Of a DNA stretch of 64,000 nt, positions 1-64,000 are shown piece by piece (position 1 is the stretch's first letter; each line of letters opens with the position of its first letter). The translations under genes were made by a program, and so were the position numbers. The notes beneath the pieces are model-generated. The model was not told the DNA's origin, ran no database searches, and was given only the letters and a program-made list of their open reading frames with translations. Source of the DNA: Pocillopora verrucosa (lineage: Eukaryota; Cnidaria; Anthozoa; Scleractinia; Pocilloporidae); contig NC_089323.1 in assembly GCF_036669915.1 (NCBI RefSeq), positions 18,092,587-18,156,586 of the forward strand, in the 5' to 3' direction.

Positions 1-3000
1 AACTGTATTCCTCTGCATGAGCTCTTAATTTGCATTCTGAAATTCCAAGATAAGATGTTAAAATACAATAATTATTGCATTACTACAAGCAATTATTTAA
101 TATGATACTTGTAAACTTAAAAATGCGAATACCATTGCTTAGAATTGTTTAAGAGGGGTTTAATCAATGTTTGAAAATAAAAATTAACTTTTCCTGTCTG
201 CTATTAAACAAAGCATTTGACATTCCCTACGTTATCCTAAGATCAGAGAATTACCTGCAAACTATGCAGAATTCCCCCACCATATGTTGATGGCCTAAGC
301 TATTTATTTTATTATTAAAAAGTGAATAATGTGCTGTAATTTCCAGTAACTTCTCCTACAAATAATAATACACCACTAACCAACTATCCATACTTGCTCT
401 CAATGGAAGAGAGATAAAATACATGTATAAATATTGAGATCTCATGAGATACAGAAAATACATTTAAAACATTGCAAATCATAATTACAGCATGTGTATT
501 CACCAGTAATTAACTTCCATTTCAATCTACAAGTTTTAAATGTATTTAATATTGTTATACATTATGTAAGTATTACATGAAAATTTGACACCAAAACAAA
601 CTGATTAAACACTCACTTTGCCATATTCCAAGCTAGGTTATCCTTCCTACAAATCTCACCCATACTTGGAAAATGGTTGATTTTCTTTAGAGAGGAGACA
701 AAACAGTAAGAATTAAATTATTCAGTTATTATAAAAGAAGTATTGAATAAATTTGTGAAAATGTATATGTATAAGATACAGGCTATGTGAGTGTTTATTT
801 CTTTGTATGAAGGTATCCTGTACATTGATTTGTCTAGATTCCCACAATATCACATATATATATATAACAAAAATTTATCATACCTAAAAAGATTTTAGTT
901 CTATAATTTTTTCAACTGGCACTAATGAATCACTCCAAATGAGGAAACTGCATGTAGAGAAAGTCATTATTGAAGAGAGAAAAATCATATTTATCAAATT
1001 GATTAAAAACTATGGCTTTTAAGATAGATGGATGTAAAAAAATAATGAGTGACTGACATTTTATTTGTACATGTAACACTACATCCTCCATCAGGTTACT
1101 TTGAAGCAAAATAATATTATTTACATGTATAAAGTTTTCCTATCACTGTTAACTCACCTGTTTGAGTCATCATCCCTTACAAGATACATTCCACATTGAA
1201 GACAAACTTTTCTAACTGCAAGGGAGAATTTTTATAATGAAAAAACATTGTTATGAGATAATTCCAAATTTCAGATATACAGTAATTCCTTGAAAAGTAT
1301 CAGAAGCTGAATACATATTCATATGAGTTATGATCTCACTTTGCTTTTGATTCACTCAAATACTTTTTCAGAAAATTTGCATCATCCTCTCCCCCAATCA
1401 GAAGTAAAACTAATTCAGTCCCAACTAATATCCCATTAAATGTCATTCCAATATTGCTTAAAAGCTTTTTCATGGGTGTTTTTTTTAAAACAGAGTTTAA
1501 ATTCTTTTCTTCGTAGAAGCTGCTTAAACAGATGTTAGTTAATTTAAAATTTAGTGCATTGAAATTAAAAGTTGGTGATTAGATGGATCCCATAGAAAAT
1601 TAAGTTTTTCAGTTCTCTGTATCTGATTTTTATTCGATTATAAACCTCTTGTTTAACTTAACATGTTTTACTAGTGTGAATAGGATATAAATCAACTGCA
1701 TTTTGTTGGGCTTTAGTCACCATCTTCTTGTTGTGTTGTCAGTTCTTGGTGGTCCTAAGTGATATGTTCTTTTTTTTTATGACTAGCTATTGGGATTACT
1801 TTGGTTGTGATTACACTGATTGGAAAAGTACTCTTAAAGTGATTTTGCTGTTGTAATATTGTCCCTCTCTGAAAGGAACTTTACTGAGAAGGGCGTTCAA
1901 GACCTGGGGTTGGAGGGAGAGGGGGGGGGGGCTCAATTAAGAGAGATTACATTAACACACACATGTACATGTGCACAAACATGTGAAGAAAAGAACACAA
2001 TTATTTCAACAAATAAAAAATGAATTTTTCTAAATGCACATGCATACAGATCTAAATCAAATAAAGCCAATAAGTTTGTGATCCTTCAGGCTAGTTTGTG
2101 TCTGCAAGCTTATTTTTATTGCCTTAGTAATAACTAAGTCGACTCTTCAACGGTCCATTGTGGATGGTAACAGCATACACCAAAAGTGTTAATTATCAAC
2201 ATTAAGTCTGTGGACGCGTGACTACAATGTAAACATGCATAATTGGCAACATAACGCTTAATATTTTAAAGCGTTAAAAATTTTGTATTAGTCTTGGTTG
2301 AAGAAATGTGCGTCTGATCAATCTAAGCGATGAAGTTGACTATAGAACGCCTCAAAAATACTTCTTGAGCGCGCATCACAGTCTAGGGACAAAGAAGTAA
2401 TTAAGCTCTTATGAAACCATGTCGATAATTTTAAACCACAGATTCAAAGAAACAATGATGACGATTATTTTGCATCAAAAGATCAACGTTCCCTTGTTAG
2501 TTCCAACAATTAACGAGAGCGAAACGAAGCACGAAAATTAAGTTATTTACTTGTCGTACTTTAAACCTCAAAATATATGTGTAACGATACGATAAAACTG
2601 CACAAACATATCTTACACTTGTAACTTTGGTAATCTTCCACGTACAAGAAGAACAAATGTAACCAACCTACCTCGTGGAAGTATGACCATGTACAACTAC
2701 CTAAAGCCCAAAATAAGTTGTAATTTTGACTTACCAACATCGTACTTAGTTGCAGCTAAATTGGCCGTTACACGGCGTTTCTTTTGAGGTTTCTTCTTGA
2801 TAGAATTGTTTACTGTTTGCTTGCGAACGTGGTTTGTTCGAGCCCGTACCATACTTCTTGTCTGTTCCAAGTTTTCTTCACATTCGTCGGCCAAAGATGC
2901 CGCATACTCACTTTCCCTTCCTTGATTTTTACAAAAGTTGTCAGCAGTGCTTAAAGCAAGTAATTTAAGGTTGTCTTTGGTCAAGACAGACCTACTTTCA

Positions 3001-3119
3001 TTGAAACCATGGCTGCTGTCTTCCGTGGTTACAGAACCCAAAGGCGTTCGAGACGACGATGGAATCTCCGTGGTCAAATTGTCTGTGCTCATGATTATGC
3101 CGAAACTCGTCCTTTCCAC
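1..3119 (-). pseudogene. Tubulin tyrosine ligase-like (TTLL) gene, 5' exons, copy A, with premature stop
   Basis: TTLL enzymes add glutamate or related residues to tubulin tails. Five minus-strand exons are seen: 3119-2735, 1215-1158, 947-884, 684-617 and 36 to beyond the window start. Exon 1 encodes a Ser/Thr-rich N-terminus and a KKKPQKKRR basic patch, then TANLAATKYDV. Exon 2 continues VRKVCLQCGMY. Exon 4 encodes KINHFPSMGEICRKD, close to the conserved NHFPGM-EICRKD block of the TTLL6/TTLL13 type, and exon 5 carries a TWVLPAKY-like TTLL block. Donors and acceptors are canonical and phases agree for exons 1-4. Exon 3 ends in TAG (884-886 on the plus strand) where copy B has CAG, so the frame breaks at the splice junction. 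Exons 4 and 5 also look one base out of frame in both copies. The remaining exons lie left of the window. It is called a pseudogene because of the stop; a sequencing error cannot be excluded. Confidence 0.7.
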
Positions 3120-3533
3120 TCATTATGAACACATTGCAAGGCTGAAATCATAAAATCTGATGTCTCCTGGAAAGTGATTTGGTCGCAGACGAGGATTTGT
3201 GCGCCTGTATGCAGAACTTTTGTGTTAGTGAATTTCTATCACAGGTGTAGCGTGACAGAATTACCATAGCTACCGTAGCCTGCTTTCGAAACTGCATTGA
3301 ACTCATTTACAACTTCCATATTTGGAAATAGGGCCCCCCCCCCCACCTAAATTGCATTGCACTTATATTTCAACTCCGCTATGTAGAGCTCGACTCCTTC
3401 GCCATATATCAAATCTCTGCTCAAAAATGGGATAAACAGTGTTTTCCAAGTACAACCATTTGTAGTCTTCTTATGTTCATTACGGCTGTTCCATTTGTGA
3501 CCGGAATGTCCTTTTCATCTTTTCAAATCGAAG
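3120..3533. promoter_or_regulatory. Divergent promoter region and probable non-coding first exon, unit A
   Basis: This short stretch separates the start of the minus-strand TTLL gene (3119) from a plus-strand exon ending in CAAATCGAAG with donor gtaagct at 3534. It is conserved, with small indels, at 25,544-25,942 in unit B. No frame through the plus-strand exon joins openly to the next exon in both copies, so it is probably 5' untranslated. The geometry suggests one bidirectional promoter serving TTLL and the NACHT receptor. The transcription start sites are not visible. Confidence 0.45.
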
Positions 3534-4050
3534 GTAAGCTGTATTGCGGAATGTAGCGTGCTTACTGAAATGAAGTTATGATGTAGTTACGACACTGATT
3601 ATTATACGTTTCCGATGTCGAAAGAATCTTGCGATAATCACAGCTAGCAACGTAGAACGTAATCAGTTTTTTCATAATGCCGATTTATTTTGAAATACGC
3701 CTTGAATTAGAGAGGAATTTGACGATCATAAAGGAAGGAATTCGAGAATCATTTACCCGTAATAGCTACAGTTTGATACTCCGCATAGTTTGCTTCTGTT
3801 TTCCATTATATTTGTTGATAGATCCTGAATATGGTCGATGGATTAGTCTTCGAACTCCAGAGCTACAACAAATTTTGACGTAATAACCATGACTACTAGC
3901 TTCCAGCTGACTTGTGCGTGCCTTCCATACAGTTTATCTGAACGCCGTATTGCAAATCGAATATGCAGTACTTGCATATTACATGTACACACAATGTATG
4001 CTATTTAGAAGATCTCTTACATGTATTTTTTCGTTTGATTTTTTCAGCAG

Positions 4051-4128
4051 ATTACGGTTGTGTTTGAGTTTAAGGGCTCCAAATTAAAGGTACTGCAAAG
4101 GCTTCCTGTGACGTCTAGGCTACAAGAG
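4051..4128 (+). CDS. Probable small 5' exon of receptor gene A
   Basis: The exon lies between acceptor ttttcagcag and donor gtaggc. It is open in the frame that joins in phase 0 to the glycosyltransferase exon at 7690 and would end KVLQRLPVTSRLQE. The copy B exon has an ATG at LPVMSRL; copy A has ACG there, so in copy A the first usable ATG may be in the next exon. Conservation in both units and good splice sites support an exon; coding status is uncertain. Confidence 0.4.
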
Positions 4129-4701
4129 GTAGGCATGCTTTATTCAGATGATTGAATAAGCCCTTTATCAAAGGTTCATGCTGTAAGTGATTGCACTGAG
4201 TTCTACCAACTTGTCCCACAGACGTGTTAAGTTTCAGTATTCCTGCATTGTATTTGGCAACAAGCACCACAATTAGCTTCCAAAGCAAGTACTTGCAAGA
4301 GTTATGTACTACCTTCAAAGGACATGAACCTTGTGCTTTAATAACCCATCATCCCTCTCGAATATAACATTGCATCACGCGTAGCATCGTATAGAGCATA
4401 CATGACATCTCCCTCTTTTTCACTTTTTTTTTTTGGTAAGAAAAACCTGAACCTGTTTTGACATGGAATGTTTTTAATGTTTAATTAAAAAATATAACCA
4501 CCACTGTCCATAGTTTGAGTGGTGACCTAAAGTTCATAGTCCTTAAGGTAAGCAGGCACCTTGACTAGTTGTTTGGAATGAATATGCATGGCCAGTTTCT
4601 GCACTTTTTCATGGGGTGATTCTGCAGAAGGGATTTGCTGGACATGCTAGAGTAGTATGAGTTGCTATGACTCTTTGGCTTTAGGGGTAGACTCTTGGAG
4701 T

Positions 4702-4968
4702 TCAGCATTCATTTAGGTGTCTGTGATTTCTCTGATATTTCTGTACTTCTGGTGTTTGAACAATGGATAATTTGGGAGGGTGATGCTTACAGATAACTGT
4801 AGCTGGTACCCATTTGCTTCCATGTTGCAATGCAACCTTGTCACCATTGTTGAGGGCTGGAAGCTCTTTTCCACTGTGTTTGTCTGAGTAAACTTTCTCT
4901 TGCAGTTTTCTTTTTTTCAAAGTGTTCCTTGACTTCTTGGCCCCTGTGGGTTTTAACCCTTTCACCAT
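4702..4968 (-). mobile_element. Ty3/gypsy-type retrotransposon fragment (integrase C-terminal region)
   Basis: An 88-residue minus-strand frame has the pattern of the region after the gypsy integrase core: VYSDKHSGKELPALNNGDKV, then KWVPATVI and a terminal QRNHRHLN resembling the usual RNRRHL box. No reverse transcriptase, RNase H or LTR is seen nearby, so this is a short dead fragment inside the 5' intron of receptor gene A. I saw no equivalent in unit B. Confidence 0.6.
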
Positions 4969-7689
4969 ACTAACTCAGAAAACCAGGATTCCATTTCAAC
5001 TTCTGGAACATACTAAACCGCTTTTCTGAGATTTTGACCACTAAAGTTTGAGCAATGGGAAACTAGTCAGGAATCTTTTGGAGGGGGGTCTTACATATTG
5101 TGAATTGAAGATTAATATCAACACCACCATTCCATGTGCTTTCACATTAAGCTGCTCATAGAAAGTTTGTAGGTAAATGCACAGCAAAGATCTTTATCTG
5201 TTATTTCACGCCATTTTTAAAGTCCTACACATTCTATATTTAGCCCTGTGGAGGAAGATTTTTCTAATAATGATCTTACTGATATTTTTGGCAAAAGTGA
5301 AGATGAGGATGATTTTGCCAGTTTCAGTTATACCCTACTAGATGACATTAACTAACAAAGTGATAATGACAAATCCAAGTTTCATAGTTTTTTCAACAAG
5401 AATCCTTGCACACTCAAACTGAATACTGGCAGGTGTTGGCTTATCCAGTTGAAGATCAGAGACAGTAACTATTAGTACATGTACCTGCAGAATCTGTTGA
5501 AAAAGTATCCTTGGACATTTTGTCCACAAACTCTGACTTTTATAACATGCCTTTCAAAATGCAGAATAGGTGATGTATTTAAACATTTCTTTCTTTTATT
5601 TCTCTATCTGTTTAGGATGAATGAACAGGGTGGTGGTCAGATGACTTGCTATTGGTATGTTCTGATATCATTAAAATTCTTGTCAATTGTCTGTTTTTGA
5701 GAGAAAATAATTTATTGTACAGTGCCTACTTTAAGATACATTTTTAATACCAAATTAAGGTGGGACTGGACACTAAATTCAGTGAATTTTGTCTCAAATC
5801 ATTAATAAAATATTTATTGACAAATTGGCCAGAATGACATGAAATTGTCAAGTTGGATATATAATTCTTCACATAATCTGTGAAGAATACATATTATTTT
5901 GCTCAGTGCCATGGAATTTTTGGAATTTCATGGAATAATAGGGGGTGTGTTTAAAGAGGCCATTTTGGAGAAAAACTTTTCTAAATCCAAGCCATTTTAA
6001 TACTTCTCAAAATGGTTTGCCAATTGCACAAAGACAATGTCAATAAAGATTTTTAGAGTAGTCTGCCAACTAATGTTCAATTTTGACAATTTTGCAATCT
6101 TATACTTTCTCGTTGGGAAAAGTTTTGGCAGTCTGTGGCATACTGTGCTATAAACATTTCTTTTCATATAAAGTTTTAGTTTGCAGAGATTCAGATCAAA
6201 ATTATAAACCCTCTTGTGATAATACCATTGCAATGGCAATTAATTTGCAAAAAGTGGCAATACATATACATGTCTGAGAACCCATGTTTTTCCTTTTTTC
6301 GGTCTCCATCTTGTGTAAGCCAGTGATATATGGCTGCAGCAGTTGAATGCAAAATAGCACGATATAGAAGGTCATTACTACCATCTTCATCTTGCCATGT
6401 TTCCTGAATAACCAATCAGAACATGAGACTATACACATTTGTGCTATCTGTAGCAACAACACCTACCCTGCTGTGTTGAGCCAATCTTGGCACCCTTGTG
6501 CCCTGTGCATTAGAAAGAAATAGAAAAGCAGACTTGGTTGTAGTGAAGAAATTAATGTCTCTAGGCTGGGAAGTAAAAAGAAGAAAAGTGCACCACCAGG
6601 AACCACAAAAATATGACATGGTGTGGGAAATAACAATTTTCAATCTAACACCAGGAACCGCAAAAATATGACATGGTGTGGGAATTTGTTAGTAACAACT
6701 TTCAATCTAACATGGTGTGACAAAACAAAGTGTGTGGTTATTGGCTCGCTTTATGGTTGTGGTGCATTCCAAAAATTGGAAATATCATCAAAATCCTTGG
6801 AATAAAAGGCTGAAAAAAATATTTGTGTTTTAGTCGCTTGGAAAGTGTAAGTAGTCAGCCACCTTAGAGCTCGATCTTTCCTGAGTTCAATCCATGATAA
6901 GATAGCACTTTGTTTTTCATTATCACATTGTTACTTAGGAAATGGATGTGTCAGAAATGTCATCTAAAGGAAATACCTTGTGAACAGCAAACACCATCAG
7001 AACAGGGTCTTATCTCTATTTACTGCAAGATTTGTCCTTGGAAACAAGACTTTCATTTCGAAAAGGGGCTGTTTTCCAACTGTCACATTTTGCAAATAGG
7101 AAACTTAAACAATGATCTCAAATATATGAGAAAATGAAGGCTTCTCAAAAAGGTCAAGTTAGCCTCTGGTATTGCCTTAAGTGGTCTCAACAACACTCTA
7201 AGAGGAAATAGAAAGCTTAAATAGACTCAGTGAACTCACATTTTGTATTGTTTTTTTCCCAGCATAATTTTTCAAAATTAAAAGCTTCCTGTGATGTCAA
7301 GGCTACAAAAGGTAGTAAGAGGAATTTAAATCTATTACAAATACCAACCTTTGATTTTGACAAAAACATTCATTTTCCCCCTTATTTTTTCACCTAAATG
7401 TTGGCAATGAAATTAGTCATTTACCACTTTCAAAGTGAGTTGAAGAGCAAGACTCTTTAAGGATCATTTTCACCCTCCTTGTAACTGTAATGGTTGTTAT
7501 CAGTGACAGTGATAGTGTAAATCTCTAAAGCAACTTAACATTTTCCTGGTTTAAATTTGTCTCAGTCTATATGTATCTGACTTTTTGGCATAGGATAAAA
7601 CTCAACATATTGAGCAGACAGCCACTATTGTGATTTATTATTGTTTTACAGCTTAATTTGTCAATACCATTCTTGTTTTGTTGTTGTAG

Positions 7690-8896
7690 GATTCCACCAT
7701 TCCTAGTGTAGCCTCTATGTCACTGGAAGACCAGGAGAGTAGGACACTGAAAGTCACTTTGCTAAGTAGTGAGTGGAGATCATCAACTGATGGGGACTTG
7801 TCAACCATCAACCGAGAGCTGGCCATCCAGTTAGCTAAACACCCCCATGTGGATGTTAGTATCTTGCTTCCAAATTGCAGTAGAGAGGACAGGAGCAGTG
7901 CTGAAAGTCACAATGTGAAGCTCATTGAAGCAGTTGAAATTCCTGGTGTAGAGCCAGTTCTTTGCCTGTTATATCCTCCAATACACCATACAATGCACTG
8001 TGTGATTGGTCATGGAGTTCAACTTGGCCGACTAGTTCCATTCATCAAGAGAAATCCAAATTACAGTCATTGTAAATGGATTCAAGTTGTTCACTCTGTT
8101 CCTGAAGAAGATGGAATGTACAAAAACATTTCAGAAGGAGAAAAAAGACAAAAAACAGAAATCCAACTCTGTAAAATGGCTGATCAAGTTATCACAATCG
8201 GACCCAAGCTGACAGAAACTTACAAGCGTTATCTTTGTTCAGTTAAACAAGAAGAAAAGGTTTTTGACCTTACTCCCAGCATTTTCTCTGAATTTTTGGA
8301 AGTGAGGCAAGCCACTGAAGAAAGAAGAAAATTCTGTATTCTTGTTATTGGAAGTGGTGACAGCTGTGAAGATTTCAATGTCAAAGGGTACGATATAGCT
8401 GCCAAAGCAATTGCTAGGTTGAAAGATGAATCCTACCAACTCAAGTTTGTCTGCCCAGCTGGAGGAAAAGGTGATAGTGTAGCAAAAAAGTTGCTCCGAC
8501 GTGGCATTAGTCGTAATCAGCTTATTGTTCGCAGCTTTGATGATAGCAGAAAAGTGCTGGCTGACTTATTCTGTGAAGTGGATCTTGCAATAATGCCATC
8601 CAGGACAGAAGGTTTTGGAACAACAGCTCTGGAAGCATTATCTGCTGGTCTGCCTGTACTTGTCAGTGGTAATTCAGGACTTGGAGAAGCTCTGAAGAAA
8701 GTGCCTTTAGGCTCACAGAGTGTGGTAGACTCTGAAGATCCTAAAGGCTGGGCTAGAGAAATCAAGCGTATTCGTCAGAAAGAGAGAGAAGTGCGACTTT
8801 CAGAGTCAAGATTTCTACGTGAAAAGTATTTGGAGAAGTATAGCTGGGAGGAGCCTTGTAAGAGTCTTGTGATAAAGATGAGGAACCTTCTCTTTG
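7690..8896 (+). CDS. Exon: GT4-family (glycosyl transferases group 1) domain, gene A
   Basis: The exon encodes about 400 residues (open from acceptor ttgttgtag; first ATG 7717) with a GT-B fold pattern. An N-terminal half has LSTINRELAIQLAKHP, GHGVQLGR and WIQVVHSVPEE; a C-terminal nucleotide-sugar half has KGYDIAAKAIARL and PSRTEGFGTTALEALSAGLP. The Glu-x7-Glu pair typical of retaining GT4 enzymes is present (codons at 8608 and 8632). The donor is TTTG/gtaaat at 8897, leaving phase 1. Reading through the donor reaches a stop at 9012, which could represent a short isoform. Substrate is unknown; the domain could also act as a ligand-binding module. It is clearly more diverged from its unit B counterpart than the NACHT exon is. 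Confidence 0.8.
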
Positions 8897-11800
8897 GTAA
8901 ATTTTACTTACACTTAAATGTTACAGCCTTCACTTGTCTAATAACTGATAAACCGGGATATTGGTTAAAGTTAAATCAGCCTTGTGTCAACTTGGACCTA
9001 CGGTTACTATAAATTGTTTAAAGACCTGAATCAAAAAAATAGTTAAAAATGGTAAATTATAACATAATTGTTATGTTTCTTCTTACTCCATATGCCATGA
9101 TTTTGTCAGCCACCTGTCATGTACATGACTGTATAAGAATAAAGTACTAATCATTAAGTTGATTTTCTTTTAGGTGGGAGTGAACAAGTCATCCGTAGTC
9201 TTCAACAGTGGCAACAGAATGCCAGTAGTTGTAAGATCAGCAGCAATACAGACCCACTCTCAGACTTTAAGAGAAAGGGCTATAGAATTTCTAACAATCC
9301 AGGGTCAGGAAATTGTATGTTTTATGCCTTGTCAGAGCAACTGGAGGTTGTCAAAAGAGTAAAGATCCATCATTTTGAATTAAGGCAGTCCTTAGTTCAG
9401 TATCTAAGAGAGCACCCAAAACTGGTGAGTATTTGGTAAAGTACATATGATGTCTAGGACAGATATTGCAAATGTATCATGTGCTCCACATTTAAGTTAA
9501 ATGTAAGGAACTATTATTGGGAAATTTTCAAGGCTTTGATCAGGGAAAAAAATCAGTGTGTGTAATACATGAAGTTGAAGTTGACATGATTAAAAAGGAC
9601 AACTTGTCTTTGTATCATTACAATGTCTTTCTTTCTTGTTTTTCTTATTTTAACTTATTATAGAACAACTGTGGGAAGTATAATGCTGACAAGTGAACTT
9701 GTTTATAATCATTCATTCAAATTTATCCTTTTTTGCTATTATTTAAAGATTGGATTTGGTCATTGTAAAAATTACTCTATCTAATATTATACACAGGGAG
9801 CACTATTAAGGACTACTGAGCCTAGCAACTAAAGAGTCTTGTGTTTGTCTTTGAACACTTTTGAAGTTAATATTTCTTATATGAAAATATTATAATATTG
9901 AGTCATTACTAGACTAGCTGCTCTATTACTATTAATATTACATGTTATCTTGTTGGACTTTCTTTTAAAGGTGGATGGAACAGATCTGTTTCACTTTGTT
10001 GATAGACACACAACATGGGATGGTTACTTAACAGACATGGAACAAGATGGCACTTGGGGTGATCATGTGATTCTCTGGGCTGCAGCAAACTGTTATCAAA
10101 TAGCCATTCATGTGATTAGTAGTCTTCCAGGCCACAGTGAGGTAATTATCAACCCAGATTGTTCATTTGACCAAAGCAAGCTTCTTGTACTGGGACATGT
10201 CCATGAAGTACACTATGTCAGCCTTCAGCCCTTGCAAGGTAAGGCTTAGAACATAACACATTTAAAAATTGGCCTATCCGTGAATTTTGCAAACAAGATA
10301 TTTCAAATGTTATAACTGAGTGCATTCTACAACTGTATTTTAGTCCTATACAGCTACAGGCCACACATGTCTGTACGAATTACCATTTCATAAAAGCCTG
10401 CAGAGCTGATTTTGATTTATCGGTGATGTAAACTTCTGCAGGCTGGTGCATGCAAATTATATAGTGAGGCAAGTTGTTGGTATTCCATTCATTTCATAAT
10501 TCATCACCACATTGTGAGTAATCAGAAAAGTGTGTAATGTCAGTGAAATCATTTGTCATTGAGTGACATTAAGAGATGATGAACCAACTTCCTCATAAGA
10601 CAAGCAGAAAATAATGTTACTCGATTGTTAATACTGTAGGTAATGGTAATTAACTATGTTTTTTAATTGTAGAGTTTTAAGTGCGGTTAAACTCTTTTTA
10701 CCAGATGCTGTAGCAAAGAAGTCCAGGCAAGTTTCAAATGAAAAGGTTACACGAAGTTCGTCCTCTGTTGTAACTCAGTCTGTGAAGCGCCCTAGAGGTA
10801 AATTTCATCGTAAGTCCTACAATCCAGCGCTTTTTAAAACCTTTCACCCCTTTTTTTTCTTTTTTTTGCTATTAAAGAACAGCTATATGAACAAGCCTTC
10901 TGTTCTCTTTGAAGGAGCCATTCGCTGCTCTTTCCATTTTAATCTCGGTGATTAAACTTTTTTTACCAGATGCCGTAGTAAACAAGTCCAGGCAATCTTC
11001 AAATAAAGAGGTTAAACAAAGTTCGTCTTCCGTTGCCACTCAGTCTGTGAAGCGCCTTAATGGTAAATTTCATCTTAAGTCTTACAACGCCATTGGTTGG
11101 AAATCCAGCGCTTTTTCAAAACTTTCCACCCTTTCTTTTTGCTATTAAAGAACAGCTGCACGAAGCCTGCATATAACAAGCCTTCTGTTATCTTTGAAGG
11201 AGTCATTCGCTGCTCTTGCCATTTTAATCCTGGTAATAAAACTTTTTTTTTTAACAGATTCTGTATTAAAGAAGTCCAGGCAAGCTTCAAATGAAAAGGT
11301 TAAACGACGTTCGTCCTCCGTTGCCACTCAATCTGAGAAGCGCCTCAAAGGTAAATCTCCACCATTTTTTTTTTTTTTTGCCATTAAAGAACAGCTGCAT
11401 GAAACCTGCATATAACAAGCCTTCTGTTATCTTTGAAGGAGTCTTTCTCTGCTCTTGCCATTTTAATCTTGGTGATTAAACTTTTTTTTTACCAGATGCC
11501 GCGGTAAACAAGTCCAGGCAAGCTTTAAATGAAAAGGTTAAACGACGTTCGTCCTCTGTTGCCACTCAATCTGTGAAGCGCCGTATAGGTAAATTTCATT
11601 TTAAGTCTTACAACGCCATTGTTTAGAAATCCAGCGCTTTTTCAAAACTTTTAACCTTTTTTTTTTGCTATTAAAGAACAGCTGCATGAAGCCTTCACAT
11701 AACAAGCCATCTGTTATCTTTGAAGGGTCATTCGCTGTTCTTGCCATTTTAATCTCAGTGATTAACGTCAACGTTTATTCAAAGACATGTGCGTTCAAGA

Positions 11801-14800
11801 ACGAAGTATGTTGTTTACTTGCAGGTTCCGATCATTGTCTAATTGTGGAACACCTTGAAGGTGAATACATCAGACGCTCCAATGTAAAACCACTGCTGTG
11901 GGATAGCGACATCCAACTACCTATTGATGAAGTCTACACAAGGTTGCAAATGAAATGGAGAAAGAAGGCGTACTTTCAGCTAACAGAGAAGGAGGTTCAC
12001 ATGTATGAAGTTTTCAAGCCTGCTAGGGAGGGTGAAAAGGGCGCCAGAATGGTACTTGTAGAAGGAAACCCTGGGATTGGGAAGACTACGTTTTGCCTTA
12101 AAATTGCAAGTGATTGGGCCAAAAAATTAGTACCAGTAGAGTTTCACTTCCCCATGTTTCAGTTGTTGTTTCTTCTGAAATGCTGTGATATTCACGAAGA
12201 TACTAAAGACATAGTACAAGCCATCGATGAGCAACTTCTGAATGATGACATTAACAATAAGGAAGAATTTTTGGATTACATCAGAGATGGTAAGAATCAG
12301 GACGAGATTCTTTTAATTCTGGATGGTCTTGATGAGTTACCAAAAGCATCAGAAAATGTCGTAAATAGGCTATTTAGAAGAAAAGTTTTCTCGCGCTGTT
12401 TTATTTTGGCCACCTCACGCGAAGAAAAAGGAATCGATGTCCGGCGGCGCTATGACTTTGATACACTTTTGCAGATTAAAGGGTTCACCTCAGAGGACGC
12501 TACAGATTACATCAGAAAGCATTTTAAAAGCGTTGATCCACAAAATTTGTCAAAAAGCGAGAGGCTCATTGAAACTGTTCAAACAAATACTCACCTAAGT
12601 GTGCTAAGGAGCAATCCGTTGAATCTACTTCTCTTGTGCGTTGTCTTTGAAGACTTTGAAGGGGAACTACCATCTAATCGCACTAAGCTTTATCAGATTA
12701 TTTTTCGATGCTTGTTGAGGCGATATTGCTCCCGAAATGGCTTGAACGTTCATCGGAATGCCGACGAAGCCCTAGAGAATCAATTTAAAAAGTCCCTACT
12801 TGTGCTAGGGGAGTTAGCGTGGAATTGTCTTCGAGAAGACCGCCGTTCGTTTTCGGAAGAGGAACTGGACAAGTTAGAACATTCGAGGACCCGTGTGAGA
12901 AGATTTCCAGCTATCAAATTGGGCCTTGTTTTCATGGAAGCCAGTTCAAGGCCAAGTCAGGAACCAAGACATCAGTGTCATTTTCTTCACAAAACATTTC
13001 AAGAGTTTTTAGCTGCCTTTTACCTAGCCAACCACTTGTCAAGGAGACGACTTAACCTTACTGATCATTCTGTTTTCCGCAAGGAAAGTATGTTAGGTAG
13101 ATACAGACAAGTATTTTTCTTTTTAGCTGGCATATTAGGCATGGAAAGACGGGTGTTTTTCAAAGAGGTTGTAACGATTTTAAGAGAAGACTTCGTGTGG
13201 TGCTACTCGCACCGAGAGTGTGAGTTCTTTCTTGAGCTTTTTCAAGAGAGTGGTGCTGCAGATGATTTAGGCAAAGTTGCGTGCTCCCTTATTCCATTAC
13301 CAAATGTTTTGAAGTTAAATCAGAAACAGCTGTCTTGGTTGAAACTTATACGATATGTGTACGAAGGCGCCATACTCGAAGGTGATGTGGCATCAGTGCA
13401 GCTTACTAAACTGAGCCTGTCGGGCGTGCAGTTTTTCAGTAAAGACAATGTGAACGATCTCCATGGAATTCTCGGAAGCAGTCAAACTCTCACAGAGCTT
13501 GTCATTGGTAATATCGAGAACATGTCCCCTGGAGTTGCAGATCTGTTCGCTGAGAGTTTGTCGTCAAGCACTTCACTAAGAACAGCTACGCTACGACTGT
13601 TTGACGTGAGTACTGAGAGGTTCGCCAGTAATTTTAGCACCTTGCTATCGACTCTCTCGCAATTGGAATGTCTTTCGCTTGAAGTCTTTGGTGTTCTGAA
13701 CAACACTGCTGCACAAGCCGTGAAAGCGTTATTCAAATCATCGCTAATTTCTCTCGCCTTCATTGTTCATGGGGATCAGGATGACCGTTTAATGTCGATT
13801 GTTAGTGAAGGACTTGCAGAGGAAACCGCAGTGGAGTCTCTTAGTTTTGTTGTTTATGAAAGAGTTAGTAACCCTGGAATCGCAGCACTGCAGAAAGGTA
13901 TTCTGCAAAATAGAACTTTGCACTCTTTAGAGTTAAAGGTTTACGGAGATATCCCAGGAGCGTGGATGGCAGCTGTTGCTATCGTACTGGCAGCCAAGAA
14001 ATCATGGAAGTCTCTTGTTATTCATCCAAATGTATGCGGGAAAATTAAATATGAAGCAGGTTTGCTGCCCTATCCTATTCTAGGTGATGCCCCACTAAAG
14101 TCATTAACCGTGAACGTCTGTGGTGAACTGAGCGTTCACAGCTTAAAAGCCCTTACAGATTTTTTTAAGGAAAGTTCGCCACTATCTGGTTTGCACTTGA
14201 ATGTCCGAAGTAAACAAAGCAATGAAGTCGTGGATTGTCTGGTAGACTATTTTCTGGCGAACAGCTCACTACCCTCACGCAGTATTATTTACCTTAGTGG
14301 TGAAATCACAGGCTATGAAGGAACTGCTCTTCAGAGATTAGATCTAGAACATTCTGTCTCAGTGTACTCGAATGGTCTTGATGAGGATCACTTTCCAAGT
14401 GGTTTTCATACTCTCGCCAATTTTTCGTCAGCGTCGGACACGTTTTTAGTTGACGGGAAAACTGCCACATACTTTGAGGTCATTACACTATTAAGCCGTG
14501 CGTCAACAACCATGTTCAATCTCACAGTTAATCTTCACGCTGATGCGAGGGAAGACTGGGCAAAGGGTGTGGGTAATGGCTTGGCGAACAGCAGATCATT
14601 AACTACATTCAGTCTCACAGTTAACAGTCCCGTTGACGTGATGGGAAACTGGGCCAGAGATGTGGGTGATGGCTTGGCGAAAAGCACATCATTGACTACA
14701 TTCATTCTCACAGTTAAAAATTACGTTGACGCGATGGGAAACTGGGCCAGCGATGTGGGTGATTGCTTGGCGAAAAGCACATCATTGACTACATTCAGTC

Positions 14801-15129
14801 TCACAGTTAACGATTACGTTGACGTGATGGGAAACTGGACCAGTGGTGTGGGTAATGGCTTGGCGAAAAGCACATCATTGACTACATTCAGTCTCACAGT
14901 TAACAATTACGTTGACGCGATGGGAGACTGGGCCAGTGGTGTGGGTAATGGCTTGGCGAACAACAGATCATTAACTTCGTTCAGTCTCACAGTTAACAAT
15001 CACGCGGGTGAAAAGGGACACTGGATGAAGGATATAAGCGAGGGCTTGGCAGAGAACGGTTCTTTAACGACGATAAGAGTTGCATTTAGCTTGTACGGTG
15101 AGGACAGAATTCGCCAAACGTTTAGGTAG
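7690..15129 (+). CDS. Composite receptor gene A: GT4 glycosyltransferase - OTU protease - linkers - NACHT - LRR-like repeats
   Basis: This is a proposed NLR-type intracellular receptor. Its exons are 7690-8896, 9174-9424, 9971-10238, 10705-10797, 10970-11062, 11258-11350, 11496-11588 and 11825-15129, the last ending at a TAG. Intron phases agree at every junction (1, 0, 1, 1, 1, 1, 1), and no internal stop interrupts the joined frame. Domains in order are a GT4-fold glycosyltransferase, an OTU cysteine protease, four near-identical 31-residue basic linkers, a NACHT ATPase and six 31-residue LRR-like repeats. NACHT-LRR proteins sense danger or microbes and oligomerise. An N-terminal glycosyltransferase domain on cnidarian NLRs is known to me; the additional OTU is not. 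The alternative is two neighbouring genes (GT-OTU and NACHT-LRR). The upstream start is uncertain: either the ATG at 7717 or one in an earlier exon. Confidence 0.65.
9174..9424 (+). CDS. Exon: OTU cysteine protease, N-terminal half with catalytic Cys, gene A
   Basis: The exon lies between acceptor ttttag and donor gtgagt, entering in phase 1 and leaving in phase 0. It encodes GYRISNNPGSGNCMFYALSE followed by QLE, the OTU signature around the nucleophile Cys (TGT at 9314-9316), then a helix ending in LRQSLVQYLREHPKL. The usual DGNC has Ser in place of Asp (SGNC). Asp at this point is common in OTU deubiquitinases, so activity is uncertain, but Cys and Asn are kept. OTU proteins remove ubiquitin chains. 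No counterpart is seen in unit B. Confidence 0.75.
9971..10238 (+). CDS. Exon: OTU cysteine protease, C-terminal half with catalytic His, gene A
   Basis: The exon starts after tcttttaaag in phase 0 and ends at CAAG/gtaagg in phase 1. It encodes W-GYLTDM, then GTWGDHVILWAAANCYQIAI, the typical second OTU block (GxWGD plus an Ala-rich helix), and ends with HEVHYVSLQPL. The His codon at 10211-10213 fits the catalytic His-Tyr of the family. Together with 9174-9424 it gives an OTU core of about 170 residues, slightly long for OTU but with all main motifs in order. Confidence 0.75.
10705..11588 (+). CDS. Four tandem 93-nt linker exons (10705-10797, 10970-11062, 11258-11350, 11496-11588), gene A
   Basis: Each exon is exactly 93 nt, begins and ends in phase 1, and encodes a 31-residue Ser/Lys/Arg-rich segment of the type DAV-KKSRQ-SNEKVKR followed by SSSVATQSVKR. 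All four have acceptors (accag or aacag) and gtaaat donors, and all are free of stops. The array arose by duplication of a unit of about 240-290 bp that includes intron sequence with CTTCTGTTATCTTTGAAG. Because the exons are symmetric, any number can be included without shifting frame. The function is unknown: possibly a flexible basic hinge or nuclear targeting signal. Unit B has only one such exon (31,984-32,076). Confidence 0.7.
11825..15129 (+). CDS. Exon: NACHT ATPase with LRR-like repeats, gene A
   Basis: This large final exon (acceptor ttgcag, phase 1) encodes about 1,100 residues. The frame is open further left, but that part is intron. The Walker A motif GNPGIGKTT is at 12064-12090 and Walker B LILDGLDELP has its first Asp at 12322. 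ILATSREEKG fits the sensor-1 region, and LHKTFQEFLAAFYLA fits the helical domain after NACHT. The middle third is LRR-like with irregular repeats. The C-terminus has six 31-residue repeats (about 14503-15060) of the pattern SLTTFSLTVN----MG-WA--VG-GLAKS, resembling ribonuclease-inhibitor-type LRRs. No transmembrane segment or signal peptide is seen, so a cytosolic sensor is likely. The protein ends at a TAG at 15127, slightly beyond the copy B stop. Confidence 0.85.
14503..15060 (+). repeat. Six 93-bp coding repeats (LRR-like), gene A
   Basis: Units begin at about 14503, 14596, 14689, 14782, 14875 and 14968, each 93 nt or 31 codons. They share TCATT-ACTACATTCAGTCT and differ mainly in the residues after the TVN motif. 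Unit B has 13 such units at 34,994-36,202. Confidence 0.85.
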
Positions 15130-15796
15130 TCTTGTTCATTCCATTTTTTCTCCGTCTATTGAAAGCGTGAATAGAACTACGTAGAGCTAGAAATTAGGAT
15201 AAGGACACAAAAGAAGAGAAATAACCGTGTTAAAGTTCATTTGTAGACTGTGAGAAGTTAACTAACATATTTAGTCGGGAGGCAAGAATTCAAACGGTGA
15301 ACATACTTATCGTCGTCTTTTACTTATCAGTGTTGTTTCTGTTTGCACAATGTACCAGTTTGGAAAATATTTCGTTCGGACTAACAGTATACATTAATCC
15401 ATAGCTGACAAAAAAGAAAAACATCTGTTGGTAAACATGAATTAGAAACACAGCCCTTTGCGTGTTTTGACGCAAGGAGTGCGCATGTTATTAATTAGAA
15501 ACGAAGTCATAAAACTGATGCGTTGAAATACCAGGATGCCGACACAAAGAGATAAAGTTTCAGTGATCTTTTCTACCATGTCAACGTTTTATAAGATGAG
15601 CCTAAATGTAGATGCGCTGTATCGAATTTTCCGTGAACTTTCTGAAAAATTTATTTATTTTTAACCGGCTCCAAAGAATTGCCTATCCCGCTTATTTCCC
15701 GACCCAACCAACCATTCAGTAATAGGCACATCTCAAGAATAGCAACCGAGATTTGAAATATACTATAAGAAAAAAAGAACTCCTAAGGTAAATTAT

Positions 15797-16020
15797 CCAA
15801 TAGTTCATTTTACAGTTGTGTACTTAGTTGCCAAACCTTTGATTTGGAGTGAGGCTGAAGGTGACCTTGTTGTGATAGAGACCAGTATCTAGTTAGCATG
15901 ATAACATAGTAATTTACATTTGAAAAGCAGCAAGGTTTGTATCATAACAAGGTCAACCTTAGCCTCACCCCTGTTCAAAGGCTTGGCAACCAAGCACACA
16001 ACTGTAAAATGAACTATTGG
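15797..16020. mobile_element. 224-bp MITE-like element with long terminal inverted repeats (unit A only)
   Basis: The element runs from CCAATAGTTCATTTTACAGT to the matching ACTGTAAAATGAACTATTGG. The inverted arms extend imperfectly inward (GTTGTGTACTTAGTTGCCAA against TTGGCAACCAAGCACACAAC) and further through a GGTGACCTTGTT / AACAAGGTCAACC pair. There is no coding capacity. The corresponding place in unit B (about 37,060-37,075) is uninterrupted, so the element probably inserted after the 22-kb duplication. Confidence 0.75.
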
Positions 16021-16334
16021 TATTGACTGGAAATTTCGCCTGCATGACTCCTGGAAAAATTAGGAGATAAAGCATCAAGTTAACGGCATCAGCACACAGC
16101 AAAAATGAACCTCCTTTTCCAGTTATACTAAAACCCTACAGACCCCCCTTTCTTTCCTACCCCCCCCCCCACTCTCAAAACCCCCCCCCCCCGGCCCAAA
16201 ACCCTGTTGGGGAGGGAGGAAATATTCTCCTATTCGCAGCTTATGCAAATATTCTGGTTTAAGTAAAGGCTGAAAGAAGACGGTTAAGAGTTTAATTTTT
16301 CCTGTTTTCGATTTTCCGTTAACGTCGTGATTAG

Positions 16335-16415
16335 TCCAAGTAATCGCACAGGCCCGAGGACAATTCAGGATTTCACTTGTATTTTCGAAGTTTTCCCAAA
16401 ATTGGAAATTTTGGC

Positions 16416-16447
<32 letters not shown>

Positions 16448-16465
16448 GAACTGCCTGAGGGCATT
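16335..16465. repeat. Near-palindromic hairpin of about 130 bp
   Basis: The left arm, containing TTTCACTTGTATTTTCGAAG, pairs with a right arm containing CTTTGAAAATACAAGTGAAA around a centre near 16400. In unit B only the left arm is kept, and the right half is replaced by unrelated sequence (about 37,500-37,620). Confidence 0.6.
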
Positions 16466-17012
16466 TGCGATGACTTGTTTATCACATAAAGGGCTGAATT
16501 TTTGAGGGAATTGCATTCGTGCGCAATGTCCGCGCGATGAAGCCCTTCAATGCCGCCACAAACATCAAAACAAACGTAACTGACCTATAGATTCAATTAA
16601 CATTTTATTTTCAAAATACAGTTGACAACGTTACACGGCTTCATTCAGTTCCATTGCAGGCATTAAATCGTTACCGCAAATAGCAAAAAGGCTCAGTCAA
16701 CATCTAGTAGTGGTGCCTTCAGAAGTGCCCTCTTGATTAAGAAAAAATGCCCTCTGTCTCTGCCAATCAGCATTCAGTAATTTTGCCCCGTGTCGTAAAT
16801 GATCTCGTGACAAGCAATTAGACTGGTTTGATCTACACTATTTTATTCTCTTTCTCACTAGTAACTCCGATCTCACAATCTACTAACTCAAATCACTTGA
16901 AATCACCTATCATATTTCTGTTTTTCCGTCATGAATCTATCAACTAATTCAATGCTTCGGTCAAGACACCCCACATGTGATAAACCTGGGTATCAACGGG
17001 GTGTGTTATTGC

Positions 17013-17706
17013 TTATGAGCCTCGAGTGTCACGGTCTGTGCAATCGTTATGCTCTGTTAACTTCTTATTTTAGTAATTTTTTGAAAATAAATCGAGGGAT
17101 AGAGACGACCGCTGTGAGGTGAATCCGGATGTAGCAATTACATGTTCAATTTTACATTTGTTTGATCTAGCACACTAAACTATAAACGTCTAATCAATTT
17201 TTTTTTTTGGTGGTAGGGGGGAGGAGGGGTGAGTACACCTGACCCAACGAAATAATGAGAGCTACTCTTCTCTGGTGCTGTACGAGAAACGCCATAGCGG
17301 ACAAATAGACTCAGAAAACTGAAAGTTGTATTGACATTTTAACGATATAAAAAGTTGGGGACAGGTGTCACCCGATTTGGGTTTCTATTTCTATCTGTAT
17401 AACTATCGAAAGCGTTTAAGTCAACGCTAACAAAACAAACAAACAAACAAAAACAAACTTTGCGTTCTTTCTTCCCCTTTTTTATTTCCAGGTTATCTAT
17501 TTTGTTATACTTTCTCGAAAAACTCTCTGGCAGAAATAACGCAAATATTTCGCAAGCCTCGAGTGTTACGGTCTGTGTAATCATTATGCTCTGTTAACTT
17601 CTTATTTTAGTGACTTTTTGAAAATAAATCGAGTGATAGAGAGGACCGCTACGAGGTGAATCCGGATGTAGCAATTAGGTGTCCAATTCTACATTTGTTT
17701 GATCTA
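17013..17706. repeat. Direct repeat of about 155 bp (17013-17170 and 17557-17706)
   Basis: Both copies run from CCTCGAGTGT-ACGGTCTGTG through GTGAATCCGGATGTAGCAAT to CATTTGTTTGATCTAG, with scattered substitutions. Unit B keeps only one end of the pattern near 37,957. Confidence 0.65.
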
Positions 17707-18685
17707 GAAATTATATTTTGTGTTAGGGAAAACTTAGCGCAATTTTGATGACTGATGTATGACCAGAGAGGTGCGTAGAAGGTGTGTGTGGGGAGAGATC
17801 GGGGTGATACTGATATGTCAACAGAAATAGGTAGTCTTGCTGTGGTTTGATTGGAAGGCCCTTTTGTTAAGAACTTTGAGTAATCGCGCTTTGGTCTTTA
17901 AGTAGGCTGGAATACCGTATCAAAGAAAAGAGCGGAAATCAAACCTAGCACTGTAGTATAGAACCTCTTTTACCCCCGTGTAGTTCGTGACCACCCTGGG
18001 TGTAACCACAATAGTTCCAAAAGTGAAAGTCCTAGCTCTTCCCATCTAAAGAGGCCCCAAATCTGAAATACTCCTTATTCCCAAGATCTAGGAATTGGTT
18101 CTATCTACTGACCATACCTTTCTTTATTGGTTAGTCGCGAGAATTTATGTTAGTTGGACCGTGCGGAGTTCAATTCGGTTTTAAATCAAACGTGTGATTA
18201 GAAGTGGGATTTCAAAGTAGATTTGATACTCACGAGTGTGAGTCCCAATAGAATAGGACAACACAAATTAATCAAAACTATGAAGAAATTAGAGAACCAA
18301 AATACTCATCCGTTTGACATTTTCATAGATGTAAACATATTTGACTTTTTCCACGAAAAACTGTACCTAAAAGTTGAGCACTTTCGAGAAACTGTACCCA
18401 GAAGTCTGTGTAACAACGCGCAGGTAGCGTGAATTGTTCAGTGACACAAGTATGACCTTTAAACTGTCCTATCAAACTGTCCAGTCACAAGCATGATGGG
18501 TACACTGTTCCATTTGTGCTCCAATTGTATTGCTGATAGCCAATCACGTTCAAGAGATTTTTGATAGCTCTGACAATAAAGTTAAGTAAAGGCAATAGTT
18601 TACAACTATCTTCATTCTCATTACTGGACTGACTGATTTGTGTCAAAAATGTGAGATAAATTACTCCATGATTAATCATGCAAGA

Positions 18686-18944
18686 AAATGGGCTGGCTGT
18701 GCATCAGCACTAAAATGGGCTGGCTGCGCATCAGCACTAAAATGGGCTGGCTGTGCATCAGCACTAAAATGGGCTGGCTGTGCATCAGCACTAAAATGGG
18801 CTGGCTGTGCATCAGCACTAAAATGGGCTGGCTGTGCATCAGCACTAAAATGGGCTGGCTGTGCATCGGCACTAAAATGGACTGGCTGGATGTGCATCAG
18901 CACTAAAATGGGCTGGCTGTGCATCAGCACTAAAATGGGATATA
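18686..18944. repeat. 27-bp minisatellite, about 9 copies, unit A
   Basis: The repeat unit is AAATGGGCTGGCTGTGCATC followed by AGCACTA. One unit carries a 4-bp insertion (GGAT). The period is a multiple of three, so frames are open on both strands, but there is nothing else to suggest coding. It lies just beyond the 3' end of the secreted Cys-rich gene. Unit B has about 6 copies at 41,694-41,860. Confidence 0.9.
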
Positions 18945-19067
18945 CTGCTGTTCTTTTTATCTCTAAAGATACATGTTCGCATTGTGAGATGCTAAATAAG
19001 AAAAGAAATAATCACTTCGGGGAAAATTCATCAAATTTATTTGCACAGTACAGAGCTTATATTATCA

Positions 19068-19704
19068 TTAAAGTACATCGTAACATTTGTTGTTCTTGTA
19101 ATTGTAGCAGTGGTTTTCAGCTTCACATTGTTTAGCTGACAAGCGCAGGTACTTTATCTTGGCTCCCCTGTACTGATAACACACCGAATCTAGCAAATAA
19201 AAATGACACAATAAGCAAAGCAGTTGCTGCCTGATCAACTTTACTAGCACGCGTTTGTTGTGAGCATTTTCAACTTTAGAAAATCAACTCCTTTCAGAGC
19301 TCTTAAATGAGCTTTCGGTGTTTAAGCGAAGCACAGCCACATTCGTTTATCGGTGCTAACAACTCAAAACGAGCCTCACTAATAATGATGGTTATGACTG
19401 CGTGATGTTCAACTCATATGGGGGGGTAAAATTTAGTCTTAAAGATCAATTTAAGTCTTAAAGATCAAGGTTTCAAGCCCGTCTGATTTTCTGCTCTACA
19501 GAGATGGCTCTTAGTTGATAATTTTCCTACCTTTGCTGTAGTAGCATATGGCTGTCATCATATTGCGCCTTCGTGTATCCCACCCATCCGACCAAAAGCA
19601 TCTATCTGGTTTACTCTCACAGTCCTCTTGACTGGTATGCCATGGTGCAGCCATAACTGACATCTGTAATACATACTCACCAGGAGTCACGCATCCGCTG
19701 GGTA
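19068..19704 (-). pseudogene. Orphan 3' exons of the secreted Cys-rich gene (duplicated fragment, unit A)
   Basis: Two minus-strand exons, 19704-19531 (174 nt, phase 1 to 1) and 19189-19068 (122 nt, ending TGA), match exons 3 and 4 of the complete gene at 41,980-44,654. Splice sites and frame are intact, and an AATAAA signal lies just downstream (19036-19041). The first two exons, including the signal peptide, are missing: the duplication ends near 20,049, inside what would be intron 2. It is expressed only if a new 5' exon has been captured. Confidence 0.75.
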
Positions 19705-19919
19705 CTAAAAAGGGTAAAAATCATAATTTATACCAGTAAGATTTTCAAAGTACAGTATCCATTCACCTGGTTTTGTTAAAACACACAATACCAGAGTGCT
19801 TTTCGTTCGAGTCAGTGTCGCCCCCCACCCGAAAATAAATACAGATACTGTTTGTGGGATACTGTATGTGGGATGCTTGTCACAAATTTAGGTGAGGAAT
19901 GCTCTGGATCAACATCTAG

Positions 19920-19990
19920 TTCTCTGTAGCTCAGTGGTAAAGCATAGGAGCATAAATCTGAAGGACTGGGTTCCATTCCTTATAAGGATT
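19920..19990 (+). mobile_element. tRNA-derived SINE head, unit A
   Basis: CTGTAGCTCAGTGGTAAAGC resembles box A of a tRNA promoter and GGGTTCCATTCC resembles box B, at tRNA-like spacing. The cloverleaf is imperfect, so a SINE relic is more likely than a working tRNA. The same sequence is at 42,820-42,890. Confidence 0.55.
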
Positions 19991-20049
19991 CGGATGGTTC
20001 CTCTGATCTACACCCGTAACTCCCTTCCCCCCCACCCTCAAATAAAATA

Positions 20050-21482
20050 AAATAACATGAACTTCCGTAGAATTTGGGTTTATTTCATATTAGGCTATAG
20101 GAAGCAAAAAAATGTATTTTTTAAGGTTTACCTCAAAATGGTGATCTGCAAAATGGCGGCTGTTCATACATACGCAGCCAAAAAACGGAAATAATATACT
20201 TCCCAAAATGTAGATATGGCTGTATTATTTGAACTTTTCTTGTTCCAAAAATTAATTTTCCTCCAAATATTTACTCAGATGATTTCAGGCGATAACAAAT
20301 TAAGAAAACAAGAGTTGAGTGAACTTGACTTAAAATAATTTCAAACGTCATGGAACTTTATCACAGAGCAACCGTTGAATTTTAATCATTAACAAACATT
20401 GCGCAATTTTTACAAACCCCTATCATGGGTACACCCTCTATTAAGCAGACACTTGGGAATGTCCTGAGGGCGTCCACTTAATTGAGGTTTCACTGTACTA
20501 TCATAATAGTAAACGTGATATTTGTGAATGTCCTTACTTTGTCAAGATATTCCTGGACCACAATCTGCTCATGAGATAGGATTCTATCTCCATTTCACAC
20601 CAGAGATATCCTAAAATTAGGACAGAACTACATGTATTAGTCATCAGATTCATCATGAAGGTACCAAAAGAAACTAGTTAGTATGCATGCATGTACATAA
20701 TTATAAGTTGTCAAAAAAAATTCAATTTTCACTTAGATTAAAGCAGAAGGAAGCTTTAAATTCATGTACATGTGATGGAAGGCTTCACCAGTACCCCTGA
20801 TTCACTGAAATATTTCAGGACAGTACCAACAACTGTGCAATAACAAATTGGATTAAGATTAATGTTAATAATATTATAGCACAGGGCTCAGTTGTTTCAA
20901 GGCTCATTAAAACTAGCCAGGGTTAAATTTTAATATGGTATTTTTTATTCCTTCATTCAATTATATTAAAATATCCCATATTTATTTCAGGGCATTCAAT
21001 CATCAAATTTCAGGCAAAGAGAATTATTATAATACTGAATTTTCTTTTAAAGCTTTCAGATCTCAAATCAGATTTCACACTAACCCTGGGTGATATCTTA
21101 ACTAGCTTTAAACAACCTAGCTCTGTACTTTTCAGATATTTTACAAGCACAGTGTGTTGGAAATTTAAGAAAAAAACAAAAAAAATTTAATTTTAATTAA
21201 TAATGAATATATTGAAAATGATCGATGGTGAAATTCAAGATTTTAAATTTTTGTCAAACTTACCCATTTCCCATAGCTCCATTTGCTGGTTTAACAATGA
21301 AGGTTTTGGGTTTGTTTCTTTTTTTTCAGTTCTCTACAATATAGCCTTGAAATGCAGCATTACTGATACAGTGAGAATGGGCAGTAAGCTAAGGAAAGTA
21401 ATTCACTTTAATGTAATTACACTGATGTGGTCATATGACGAAAAAAAAAATCATGGTGCTTTTCTTTTGATCCCTCTTACCA

Positions 21483-21520
<38 letters not shown>

Positions 21521-21980
21521 CTTTTTAATTATACCATCTTGTGGTCAACCTTCATACAAGTACACATACTGTAACAGTTGTGATCTGTAAAGAATGTATA
21601 TTTGGATCAAACTATGCAATTATCACCACTTACTATTACAGTTACATCATATGAAACCACAGTAATTTCTATCATTCGAGGTTAAGCATTCTTTGATGTT
21701 TATAGCTTTATAATAGTATCCTGCATTATTATAATTTTTAATATTTATTTAACATACCACAGTACTAAATCAAACACAGTCCCTGGCTACAGTTCCTGGA
21801 GATACAGTTTACTGTTAGCTGATGGACCATGAGCATTGATTCCAAAGTTTCTATCAATGCTTGCTTCTAAACTCAAGGTGAAGCACAGTATAATGCTGAT
21901 TGTGCAGTCATCACAGTTACATATATTAAATTATACAAAACATCAAACTGCATAAATCTCACTGACAAGAGATATTAGTT
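20050..21980. other. Left part of unit B, no gene recognised
   Basis: This stretch lies between the end of unit A homology and the part of unit B that matches position 1 onward; its unit A counterpart would be left of the window. It is AT-rich, with an (ATT)n run at about 21484-21521. More TTLL exons would be expected here on the minus strand if the gene copy were complete; I could not find them. Confidence 0.4.
21484..21521. repeat. (ATT)n microsatellite
   Basis: A run of TTA/ATT triplets of about 38 bp, perfect except at the ends. Confidence 0.85.
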
Positions 21981-21992
21981 GGTAAAGGATAC

Positions 21993-24900
21993 TTGGCAGG
22001 GAGAACCCAAGTTTGTAGAACAAAACTGTATTCCTCTGCATGAGCTCTTAATTTGCATTCTGAAATTTCAAGATAAGATGTTAAAATACAATAATTATTG
22101 CATTACTACAAGCAATTATTTAATATGATACTTGTAAACTTAAAAATGTGAATACCATTGCTCAGAATTGTTTAAGAGGGGTTTAATCAATGTTTGAAAA
22201 TAAAAATGAACTTTTCCTGGCTGCTATTAAACAAAGCATTTGACATTCCCTACGTTATCCTAAGGTCAGAGAATTATCTGCAAACTATGCAGAATTCCCC
22301 CACCATATGTTGATGGCCTAAGCTATTTATTTTATTATTAAAAAGTGAATAATGTGCTGTAATTTCCAGTAACTTCTCCTACAAATAATACCACACCACT
22401 AACCAACTATCTATACTTGCTCTCAATGGAAGAGAGATAAAATACATGTATAAATATTGAGATCTCATGAGATACAGAAAATAAATTTAAAACATTGCAA
22501 ATCATAATTACAGCATGTGTATTCACCAGTAATTAACTTCCATTTCAATCTACAAGTTTTAAATGTATTTAATATTGTTATACATTATGTAAGTATTACA
22601 TGAAAATTTGACACCAAAACAAACTGATTAAACACTCACTTTGCCATATTCCAAGCTAGGTTATCCTTCCTACAAATCTCACCCATACTTGGAAAATGGT
22701 TGATTTTCTTTAGAGTGGAGACAAAACAGTAAGAATTAAATCCTTCATTATTATAAAGGAAATATCAAATAAATTTGTGAACATGTATATGTATAAGATA
22801 CAGGCTATGTGAGTGTTCCTTTCTTTGCATGAAGGTATCCTGCACACTGATTTGTCTAGATTCCCACAATATCACATCTTATATGGTCTACTCAGACAAC
22901 TTAATTAGTAACAAAAATTTATCATACCTGAAATGATTTTAGTTCTATAATTTTTTTAACTGGCACTGATGAATCACTCCAAATGAGGAAACTGTATGTA
23001 GAGAAAGTCATTGTTGAAGAGAGAAAAATCATATTTATCAAATTGATTGAAAACTATGGCTTTTTAGATAGATGTGTAGTTATTTATTCATAAACCTTCA
23101 AGTCTCTGATAAAGAGGCAAATAAAATTAGGAAGTGTTTGTCTTTAAAATGTATATATAGCAAAATAGTGTAAGAATTGGAAACCTAATGAAGAGGAACA
23201 GGATGTAGTCAGGATCTAGCTAGGAGGTTCATTTAGGAGCTACAGGGTTGAAAAGAAATGAAAATGTACAAACACAGCATGGTATTATTTAGCTACCAGG
23301 TGGCAGCATCTATTCCTTGTGTAGCTGGGGGATATGGTAAGACAAAACCAAATGAATTTTCCCATAAAGTTTACACAAATAGGCAGTTTGCAGTCAAGAT
23401 ACCCTACCCTTGTGGAAAATGACAACAAAATGTGAAATACCACAACTCCACATAATTGCAGATATAATATTTAGCATGCTGGGTGCAAAAAAAAAATAAT
23501 CAGTGACCGACATTTTATTTGCACTTGTAACACTACATCCTCCATCAAGTTACTTTGTCAGCAAAATTATTTACATGTATAAAGTTTTTTCTATCACTGC
23601 TAACTCACCTGTTTGAGTCCTCATCCTTTGCAATATACATTCCACACTGAAGACAAACTTTTCTAACTGCAAGGGAGAATTTTTGCAATGAAAAAACATT
23701 GTTATGAGATAATTCCAAATTTCAGATATACAGTAATTCCTTGAAAAGTATCAGAGGCTGAATCCATACTCATATGAGTTATGATCTCACTTTGCTTTTG
23801 ATTCACTCAACTACTTTTTCAGAAAATTTGCATCATCCTCTCCCCCAATCAGAAGTAAAACTAATTCAGTCCCAACTAATATCCCATTAAATGTCATTCC
23901 AATAATGCTTAAAAGCTTTTTCATGGGTGTTTTTTTTAAAACAGAGTTTAAATTCTTTTCTTCATAGAAGCTGCTTAAACAGATGTTAGTTAACTTAAAA
24001 TTTAGTGCATTGAAATTAAAAGTTGGTGATTAGATGGATCCCATAGAAAATTAAGTTTTTCAGTTCCCTGTATCTGATTTTTATTAGATTATAAACCTCT
24101 TGTTTAACTTAACATGTTTTACTAGTGTGAATAGGATATAAATCAACTGCATTTTGTTGGGCTTTAGTCACCATCTTCTTGTTGTGTTGTCAGTTCTTGG
24201 TGTTCCTAAGTGATATGTTCTTTTTTTTATGACTAGCTATTGGGATTACTTTGGTTGTGATTACACTGATTGGAAAAGTGCTCTTTAAGTGATTTTGCTG
24301 TTGTAATATTGTCCCTCTCTGAAGGGAACTTTACCGAGAAGGGCGTTCAAGACCTGGGGTTGGTGAGGGGGGGAGCTCAATTAAGAGAGATTACATTAAC
24401 ACATACACGTACATGTGCACAAACATGTGAAGAAAAGAATACATTTATTTTAACAAATAAAAAATGAATTTTTCTAAATGCATGTGCATACAGATCTAAA
24501 TCAAATGAAGCCAATAAGTTTGTGATCCTTCAGGCTAGTTTGTGTCTGCAAGCTTATTTTTATTGCCTTAGTAATAAATAAGTCGACTCTTCAACGGTCC
24601 ATTGTGGATGGTTACAGCATACACCAAAAGTGTTAATTATCAACATTAAGTCTGTGGACGCGTGACTACAATGTAAACATGCATAATTGGCAACATAACG
24701 CTTAATATTTTTAAGTGTTAAAAATTTTGTATTAGTCTTGGTTGAAGAAATGTGCGTCTGATAAATTTAAGCGATGAAAGTACTTCTTGAGCGCGCATCA
24801 CAGTCTAGGGACAAAGAAGTAATTAAGCTCTTTTGAAACCATGTCGATAATTTTAAACCACAGATTCAAAGAAACAATGATGACGATTATTTTGCATCAA

Positions 24901-25543
24901 AAGATCAACGTTACCTTTGTTAGTTCCAACAATTAACGAGAGCGAAACGAAGCACGAAAATTAGGTTATTTACTTGTCGTACTTTAAACCTCAAAACATA
25001 TGTGTAACGATACGATAAAACTGCACAAACATATCTTACACTTGTAACTTTGGTAATCTTTCACGTACAAGAAGAACAAATGTAACCAATCTTCCTCATG
25101 GAAGTATGACCATGTACAAGTATCATTGAGCCCAAAATAAGTTGTAATTTTGACTTACCAACATCGTACTTAGTTGCAGCTAAATTGGCCGTTACACGGC
25201 GTTTCTTTTGAGGTTTCTACTTGATAGAATTGTTTACTGTTTGCTTGCGAACATGGTTTGTTCGAGCCCGTACCATACTTCTTGTCTGTTCCAAGTTTTC
25301 TTCACATTCGTCGGCCAAAGATGCCGCATACTCACTTTCCCTTCCTTGATTTTCACAAAAGTTGTCAGCAGTGCTTAAAGCAAGTAATTTAAGGTTGTCT
25401 TTGGTCATGACAGACCTACTTTTATTGAAACCATGGCTGCTGTCTTCCATGGTTACAGAACCCAAAGGCGTTCGAGACGACAATGGAATCTCCGTGGTCA
25501 AATTGTCTGTGCTCATGATTATGCCGAAACTCGTCCTTTGCAC
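21993..25543 (-). pseudogene. TTLL gene, 5' exons, copy B, with premature stop in exon 1
   Basis: The exons correspond to copy A: 25543-25159, about 23,696-23,639 (similar to 1215-1158), 22991-22928, 22707-22640 and 22059 to about 21993. The core encodes LIWSDSSVPV, then ELKSFQ joined to KINHFPSMGEICRKD, and in exon 5 a YSFVLQTWVLPAKY-like TTLL block. Exon 3 is intact here (CAG where copy A has TAG). Exon 1 has AAG changed to TAG (25217-25219), ahead of the conserved TANLAATKYDV, so translation would stop after 108 residues. An extra segment of about 410 bp (23,075-23,485) sits in intron 2. With later exons not found, this copy is probably a non-functional 5' fragment. Confidence 0.7.
23075..23485. 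other. Segment of about 410 bp present in unit B, absent from unit A
   Basis: Unit B sequence following AGATAGATG diverges into an extra block and rejoins unit A homology at the A-run before ATCAGTGACCGACATTTTAT. The unit A junction is near 1031-1040. No clear terminal repeats or coding sequence are visible, so insertion in B or deletion in A are both possible. Confidence 0.6.
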
Positions 25544-25942
25544 TCATTATGAACACATTGCAAGGCAGAAATCATAAAATCTAAAGTGTCCTGGAAAGTG
25601 ATTTGGTCGCAGACGAGGATTTGTGCACCTGTATGCAGAACTTTTGTGTCCGTGAATTTCTATCACAGGTGTAGCGTGACAGAATTACCATAGCTACCGT
25701 AGCCTACACTGCATTGAAGTCATTTACAACTTCCATATTTGGAAATAGGCCCCCCCCCCCCACCGATCATATTTCGATTCCACGCGCTGTACAGAGCTCG
25801 ACTCCTTTGTCATACATCAAATCTCTGCTTAAAAATGGGATAGACAGTGTTTTCCAAGTACAACCGATTTGTAGTCTCCTTATGTTCATAACGGTTGTTC
25901 CATTTGTGACCGGAACGTCCTTTTCATCTTTTCAAATCGAAG
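25544..25942. promoter_or_regulatory. Divergent promoter region and probable non-coding first exon, unit B
   Basis: This is the counterpart of 3120-3533. It lies between the TTLL start (25543, minus) and a plus-strand exon ending CAAATCGAAG with donor gtaagc at 25943. Conservation of this donor in both units supports a real 5' exon of the receptor gene. Confidence 0.45.
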
Positions 25943-26447
25943 GTAAGCTGTATTGCGGAACGTAGCGTGCTCACTGAAATGAAGTTATGATGTAGTTACG
26001 ACACTAATTATTATACGTTTCTGATGTCGAAAGAATTATGCGATAAAAGTCTTTATCAGAGGTAGCAACGTAGAACGTAATCATTTTTTCGTAATGCCGA
26101 TTAATTTTGAAATACGCCTTGAATTAGAGAGGAATTCGACGATCATAAAGGAAGGAAGGAATTCGAGAATCATTCACCCGTAGTAGCTACAGTTTGATAC
26201 TCTTATTTGTTGATAGACCCTGAATAAGGTTGATGGGTTAGTCTTCGAGAGCTACAACAAATTTTGACGTAATAACCATGAATACCATTCAGCTGACTTG
26301 TGCGTGCCTTCCATTCAGTTTATCTGTGAACGCCGTATTGCAAATCGCGTGTGCAGTACTTGCATTTCACATGTACATTCAATGTATGTTATTAAGACGA
26401 TCTCTTACATGTATTTTGAAACATTTTCGTTTGCTTTTTTTCAGCAG

Positions 26448-26510
26448 TGTCTTAGTTTGAGGAAATTAAAGGTACTGCAAAGGCTTCCTGTGATGTCTAG
26501 ACTACAAGAG
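26448..26510 (+). CDS. Probable small 5' exon of receptor gene B
   Basis: The exon lies between acceptor ttttttcagcag and donor gtaagc and is open in phase 0 toward the glycosyltransferase exon. It encodes CLSLRKLKVLQRLPVMSRLQE or nearly so; the ATG within it (MSRLQE) is a possible translation start. A counterpart is at 4051-4128. Confidence 0.45.
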
Positions 26511-28839
26511 GTAAGCATGCTTGAAAGGCAGATGATTGAATAAGCACTTTATCAAAGGGACTAGGTCATGCTGTAAGTGATTGCATGACTGAGTTCTTCC
26601 AACTTGTCCCTTAGATGTGTTATATTTCAACATTCCTGCAATGTATTCAGCAACAAGCACCACAGTTAGCTGCCAAAGCAAGTTCTCAAGTTGCTTTTGT
26701 TACATATTGTACTGTGGTGTATTGCAAGAGTGCCTAACTTGCACTTACATGCATTTTTTTCTGTTACCTTCTCTGAAGTTAAATTAATTTAGGGCACTAA
26801 TTCTCAGTCAATTAACCCTTAAACTCCCAGAAGTGATGAACATGAAACTTCTTCCTAATGATATATGTACATTATCCAGTGAACAGGTGATCAGAATACT
26901 CATATTTCTCAGGTAAAAGTTGTAACCTTGATCTGAAGCCAAATTCTTGTAACTTATTTACAAAAGAAATGTGTAGAAGCCAGAGGGGAGAATTAACAGT
27001 CCAGTTTTGGGAGTTGAGGATTAAAAAGGAAGGATAAATATTTTGCTTGTCTTTGGCAAGAGTGAGAATAAAAGCTAACTATCTGACATAATGTTAGATC
27101 ACCAAAGTAGTGTGTCAACAGATATGAGACAGCTCTCTTGGGAGTTCTTCTTTATTTACAGTAATCCTGGAAAAATAAAAACTACACAGAAGATCAGTAC
27201 CCATGAGTTTTTTTTTTTTTTTGATGATGATGAACACATTTCTGAAGTCCACCATTATACAAAAATTGGCCTGATGCAAAATGATTGAACTGTACCATCA
27301 TCAAAGGGCATTGAAAATCAATGCTATAAAGAGACAAAAACCTGCATTTTCCCAGCACTCACATTCACAAGACATGAACCAGAAATTTGAAAGTGCTCTA
27401 AGGATTTTGAAGTTTGTTTATTCACAGTGAAATATTTACAGCTATTATGAGCTCCTTAAAGTTCAACAAATTCAAATCTGCAACTTGCAACCTGCAAATT
27501 AGAAAGATGTTGACATCTAAATCTGAAGTACAACTGGTCAATTTAGTGATCGGTGTTTTAGAGTCACATAGAAAGCTGTTAGTAGTATCTCCATCAGTTA
27601 GTTTTTATGGTCTGAAGTTTAAGTGAGATAAACAATTTTACACAATAACATGGTGCTGCATGATGCTGAAAATATACAGGACGCATGTCATTTATGAACC
27701 AAAAAGTGTTCCAGCCTACCATAGAGCCTTTGTGGTTCAGTGGTAGATGATCAGAATGTAGACTCAGAAGGTCTGAGCTTTGTATCTTCATGGGAACTTA
27801 AAATATTTCTTTTGTCCTATGCTCATGAGCTAAGGGAAAAAAGGTCTTTCTTCGTTTTAGGATTTTAACTTGCTAAATGGTGACTTCAAAAAAAAATTTC
27901 CTTGTAAATTAGTTATGAAAATGTAGTGTTAGATCATGATAACAACTTCTACCTGATAAGTTGGAGTTTTCTCAAAACCTGTTTGCAGGATGATGTACGG
28001 ATATCATAAGGAGAAGTTACAAGTTAATCACCTTTGGGAGTTAAAAGTTTAATGAAAATGAAGGCCACCATCTTTGATTTTAATGGCAGCAGAAAGTTTG
28101 GAAGAGAAAGAAATATGTGTTGGGGGGGTGGGGTGGGGTGGGGATGAAGATTACACCTACCTGAGGTCATTGTTGGTTTGGTAATCTCCATTTGCCCAAG
28201 AATAGAGTTCTTGCTTGGTGCGGTTAAGCTCTAGCTGTCAATCACAAGCCAATTGTGTCATTTGAACATTAAATTGCTCTTGCGGGAAAATGTGAAAGAT
28301 GGCAAATTCTGTAAATGATGAAGTTTTTGGTTTTGATTCCGCTTTTGAAGGTGTCTTTCAAAATTTGACATTTTTGCATTTTTGACAAGTCTGGCACTTT
28401 CAAATTGGAACAAAGAGAAGCAATTTCTACACTAATTTCTGGAAAGGATCTGCTGGCCATGTTGCTGTTTTTGGGAAAAGCCTGATATTATTTTTGGGTC
28501 TTCAGGTGTTGGTCCAATGAAAGAAATTTTGACAGGGAAACCTTCAAACCTTTTAACAGCCTCTTCAGGCTGGTGTCTTCTCACCCTTCCCCCCACCCCC
28601 TACCGCCACCAGCCAGTCTAGCATTTTTGGGAACATTTGAGTGACTTGTTTTTCGCCAGACATTGATGTTAGAAACATGTTCAAAAATGTTTATTTTCTG
28701 TCTTTGATCACATTTCACAAAGACACCAGAGCTAAATAGTCTGGCTTTTAACAACCCTGTTGAATCTAAAATGTTATTGCATAGTATCCTTCATCGCTTG
28801 TGATTTGTCTTTATTCACACTTATAAAACTTTATTTTAG
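26511..28839 (+). other. Intron of receptor gene B, no further gene recognised
   Basis: It contains a MITE-like copy with a CCCTTAAACTCCCAGAAG end at about 26,817-27,023, a tRNA-like SINE relic at about 27,727-27,795, a T-run at 27,209-27,222 and a G-rich GGGGTGGGGTGGGG stretch near 28,122-28,144. No coding signal was seen on either strand. Confidence 0.45.
27727..27795 (+). mobile_element. tRNA-derived SINE relic
   Basis: GCCTTTGTGGTTCAGTGGTA is box A-like, and GAAGGTCTGAGCTTTGTATC shows a decayed box B region at tRNA spacing. The cloverleaf is degraded, so a SINE relic is preferred to a functional tRNA. Confidence 0.4.
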
Positions 28840-30055
28840 GAATCATCCTTTCTTGGTGTAGCCTCTACATCACAGGAAAGCCCAAGTTTAATGGAAAGTG
28901 AAGCAATAAGAGTTACTCTGTTAGGTAGTGAATGGAGCTCATCTAAAGGAGGCTTGTCAACTATTAACAGGGAGCTGGCAATTCAGTTAGCAAAACATCC
29001 TACTGTTGATGTCAGTGTTTATCTTCCAAGATGTAGTGATGAGGACAGGAGAGCTGCCAGTAGCCATAATGTTCAGCTGATTGAAGCCCAAGAATTGCCT
29101 GGTTATGATCAGCCAATTGATTGGTTGGTTTCTTTACCTAATGGCCATCATCCGCACTGTATCATAGGGCATGGAGTACATCTGGGTCGACAGATACCAC
29201 ACATTCAAAAGCATCAACCTTGCAAGTGGATCCAGGTTGTTCACACAGCTCCAGAAGAACTTGGAATGTTCAAAAGTTATGAAGAAGCCATTTTCAGGGG
29301 TGAGAAGAAACATCGTGCAGAAGTACAACTTTGTGAGTTAGCTGATGAGGTGGTTGCAATTGGACCAAAGCTGGCAGATGCCTACTCTCGCTACCTTCGC
29401 TTCTGCAAAAAAGATCAGCATGTATTCAACCTCACCCCAAGTATTTTTACTGAGTTCAGTAATGTTGAACAGGCCTTAGAAGAAAGGAGGAACTTTTGTG
29501 TTCTACTTTTTGGGCGTGGTGACCGTGAAGATTTTGAGCTAAAAGGATATGATATCGCAATGAAAGCAATGGCTCAATTGAAAGACAAGTCATATCAGCT
29601 AAAGTTTGTGGGTGCACCTAAGGGAAAAGAGGAAGAAGTGATAAGCAAGTTGCTTCAGCATGGCATTCCTCGTAGTCAACTAACTCTTCGCTGCTTCAAA
29701 GAGGATCGAGAACAGCTAGCCAATTTATTTTGTGAGGCTGATCTGGCAATCATGCCTTCGAGAACTGAAGGATTTGGTTTGACTGGGCTGGAAGCCTTAT
29801 CTGCTGGTCTGCCTGTCCTTGTAAGTGGTAACTCTGGACTCGGACAAGCATTGGAGGAAGTTCCTTTTGGTTCCCCATGTGTACTTCATTCAGAGGATCC
29901 TAAAGAATGGGCCAATGCCATCAGAGTCATCCGTCAGAAAAAAAGGACTTTGCGACTTAAAGAAGCCTTTCTACTTCGAGAAGAGTATGCAGCAAACTAC
30001 AGCTGGCAGAGACAGTGTGAAAATCTTGTTGATAAAATGGTGAATCTTGTATCTG
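28840..30055 (+). CDS. Exon: GT4-family glycosyltransferase domain, gene B
   Basis: The exon begins after acceptor ttattttag, is open from there with ATG at 28891, and ends ATCTG/gtgaga in phase 1. The main GT4 features are kept: GHGVHLGRQIP, KWIQVVHTAPEE, KGYDIAMKAMAQL and PSRTEGFGLTGLEALSAGLP, with the Glu-x7-Glu pair at codons 29767 and 29791. Reading beyond the donor gives a short tail ending at 30108, inside a hairpin element, which could represent an unspliced isoform. Confidence 0.8.
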
Positions 30056-33000
30056 GTGAGAGCTATGTTACATTGAAGAAATTTATAATTGTTTCCGTGT
30101 TTACATAGCCTGATGTAAACACGCAGGAGGTTAAGCATAGGAAACCACGACACGAAGCAGAGTGGTTTCCAGCTTATCAAGTGTTCTCCCAACCTCCCAA
30201 GTGTTTACATCAGGCTATGTAAACACGGAAACCATTTTACATTTCTTTTATAAAATAGCTAATGAAAGAGGAATGAAAACCGTGTTTACATACGCTCATG
30301 TAAAATGGTTTTATGGCCAATCAGAGCGCGTGTACTATTTGAATTATTTTATAAATATCTTCTTTGGGACAGTTTTTTTTGTATTTAATGTAACTACAAC
30401 AGCAAGGTGTTCATGTGTAATTCAGTTCATTGCCTTAGAAGTGCTCTTGTTTGTGTGATTATTTACATTTATCATCTGCGTGTAAAAGCTGTTGGAAATA
30501 TGGATAGTCATTACCAAATCAGGGTTAAGAAGTTTCTTGATGTACTCCTAATGTACATTTACATATACTTTTACAATGGGAGAAATACAGTTCCTCCTCA
30601 ACTTAATATCAAATAATTATTACCTAAAAGTAGGTAAGGATCAGATATTTGTGTATAATTTGGATGTAGTATGCTTCTATTTCTCAAACATGTAGGTATA
30701 CAGTTATAAACCACATATACATGCACTTTATGTTGAATTTAAAATGTGTTATTATTCTTGTGCATACTTGTAGTTGATCCTGTTACTTGGCAACCATTGG
30801 CAGCATCTGAAGAAAATGAATCCTCAACCACTGCAGCTGTTCAACAGGAAGGTAGGCAAAAAAAATCAAAAAATTATATCAGGCTTTTCCTGCCTCTTGG
30901 TAGATAGCTTATTGTGCTCCTTTAAACAGGAGCATGGTGACAGGGTTGCAGGAGTGGCAGAAAATAGCTCAAGGAAGGATTTATTTTTTTTCATTGAAAG
31001 GTTAAGAGTGAACAGTGAGCTAGGCACTGTGCACTCTGGTGCAAAACTGCACAAGCTGGGTAGTAACCTTAACTTGTGGAGTTAATTGTTCAGATGTCAG
31101 CAATGACCTGAGTGACTCAGCCATCTTTTTCAGAGTATTGGGTTTTATATTGAAACATGCATTATCAATTAGTACATGTGACACAAGAAACTGGCACAAA
31201 AATTTTAGACTGAATGACCCTTGAAAGGTGATTTCAGGACTTTTTGAGTTGGTTACAAATATGCAAATGAAGAATATCTGTACTTGGACACGAAGCCATT
31301 TAGAACATCTCAGTGTTATTAGCATGACAATGTTGAATTATTGACAATCAAATTTTTTAGTGAGTTGAGCATATTTTACAAAAATGCTGATAATTTGTGA
31401 AATTCTTGGTAACTTTTTTGTAATATTTTTTTGCAAACAGTTGACCAACTGTCAGTGTAAGTTAGAGTTATTCTTCATAATGGAATGTACTTTGTTTGAT
31501 GGAGTTTACAGTTTTCTTCTAAATCGCTCTTTATCACAGGGGACATTAAATTTCTTCACCTGCCTGTATTATTAGTACAAGACTATGTACATTGTATATG
31601 TTCTATTCTGAATTAATGTAAGAAGGTAACAAGAAATGTTTTTTTTTTTAGCCTGTGAAGAAAGTTCATTCAATGAGACACTACTTGATTTATGCACATG
31701 TATAATTTATCTGGGAGAGCTGGTATATGTGTGGAAATGAGTGTAAATTTTATAGTGGTATTCCATTCATCTCATAATCCACTACCATTTTGCTCGCAAT
31801 CAGGAAATTGTTTTTTGAGTGAAATAATTTGTCATTGAGTGACATTAAGAGATTGATAAACCAACTTCCTCAGAAAACAAGCAGAAAATAATTTTACTCA
31901 ATTGCTAGTATTGTAGGTTATGGTAATTAACTATGTTTTTTTAACTGTAGAGTTTTAAGTGCGATTTAACTTTTTTTTACCAGATGCCGTAGAAAACAAG
32001 TCCAGGCAAGCTCGAAATGAAAAAGTTAAGCGAAGTTCGTCCTCTGTTGCCACTCAATCTGTGAAGCGCCTTAAAGGTAAATTTCATCCTAAGTCCTACA
32101 ATGCCATTGGTTGGAAATCCAGTGCTTTGTCAAAACTTTCCAACTTTTTTTGTTACTAAAGAAGAGCTGCATGAAGCCTGCATATAACAAGCCTTCTGTT
32201 ATCTTTGAAGGGTCATTCGCTGTTCTTGCCATTTTAATTTCGGTGATTAACGTCAATGTTTAAACAAAGACATGTGCGTTCAAGAACGAAGTATGTTGTT
32301 TACTTACAGGTTCTGATCATAGTCTAGTTGTGGAACACCTTGAAGGTGAATACATCAGACGCTCCAGTGTAAAACCACTGCTGTGGGATAGCGACATCCA
32401 ACTACCGATTGATGAAGTCTACACAAGGTTACAGATGAAATGGAGAAAGAAGGCGTACTTTCAGCTAACAGAGAATGAGGTTCACATGTATGAAATTTTC
32501 AAACCTGCTAGGGAGGGTGAAAAGGGCGCCAGAATGGTACTTGTAGAAGGTAACCCTGGGATTGGGAAGACTACGTTTTGCCTTAAAATTGCAAGTGATT
32601 GGGCCAAAAAATTATTACCAGTAGAGTTTCACTTCCCCATGTTTCAGTTGATGTTTCTTCTGAAATGCTGTGATATTCACAAAGATACCAGAGACATAGT
32701 ACAAGCCATCGATGAGCAACTTCTTAATGATGACATTAACAATAAGAAAGAATTTTTGGATTACATCAGAGATGGCAAGAATCAGGACGAGATTCTTTTA
32801 ATTCTGGATGGTCTTGATGAGTTACCAGAAGTATCAGAAAAAGTCATAGATAGGCTATTTAGAAGAAAAGTTTTCTCGCGCTGTTATATTTTGGCCACCT
32901 CACGCGAAGAAAAAGGAATCGATGTCCGGCGGCGCTATGACTTTGATACACTTTTGCAGATTAAAGGGTTCACCTCAGAGGACGCTACAGATTACATCAG

Positions 33001-36000
33001 AAAGCATTTTAAAAGCGTTGATCCACAAAATTTGTCAAAAGGCGAGAGGCTCATTGAAACTGTTCAAACAAATACTCACCTAAGTGTGCTAAGGAGCAAT
33101 CCGTTGAATCTACTTCTCTTGTGCGTTGTCTTTGAAGACTTTGAAGGGGAACTACCATCTAATCGCACTAAGCTTTATCAGATTATTTTTCGATGCTTGT
33201 TGAGGCGATATTGCTCCCGAAATGGCCTGAACGTTCATCGGAATGCCGACAAAGCCCTAGAGAATCAATTTAAAGAGTCCCTACTTGTGCTAGGGGAGTT
33301 AGCTTGGAATTGTCTTCGAGAAGACCGCCGTTCGTTTTCAGAAGAGGAACTGGACAGGTTAGAACATTCGACGACCCATGTGAGAAAATTTCCAGCTATC
33401 AAATTGGGCTTTGTTTTCATGGAGGCCAGTTCAAGGCCAAGTCAGGAACCAAGACATCAGTGTCATTTTCTACACAAAACATTTCAAGAGTTTTTAGCTG
33501 CCTTTTACCTAGCGAACCAGATTTTGACGGAGCAACTTAGCCTAACTGATCATTCTGTTTTCTGGAGGGAAAGTATGTCATCTAGCTACAGACAAGTATT
33601 TTTCTTTTTAGCTGGTACATTAGGCATGGAAGGAACGGTGTTTTTCAAAGAAGTTGTAACGATTTTAAAAGAAGACTGGAAATGGCAAGCTTCATACGTA
33701 GAGTTCTTACTTGACCTTTTAAAAGAGAGTGGTGCTGCAGATGATTTAGGCAAAGTTGCGTGCTCCCTTATTCCTTTACCAAATGTTTTGAAGTTTAATC
33801 GGAAACAGCGGTCTTGGTTGAAACTTATACGATATGTGTACGAAGGCGCCATACTCGAAGGTGATGTGGCATCAGCGCAGCTTACTAAACTGAGCCTGTC
33901 AGACGTGCAGTCTTTCGGTAGAGAAGATGTGAACGATCTCAATCGAATTCTCGAAAGCAGTCAAACTCTTACAGAGCTTGTCATTGGTAATATCGAGAAC
34001 ATGTCCCCTGATGTTGCAGATCTGTTCGGTGAGAGTTTGTCGTCAAGCACTTCATTAAGAACAGCCACGCTCCAACTGTTTGACGTGAGTACTGAGAGGT
34101 GCGCCAGTAATGTTAGTACCTTGTTATCGAATCTCTCGCAATTGAAATGTCTTTCGCTTGAAGTCTTTGGTGTTCTGAACAACACTGCTGCACAAGCCGT
34201 GAAAGCGTTATTCAAATCATCGCTAATATCTCTCGTGCTTATTGCTCATGGGGATCAGCATGACCGTTTAATGTCGACTGTTAGTGAAGGACTTGTAGAA
34301 GAAACCGCGGTGGAGTCTCTTAGTTTTGTTGTTCATGGAAGAGTTAGCAACCCTGGAATCTTAGCACTGCAGAAAGGTGTTCTGCGAAATAGTAATTTGC
34401 ACTCTTTAGAGTTAAAAGTTTACGGGGATATCCCCGAAGCGTGGGTGGAAGCTGTTGCTGCCATACTGGCAGCCAAGAAGTCATGGAAGTCTCTTATTAT
34501 TCATCCAAATATATGCGGGAAAATTAAACATGAAGGAAGTTTTCTGCGCTATCCGATTCTGGGTGATGCCCCATCAGAGAAGTCGTTAACCGTGAACGTC
34601 TGTGGTGAACTAAGCGTTCTAAGCTTTAACGCCCTTGGAGATTTTTTCATGAAAAGTTCCCCACTATCTGGTTTGCAGTTGAATGTCCGAGGAAAACAAA
34701 GCAATGAAGTTGTGGATCGTCTGGTAGACTATTTTCTGTATAACAATTCACTGTCCTCACACAGTTTTATTAACCTTAGTGGTGAAGTCAGAAGCTATGA
34801 AGGAACCGCTCTTGAAAGATTAGTTCAAGAGGCTCAAAAGCATTCTGTCTCAGTGCACTTGAATGGTGTTGGTGAGGATCACTTTTCAAGTGGTTGTGAT
34901 ACTCTCGCTAATTTTTCGTCAGCGTCGGCCACGTTTTTAGTTGACGGGAAAATTGTCACACTCCTTGAAGTCATTAAACGATTAAGCTCTGCGTCATCAA
35001 CCACATTCAATCTCACATTTAATCATAACGCTGCTGTGTGCGAAGACTGGGCCAGTGGTGTGGGTAATTGCTTGGCGAACAGCAGATCATTGACTACATT
35101 CAGTCTTACAATTAACAATCACGCTAAAGACAGAGGAATCTGGGCCAGCTATGTGGGTAATGGTTTGGCGAAGAGCAGATCATTAACTACATTCAGTCTC
35201 ACAATTAACAGTCACGTTGACGGCATGGGATACTGGGCCAGCTTTGTGGGTGATGGTTTGGCGAAGAGCACATCATTAACTACATTCAGTCTAACAGTTA
35301 ACAGTCACGCTGAAGACAAGGGATACTGGGCCAGCTTTGTGGCTAATGGTTTGGTGAAGAGCACGTCATTAACTACATTCAGTCTCACGGTCAACAGTCA
35401 CGCTGAAGACATGGGACTATGGGCCGGCGGTGTGGGTAATGGTTTGGCGAAGAGCAGATCATTAACTACACTCAGTCTCACAGTTAACAGTCACGTTGTA
35501 GACATGGGATATTGGGCCAGCTATGTGGGTGATGGTTTGGCGAAGAGCAGATCATTAACTACATTCAGTCTCACAGTTAACAATCGCGCAGAAGACGAGG
35601 GACACTGGGCTAGCGGTTTGGGCGATGGTTTGGCGAAAAGCAGATCATTATCTACGTTCATTCTCACAGTTAACAATCGCGCTGAAGACGAGGGACATTG
35701 GGCCGGCGATGTGGGTGATGGTTTGGCGAAGAGCAGATCATTAACTACATTCAGTCTCACAGTTAACAGTCACGTTGAAGACATGGGATACTGGGCCGGC
35801 TGTGTGGGTGATGGTTTGGCGAAGAGCACATCATTAACTACATTCAGTCTCACGGTCAACAATCACGCTGAAGACATGGGACTATGGGCCAGCTATTTGG
35901 GTTATGGTTTGGCGAAGAGCAGATCATTAACTACATTCAGTCTCACAGTTAACAATCGCGCAGAAGACGAGGGACACTGGGCTAGCGGTGTGGGTGATGG

Positions 36001-36259
36001 TTTGGCGAAAAGCAGATCATTATCTACGTTCATTCTCACAGTTAACAATCGCGCTGAAGACGAGGGACATTGGGCTCGTGGTGTGGGTGATGGTTTGGCG
36101 AAGAGCAGATCATTAACTACATTCAGTCTCACCGTTAACAATCACGCGGGCGAAATAGGATGCTGGACGAACGACTTAAGCGAGGGCTTGGCAGAGAACG
36201 GTTCTTTAACATCGATAAGAGTTGCATTTAACTTGTACGGTGAGGACAGAATTCGCTAG
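28840..36259 (+). CDS. Composite receptor gene B: GT4 glycosyltransferase - linkers - NACHT - LRR-like repeats
   Basis: This is the paralogue of the gene at 7690-15129. Its exons are 28840-30055, 30774-30851, 31984-32076 and 32310-36259, with all internal junctions in phase 1. The order is GT4 domain, a short acidic linker, one basic 31-residue linker, NACHT and 13 LRR-like repeats. The OTU exons of gene A are absent: the interval 30,056-30,773 holds a hairpin element and no protease motif. The NACHT exon is nearly identical to gene A, whereas the GT exon agrees only about two thirds by eye. Expected role: cytosolic NLR-type sensor. The start is either ATG 28891 or one in the small upstream exon. 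Confidence 0.65.
30091..30232. mobile_element. 142-bp nested-palindrome MITE-like element in intron of gene B
   Basis: The ends are 32-bp perfect inverted repeats (30091-30122 and 30201-30232) beginning GTTTCCGTGTTTACATAGCC. Each arm is itself palindromic: GTGTTTACAT and ATGTAAACAC around AGCCTG. A related fragment follows at about 30278-30312. TGTTTAC/GTAAACA occurs five times between 30,090 and 30,300. It has no coding capacity. Confidence 0.8.
30774..30851 (+). CDS. Small linker exon unique to gene B
   Basis: The 78-nt exon between acceptor cttgtag and donor gtaggc is phase 1 at both ends. It encodes DPVTWQPLAASEENESST and ends in an Ala/Gln segment. No equivalent was noticed in gene A. 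Support is from splice motifs and phase only. Confidence 0.45.
31984..32076 (+). CDS. Single 93-nt basic linker exon, gene B
   Basis: It is a counterpart of the four tandem linker exons in gene A: acceptor ttttaccag, donor gtaaat, phase 1 to 1. It encodes DAVENKSRQARNEKVKRSSS and then VATQSVKRLK. Confidence 0.7.
32310..36259 (+). CDS. Exon: NACHT ATPase with 13 LRR-like repeats, gene B
   Basis: The exon begins after tttacttacag in phase 1. The Walker A motif GNPGIGKTT is at 32549-32575, Walker B LILDGLDELP has its first Asp at 32807, ILATSREEKG follows, and LHKTFQEFLAAFYLA ends the helical part. The C-terminal array of 31-residue repeats (34,994-36,202) has 13 units against 6 in gene A. Units 7-8 and 11-12 are almost identical, pointing to an internal 372-bp duplication. 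The stop (CGC TAG, ending 36259) comes a few codons earlier than in gene A, by a single base change. Confidence 0.85.
34994..36202 (+). repeat. Thirteen 93-bp coding repeats (LRR-like), gene B
   Basis: Units start at about 34994 and every 93 nt to 36110. All keep frame and the SLTTFSLTVN core. Residues at about positions 11-17 (for example SHAEDMG, NRAEDEG, SHVDGMG) and at 20-22 vary most, as expected for exposed positions on a repeat surface. Confidence 0.85.
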
Positions 36260-37146
36260 ATGTTTAGCCAGTCTCCATCTCACCCATTTTCCCTTTCTAT
36301 TGAATGCGTGGATAGAACTTCGTAGAGCTAGAAATTAGGATAAGAACACAGTAGAAGAGAAGCAATCATGTTAAAATTTATTTTTTTTGTCGGTAGAGAC
36401 TAAAGAAGTTTACTAAAATTTTTGTGCTGGAGGCAAGAATCAAATGATTGACATGGTTTTCGTCCCCTTATACTTATCACTGTTGTTGGTGAAATGTATT
36501 TGCTTGTACATGAACGAGGTCATTTGTAGTTGGTGTTGAAACTGGCACTTGTTCTTGCTAGTTTTACTCTTTTCACAGTCTGAGCCAGTTTGGCAAATTT
36601 TTCGTTGGGACCAGCAGTGTACATTAATCTATAGATGCCAAAAAGCACAGAAAAACATCTGTAGGTAAACATGAATTAGAAACACGGCCTTTCGCGCCTT
36701 CTAACGTGAGAAGTGCTTATGATATTGGTCAGAAACGAACTCGTATAACTGATTCGTTGTAAATACCAGGGTCGCTACACAAAGAGAGCAGAGAAATGAA
36801 ACCGAAGTTGCAGAACATTGTAATTTTATTACGCCACTGATACAGTTTGAGTGATATTTTTTAATGTTGTGAACGTTTTGTAAGATGAGCCTAAATATAG
36901 ATGCGCTGTGTCAAATTTTCCATGAACTTTCCTTAAAATTTATTTATTTTTAACTGGCTTCAAAGAATTGCCTATCCCTCCAATTTCCCGACCCAAACAA
37001 CCAATTAGTAATAGGCTCATCCCAAGAATAGCAACCGAGATCTGGAAAAAAACTCCCAAGGTATATTACGAAATTGGTATTGACTGGAAATTTCATGTGA
37101 AAATCATTTTACGAGAGAATGACTCTTGAACTGCGTAAATTAGTGA

Positions 37147-37436
37147 GATAAGGCATCAAGTTAACGGCAACAGCACGCGAAGAAAATGAACTGTGATGTT
37201 ACCTACTTTTCCAGTTATACCAAAACCCTATAGCTCCCCCCCCCCCTCGTTATGCAAACATTCTTGCCTAAGTAAACAAAAAGTTGAAGTGAGATAAGGC
37301 ATCAAGTTAACGGCAACAGCACGCGAAGAAAATGAACTGTGATGTTACCTACTTTTCCAGTAATACCAAAACCCTATAGCTCCCCCCCCCCTCGTTATGC
37401 AAATATTCTTGCCTAAGTAAACAAAAAGTTGAAGAT
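37147..37436. repeat. Tandem duplication of about 145 bp
   Basis: The block starting AGATAAGGCATCAAGTTAAC and ending AAAAGTTGAAG occurs twice in immediate succession, almost unchanged. Unit A has one related copy near 16,063-16,280. Confidence 0.85.
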
Positions 37437-38198
37437 TGTTAAGAGATAAATTTCCCGTTTTCGATTTTCCGCTAACTCCCCGATTAGTAAATGTAATTGC
37501 ATAGGCCCTCGGGTAATTAAGGGTTAATTTCACTTGTATTTTCAAAGTTTTCTCAAAATTGCCCGTGGCGCGATGCGACGAGAGCAGTTTTGGGAGCACT
37601 TGCGAATACTTGTTTATGAAATGACAAAAAAAGGGCAAAATTTGTGAGGGAATTGCATTCGCGCACGGTGTCCGCGCCGTGGAGCCCTTTTGATGCAGTC
37701 ACAAATGTCAAAACAAACGTAACTGACAAATAGATTCAATGAACATTTTATTGTCAAAATACAGTTAACAATGTTACATGGCTTCATTCAGTTAAATTGC
37801 AATCACTAAATCGTTATTGCAAATAGCAATCAAGTAATCATGAACTCTTGATCACCAAAAGTGCTCTCGTAGTTAAGGAAAAAAATGCCCTCTCTCAGCC
37901 AATCAACATTGAGTAATTTTGCTCCCCATGTGATAGACTCGCTAATTGTAGCAATTAGGTGTCCAATTTTGCATTTGTTTGATCTGGGAAATTATATTTT
38001 TGTCGGGGAAAATTTAGCGCGATTTTGATGACTGATGTATGACCAATGCAAAAGTGTGTGAGGGAAGAGATCGGAGTGATACTGATATGTGGACAGAATA
38101 GGTGGTCTTGCGTGGTTTGATTGAAAGGCCGATTGAAAATACTGTATCAAAGAAAAGAGCGGAACTCGAGCCTAGCATTGTAACATAAACCCATTTTT

Positions 38199-41057
38199 AA
38201 CTCGTGAATTGCACGCATGCGCAAGAGCGAGTTGTAGATACGATGTGGAGAATGGTACACGCTCGCTCGCTCGCTCGCGGATTGGTCGATTCCGGTAAAC
38301 TTTTTTTCGATTCTGGGCTTTTGAGTGCATTTGATAGTTTTTGGCGAGCAATAAACGAACGAAATGGCGACCTTTGTTGCTAAGAATAGTGGTGGGGTGA
38401 CAAAGAAGCCAATGATAATCTTAAAATAATTTTTTTTTTCGTTTTAGTTTCAACAAGCGGCGCCAGCGACTGGCAGGCATGCAAGGATTCATACTGAAAC
38501 TAGACCCTGTGAGCAGGGTAACTGGGATACCTGGATGGTACTGGATCCTTGGAATCAAGTGTAGTGATACTACGAGTGTCGGACTAGTATAATGAAATAG
38601 TGAGCTCAAGTCTGGCCAAGGGCATACACCTATTTCAAAACATAGGCATGCTATGCGTGCAAGAGTTCCTTTTTTTTAGGGTGGGTGGATTACTTGAAAC
38701 ATTGTGAGTGATGTCTACATTCTTACAAAAGGAGAGAAGAATATTAATATGGGAAAGAACGAAAATGTCGAATTACCTCACTCACAGGTATTTTGTGGTA
38801 GATTATGTGTGTTTTGCGAATAAATGTAACCAAAAATAAACTGTATTGGTGCCACGGATACCTGTTAGTACAAAATGCAGACAGCAGACTGCAGAACGGA
38901 TACAAAATATAGACTGCAGACTGCAGAGTGGGTACAAAATGCAGACTAAGAATCTGAAGAGTTTTTACGTCTGGTATATAATAACATGTCATCTTACAGC
39001 TTACCGAGCGTCACGCAATCGCTTTTCTGCAATCCGCCTTCACGATTATTTGCACTGTTGTGGAATATTCCTGGCCCATTTCTTGATGAAAATCGATCGC
39101 AATATTATTTCAAGCCTTCAATATAGTCTTCTTACTTTGCGCACAACGCGTCACACAACACAACTTAGTCACACAACGCGTGACGCGTTCATGAATTCAT
39201 CGTTGGCTTTTTCTCGAGATGTGAGCTTGGGCCGCTTGTGACAAGACAATTGCGTAAACAATATTTAACATAACAACATACACAAAAAAACACAGGGTTT
39301 TGGGTCACGCATTTATTAAAAAAGAATATCCATACAACTACAATGAAAACAAACATAAGATTCACCTTTCTGATCGTGAAATTAATACCATACGTACTGT
39401 TATCGTAACTACGTTCCCTGCCATCAAGTGAATCCAACATGTCGTCTTTCTTCACAAGCAGTTTGCATCCCATATAGTTATGTTCTTCAGTCTCACGGTA
39501 GTAGCGTTGTTCAATAGATTGCATAGAGTATATGCAGTTTGGTTTCAGATTTCAGATTTCAGATTTTGCTTTTTACAACAAGTGAACGTTTTTCAACTAA
39601 GACATTGGCATACTTAGCATACAAGGCATTCAAGGCTTTCATGGCTTTCAAGCGTTCGCGACTCAATCCGTTCCAAAATTACCGCTCAATAACATCTTTC
39701 AGTGTGGATTAGCCGCGACTAATACGACTTGTATATGCGTCTGTAAGTATTTTGCGCGTTTGCGCTATAATGCTCCAGCAGATCGCAATCCAAATACGTT
39801 GAAATACAAAACAACTGACCAAAGAGTTTTACAAGCAAAATCTCGTGTTCGTCATGTGACCCGGCCCTGTCTGTGCATGACAACGTCAATCATCATCAAG
39901 ATAACACGCGTGATCAGCATGTGAACACCTCATTGGATCACAGCCAGTTGTCATGGTGTTGAGGGATAACACGCGTGATCAGCATGTGAACACCTCATTG
40001 GATCACAGTTAGTTGCCATGGTGTTGAGGGCCTAATGACCTCTGGGTACTATTGCGCAATTTTTCCATTTTGTGGCGGAGGAAAAAAAAAAAAAAAAAAA
40101 AAAATACGACAAAAAAACAAAGGCATTTTATGACTGGGCTACTACAGGTATCCCAGTAATAACAGAACAACCTTCGTTTTTCATAAAATTGTAATTTACA
40201 ATCCTTGATCTTGAAAACAATCCGAAAATTAATTGAAAATATCACTGACTGCGAAGCGCTCGGAGTTTACAGATGTTCAAAAGCTCTTTCTGTTACGGCG
40301 TGAGATTGAGGTCAACATCGATCATTACGTTTCGTATGGTGTGTTTTTCCTGTGTGAAACAACCACAGACGCCGGCGACTAAGTAAGTTACAAGTTAACA
40401 CGAAAATCAAATAACACCTAAACAAACAATTTTAGCTATCGATTTTCAGTGAATTTTTAAAGAACAATTTTCTTTTAAGTTTCAACACTATTTGAAGATT
40501 CAAAATACATATTACGTACCAAAATGTGAAAGTTATACACCACAAAATTGATAAATAGGCCTGAAATGAAATTCTATCTTGTTATTGATTATACGTTGCC
40601 TAGCACGTGACTAAAATCTACCCAGGCAGAGATCCAAAATGACGGAGGCAGTCTTTGCTTAGTTATATTACTCAAAACTCGTACCCGTTTATCTCATTTG
40701 ATAAAGAGGGAATCGTTAATGTTTTCATTAAGAAAGTATTGCCTTGATTTTCTAATATTTACAATGATAGACAGTAAATTTCACTTTTCACCCACATTTA
40801 CTTCCAACCTTTTCTTTTGAACCAGAAACAGAAATGATATACGTTTAAAACACATGACATCATCCACCCTTGTCAAATGCAATAGCATGATCATTTCAAT
40901 TGTAATGCCTTCTTATCCCAACGTTACTTTGTTTCTTTGCTACATTAGCGAACACTGAATTTCTGCTCGTACTGTAGATATGAAAATCAACCACAAAATT
41001 CCCTAAACCAGATAACATTAAACATAATCCAAAAAATCATGGGTCAATTCACGAGTT
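38199..41057. mobile_element. Candidate 2.86-kb DNA transposon with 13-bp terminal inverted repeats (unit B only)
   Basis: The left end AACTCGTGAATTG (38199-38211) is matched in reverse complement by CAATTCACGAGTT (41045-41057). Unit A homology stops just left of the first end and resumes about 40 bp right of the second, so the block is an insertion relative to unit A near 17,965. No transposase is recognised, so it is probably non-autonomous or degraded. No target-site duplication was found. Confidence 0.5.
39898..40027. repeat. 65-bp direct tandem duplication
   Basis: Two adjacent copies run from ATAACACGCGTGATCAGCAT to CATGGTGTTGAGGG, differing at three or four bases. Confidence 0.85.
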
Positions 41058-41693
41058 TGCTCACAGAGCACTTTGATTACCCTTCTGAATTTCGTGACTA
41101 CCCTGAGTGTAACCACAATAGCTCCAGAAGTGAAAATCCTAGCTCTTCTCGCCTAAAGTGACCCCAAACCTAAAATGCTCCTTATTCCCAAGATCTAGGA
41201 ATTGGCTCTATTTAATACTATTTAGTACTATACCCTACAAATCAAACGTGTGATTAAAAGTGGTATTTATCTTTGAAACTCACGAGTGGAATTCCCAATT
41301 AAATGAGCTGCACAAAATGTCGTTTCCAATTAATCAAAACTGTGAAGAAATTCGAGGAGCAAAATTCTCATCCGTTAAACGTTTTCGTAGATGGAAACAT
41401 TACAGTTGACTTTCTCCACGAGAAACTGTACCCACAAGTCTGTGTAACAGTGCGCATGTAACGCGAATTGTTCAGTGACACAGGCGTCCCATCAAACTGT
41501 CCAGTCACAAGCATGACGGGTACACTGTTCCATTTGTGTTCCAATTGTATTGCTGATAGCCAATCACGTTCAAGAGATTTTTGATGGCTCTGACGAAAAA
41601 GTAAGTTAAGGCAATAGGTTACAACTATCTTCATTCTCATGCGTGGACTGACTGATCTGTGTGTCAAATTACTCCATGATTAATCATGGAGAA

Positions 41694-41860
41694 ATGGGCT
41701 GGCTGTGCATCAGCACTAAAATGGGTTGGCTGTGCATCAGCACTAAAATGGGCTGACTGTGCATCAGCACTAAAATGGGCTGGCTGTGCATCAGCACTAA
41801 AATGTGTTGGCTGTGCATCAGCACTAAAATGGGCTGGCTGTGCATCAGCACTAAAATGGG
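41694..41860. repeat. 27-bp minisatellite, about 6 copies, unit B
   Basis: It has the same unit as at 18,686-18,944 with different point variants (for example TGGGTTGGCTG and TGTGTTGGCTG). It lies about 90 bp beyond the AATAAA of the secreted Cys-rich gene. Confidence 0.9.
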
Positions 41861-41947
41861 ATATACTGCTGTTCTTTTTATCTCGAAAGATACATGTTCG
41901 CATTGTGAGATGCTAAATAAGAAAAGAAATAATCACTTCAGGGAAAA

Positions 41948-41953
41948 TTTATT
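41948..41953 (-). terminator. Polyadenylation signal of the secreted Cys-rich gene
   Basis: AATAAA on the minus strand, about 30 bp after the stop codon at 41980. Confidence 0.55.
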
Positions 41954-41979
41954 TGCACAGTACAGAGCTTATATTATCA

Positions 41980-44654
41980 TCAAAGTACATCGTAACATTT
42001 ATTATTCTTGTAATTGTAGCAGTGGTTTTCAGCTTCACATTGTTTAGCTGACAAGCGCAGGTACTTTATCTTGGCTCCCCTGTACTGATAACACACCGAA
42101 TCTAGCAAATAAAAATGACACAATGAGCAAAGCAGTTGCTGCGTGGTCAACCTGACATGCACACGTTTGTTGTGAGAACTTTTCAAATTTAGAATATCAA
42201 CTGCCTTCAGAGCTTTTGAATGAGCTTTCAGTGTTTAAGCGAAGCACAGCGGCATTCGGCTTTCGATGCTAACAACTCAAAAGGAGCTTCGCTAATGAGG
42301 ATGGTTATAACTGCGTGATGTTCAACTTATATAGGAGGGTAAATTTTACCAAGTCTTAAAGATGAAGGTTTCAAGCCCATCTAATTTCTCTCCTTTATAA
42401 AGATGGCTCTTAGATGATAATTTTCCTACCTTTGCTGTAGTAGCATATGGCTGTCATCATATTGCGCCTTCGTGTATCCCACCCATCCGACCAAAAGCAT
42501 CTATCTGGTTTACTCTCACAGTCCTCCTGACTGGTATGCCATGGTGCGGCCATAACTGACATCTGTAATACATACTCACCAGGAGTCACGCATCCGCTGG
42601 GTACTAAAAAGGGTAAAAATTATAATTTATACCAGTAAGATTTTCAAAGTACAGTATCCATTTACCTGGTTTTGTTAAAACACACAATACCAGAGTGCTT
42701 TTCGTTTGAGTCAGTGTCGCCCCCCACCCGCAAATAAATACAGATACTGCATGTGGGATACTGTGTGTGGGATGCTTGTCACAAATTTAGGTGAGGAATG
42801 CTCTGGATCAACATCTAGTTCTCTGTAGCTCAGTGGTAAAGCATAGGAGCATAAATCTGAAGGTCTGGGTTCCATTCCTTCTAAGGATTCGGACAGTTTC
42901 TTTGATCAACGCCCGTAACTCCCCCACCCCCCCAAATAAAGTAAAAGTCAATCTCCCCTTATTTCTCGACTGAGTTCAACAAGTCATTGTCTTTCTTTTT
43001 CTGATATTTTCGTGTTGGTGTGAAGGTTCCCGTATCACCCAGCGCTAAAAATTTGCTCAAATACCTGCTTCCAATGTAAATGTGTCCTCCATGCTTGGGA
43101 AGTTTCTAGTATAAAGGTTCTTATATCCCGTAACACTTCCACGGCCGCCATCATGAAACTTCAACCAGTTACTCCTCATACTTTCATACCTTTCACCTGC
43201 TTTTCCTTGAGTTCGGATGCCAATCACAGGGCCCCTCTTGCGAGATACGATAAAATTGAATCTGTACCGGTCTTTGGCACTGACTCTCGTCAGCTTGTTC
43301 GCGTACACACCGTACTGAGAGTAAACTGGATCTGCGTCGAAGTAATAGCCAGATGGATTTTTGGAGCTGGAGAGAATCTCAAATCTGAATACATTTTCAT
43401 TGTTGGCTCTGAGGCAGTGAACAATGAATGTTGTTTTTGTTCCAGGTATGGTTATATCTTTTCGTCCAACGGCATCTTTTGCACCGCAACAGCGCGTACG
43501 CAGGTATGACGTATCACCTTTATGTGTGGGGTAAGCCCACACGTACTTGTCATTGAAGGTCTTGATTCGAACATACTTTCGATCCCTGCTATTAGGCTTT
43601 GGGCAGATCTGTTCTAAAAATGCTGTAATTCAAAAATGGTAAAATTTAATACAAAAGGAAGTTACTCGTTTCATGTAACTTGAGACCCCGGTTAAATTTT
43701 TTTTATATGGGACTCTTTGATAAGGAATACTTAAACTATTTCAGGTCAAGTCACACGCCTGTTTTTCATCAGATTTAAAGCAAAAAAGTCTTATTGCCTC
43801 CCCAGTTCCCTCCCGAAAGCGCTAGTTTTGTTATAAGAACTTTCCAACATTTTTCCTTTTTGATGGAAATCATTTAAGGTCTAGTAGATTGTCTTTCATA
43901 AGATCAAGTTCTAACTCAAATAAACGGCTTCCTTTCCTTCGAGATCAAAATATGGCACAATGGGTGTCAAGCTTATGGTTTACAACAAACAGAACCCAGC
44001 CACTCCGCTTTACTTTCAGTGATTTTGTTCTGCTTAGTAAACGAGATGCATTAATATCACATCATCATTATGTTCCTATCGAACTTAATATCAGTTACGT
44101 TATCTCAAAAGTAGCCACAAGTCGAATTAGGCATCTGCTAAAGTTCACCTGTTTCATTGTGGTTTGACACTTGTTCTCCATAACGCAGTAATCTACTGTT
44201 AACGCCTGAAAATACAATATGATCACGCTAGGAATATACATATTTTTTCTATTTACACTTAACTTGTTGGCCTTGTTTTATGACGCCGTTCTCATTTGGA
44301 AATCGTAGTGAATTTTCATCAAAAAATTTAGTGGAAAAAGGTTCTTTAATTCAACTAAAGCAAAGTTATCACTCAACAGATACTTAACCTTTTGAGGCCT
44401 TAACGTGATTAACATGCTACTTCTCCCTATAATATACATAAATTATCTAACACACATGTTATGAGAATACTCAAACTTATCAGATAGAAGTTATCTTGAT
44501 CTAACACCAAACTCTCGTTACTAATTCATTAGGAAATTTGCAACATCTAAAGGGGAGAATTAACAATTAGATCTTGGGAGTTTAAGGGTTTACGTTCATT
44601 ACCTGAGTAGCCTAATACAAAGACCACCAGAAGCAAGAGAGGCAGTGAGTTCAT
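41980..44654 (-). CDS. Secreted Cys-rich protein of about 298 aa, four exons
   Basis: The exons on the minus strand are 44654-44603, 43613-43065, 42603-42430 and 42101-41980. Phases are 1 at each junction and all borders are GT..AG. Exon 1 is a signal peptide, MNSLPLLLLVVFVLGYS. Exon 2 gives a beta-rich domain with RIKTFNDKYVWAYP and later SKNPSGYYFDADPVY. Exons 3 and 4 form a Cys-rich tail (GCVTPGEY, EDCESKPDRCFWSD, AICYYSK, SVCYQY, QCEAENHCYNY, KCYDVL). If the exon 2 donor (GCAG/gtattt) is not used, a shorter protein ends at 43057. I do not recognise the family; a beta-trefoil-like fold in exon 2 is only a guess. A TATAAA lies at 44834-44839 (minus) and AATAAA at 41948-41953. Exons 3 and 4 are duplicated in unit A. 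Confidence 0.7.
42820..42890 (+). mobile_element. tRNA-derived SINE head, unit B
   Basis: It matches 19,920-19,990, with CTGTAGCTCAGTGGTAAAGC and GGGTTCCATTCC at box A and box B spacing. It lies inside intron 2 of the secreted Cys-rich gene, about 45 bp before homology with unit A ends. Confidence 0.55.
44390..44592. mobile_element. MITE-like element of the CCTTTAA..GGGAGTTTAAGGG type
   Basis: It lies in intron 1 of the secreted Cys-rich gene. The right end GGGAGTTTAAGGG and the AGGGGAGAATTAACA stretch match the element at 26,817-27,023, which includes AGAGGGGAGAATTAACA. The left end is decayed. Confidence 0.45.
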
Positions 44655-44833
44655 TGTCCACGCTCAGCGTCCGCCCTCGATTCACCTCTGGACAATTCTT
44701 TGTGTTGAGAAGACAGCGACAAGCTACAGAAATCTGCTAAAGTAGACGAAGTGGTCCACAATGTGTCTTGTATCACAGCAGAATCTTGCCAGATCAAAAT
44801 CAGTAACATATAAATTTCTGCCAACTCGAAGCC

Positions 44834-44839
44834 CTTTAT
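44834..44839 (-). promoter_or_regulatory. Candidate TATA box of the secreted Cys-rich gene
   Basis: TATAAA on the minus strand, about 180 bp upstream of the ATG at 44654. The transcription start is not known. Confidence 0.35.
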
Positions 44840-44859
44840 ATTTTATTAAGTATTTGCCA

Positions 44860-47800
44860 CATGATATCTCGAGGTTGACACTCCGAGATAGTAAGGTTTT
44901 ACTTTCGACGACAATCGAGTCATGAATAAAGGTAAGTTTCTAAATAAACTGTGGTGCTGCGTCGGTGGGAAGTATGACAAGGTAATTTGGTTTTATCAAC
45001 TGAGTTGATAACTAAGCTGACGTTTCGAGCGTTAGCCCTTCGTCTATAACTCTGACAGCGTCAGATAATGCCATAATGACAAATAAAGGATTTCTGCCAA
45101 TTCGAAAGACTGCGGAATACTCACACATTGCTTATATTGATAAAGAAGACAGTAGTTCCAAGCCATTGCCAAAACAACATTCGATAGACTTCTTTATGAA
45201 AGTATATTGATTCTTATTTCACCTTTTTTTGCAGTATTTTCAGATTCTCGTGTTTTATTTTCTGTTTCACGTTCTTATGTATCTTGGTTTTAAAGGCTTT
45301 AAAATCAAAATCGAAGGCAGACATCATTTTGTAAAGGATTTCATTTCCCAAGGCACTTTTTGTCGGGAAAGTAAAACTGAATCCACTTTCTTGACATATC
45401 ACTACCGTCAGTTAAATTCTGATAATAATATGTATAAAAAAGCAACGGGTTTATCCGGTCAAACTGAATCAGAGCATGTTAAATGCTTTAAGCTCTACGT
45501 AATGGATGGTTACCAGTCTCTCTCAGTCTTCCGATCGTTCAGATGGCAAACAAGGGGGCGATAAGACCTGTCAAGTTACGTTACCCTCTTTGTTGATTTG
45601 CGCTCTAAGTATCAACCAGTCTGTTTACTGTTCTTTACTTACTTTACTGCTTTATTTTGTTTCTAGTTCGCTTAAAGAATTCAGCTCTAGGAAAACGTTC
45701 TTAAGAGAAAATTAGCATTATGGAAACTCCTCTGTAATTTCCCTTGTAATCGATTTTTTTATAGATCTAACTTATTTTCTGTAAGTACGAAGTCGATTGA
45801 AAGTGGTGTGAGCATCTGTAGATTCTAAAAATTCGAAACAACCCGTGTTATTAGACTCAGGGTAATAATAAACCTCATTCCCTAAATCTTAAGATATCTG
45901 ATCTACCGGTAAATCATTTTGTTTAAGTACTAAGTAGATTGAAAGTGGTGCTCGCTTCTGTAAGAGTCTAACAGTTCCAAACAACACACGCTGTAAGACA
46001 CAAGATGATAAACCTATTCCTTTCAGAACTTTGGGAGACGCAATGGCCTGTGATTGAGGTAAGCGGGCTGAACTTCACGTCGATAAGCCTGGATTCAAGC
46101 CGCTCAAAGTTCTAATTTAGCTTTAAAGCTCTGCGAAAGGAATTTTCCTTTTTTAATTTTTCCCAGTTAGTTTTGAGTCGTATTGAGAAGACGCAAAAAA
46201 CCCTAGCTCTTATACGTGCTCTTCTACATGAGAAATTAAAGCCAAGCCTAGAATTAGGGTTAGCTTAATCCTAAATTGACGTTAATCCCTTTCCGAACAA
46301 CTGAGTCTAGGAGTATAGCAGGATAAATTAGCATTATCAACTGAGTTGATAACGTAAATTGGCCACTGTAAAGAGTTTCATAGCTAAGGAGTATAAATGT
46401 GTTCCGACAAATCCCAGGGAGCGCAACAAAATGTTGTGGAGTAAACAACAATGAACAAGTATCTAGTCCAAAAGTGATACTCCCAGTCGTTTTACGCCAC
46501 AGAAAGTGGGATAAGCTACGGCGATATAAGCTACTTAGCTAGAGAGTAGACTTCACCATTTTTTAACTTTTCTGTGAGATATGAGGCACATTTTATGAAA
46601 TACACGATACGAGTTGTAAGGCTGGCACTGCGGTAAAAGGCATCGTTTGATAGACCTCAATCTCAAAGTAGCACTCATCTTTTCCAGCTCCAAAAGATAG
46701 AAAGTACAAACAAATTACAAAACTTGTTCCAAGTTTTGATGTGTTCTTACCTGGAAGAAAGCTTTTTCACTTATCGCTCAATGTCAAGCCTTTTTTCTTG
46801 TCTGTTATACCTGACAATGGTCTTGACTATGATATTTATCTTGTGAAGGTTCTTCTTCTATTCTAAAACTGCTACATTGTAAAGTTTATTTTCCACACAA
46901 GCTGGCAAAACACACAAACCATGGTCACTGTGGCGTCAATTTACTGAATTATTTACCATATACACGTTACTTAATCGAGGTAAACGGCAGCCGAAACTCT
47001 TATGATACAAAAGAATCAAATCGCTACACCCATGTGTCACTAAAAATATTTTATCCGTCAGTAAAAATAGACGCCTTAAGTTAAATGAATACTTTTTACT
47101 TCTTCCCAGTTAGAGGAAATTATTTCTTTTCACTTAATTATTGTAGCATCCTTTCTGTTATAACCCATTTTCCCATCAATGCTGATAATTTGTCAATGAA
47201 CAAAGAAGGGACCGGTAGTAGCTGGTTTTATTTAAACTTGGGATCCAGTTAATGTTTGATTTAATTTGTCTCTCTTTGCTGGTTGTGTTTACTCAGTTCA
47301 GATTTTTCTCTTGCAAGATAATAGATAAACGAAAAATCTTTCCATACTGAAAAGCTTCAGAAAATTCTATAAACAAATTGACAATTCACCTATAATGCAG
47401 CTTTTCGTCTTTTTAACGTTTCGTCCTGTGTAGATACTTTTTTGCAGGATGGGCAACTCTACACACAGTATCTAAATAAATTTTTTTTCGCCCAAGAAAT
47501 AGAAGAACCACCGTATAGACTTCACTTTACTGGGGATGAATGTACAGTGGAAAAAAAAATCGTTTTTATTTTTTAGGCGCAATGCAATGTAGTTGATCGT
47601 AGAGTATTCGACGGGTGTAACCGTATTTGATCCCTAGTAGAAGTCACAACATACAGATTAATAATGCAACACTAACATATTAGTCTGTTTGCTTTGCATG
47701 AAATAATTTATCTCACGTTACAAAAAGTATCCAAAACCAGTCCACAGCATCGGTGGAACTGTCAATAGAGGAAGACGGTCGCTGCGGTAAGTTTTCGACT

Positions 47801-48871
47801 ATAAGGCTTCTTTATCAATTATCATTATTTTAATTGATACCTGAGTAAGCTTAAGATGAATGTTCCATTGCTGTGCAGTCTCTCTCATTTACGTATCTGT
47901 GAACTTAGTAAGACTCTTTTCAAGCGGCAGAAATGTTGTTTGGGTTAAAAATTCCATATAAACTTTTTCCACGAAATCACAAACTTTACTGTGTGGGTTC
48001 CTTGAATTGACGCATCCGGGTCTTCCTGTCATTCAGTATTTCCCTTTAACTGATTTTTGATTCTCCCAACTGTTCGACTGTCCGCATTCAGTGGTCGTGA
48101 TCGCCTTCACTGACCTACACCTACAGTTTTTATCGGTGTTAAACAGTCACTTGGTACCGGAAAAAAATTTACATACCAAGAAAACAAAAACATTCGAAGT
48201 ATATGTAAAAGAATTGTTTGAACAAATATAAACGCACCTCGAATATTTTAGTGTAAAAGTGTAACTATTTGTAATTCGAGATAAAAAAAAGTCCCACGAG
48301 TTGCTTTTCATGGCAAAAATAAGTAAATCTGTTTATAAAAACGCTTGTATTTATGGTTGATTTTACTCCTCGATGAATCAGTCCCACGCAGCTTTGATGA
48401 AGGTAATTCCGGAGCATTATTTTCACATAATGCTTACGGGCATTACGGTACCTACAAAAATAGAACTTAACACTAATTCAGTTCGAACCATTGCTTTGTG
48501 AACAAAACTGTTATAGTTCAAGCTTTCAATCCAATGAATCTAGACGTTTCTGGACAAAGGGATGTCTTAGTTTCAGACTTTATCGAGTCTGGTGATACTC
48601 CATGGAACGAGAAACATACAGTACCCCGCTAAAAACCGAAAAGACCGAGGAGGTGTCATTTGAACATCCCGATTCCTTACTACTGAGGAATGATTGAACT
48701 CCTTGACTGATAATCCAGATTGACAGACATCACATGATAATTGTTTTTTTTATTTGTCTTTTACAAAATGATAGCCACCGTTTGAGTTTATAAATTTTCA
48801 TACTTTTGTTTATGATCAGGTGATTGGAATCAGATGTTTGTCAAAGTTCACGTTCTTGAAGAATCTAAGCG
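44860..48871. other. Intergenic region with repeat debris, no gene recognised
   Basis: The motif CAACTGAGTTGATAAC occurs at about 44,998 and 46,338. The first is followed by GACGTTTCGAGCGTTAGCCC, a tail commonly seen in dispersed animal retroelements. A tRNA-like stretch GAGGTAAGCGGGCTGAACTT lies near 46,057. A TTTATAAA at about 48,787 may be the TATA box of the next gene. Open frames here are short and lack recognisable domains. Confidence 0.4.
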
Positions 48872-49731
48872 ATGAAGAAGTCTGTTTCATTCGTTGCTGT
48901 AGTCGCGCTCTTAGCTCTAGCCAGTACTGTAAATGCACAGCTTAACGATGACGAAGTACTATCGTCTTTGGTAGATGTTTACGGAGGCACAGCCGGGGCG
49001 GATCCAACTTCCCAAACTTACTTCATGTCCCATGGCGGGAAAAAAATGTTCGAACAAGCTTCTATGCTCGAAGCTATGGCTTTGGCTAAAGCAGGCAAAG
49101 CTAACATGGCCAGCAAGACTCTTGCTTCTTTAGCGCTTCAATGCTTTCTTGCTGAGCTGCCTCAAGAATGGCGGGCTGTTGGAGATCTTTTAAATGTCAT
49201 GGAGTCGAACAGATTATTCTTCAAAAAAACTCTAACTTCCGCGCGACAGAGTCAAGAAGCCATGAGACAAGCCATCAAGGTGAAGCTGACGGCGTTTCAG
49301 AGGTCTGGCTCAAAGACAAGTGCTGCTAAAGAAAAACTTCAGAATGATGTCAAAGCCTTAATGGCTGATCAAGGTTCGGTGATTGGTTTATATTAAATAA
49401 TTCAAGTTATTCCTTAGTGTTGAGTAGTGTATCTATATATTAGAGACATGATGTTCATGGCTGGAGCTCCGTAAAGATAAATTTATAAAATAATTGAGGC
49501 GTCTTGATTGCAGATGCTCAAAACCAATCGTTTCTTGCACCGCCAAACCATAATTATTTCATAAAAGCAATAGAACACATCCGGCTCGTGATTTACAAAC
49601 TTTTCTCGTGTTTTACCCACATCCCGCGTGGACTATTACGCTGGTAAACCGATAGAAAGTTCAGTCTACTGCTTTATCACATACTGGGAAAAATCTGAAA
49701 TGTTGATTGGCTGATACATGGGGCATTTTCG

Positions 49732-49772
<41 letters not shown>

Positions 49773-52700
49773 TAATTGACCCTGATTGGTCAATAGCTGC
49801 TTAACAACGAGGTGTTGTTGTTGAGATTCGCTGATCATTTTCTTTTATCAGTGGCTGCCCCACTGTTCAGGAATTAGGCGAATCAAAACACAGTGTATAA
49901 CTGTGAGTGTATAACTTAGCTCTTAATATAAATCTTCATATTCTCTTAAACGCGGAAGACATAATGGCATAAGGATTGACACCCGGTAATCTGGATCAGA
50001 AGGTATGGGATCGAGCCCCCATTACAGTCCCCATTAGATTCCCTAATTTGCTCTAGTAGGAAAGACATGATTTTCCTCTCTTAAGGAGGAAAAGTGATTT
50101 TTTTTAAAATATAACTTCTGCATTTAACGCCAAATGGATTTTTGTTTCTATCCAGATACTGCCAGAGAAGCCATTTTTAATGCTTGGAAAGCGGATTTTG
50201 CCAAACTCAAACAGCTTGCCAATAGAAACAGACCATCTCCCAAGGAGGTTAAAGCTTGGCACGTGTATGGAAAAGTGAGATACTTTGTGAGAAGGCTAGA
50301 CTTTCCACCACAGCTGGCAAACATCCGTCCGTTCACAGACATTCTTGGGATCGTTATTAGCGGCATGGGACTCCACGATGCAATTAAAAACCAAAACAAA
50401 ATGGGTATTGTCAACAATATACTCGGAATTGTTGGTTGCACCGTTGCCTTGGGTTTGTTTGCTGCCCAGACTGTTGCAAAACATGTAGCGAGTAAAGTAC
50501 TGGCTAAGCTAGTGGGATTCATACCGGTTGTTGGTCCCATTCTTGCAATTGCCTTTTTCCTTGCACCAATTATCGTCCAGATTCTTTGGCCGAGAAGCTT
50601 AGCTATAGAAACGGCGAACAAGTTGACGGAAGTGGCGAGCCATGAATTGCAAGGCTACAGAGACCAACTCGCAAGGGCGCAAGGGTGAGTCTTTGATGTC
50701 TTTGTATGATGGTGAACATAAATAATATTGTCAAATGGTAACCATTCATATGTTAATGCAGGTTCCCAATTAGTAGTGATACGACTCTACTTTCTTATTC
50801 ATGTTGTCGCTTGCATTGTGTCATTTGGTGTTTTCTGTTTCAGCTTTGGCTGGCTGTATCAGATCAACTCTGGTGTGCTGATTGAAAGCACCAAAATTCG
50901 GCCAAATACTCCAATAAAATTCTTCCAGCCATCTTGCAAAACAGGCACAGCTCCTTGCGATCCTAAGACGGCTGTCTACCAAAGTAAACGCTATCTTGTG
51001 TTAGGAGAGGAGCGACGATCTACGTACTCTGACAGCAAATTTCAGTTGGATGTTCGTTATGACTTTTTGGGAGCTCCGCTGGAACGCAAGTTCTGTGGTA
51101 ATACCATCAATGTTAACACTGGGAGTTTCCGCGAGTACATCGAATTCCTCTCAAGAAGGTACCGTATGGCAACCGTAGGACTCGTTCATCGTAATATGGA
51201 GATCGACACCTCAGCTGTACCCCAGTACAATGATGTGGACCTTAGCCACTTCTCCGCTAGGGACGAAGCTTCCAAGCGTGAAAGAAAGACAAGCCATTCG
51301 GATGACACTAGAGCTGGTCATTGTGAACCAGAGAGCGACCGAATCAGCATTGATGAGTTGACCCGGATAAATCCCGTACATGGGCAAGTGAAGATCGACA
51401 CTGGAGCAGGGAATGATGTTTTCGTAATGAGTGGCATGGTGGGTCGCAACGAGTATACTAAAAATGATTTCCTGGTCGTTGATTTAGGAGCAGATGGTAA
51501 CCTGCTGTCAATTGGAGCTACTCTCAATATTGGAGGAAAACGTGGAAGCCTCTCGTCCGGAATCTTCTTCGATAACTCTTACGGCGACGGAGATCTTTAC
51601 TTCATGAAGGGGGACTGGGGATGGAGAAGAGTAGGAAATGTGAAAGGAGTAACCATCTTTAAAGGATCCAGGTATGTGACCACTTAACAGTAATGGAAGA
51701 AATAATTTTGATATTCTCAAAAGTCAGATGGGTCGGATATCCAAAACTGATGAATAAATGTTTTCATTACTGGTAATACTAGTTTCTATTGATCAAACGA
51801 CCAGGGGAATCCAAGTTCTTCACTGACTCTGTTCCTGTAAACAGTTGGCTTTGAATCGTTAAAAAAAAGAGAGATTTCTCCTGAAGTACATCGCCCTTTT
51901 TTCATTTTGATTCTTTTAAATTTCGCTGAATCTAGTTTTCTCACTTACTCAACTCTAATTCTTTCTTAACATCACTCGTATTTATAATGATGAATACATA
52001 ATCAATTGTTTATGTTTCATTCAGGCTTCATGATGAGGTTACCATGGGAACAAAAGGACCATTCACTGTCATACAGAACGAAGGGGCCAATATATACTCT
52101 TTCAACATGTTTGACTTGGAGCATTTTCGGGAAAAAGGTAATTACAAGGGCGTAGCTAAGGGTAAGGAGGGGGAGGGTCCTTTGTTTTTTTGTTTTGTTT
52201 TTGTTTTTGTGACATTAAGTAAAACACGGCGTTGAGGTAGACATGATGATCTGGTGAATACCCTCTGTTTGACACAGTGTGACCCTCCTTTGAAAAATCC
52301 TGGCTACGTCCCCGAATAAACTATGGCTTCACCCTTTAGGCTACTAGGTTAACTACCTGCTATTACTACTACCACCATCACTAGCATTACTATCTCTACT
52401 AACACTACCACTATTATTACTGCTACCACTAATACCACTACTATTACTACTACCATTATTATTACTACTACCACTAATACTGTTACTATTACTACTACCA
52501 TTATTATTACTACTACCACTAATACTGCTACTATTACTACTACCATTATTATTACTGCTACCACTAATACTGCTACTATTACTACTACTATTATTATTAC
52601 TACTACCACTAATACTGCTACTATTACTACTACCATTATTATTACTACTACCACTAATACTGCTACTATTACTACTACCATTATTATTACTACTACCACT

Positions 52701-52994
52701 AATACTGCTACTATTACTACTACCATTATTATTACTACTACCACTAATACTGCTACTATTACTACTACTATTATTATTACTACTACCACTAATACTGCTA
52801 CTATTACTACTACCATTATTATTACTACTACCACTAATACTGCTACTATTACCACTACCATTATTATTACTGCTACCACTAATACCACTACTATTACTAC
52901 TACTATTATTATTACTATTAATATTACTGTTACTATTTATTACTACTACTGCTACTATTACTACTACTACTACTGCTATAACTACTGCTACTAT

Positions 52995-53079
<85 letters not shown>

Positions 53080-53506
53080 ACTACTACTACAGCTACCACC
53101 ACCACCACCACTACTACTACTACTACTATTACTACTCATTCAGGTTCATGGTGTCAAGCGTTACCTCATCTCAATCCCTTTGAGAGATGCTTGCTTTCTT
53201 TTAAGATTTCGATTTCGAATTCGACATTACCGTCCGTATATTTACCGTATATCACCGTTCTCCTTCTAAGTATATATTTTCGTCATTGCAGGACAAACTT
53301 TGCACTTTCAGATCATGGACATCTCCAATAATGTGCCCGAGATCCGGCTCTGGCACCAAGCTTTAGATCTTGTTACGCACGAGATCGAAGCCGACGGTCT
53401 TATCAAGTTGATATTGAGGAGCACCAATGAGGTTTTGGCAGAGGTTCACCTCACAGGCTATATGACAGGATTGACAGATGCGGACATACAATACCGCACA
53501 TTCTAA
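48872..53506 (+). CDS. Signal-peptide protein of about 728 aa with hydrophobic helices and RTX-like segment, five exons
   Basis: The exons are 48872-49373, 50156-50684, 50844-51671, 52025-52137 and 53292-53506. Phases agree (1, 2, 2, 1); the exon 1 donor (CAAG/gttcgg) is weak. Residues 1-22 are a signal peptide (MKKSVSFVAVVALLALASTV and on). Next comes a long helical region, then in exon 2 two Gly/Ala/Ile-rich hydrophobic stretches (LGIVGCTVALGLFAA and VGFIPVVGPILAIAFFLAPI) like a membrane-inserting hairpin. Exon 3 has a few Cys residues and an acidic Gly-rich part, DTGAGNDVFVMSG and DLGADGN, recalling RTX calcium-binding turns. I cannot name the family. A pore-forming or surface role is possible from the layout but is inference. 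An AATAAA follows at 53568. Confidence 0.7.
52364..53136. repeat. Trinucleotide array with 45-bp higher-order repeat, in intron 4
   Basis: This is a long run of CTA/TTA/CCA/ATA/CTG triplets. From about 52,390 to 52,890 it is organised in a repeating block of 15 triplets (45 bp: CTGCTACTATTACTACTACC then ATTATTATTACTACTACCACTAATA). It then passes into simpler (CTA)n and (CTG)n. It lies wholly between the donor at 52138 and the acceptor before 53292. It opens long frames on the minus strand that are very unlikely to be genes. Confidence 0.9.
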
Positions 53507-53567
53507 GCTAGTAGTGTTTCTACCTCCAAATGTAACACTGATTAATTGTAAACTCAAGTATGAAAAG

Positions 53568-53573
53568 AATAAA
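53568..53573 (+). terminator. Polyadenylation signal of the five-exon gene
   Basis: AATAAA about 62 bp after the stop codon at 53506. Confidence 0.6.
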
Positions 53574-53579
53574 GAGTTG

Positions 53580-55830
53580 TAATCGTAAGATATGACGACT
53601 AATGCTAGACTAATTCTGCCACATTGGGTAGTGGGGATAGCATTCTGTTAAATAAGCCATACTTAGCTCCTCGTTACTGCGCGTCTCCGATAGACCGAAA
53701 GGTATAAACCAATGATGAACAAGTGTTGTAGTTTGAGTCAAAGTATTGTGCTTTGTTTAATGAGAACTTCAATGAGAAAAAAAAATGACATGGAGCAAGT
53801 CACGAACGTGAATGTCACGAAAGAGAAATTTGCGCTCGTATCAGGTCGCGACGATGACGTCACGCCGCGGGTTTTCAAAATGGCGGATCATTTGAGTTTG
53901 ACAAGCGACTAAATACAGGAATGGCTCCGACCTGTGATTGGATGATAAAAATAGTAAAGTTAATAACTTTTATCTTAACTCCTTGCACGTGAGTATGGTC
54001 AACCGCGTGTCTCGAAGCGGAACAATGAAATATCAATGTGAAAACGCCGATGAGTCAAACAAGAAATGGCTACTTACATAATGAAGAGAAGGCAGAGTCT
54101 AGCTTGTTCAGCGAGGTCGTTCAGCGATATTCCGGCGATGGAAAAGTCATCTGCTGACTAGCTCCGCTGACTAAATTCATTTAGTCAGTTCACGCGCACG
54201 AACAGAGACTGGAGCCATTCCTGTATTTCACCGCAGACAGGAATAGCTCCGACTCAATTTTAATAATTTTTTTTCAATAATTTTCAAATAATTTTAAACA
54301 GTTTTTGAAAAAAAATTTAAAACTTAACTAGTGAGCAGGCTGTGCGAACAGTAGTTTTAAAACAGATGAAGAGCCCGATGAATGGATTTGCCCTTTATGT
54401 CAACAATAACCTAGAAAATCAGCTTTCCACGAAAAAAAACTCCCTCGATTGTGGCTAAGCCATATTTCTCCAGCAGAGCATACATTAACTGTAAATTAAA
54501 AACCATCGGTCGCAGCGTCACGCAACATTGCGTGATTTTCCAAACGTGAGATGCAGTTGCTGCATTATTTTAAAACTTAGGAACTACATAGCCCTGTAGT
54601 AAGAAAAGAGGACAGTAAGAAAAGAGGGCTTCATTTGCAAGCACTGTAGACTTCAACTTAAGAAGAACCTAATAAATCGCTCTTTCAGTTTTTATCTCAG
54701 TGTATGAATTATTTAGCCAAAACGAAAAAAAAAATTAACATACGCATGAGTTGGAGCCATTCCTGTCTGCGGTGAAATACACGAATGGCTCCGGTCTGGT
54801 CGTCCGCCTAAACTGTCTAAATGAGTTTTGTCAGCGGAGCTTGTCAGCGGATGACTTTTTCATCTTTATTCCTAGAGATTTTATCGATCATAGATCTTCC
54901 CTACTGAAAATGAAATGCGGTTTTCTTTCCACGTGACTTGAGAGTCAGCGAGAGGGACTTTCCCCTATTTACTTCCGCTATGCAACTTTGTAAATTTCGT
55001 TTGCAAAGTTTCGTCGGGTGAAAACGAAGTACTGACTGCATTAAGAAGGTAGCTACAGCGAGCACCACAACAATTTACGAACTAGAAAGATCGTTTAGTT
55101 GTTTTGGTAAGTGTTATGGTAGTTTAATGCTCCTCTTAATTGAAAGGATTGTTAATCTTCAGTCAAAATTGATCTGTTGTGAGCTACAGTGCCATCAAAT
55201 TCTCACAATGTTTTATCTTTGAAGAGTCTTTCAGTTTTCGAGGGAGTTGCCTCGCATATAAAGTAAATGTGAACCAATGTTAAATGTGCCACACGTTCCT
55301 AAAAAGTTGCCCGTGCAACCATGTAACTTATATGTTATGAAGCCAATTAAGTTATCCTTCCTAAGCCACCCTTAGCGGAACTTTTACTTAAAGAGTGAAA
55401 ACGTTAATCATCGCACACCATCTGGGGTTTGCTAGGCAATGCTTTACTTTTGGGCGAAAAATTTGAGCTTCTATTTCCCTTAAGCTATCAACAGAAATCG
55501 TCAAACAATGTGTAAGGAAATTATTAAGACTTGAATCAGTTCCAAGGAAGGGAAATTGTGTGGGTGATCAAATTTCCAATGCCCCAGAATAAGATCTGAT
55601 CCTTTATAGTCCTTGACTAAAGAAGGAAGAGAAATAAGGTGACAGGGTCATCTACTGTAAGCTCACATATGTAGGACAACATTCTTTAAAATTTTCATTC
55701 GATAAAATTTCTTCATATTTCATTAAATTACATGGATCTAAAACAAAATTCATATCATCAACCTCATGCCCAATCTTTTTAGCATCAATATTTCCTATTG
55801 CTTTATGTATACTCAGATTCCTCAAGAGAT
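53580..55830. other. Intergenic region and 5' untranslated region of the peptidase gene
   Basis: The region holds an inverted-repeat element (54,141-54,860) and a probable non-coding first exon ending at TTTTG/gtaagt (donor 55107). Its partner acceptor is tatactcag before 55815. No other gene was recognised. Confidence 0.45.
54141..54860. mobile_element. Foldback element: arms of about 115 bp (54,141-54,255 and 54,748-54,860)
   Basis: The left arm, with GAAAAGTCATCTGCTGAC and GGAGCCATTCCTGTATTTCA, is the reverse complement of the right arm, with few mismatches. The spacer is about 490 bp and non-coding. An extra partial copy (ACAGGAATGGCTCCGACC) lies at about 53,918. Confidence 0.7.
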
Positions 55831-58800
55831 ATGGCTGAAACTTTAGCCCTTTTGATTGGACCAAGTTATCCAGCAGATTTGCCAACCTACTGTGGCCCCT
55901 TGCAAGGTGTAGCAAATGATCTAAAGTTAATGAAAGACATGCTCTGTGAGAATGGATTCCAACCAGAAAACATTAAGGTCTGTAGAAAGTCTCCAAATTT
56001 TTGCAGTCTGGCACTGCGTATCTTAAATTTATCCCTACCATTGAATGTATACAGTGTCCTAAGCCTATAAGGCCAGTGTTCCAAAGTCTTCATTTGGAAA
56101 CCAAAAATCAGATTTTCAGTTTCATCATTCAGTGGCCAGCAACTGTTTTTGAAGACTCATGTGACATTTCAAGATTTAAAAAGAGGAAACAAGAAAGTGC
56201 TAATATAAAAGGGCTACTTATATGGATCTAATGTAGTAGTTTATGGGGTTTTTCATTTTGCAAGATCTGGATGCAAACATAGCTGGGCAAGCTTTAAATA
56301 TGTCAACAAAACAAATGTGGTGGCTCAATATGATCACGTAATTGTTATCTAAAAAGTTGTATTAAAACATTATAAACAATAGATTTTTATATTGATTGAA
56401 TTGCAGCATGGAGTACTGCAGACACTGGCATTTTGAGATTTCAAAGACTGATCTACTGTGTCAAAAATCCTATCAAAATATGCTCAAAACTCAAGTTCTC
56501 AACACTGGTGTTTTAAACTTTACTTACCTTATCATTATTATCAAAACCTTTCTATGCTTACATTTAAGGTCCTTGAAGGCCTGCTGGCATCACGGGCAAG
56601 CATCCTAGCTTCCTTAGAAGAATTGTCTGTAAGGGCACAAAAAGGTTCAGTGGTGGTTATTTATTATTCTGGCCATGGCCATAGCTTTGATGCTGAACAA
56701 GCTGGCTATTTTGATGAAGGCTTGATTCCTGGGGACTTAACAAGAGAAATGGTAAATAATAAACACATGTAGTTCCCATTTCTCAGTGTAACTAAATTTA
56801 AATACCGTGACCATTAGATGAAAACCATTTGACATCTTGGCACAGAGATGGAAAGAAGGTGTATGTAACAAACTGATCATTGGCCTAATCTATCAAATCA
56901 AAATTCTGGTAAGTTAGGGAGTATTTCAGTAAGTATAAATTTTCAATGAAGGAGGTACTTTTCAAGTTTTCTCCCTGGCCAACACCTTTATGGGCCATGT
57001 CACTCTAATGTAAGTGTATTAGTGTAGCTCCTTTATTTTTAACATAAGATTGTAGTAAGTCTCAACTAAGTCAACCTTTTATGTTTTTAATTTTTTTTGC
57101 AGGTTGATGAATACCACATCCTTGATACTTGTATAACAGGTGAACATTTCAATCCTCACCTGTCCAAGTTGATTAACAAGGGGGCACTTGTCAATGTTAT
57201 CTTTGATTGCTGTTTTTCTGGCCGTATGTACAGAGGTAATTCAGAGGTGAAAAACACCTACACAGGCATAAAACAGGTAAACCACTGACCGTGGGGCAAT
57301 AGTCTGTAGCTCAAAAGTTTTTCTTGATTTGAAAATGTGCAAAGCAGATAAACTTCTAAATGTATTTTATACTGTAGATTAAATCAGATGATGTGAATGA
57401 ACTTACATTTGTTGCATTTGTTCTGAACCAGTTTCAAATACTTTGGATCTAAAAGTAAATTTTAGTGTCACAACTGGTTTTCAGAAAACCTCAACCATTG
57501 ATCATTTTAGAAAGTCCAGTTAAAGAAGAATTGTTTGTCCAAAAGCCATAAATTTTTTTTTTCTGCCGTAAAGAAGTATGAGTCATTGTGTTTCTGGGAA
57601 AGCTCAGTCCACTTAAGTCACACAATGCATGTTTCCACCAAGGCAAATAAGTAAGCATTGCAACCGAAAAGCTTTTTGGGAAATAACATTGAAGTTCTAG
57701 GCCAAGCCTCTGGGTGTCTACAAAACGAAGACCGAAGACCGAAGACCGAAGACCGAAGACCGAAGACCGAAGACCGAAGACCGAAGACCGAAGACCGAAG
57801 ACCGAAGACCGAAGACCGAAGACCGAAGACCGAAGACCGAAGACCGAAGACCGAAGACCGAAGACCGAAGACCGAAGACCGAAGACCGAAGACCGAAGAC
57901 CGAAGACCGAAGACCGAAGACCGAAGACCGAAGACCGAAGACCGAAGACCGAAGACCGAAGACCGAAGACCGAAGACCGAAGACCGAAGACCGAAGACCG
58001 AAGACCGAAGACCGAAGACCGAAGACCGAAGACCGAAGACCGAAGACCGAAGACCGAAGACCGAAGACCGAAGACCGAAGACAATTTTAAAGACTTGGCT
58101 GTGACCTAATACTGTAGCAAAATGATTTAGTCTTAGGATAGGTGATAGAAAGCACATATTGTTGTTGTTTTTTTTTTTGTGGGGGTGGCTAAAACAGTTC
58201 AAACGTTTCAGTGTATCAGTCAAAAAATACACTGAAGGAAAACAATTAGTAAAGCTTGATTACAGTTTTGGAAAATGTTATGAATTTTGGCAGAATTTCC
58301 TGTGATGGACCACATCCGTTGCATATCCTTCCCAGGATTAATGTCTATACCTGAACCCTTTCACTCCCAGATCTCATTAGTAATTCTCCTTACTGTCTGT
58401 CAACCAATTTTTATAATGTTAGTTTGGAGAATTTTGTATGGGATCAACCATTAATCCCCTAATTGACATTTTACTTCATTCTTATCACTTGCCAGCTTGA
58501 TATTGTATTGATAGTGTAAGGAGAAATTCTGTCTTGGTCACTTACAGGAGTTAAGGGGTAAAGTTGCTTCATGCAACGTAAGATGTAAGTTGCAGCAGTT
58601 ACATAATAAACTTGTGATTAAACCTACAAGCAGACTTAAATGCAGACACTAATTGCAAGTGTTTTGAATGTCTTCTTTGCACAGCTTGCATTATCTGATG
58701 AATACATCAGTGAGTATCAAAAGGTTCTAAAAGCCAGAGGGTATCCCACGGAGCATGAAGAAGAGCACTTTCCAGTTCAGGAAACACAACTGAGTTCAAC

Positions 58801-61800
58801 AGTTACTCAGGTAGATTTTTTAAAAATATTATTTGATTTTTCTTTTCATGTACATAGTTATGTAAGAGCTTCTCCATGACAAGACTTTGAGTAGCTTTTT
58901 TGATTTTTTGATGGTTGTTGTCGGCATAATGAAACAGGTTATACTAAAGTAGGTGGTGGTCACCACTGTTGAATAACATTCAATTCATTAGGTTGATATT
59001 TTCTTCACAAGAAATGTTCCTACATCCTGCTACATAGTCTTTGCACCCACTGTGAACTACACAAATGCTTTGATGTGAAAAATTTAGGAAAATACTCTTT
59101 TCTTGTTCTTCTATCTTTCCTCTTCAATCAATTGATCAATCAATCAGTCAATCAATCAATCAATCAACCAATCTGTCAATCAGGGTAGTATCATCACCTG
59201 AGTTAATAGCATAATTTGGCCAACATAAAGAGTTTCGAAACTGACATTGCAAGGGTTGGCCCCTCATAATTTGCTCTGACAATCGATCAGCTTAGAAACT
59301 CTTTACAATAGCCAATTTGCATTTCTTTATCAACTCAGTTGACAATACTTAGTTACCCTGTTATGCTCTCCATGGCAGCACCACAGTTTCTCCAGAACCT
59401 TACCCTCTTGAGGCAGTCAATCAGTTAGTCATGCCATCTGTCACTCTTTCAATCAATTTCTAACCAATAAGTCAATCATTTCACTGATGATAACTCTTCA
59501 TTTACTTTATATTCAAGACATACCGAAGAAATACCATCTACTAGTAGGTTGTGATATTGCGAAGATGTTCACTTTGTGATCATTGTTCACATAGCATCAG
59601 ATGCATCTTTCTCCATTTCAGGAGACACAGCCAGCCAATCCAGCAAGTGCACCTGTGGCTCTACCCTACCCAGTCAGTGAGTTTTGGACTCCAGCTTTAA
59701 AGTCAGAAGGATGGTCACCACATGAAAATGACAATTTCATTTTCATGGGAGCCTGTGCAACAAATGAAAGAGCCTATGAGTATACGGATCCTGAAACTCA
59801 TGAAACCCATGGAGTCTTTACTTCTGCACTGGTAGCAGCTATCAAAGAGTTTCCACCAGGACAAAGACTCTCCTACAATATGCTCAAAAGGTGTTAAGGG
59901 TAATTCTCCTAATAACGTCAAAGCTGAAATAACTTTTAAGTCTCTGACAGACAACCACAACCCCTGATAGCCTTGTTTTTTTCTTTTATCCCTTTAACCC
60001 CTAAGATTGACTAACATCTAATTTCTCCTCATAACATCAGCCCTGAATCAAGCATTAAGGTCATGAGAATAAAGGAGATGATCACCAACCTAAGAAGCTC
60101 TTGGTTGTTGAACAAATTCTCCTTGTTAGAACACTAGGAAGTGTCTAGGGAGGCTAGTATGGAGAATGTGCATACTGATGTTAGGGAGTAGAGGGTCAAG
60201 GAATACATTTACCTCTTTCATGGGTGCATAGCTAGAACTACAGGAACTATGTTTAAATTTACTTTGTTTGTCATGATTAGTAATTATTTTGATTTTTATG
60301 ATAGTCTTGTAAGACAAAGGATGGCTGACAAGAAGCAACGTCAGACTCCGCAATTTGAGGGGGGAAACATGAATTTGATTCTGTTCAGCTTTGACAAAGG
60401 TGACTTACTTGTTAATTTAACACTATGGTGTTTACAAAATAATTAGGTTGGACAGGTATTTTTGAAGGCTCAGAGGGCCTTTTGTTTATAAAGGGAGGTC
60501 TGCACCTAGCTCCCAGTATAATTTTGAAGTCCTAGACTCTTTCAGTTGCATTTTAATGCATTTTGAGGTCTATTCTGATCCATCTTCCTTTTTTGTTCCT
60601 GGATGTCATCAGTTTCATCAAATTCGAAGAGAATCACATATGTGTGAGAAGTGGAATGATGTTTGTCTGAAGGCAGTGAGTGGGTAGCCAGCTGATCATT
60701 CTACCTGTTAAATTAAATGGCTGCCTTTGAAGTTCTTGTTGCATTAAATTATTTTTCAACTGTTACATCAAAATCTTACCTTATTGGTGTGAGCTTTACA
60801 AACCATCCTATCAAATCTTGTCATTGAAATCTATGTGACAAATTGCCAGGATTTACAAAAAAAAAAAACCTAGGGTAAGGTTTGGAATTCCTGTGGGGTT
60901 CTAATCATAGCCTTATCTTTAAGTGCTTAATGTCTTCATGTTTCTTTCTGTTATGACCATATAATTTATTTTGTTAACTTGTGACTGCATGTTAGAGGAA
61001 AACACTTCCAAAAAGGTGATGTTGTATATATTTGAATGTTCTCTACAGCACCTCCGCCTCCCATATCATTTGAAGTGAAGGAAGTTCATGACAAGAGAGA
61101 GTTTACATACAGAATCACACTCAATGCTGGATTTCTACAGGGTGTTGTTGAAGGAGTGTATTACATTTTTGATACTAGACTGACAGATGAAAATCAAATG
61201 GAGGATTTCCGCGTGGCAACCGTTAATGTCAGTCATGAAAACATCCATGCAATTGAGTCAACTGCTGAAGTGGAAATTAACTCTATCTTTCATGAATGCA
61301 AAGTCAAAGTAAGGCTGTCTTTAGTTTTAATGGCTCTCAATCTTTTTTATATTAAGTTAAGTGGAATTTTCTGCCATTCCCAGCTCTCCGTATAGTTTTG
61401 CATGCATGTGAATATTTTTTATCCATAAGTGTTTTGGAAGGCAGGGGTAAGCTGTCACGTGCTCACCCTTGAACTGCTTGTTTCTCATTGGATGAGTGAT
61501 TTATAGATATCACATTCTCAAAAACATTTTTTATTAATATATAAATTATGTTGCACAAGAGCAGTATAATACAGCTTTCAAGGTTTGGACATTTCCCTCA
61601 AGATTTGTAATATATCAACTGCAGCAAATGGTTTGAACCAGGGGGTAACATGTGATAGTGTTATCTGATTGTCCCAGTGGGTGTAGTCCTGACAGGGTCT
61701 CATGTTGATAGTGGTGACTGTTTCTGACAAGAGTCTTCCAAGTGAGTGAGTGTGACCACACTCACCCACCCAGAGTGTGAGTGTGAGTGTGAGTGTGAGT

Positions 61801-64000
61801 GTGAGTGTGAGTGTGAGTGTGAGTGTGAGTGTGAGTGTGAGTGTGAGTGTGAGTGTGAGTGTGAGTGTGAGTGTGAGTGTGAGTGTGAGTGTGAGTGTGA
61901 GTGTGAGTGTGAGTGTGAGTGTCCTCACACTCACCCAGATGATCACAGTACATTATCACAATATACAAACTGTTGTTCATTAGAAACAGTTTGTTGGTTT
62001 TTTTTTCCCACCCTCTTGCAGGTGTATCCATTGTTTAGTGTTCATACCACACATAGGTTTGACATTCCTATTTCAATTGTCACCAATGGGTGGGTTATGT
62101 CTGTTTTACCCTACAGCTACATTATATAACTTCCTTGTAGCTGGGGAAATTTATTATCCATAACTTGGATTATTTTTTTGATTATTTAGCCTTAACTGCA
62201 GAATGCTATTTGTGTGTTCCTTAAAATTATTTTGATTCATGGTCAGTGCCTCACAAATGGTATTCAATTTGGTGTAGATCATTTGAAGCTTATTAAATTG
62301 AATGGAGAAATACACCTCAATGCAAAACATATCTCCAGTTCTTTTCATCCTTTAACTCTCAGATCAAATTTTAAATTCTCCTTACTAATTACCATACAAT
62401 TCCTATAATGTTAGTTCAGAGAATTTAGTATTGCATCAACGTATTATCCCCAAATTGGTATTTTTCTTTATTCTCAATACTTATCTGGTTGATATTGTAT
62501 TGATATTGTAAGGAGAAATTCTGTCTTGGTCACTCATGGGAGTTAAAGGGTTATATAATAAACTGAATTATACATGCATTTTGGTTGGGTCTTACTCATG
62601 ATCTTTTGGAGAACAGACGTAAGGATGACATCACCACTGACAACATTTGGCTTTTTTTTTTTCACACAAAGCAAATAGATTGTGTTACATGTAAGAGCAT
62701 CAGTGTCACACTCGACTGCGCATCGTGTGCCTCTTCTTTTTGTTCTTGCCACATTTTGACGTTATCTGTGATCTTTGATTGAACAGACCCACGGCAACGT
62801 AGCATCTTTATGTTTATTTCACGTGGCTTGAAAAGTTTTTTTTGTTTCTATTTCAGGTGGGATACAAAGCTCGCCTGGCCAAGCTAGGAAGTATGTTCTA
62901 TCCCATTTGCATCATTGCTACAGAGCTTGAAGAGAAATATATTCGCGAATTGAAACAGGCAATATTATTGGACAGCCTGCAGATGTTCAGCTTAAGAGAA
63001 CAAGAAACACCCGAATGTGTCAAGATGGACGTGGTAACAATCGAAAAGTAATTAGCAGCAAATTTTTTAATACTTCTACGTTATTGTTTCAGACCTCTGT
63101 TTCAGGCCTCTAACACTAATTAAATTAATTTATTCGGCATTTCCCTATTTGGGATATAGACAAAATGTAAAAGGGAATGAACTCGTTATGGCTCAAGCGG
63201 TCCCGGACAGGTTTGAGCTGACGCACTAAAGCATCGGGTTAAAATGATTAAAGGTGAACGTACATGCAATCGGAACCAAGTGTGCAGATTTTATGCTTTT
63301 GATTGATCCTTTAAGGTGGTGTAAATTGTTTAATAGTTTATTTACGTGTTTGTTTGCGTGTTTGTTCGTTTTTAATTGTTTGGATCACTCACGCGCAGGA
63401 GTATATTAAAAGAGGCAATTCAGAAGTACTGTGACACTCATTTTCATACAGGAGAATCCGCTTACTTCCGCTCGTGTGGGGTGTGTTCTCCGTGTTGGTT
63501 TGTTTTCTTTAAGATATCGTGTTATGCAAATTCTCAAGCCTTTAATTCCCAAGATCCCTTTAGTAATTCTCCTTACTGTCTGCCGTACAGTTCTTGTGAT
63601 GTTAGTTTTACAAATTTGGTATTGGATCAACTTATAATCCCCTAATTGATATTTTTCTTTATTCTCATCACTTGTCTGCTTGATATTGTATTGATATTGT
63701 AAAGAGAAATTCTGTCTTGGTCACTCATGGGAGTTTAAAGGGTTGAACACTTCCATGAGCGAATCTTAAGTAAGAAATTTGATTCTCAGGAAAAAATGTT
63801 GGCGTGCCATTTACAAAGGAAGGATGATTGCACCGGATCAACGGGTTGAGGATGGTCACCTCATGATAAAAAATCTTTCCAAGTATTTTCGTGTCAAGTT
63901 TGGGACCCGGCTCAGGGATCCCGATCACAACATGCTGAGGAATGTTAGCCTCAAGCTGTTCAAAGTGGAGAACGTGCCTTCCTACAAGAAAAATCTGACT
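55831..64000 (+). CDS. Metacaspase-like C14 peptidase gene, multi-exon, runs off the window
   Basis: Coding exons are 55831-55977, 56569-56751, 57103-57276, 58685-58810, 59622-59890, 60305-60399, 61049-61308, 62857-63047, 63399 to about 63475, and 63790 onward. Phases agree through 63399. The start is [14 protein letters not shown], followed by a [13 protein letters not shown] helix as in C14 proteases. The catalytic His is in [13 protein letters not shown] and the catalytic Cys in [14 protein letters not shown], the SGHG / D-C-C-SG form of metacaspases rather than animal caspases (QACRG). [14 protein letters not shown] and [11 protein letters not shown] fit the p10-like part. After a PPPP hinge, a beta-rich C-terminal region ([17 protein letters not shown]) is unrecognised. 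Junctions after 63399 are uncertain. It acts presumably as a cytosolic cysteine protease cutting after basic residues, if metacaspase-like. Confidence 0.75.
57727..58082. repeat. (GAAGACC)n heptanucleotide array, about 51 copies
   Basis: This is a perfect 7-bp tandem repeat of 356 bp with no visible variants, in the intron between exons 57103-57276 and 58685-58810 of the peptidase gene. Because 7 is not a multiple of 3, all frames read the same 7-residue repeat (RPKTEDR on the plus strand); this is not evidence of a protein. Confidence 0.95.
58356..58559. mobile_element. MITE of about 204 bp, CCCTTTAACTCCC family, copy 1
   Basis: The ends CCCTTTCACTCCCAG and GGAGTTAAGGGG are inverted repeats. 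The interior contains TTGATATTGTATTGATAGTG and AAATTCTGTCTTGGTCACT, shared with copies at 62,349 and 63,539. Confidence 0.7.
59123..59183. repeat. (CAAT)n imperfect microsatellite
   Basis: TCAATCAATTGATCAATCAA and onward, interrupted tetranucleotide repeat in an intron of the peptidase gene. Confidence 0.8.
59989..60200. mobile_element. MITE-like element related to the CCCTTTAACTCCC family
   Basis: It begins CCCTTTAACCCCTAAGATTG and ends near TTAGGGAGTAGAGGGTCAAG. The interior differs from the 58,356 copy, so it is a related subfamily in another intron of the same gene. Confidence 0.45.
61773..61922 (+). repeat. (GAGTGT)n hexanucleotide array, 25 copies
   Basis: This is a 150-bp perfect repeat within the intron 61,309-62,856 of the peptidase gene. 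Read in the gene's direction every unit contains GTGAGT, the consensus 5' splice donor. Short CACACTCACCCA direct repeats lie on both sides, so the array is bounded by its own reverse-complement motif. Confidence 0.95.
62349..62550. mobile_element. MITE of about 202 bp, CCCTTTAACTCCC family, copy 2
   Basis: It has inverted ends CCTTTAACTCTCAG and GGGAGTTAAAGG, with interior ATTGTATTGATATTGTAAGG and AAATTCTGTCTTGGTCACTC, and lies in the same intron as the hexanucleotide array. Confidence 0.75.
63539..63742. mobile_element. MITE of about 204 bp, CCCTTTAACTCCC family, copy 3
   Basis: It has the same interior as copy 2 (TTGATATTGTATTGATATTG, TTCTGTCTTGGTCACTCATG) with ends CCTTTAATTCCCA and GGGAGTTTAAAGGG. 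It lies between the last two seen exons of the peptidase gene. Confidence 0.75.

Follow-up and report, generated by a model that had tools for sequence, protein, structure and literature searches.

Does a single gene of the coral Pocillopora verrucosa join a glycosyltransferase-like (GT) domain, an OTU deubiquitinase-like domain and a NACHT-LRR receptor (NLR), and if so, how was it assembled and what might it do? The question is raised by a window of 64,000 nucleotides (the whole stretch of DNA analysed), in which a first-pass annotation had joined the exons between positions 7690 and 15129 into one such gene, which would be a new receptor architecture. Coral receptors of glycosyltransferase-NACHT-LRR type were reportedly described by Hamada in 2013, and it was the OTU between GT and NACHT that set the proposed gene apart. 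The predicted gene occupies 7294-15129 and its parts are as follows, P0001 being the NCBI model for P. verrucosa (1806 aa):

7294-7311, + strand: start exon, MSRLQK, the first six residues of P0001 (ATG...AAG, then a gtagta donor)
7690-8896, + strand: GT4-conflict glycosyltransferase-like exon, 402 aa (PF20706, 2.3e-70; EX7E present, GG loop and GRGD Arg altered)
9174-9424, + strand: OTU exon 1, with SGNC (PF02338 on the joined GT-OTU protein; Cys in 50/50 sequences)
9971-10238, + strand: OTU exon 2, with HYVSL (His in 133/134 sequences; same intron place before DGTDLF in single-exon relatives)
10239-10477, no strand: interval holding the putative breakpoint, or its edge, of the front/back recombination (blastn alignment with the tandem copy restarts at 10478, matching 31756)
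10705-10797, + strand: linker exon 1, 31 aa, phase 1-1 (splice model)
10970-11062, + strand: linker exon 2, phase 1-1 (splice model)
11258-11350, + strand: linker exon 3, phase 1-1 (splice model)
11496-11588, + strand: linker exon 4, phase 1-1 (splice model)
11825-15129, + strand: NACHT and LRR-like exon (PF05729, 2.2e-22; nearest solved proteins include NAIP (BIRC1) and NLRPs)
14515-15004, + strand: tandem repeat of 93-bp units (5.3 copies), resembling LRRs by eye (repeat scan)

Spliced as proposed, the exons from 7690 to 15129 gave a single open frame of 1800 codons with its sole stop at the end, and all introns joining the GT, OTU, linker and NACHT exons were GT..AG; the exons named in the first-pass annotation do exist. 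Exon end phases (1 for GT, 0 for OTU exon 1, 1 for OTU exon 2, and 1-1 for each of the four linkers, which are 93 bp long and basic/serine-rich) were compatible throughout, as had been claimed. However, the OTU pair and each linker form phase 1-1 modules whose skipping or insertion would leave the reading frame intact, and matching phases are therefore weak evidence for one gene. The stronger evidence is comparative: residues 7-1806 of P0001 were identical to the joined frame over all 1800 positions, residues 1-6 being encoded by the start exon, which the annotation had lacked, and this exact match to a predicted model is decisive. P0001 is labelled 'uncharacterized protein [Pocillopora verrucosa]', to which its UniRef name adds isoform X2; judged by this match, the window comes from P. 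verrucosa or cannot be told apart from it here. The same domain order was recovered in P0003, P0004, P0024 and P0025. Taken as predicted models and compared with each other, these proteins support well the proposal of one gene with the order GT-OTU-NACHT.

Pfam searches with the window protein in two pieces identified GT4-conflict (PF20706, 2.3e-70, profile positions 3-385 of 385), OTU (PF02338, 2.3e-12) and NACHT (PF05729, 2.2e-22). No Pfam LRR match was obtained in the NACHT exon or the C-terminal repeats, the C-terminal part being made of 93-bp repeats that are LRR-like by eye; of the 'NACHT-LRR' assignment, the first half is confirmed by profile, and the second is putative, going by appearance. 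Walker A and B were present by eye in the NACHT part, whose nearest solved proteins by sequence were NAIP (BIRC1), 5irl_A ('uncharacterized protein') and NLRPs.

The OTU region of the full-length protein, used as a query, retrieved 25 proteins, all 25 of them listed; 11 were rescanned with Pfam, and the other domain orders are taken from the domain lists of the search. Twenty-one of the 25 carry both GT and OTU, and the partial P. meandrina protein P0028 brings the count to 22. GT precedes OTU in 22/22 (paralogs of a few species, not independent cases), and the pair is located at the N-terminus in five NLRs and at the C-terminus in 16 Roc proteins, one protein being partial. Three of the NLRs, P0001, P0003 and P0004, are Pocillopora proteins of GT-OTU-NACHT order. 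The other two, the Oculina models P0024 and P0025, read GT-OTU-HEPN_DZIP3-NACHT-LRR; they have the GT-OTU-NACHT-LRR order in common with the window protein but differ in the added HEPN domain and in a GT that groups with the Roc proteins. The Roc proteins (from Stylophora, Pocillopora, Porites and Oculina; LRR is listed for many, TPR for one, and neither for some) contain the same GT-then-OTU pair but C-terminally, and retain GG and GRGD in the 15 aligned GTs. COR-A was detected in all five Roc-GT-OTU proteins that were rescanned, above the Pfam cut-off only in P0014. N-termini of NLRs and C-termini of Roc proteins are where effectors sit; in the window protein's lineage the OTU would be a NACHT-gated effector and the GT a binding part.

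OTU without GT was seen in 4/25 proteins (P0002, P0011, P0021 and P0023). P0002 (Stylophora) is OTU-OTU-Death-TPR-NACHT; the same OTU family also occurs with Roc-COR, Death and SPOC in P0011 (Oculina), and in P0021 (Stylophora), a protein named RNF213. When the NACHT part was searched, 11 proteins among the best 120 of 1879 matches listed GT together with NACHT (three being isoforms from a single Oculina gene); OTU was present as well in 2 of these 11. The other matches listed came mainly from ENA metagenome calls, many of them single exons, and were little informative.

Phylogenetic analysis of the GT domain (30 rows, some identical: P0197 = P0256 and P0253 = P0254; root not inferred) placed the Pocillopora receptors with OTU-less GT-NACHT receptors on a 100/100 branch, nearest to Stylophora P0235 (98/92); the Oculina receptors grouped with the Roc proteins. 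AU tests of the five OTU-NLRs as one clade, with groups chosen after the trees were known, gave rejection for GT (p-AU 0.0004) and a marginal result for OTU (p-AU 0.054; 26 rows, the short proteins P0027, P0029, P0030, P0031, P0038 and P0046 left out). Because the GT data separate Pocillopora from Oculina receptors, the OTU test being only marginal, two separate GT-OTU-NLR assemblies are likely in these genera, which suggests that corals may have built the combination more than once by exon movement.

The Pocillopora OTU is encoded by two exons that together form a phase 1-1 module. P0004 runs from GT through OTU into the linker EIRVTIPGRDKRP, and Stylophora P0235 (labelled partial) passes directly from GT into the linker EIRSTTRIPGRDKRP, with no OTU; the two linkers resemble each other, so that one linker is found with and without a preceding OTU. 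OTU gain in Pocillopora would be the simpler reading, loss in P0235 being possible; the nearest NACHT to that of P0004 is P0188, and P0235 falls elsewhere in the same larger clade. The single-exon relatives P0079, P0095, P0135 and P0136 have unrelated sequence directly before DGTDLF or DGTELF, which indicates that other loci have the OTU intron at this position too. This shared intron place favours movement of the OTU as genomic DNA rather than as a retrocopy. By eye, the exon of P0135 resembles that of the Porites protein P0019.

External sources of the OTU were sought with two short patterns. In viral_contigs, 16 stretches fitted the patterns and none was a relative, a weak negative on which a viral source was rejected. 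The genome_contigs scan for a bacterial source gave 29 pattern matches and one relative, from a Rickettsia MAG; at 30% identity it is too far for a donor, and a bacterial source was likewise rejected on a weak negative. The Rickettsia relative (L001:113-4498) forms the terminal part of an ORF of 1461 residues, the MAG being from a fly. A GGTAAR scan produced nothing useful.

A second receptor gene lies in tandem at 26493-36259:

26493-26510, + strand: candidate start exon, MSRLQE (sequence)
28840-30055, + strand: GT4 exon (splice model, Pfam)
30774-30851, + strand: small exon at the place of the copy 1 OTU (near-identical peptide in NCBI model P0167)
31984-32076, + strand: single linker exon (splice model)
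32310-36259, + strand: NACHT-LRR exon, with 11.8 copies of the 93-bp repeat (splice model, Pfam, repeat scan)

The exons of copy 2 (28840-36259) join into one frame with one stop at the end. No OTU was found in it: the best tblastn match (E up to 50) had E 0.19, was short and contained a stop, and the idea of an OTU remnant was rejected. P0167, which likewise lacks OTU, has a small-exon peptide nearly identical to that of copy 2, and its linker is of the same type. Homology between the two copies in blastn spans the GT exon, breaks off, and restarts at 10478, just past OTU exon 2. Synonymous divergence (dS) between them was 1.61 in GT, 0.077 in the NACHT part and 0.211 in the repeat part, and P0001 and copy 2 were 60.6% alike in GT versus 91.2% in NACHT. 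Judging from these divergences, the front and back halves of the window gene differ in history.

A similar picture emerged from other Pocillopora proteins: P0001 and P0004 were 86.6% identical in GT and 85.9% in OTU versus 53.2% in NACHT, and the NACHT of P0001 was 92.6% identical to that of P0167. P0001 and P0003, whose OTUs are 98.3% alike and whose GT and NACHT parts are each about 92% alike, have their front in common with P0004 and their back with P0167 and copy 2. With groups likewise chosen after the trees, the NACHT data rejected a P0001+P0003+P0004 clade (p-AU 1e-66), and the GT data rejected a clade of P0001, P0003, P0167 and copy 2 (p-AU 3e-42). By these comparisons the window gene is a chimera, its front P0004-like and its back like that of the OTU-less tandem neighbour.

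Whether the two N-terminal domains could act as enzymes depends on residues that the first-pass annotation had partly described. GNC, the His of HYVSL and a Ser for the Asp that usually precedes GNC were all as it had stated. Across alignments restricted to listed proteins (25 of 25 from the first search and 120 of 414 from a second search, many of them near copies), the OTU Cys was found in 50/50 sequences, the window OTU included and the row of P0135 (intron translation there) dropped, and the His in 133/134. Both stand among the most constant of the 170 OTU columns, at ranks 3 and 19 (ties included). In the same set, Asp at Cys-3 occurred in 0/50 sequences, and His+2 was Val in 130/134, as in the window OTU. 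The Ser is therefore a family-wide trait and not a defect, and a degraded OTU peculiar to the window copy was rejected.

OTU deubiquitinases usually, though not universally, carry Asp at Cys-3 and either Asp or Asn at His+2. The usual third catalytic residue of the window OTU is not obvious from its sequence. The closest solved structures to the coral OTU were OTUD5 by profile (4.4e-5) and OTUD3 by single sequence (1.9e-5), both of which differ from it in having Asp at Cys-3 in the alignments; neither is known to belong to an NLR. wMelOTU, an active enzyme, has Asn at Cys-3 in the alignment, and the Rickettsia OTU combines DGNC with HYV. Neither the Cys-3 nor the His+2 change therefore proves inactivity.

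The window GT retains EX7E (EGFGTTALE) along with the His motif and the KG lysine. P0001 has TDGD in place of the GG loop and GSGD in place of GRGD, positions that we take, from other GT4 enzymes, to be sugar-donor binding. Both features were changed in 9/30 GTs, P0001 among them (DGD or NGD; GSGD or GGGD), while the other 21 all had GRGD and 20 of those 21 had GG (P0025 has GR). The same change was observed in OTU-less receptors of Oculina and Stylophora and would therefore, on the gain reading, predate the OTU. The window GT is probably a poor enzyme: the domain foreseen as a sugar-acting or sugar-binding module is indeed a GT4-conflict domain, but the loss of two donor-site features makes it less likely to work on sugars as an enzyme, and 'two enzymes in one receptor' becomes doubtful.

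The best explanation of these observations, and the one towards which we lean, is an NLR with a NACHT-gated, predicted OTU effector behind a degenerate GT, built by module insertion and recombination. A two-exon phase 1-1 OTU module would have been inserted between the GT exon and the linker exons of a GT-NACHT-LRR gene (the P0004 state), after which recombination in the post-OTU intron would have given this front end another linker-NACHT-LRR back (P0001 and P0003). In the resulting protein, the repeats may sense a microbial or damage signal and the NACHT may oligomerise, clustering the N-terminal OTU, which would then strip or edit ubiquitin on the invader or on signalling proteins of the host; the GT, whose catalysis is probably poor, would act as a binding or positioning part. 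A more ambitious formulation, which we put forward only tentatively, treats GT4-OTU as a portable effector pair carried by NACHT and Roc switches and rebuilt in Pocillopora with the OTU behind a donor-site-damaged GT, the dead GT picking the target, the OTU editing ubiquitin when the receptor fires, and the ends of the gene being reshuffled in the tandem array.

Alternatively, GT-OTU might perform no chemistry and serve as an integrated bait or reader that mimics a host target or binds ubiquitin, interference with it tripping the NACHT. The loss of the GG loop and GRGD Arg in the GT of the P0001 clade would agree with this, as would the OTU residues at Cys-3 and His+2; we nevertheless regard it as unlikely, given that the constancy of the OTU Cys and His exceeds what a pure bait would need and that the Rickettsia OTU and wMelOTU deprive the two changes of their force as proof of inactivity. 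Less probable still is a non-functional chimera left by recombination in the tandem array: the front and back halves of the tandem copies do differ in age, but all 1800 codons are open, Walker A and B are kept by eye, the GT has a dN/dS of 0.18 versus copy 2 (with dS near saturation), and the OTUs of P0001 and P0003 are highly alike, though recent gene conversion would give the same. Finally, two adjacent genes, GT-OTU and NACHT-LRR, fused by gene prediction are very improbable, even though the evidence consists of predicted models of modular phase 1-1 exons and a NACHT-only P. verrucosa model exists (P0175, beginning within a linker-like stretch), since the same fusion is found in a second genus, Oculina (P0024 and P0025, also predictions), the linker that comes after OTU in P0004 corresponds to the one after GT in P0235, and the joined translation has no Met in the four linkers, the first Met after the OTU being residue 43 of the NACHT exon.

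Glycosyltransferase-NACHT-LRR receptors of Acropora are described in the main text of PMC12314368 as a clustered, fast-expanding family and appear also in the main texts of PMC5013795 and PMC10236652; that of PMC8260672 gives 35 Pfam partners of NACHT in 15 cnidarians. In the main text of Kaur et al. 2021 (PMC8195603), GT4 is argued to act as an effector attached to STAND NTPases and to AP-GTPase/COR proteins, the latter with a variable C-terminal region. The coral proteins resemble these GT4-conflict systems in having a PF20706 GT4 attached to a STAND or AP-GTPase/COR switch and differ in the added OTU; relative to the Acropora receptors as presented in PMC12314368, the coral receptor reported here differs in the OTU module between GT and NACHT. 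'OTU' is absent from the main texts of PMC12314368, PMC5013795, PMC10236652, PMC8260672 and PMC8195603, and 'deubiquit' from that of PMC8195603. No OTU-NLR fusion was encountered in the literature searched by title and start of abstract, and the supplements and figures of PMC8260672 and PMC10236652, where NACHT partners are tabulated, may list OTU. We conclude that GT-OTU-NLR is a variant on known coral GT-NACHT-LRR receptors, and one that had been deposited beforehand with the label 'uncharacterized protein'. The architecture announced as new does have an OTU between GT and NACHT, but it is not a lone oddity, being one of several coral architectures deposited under that label.

If the OTU is active, the protein would be a receptor with its own deubiquitinase, ubiquitin editing being its output and not a means of receptor regulation. 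That GT and OTU have been assembled repeatedly, on two types of switch, suggests a common function. The locus may also illustrate concretely how new receptors arise in a coral NLR array, by exon insertion followed by front/back exchange in an intron, and receptor assembly of this kind bears on how corals discriminate symbiont from pathogen.

Both receptor genes are held in a tandem segmental duplication of ~20 kb (1-4293 / 22024-26686; 17970-20052 / 41077-42946), whose best flanks are 91-94% alike, versus only 67% for the GT exons. The number of 93-bp coding repeats differs between the two receptors (5.3 at 14515-15004 vs 11.8 at 35046-36147), possibly reflecting a fast-changing sensing surface. 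Exon-like open frames at 43060-43629 (- strand), 48869-49393, 50128-50685 and 50722-51684 had no Pfam match at E 0.01; one of them has a signal-like start by eye. Minisatellite-like arrays at 18685-18939, 52340-53136 and 57700-58100 give rise to long spurious open frames.
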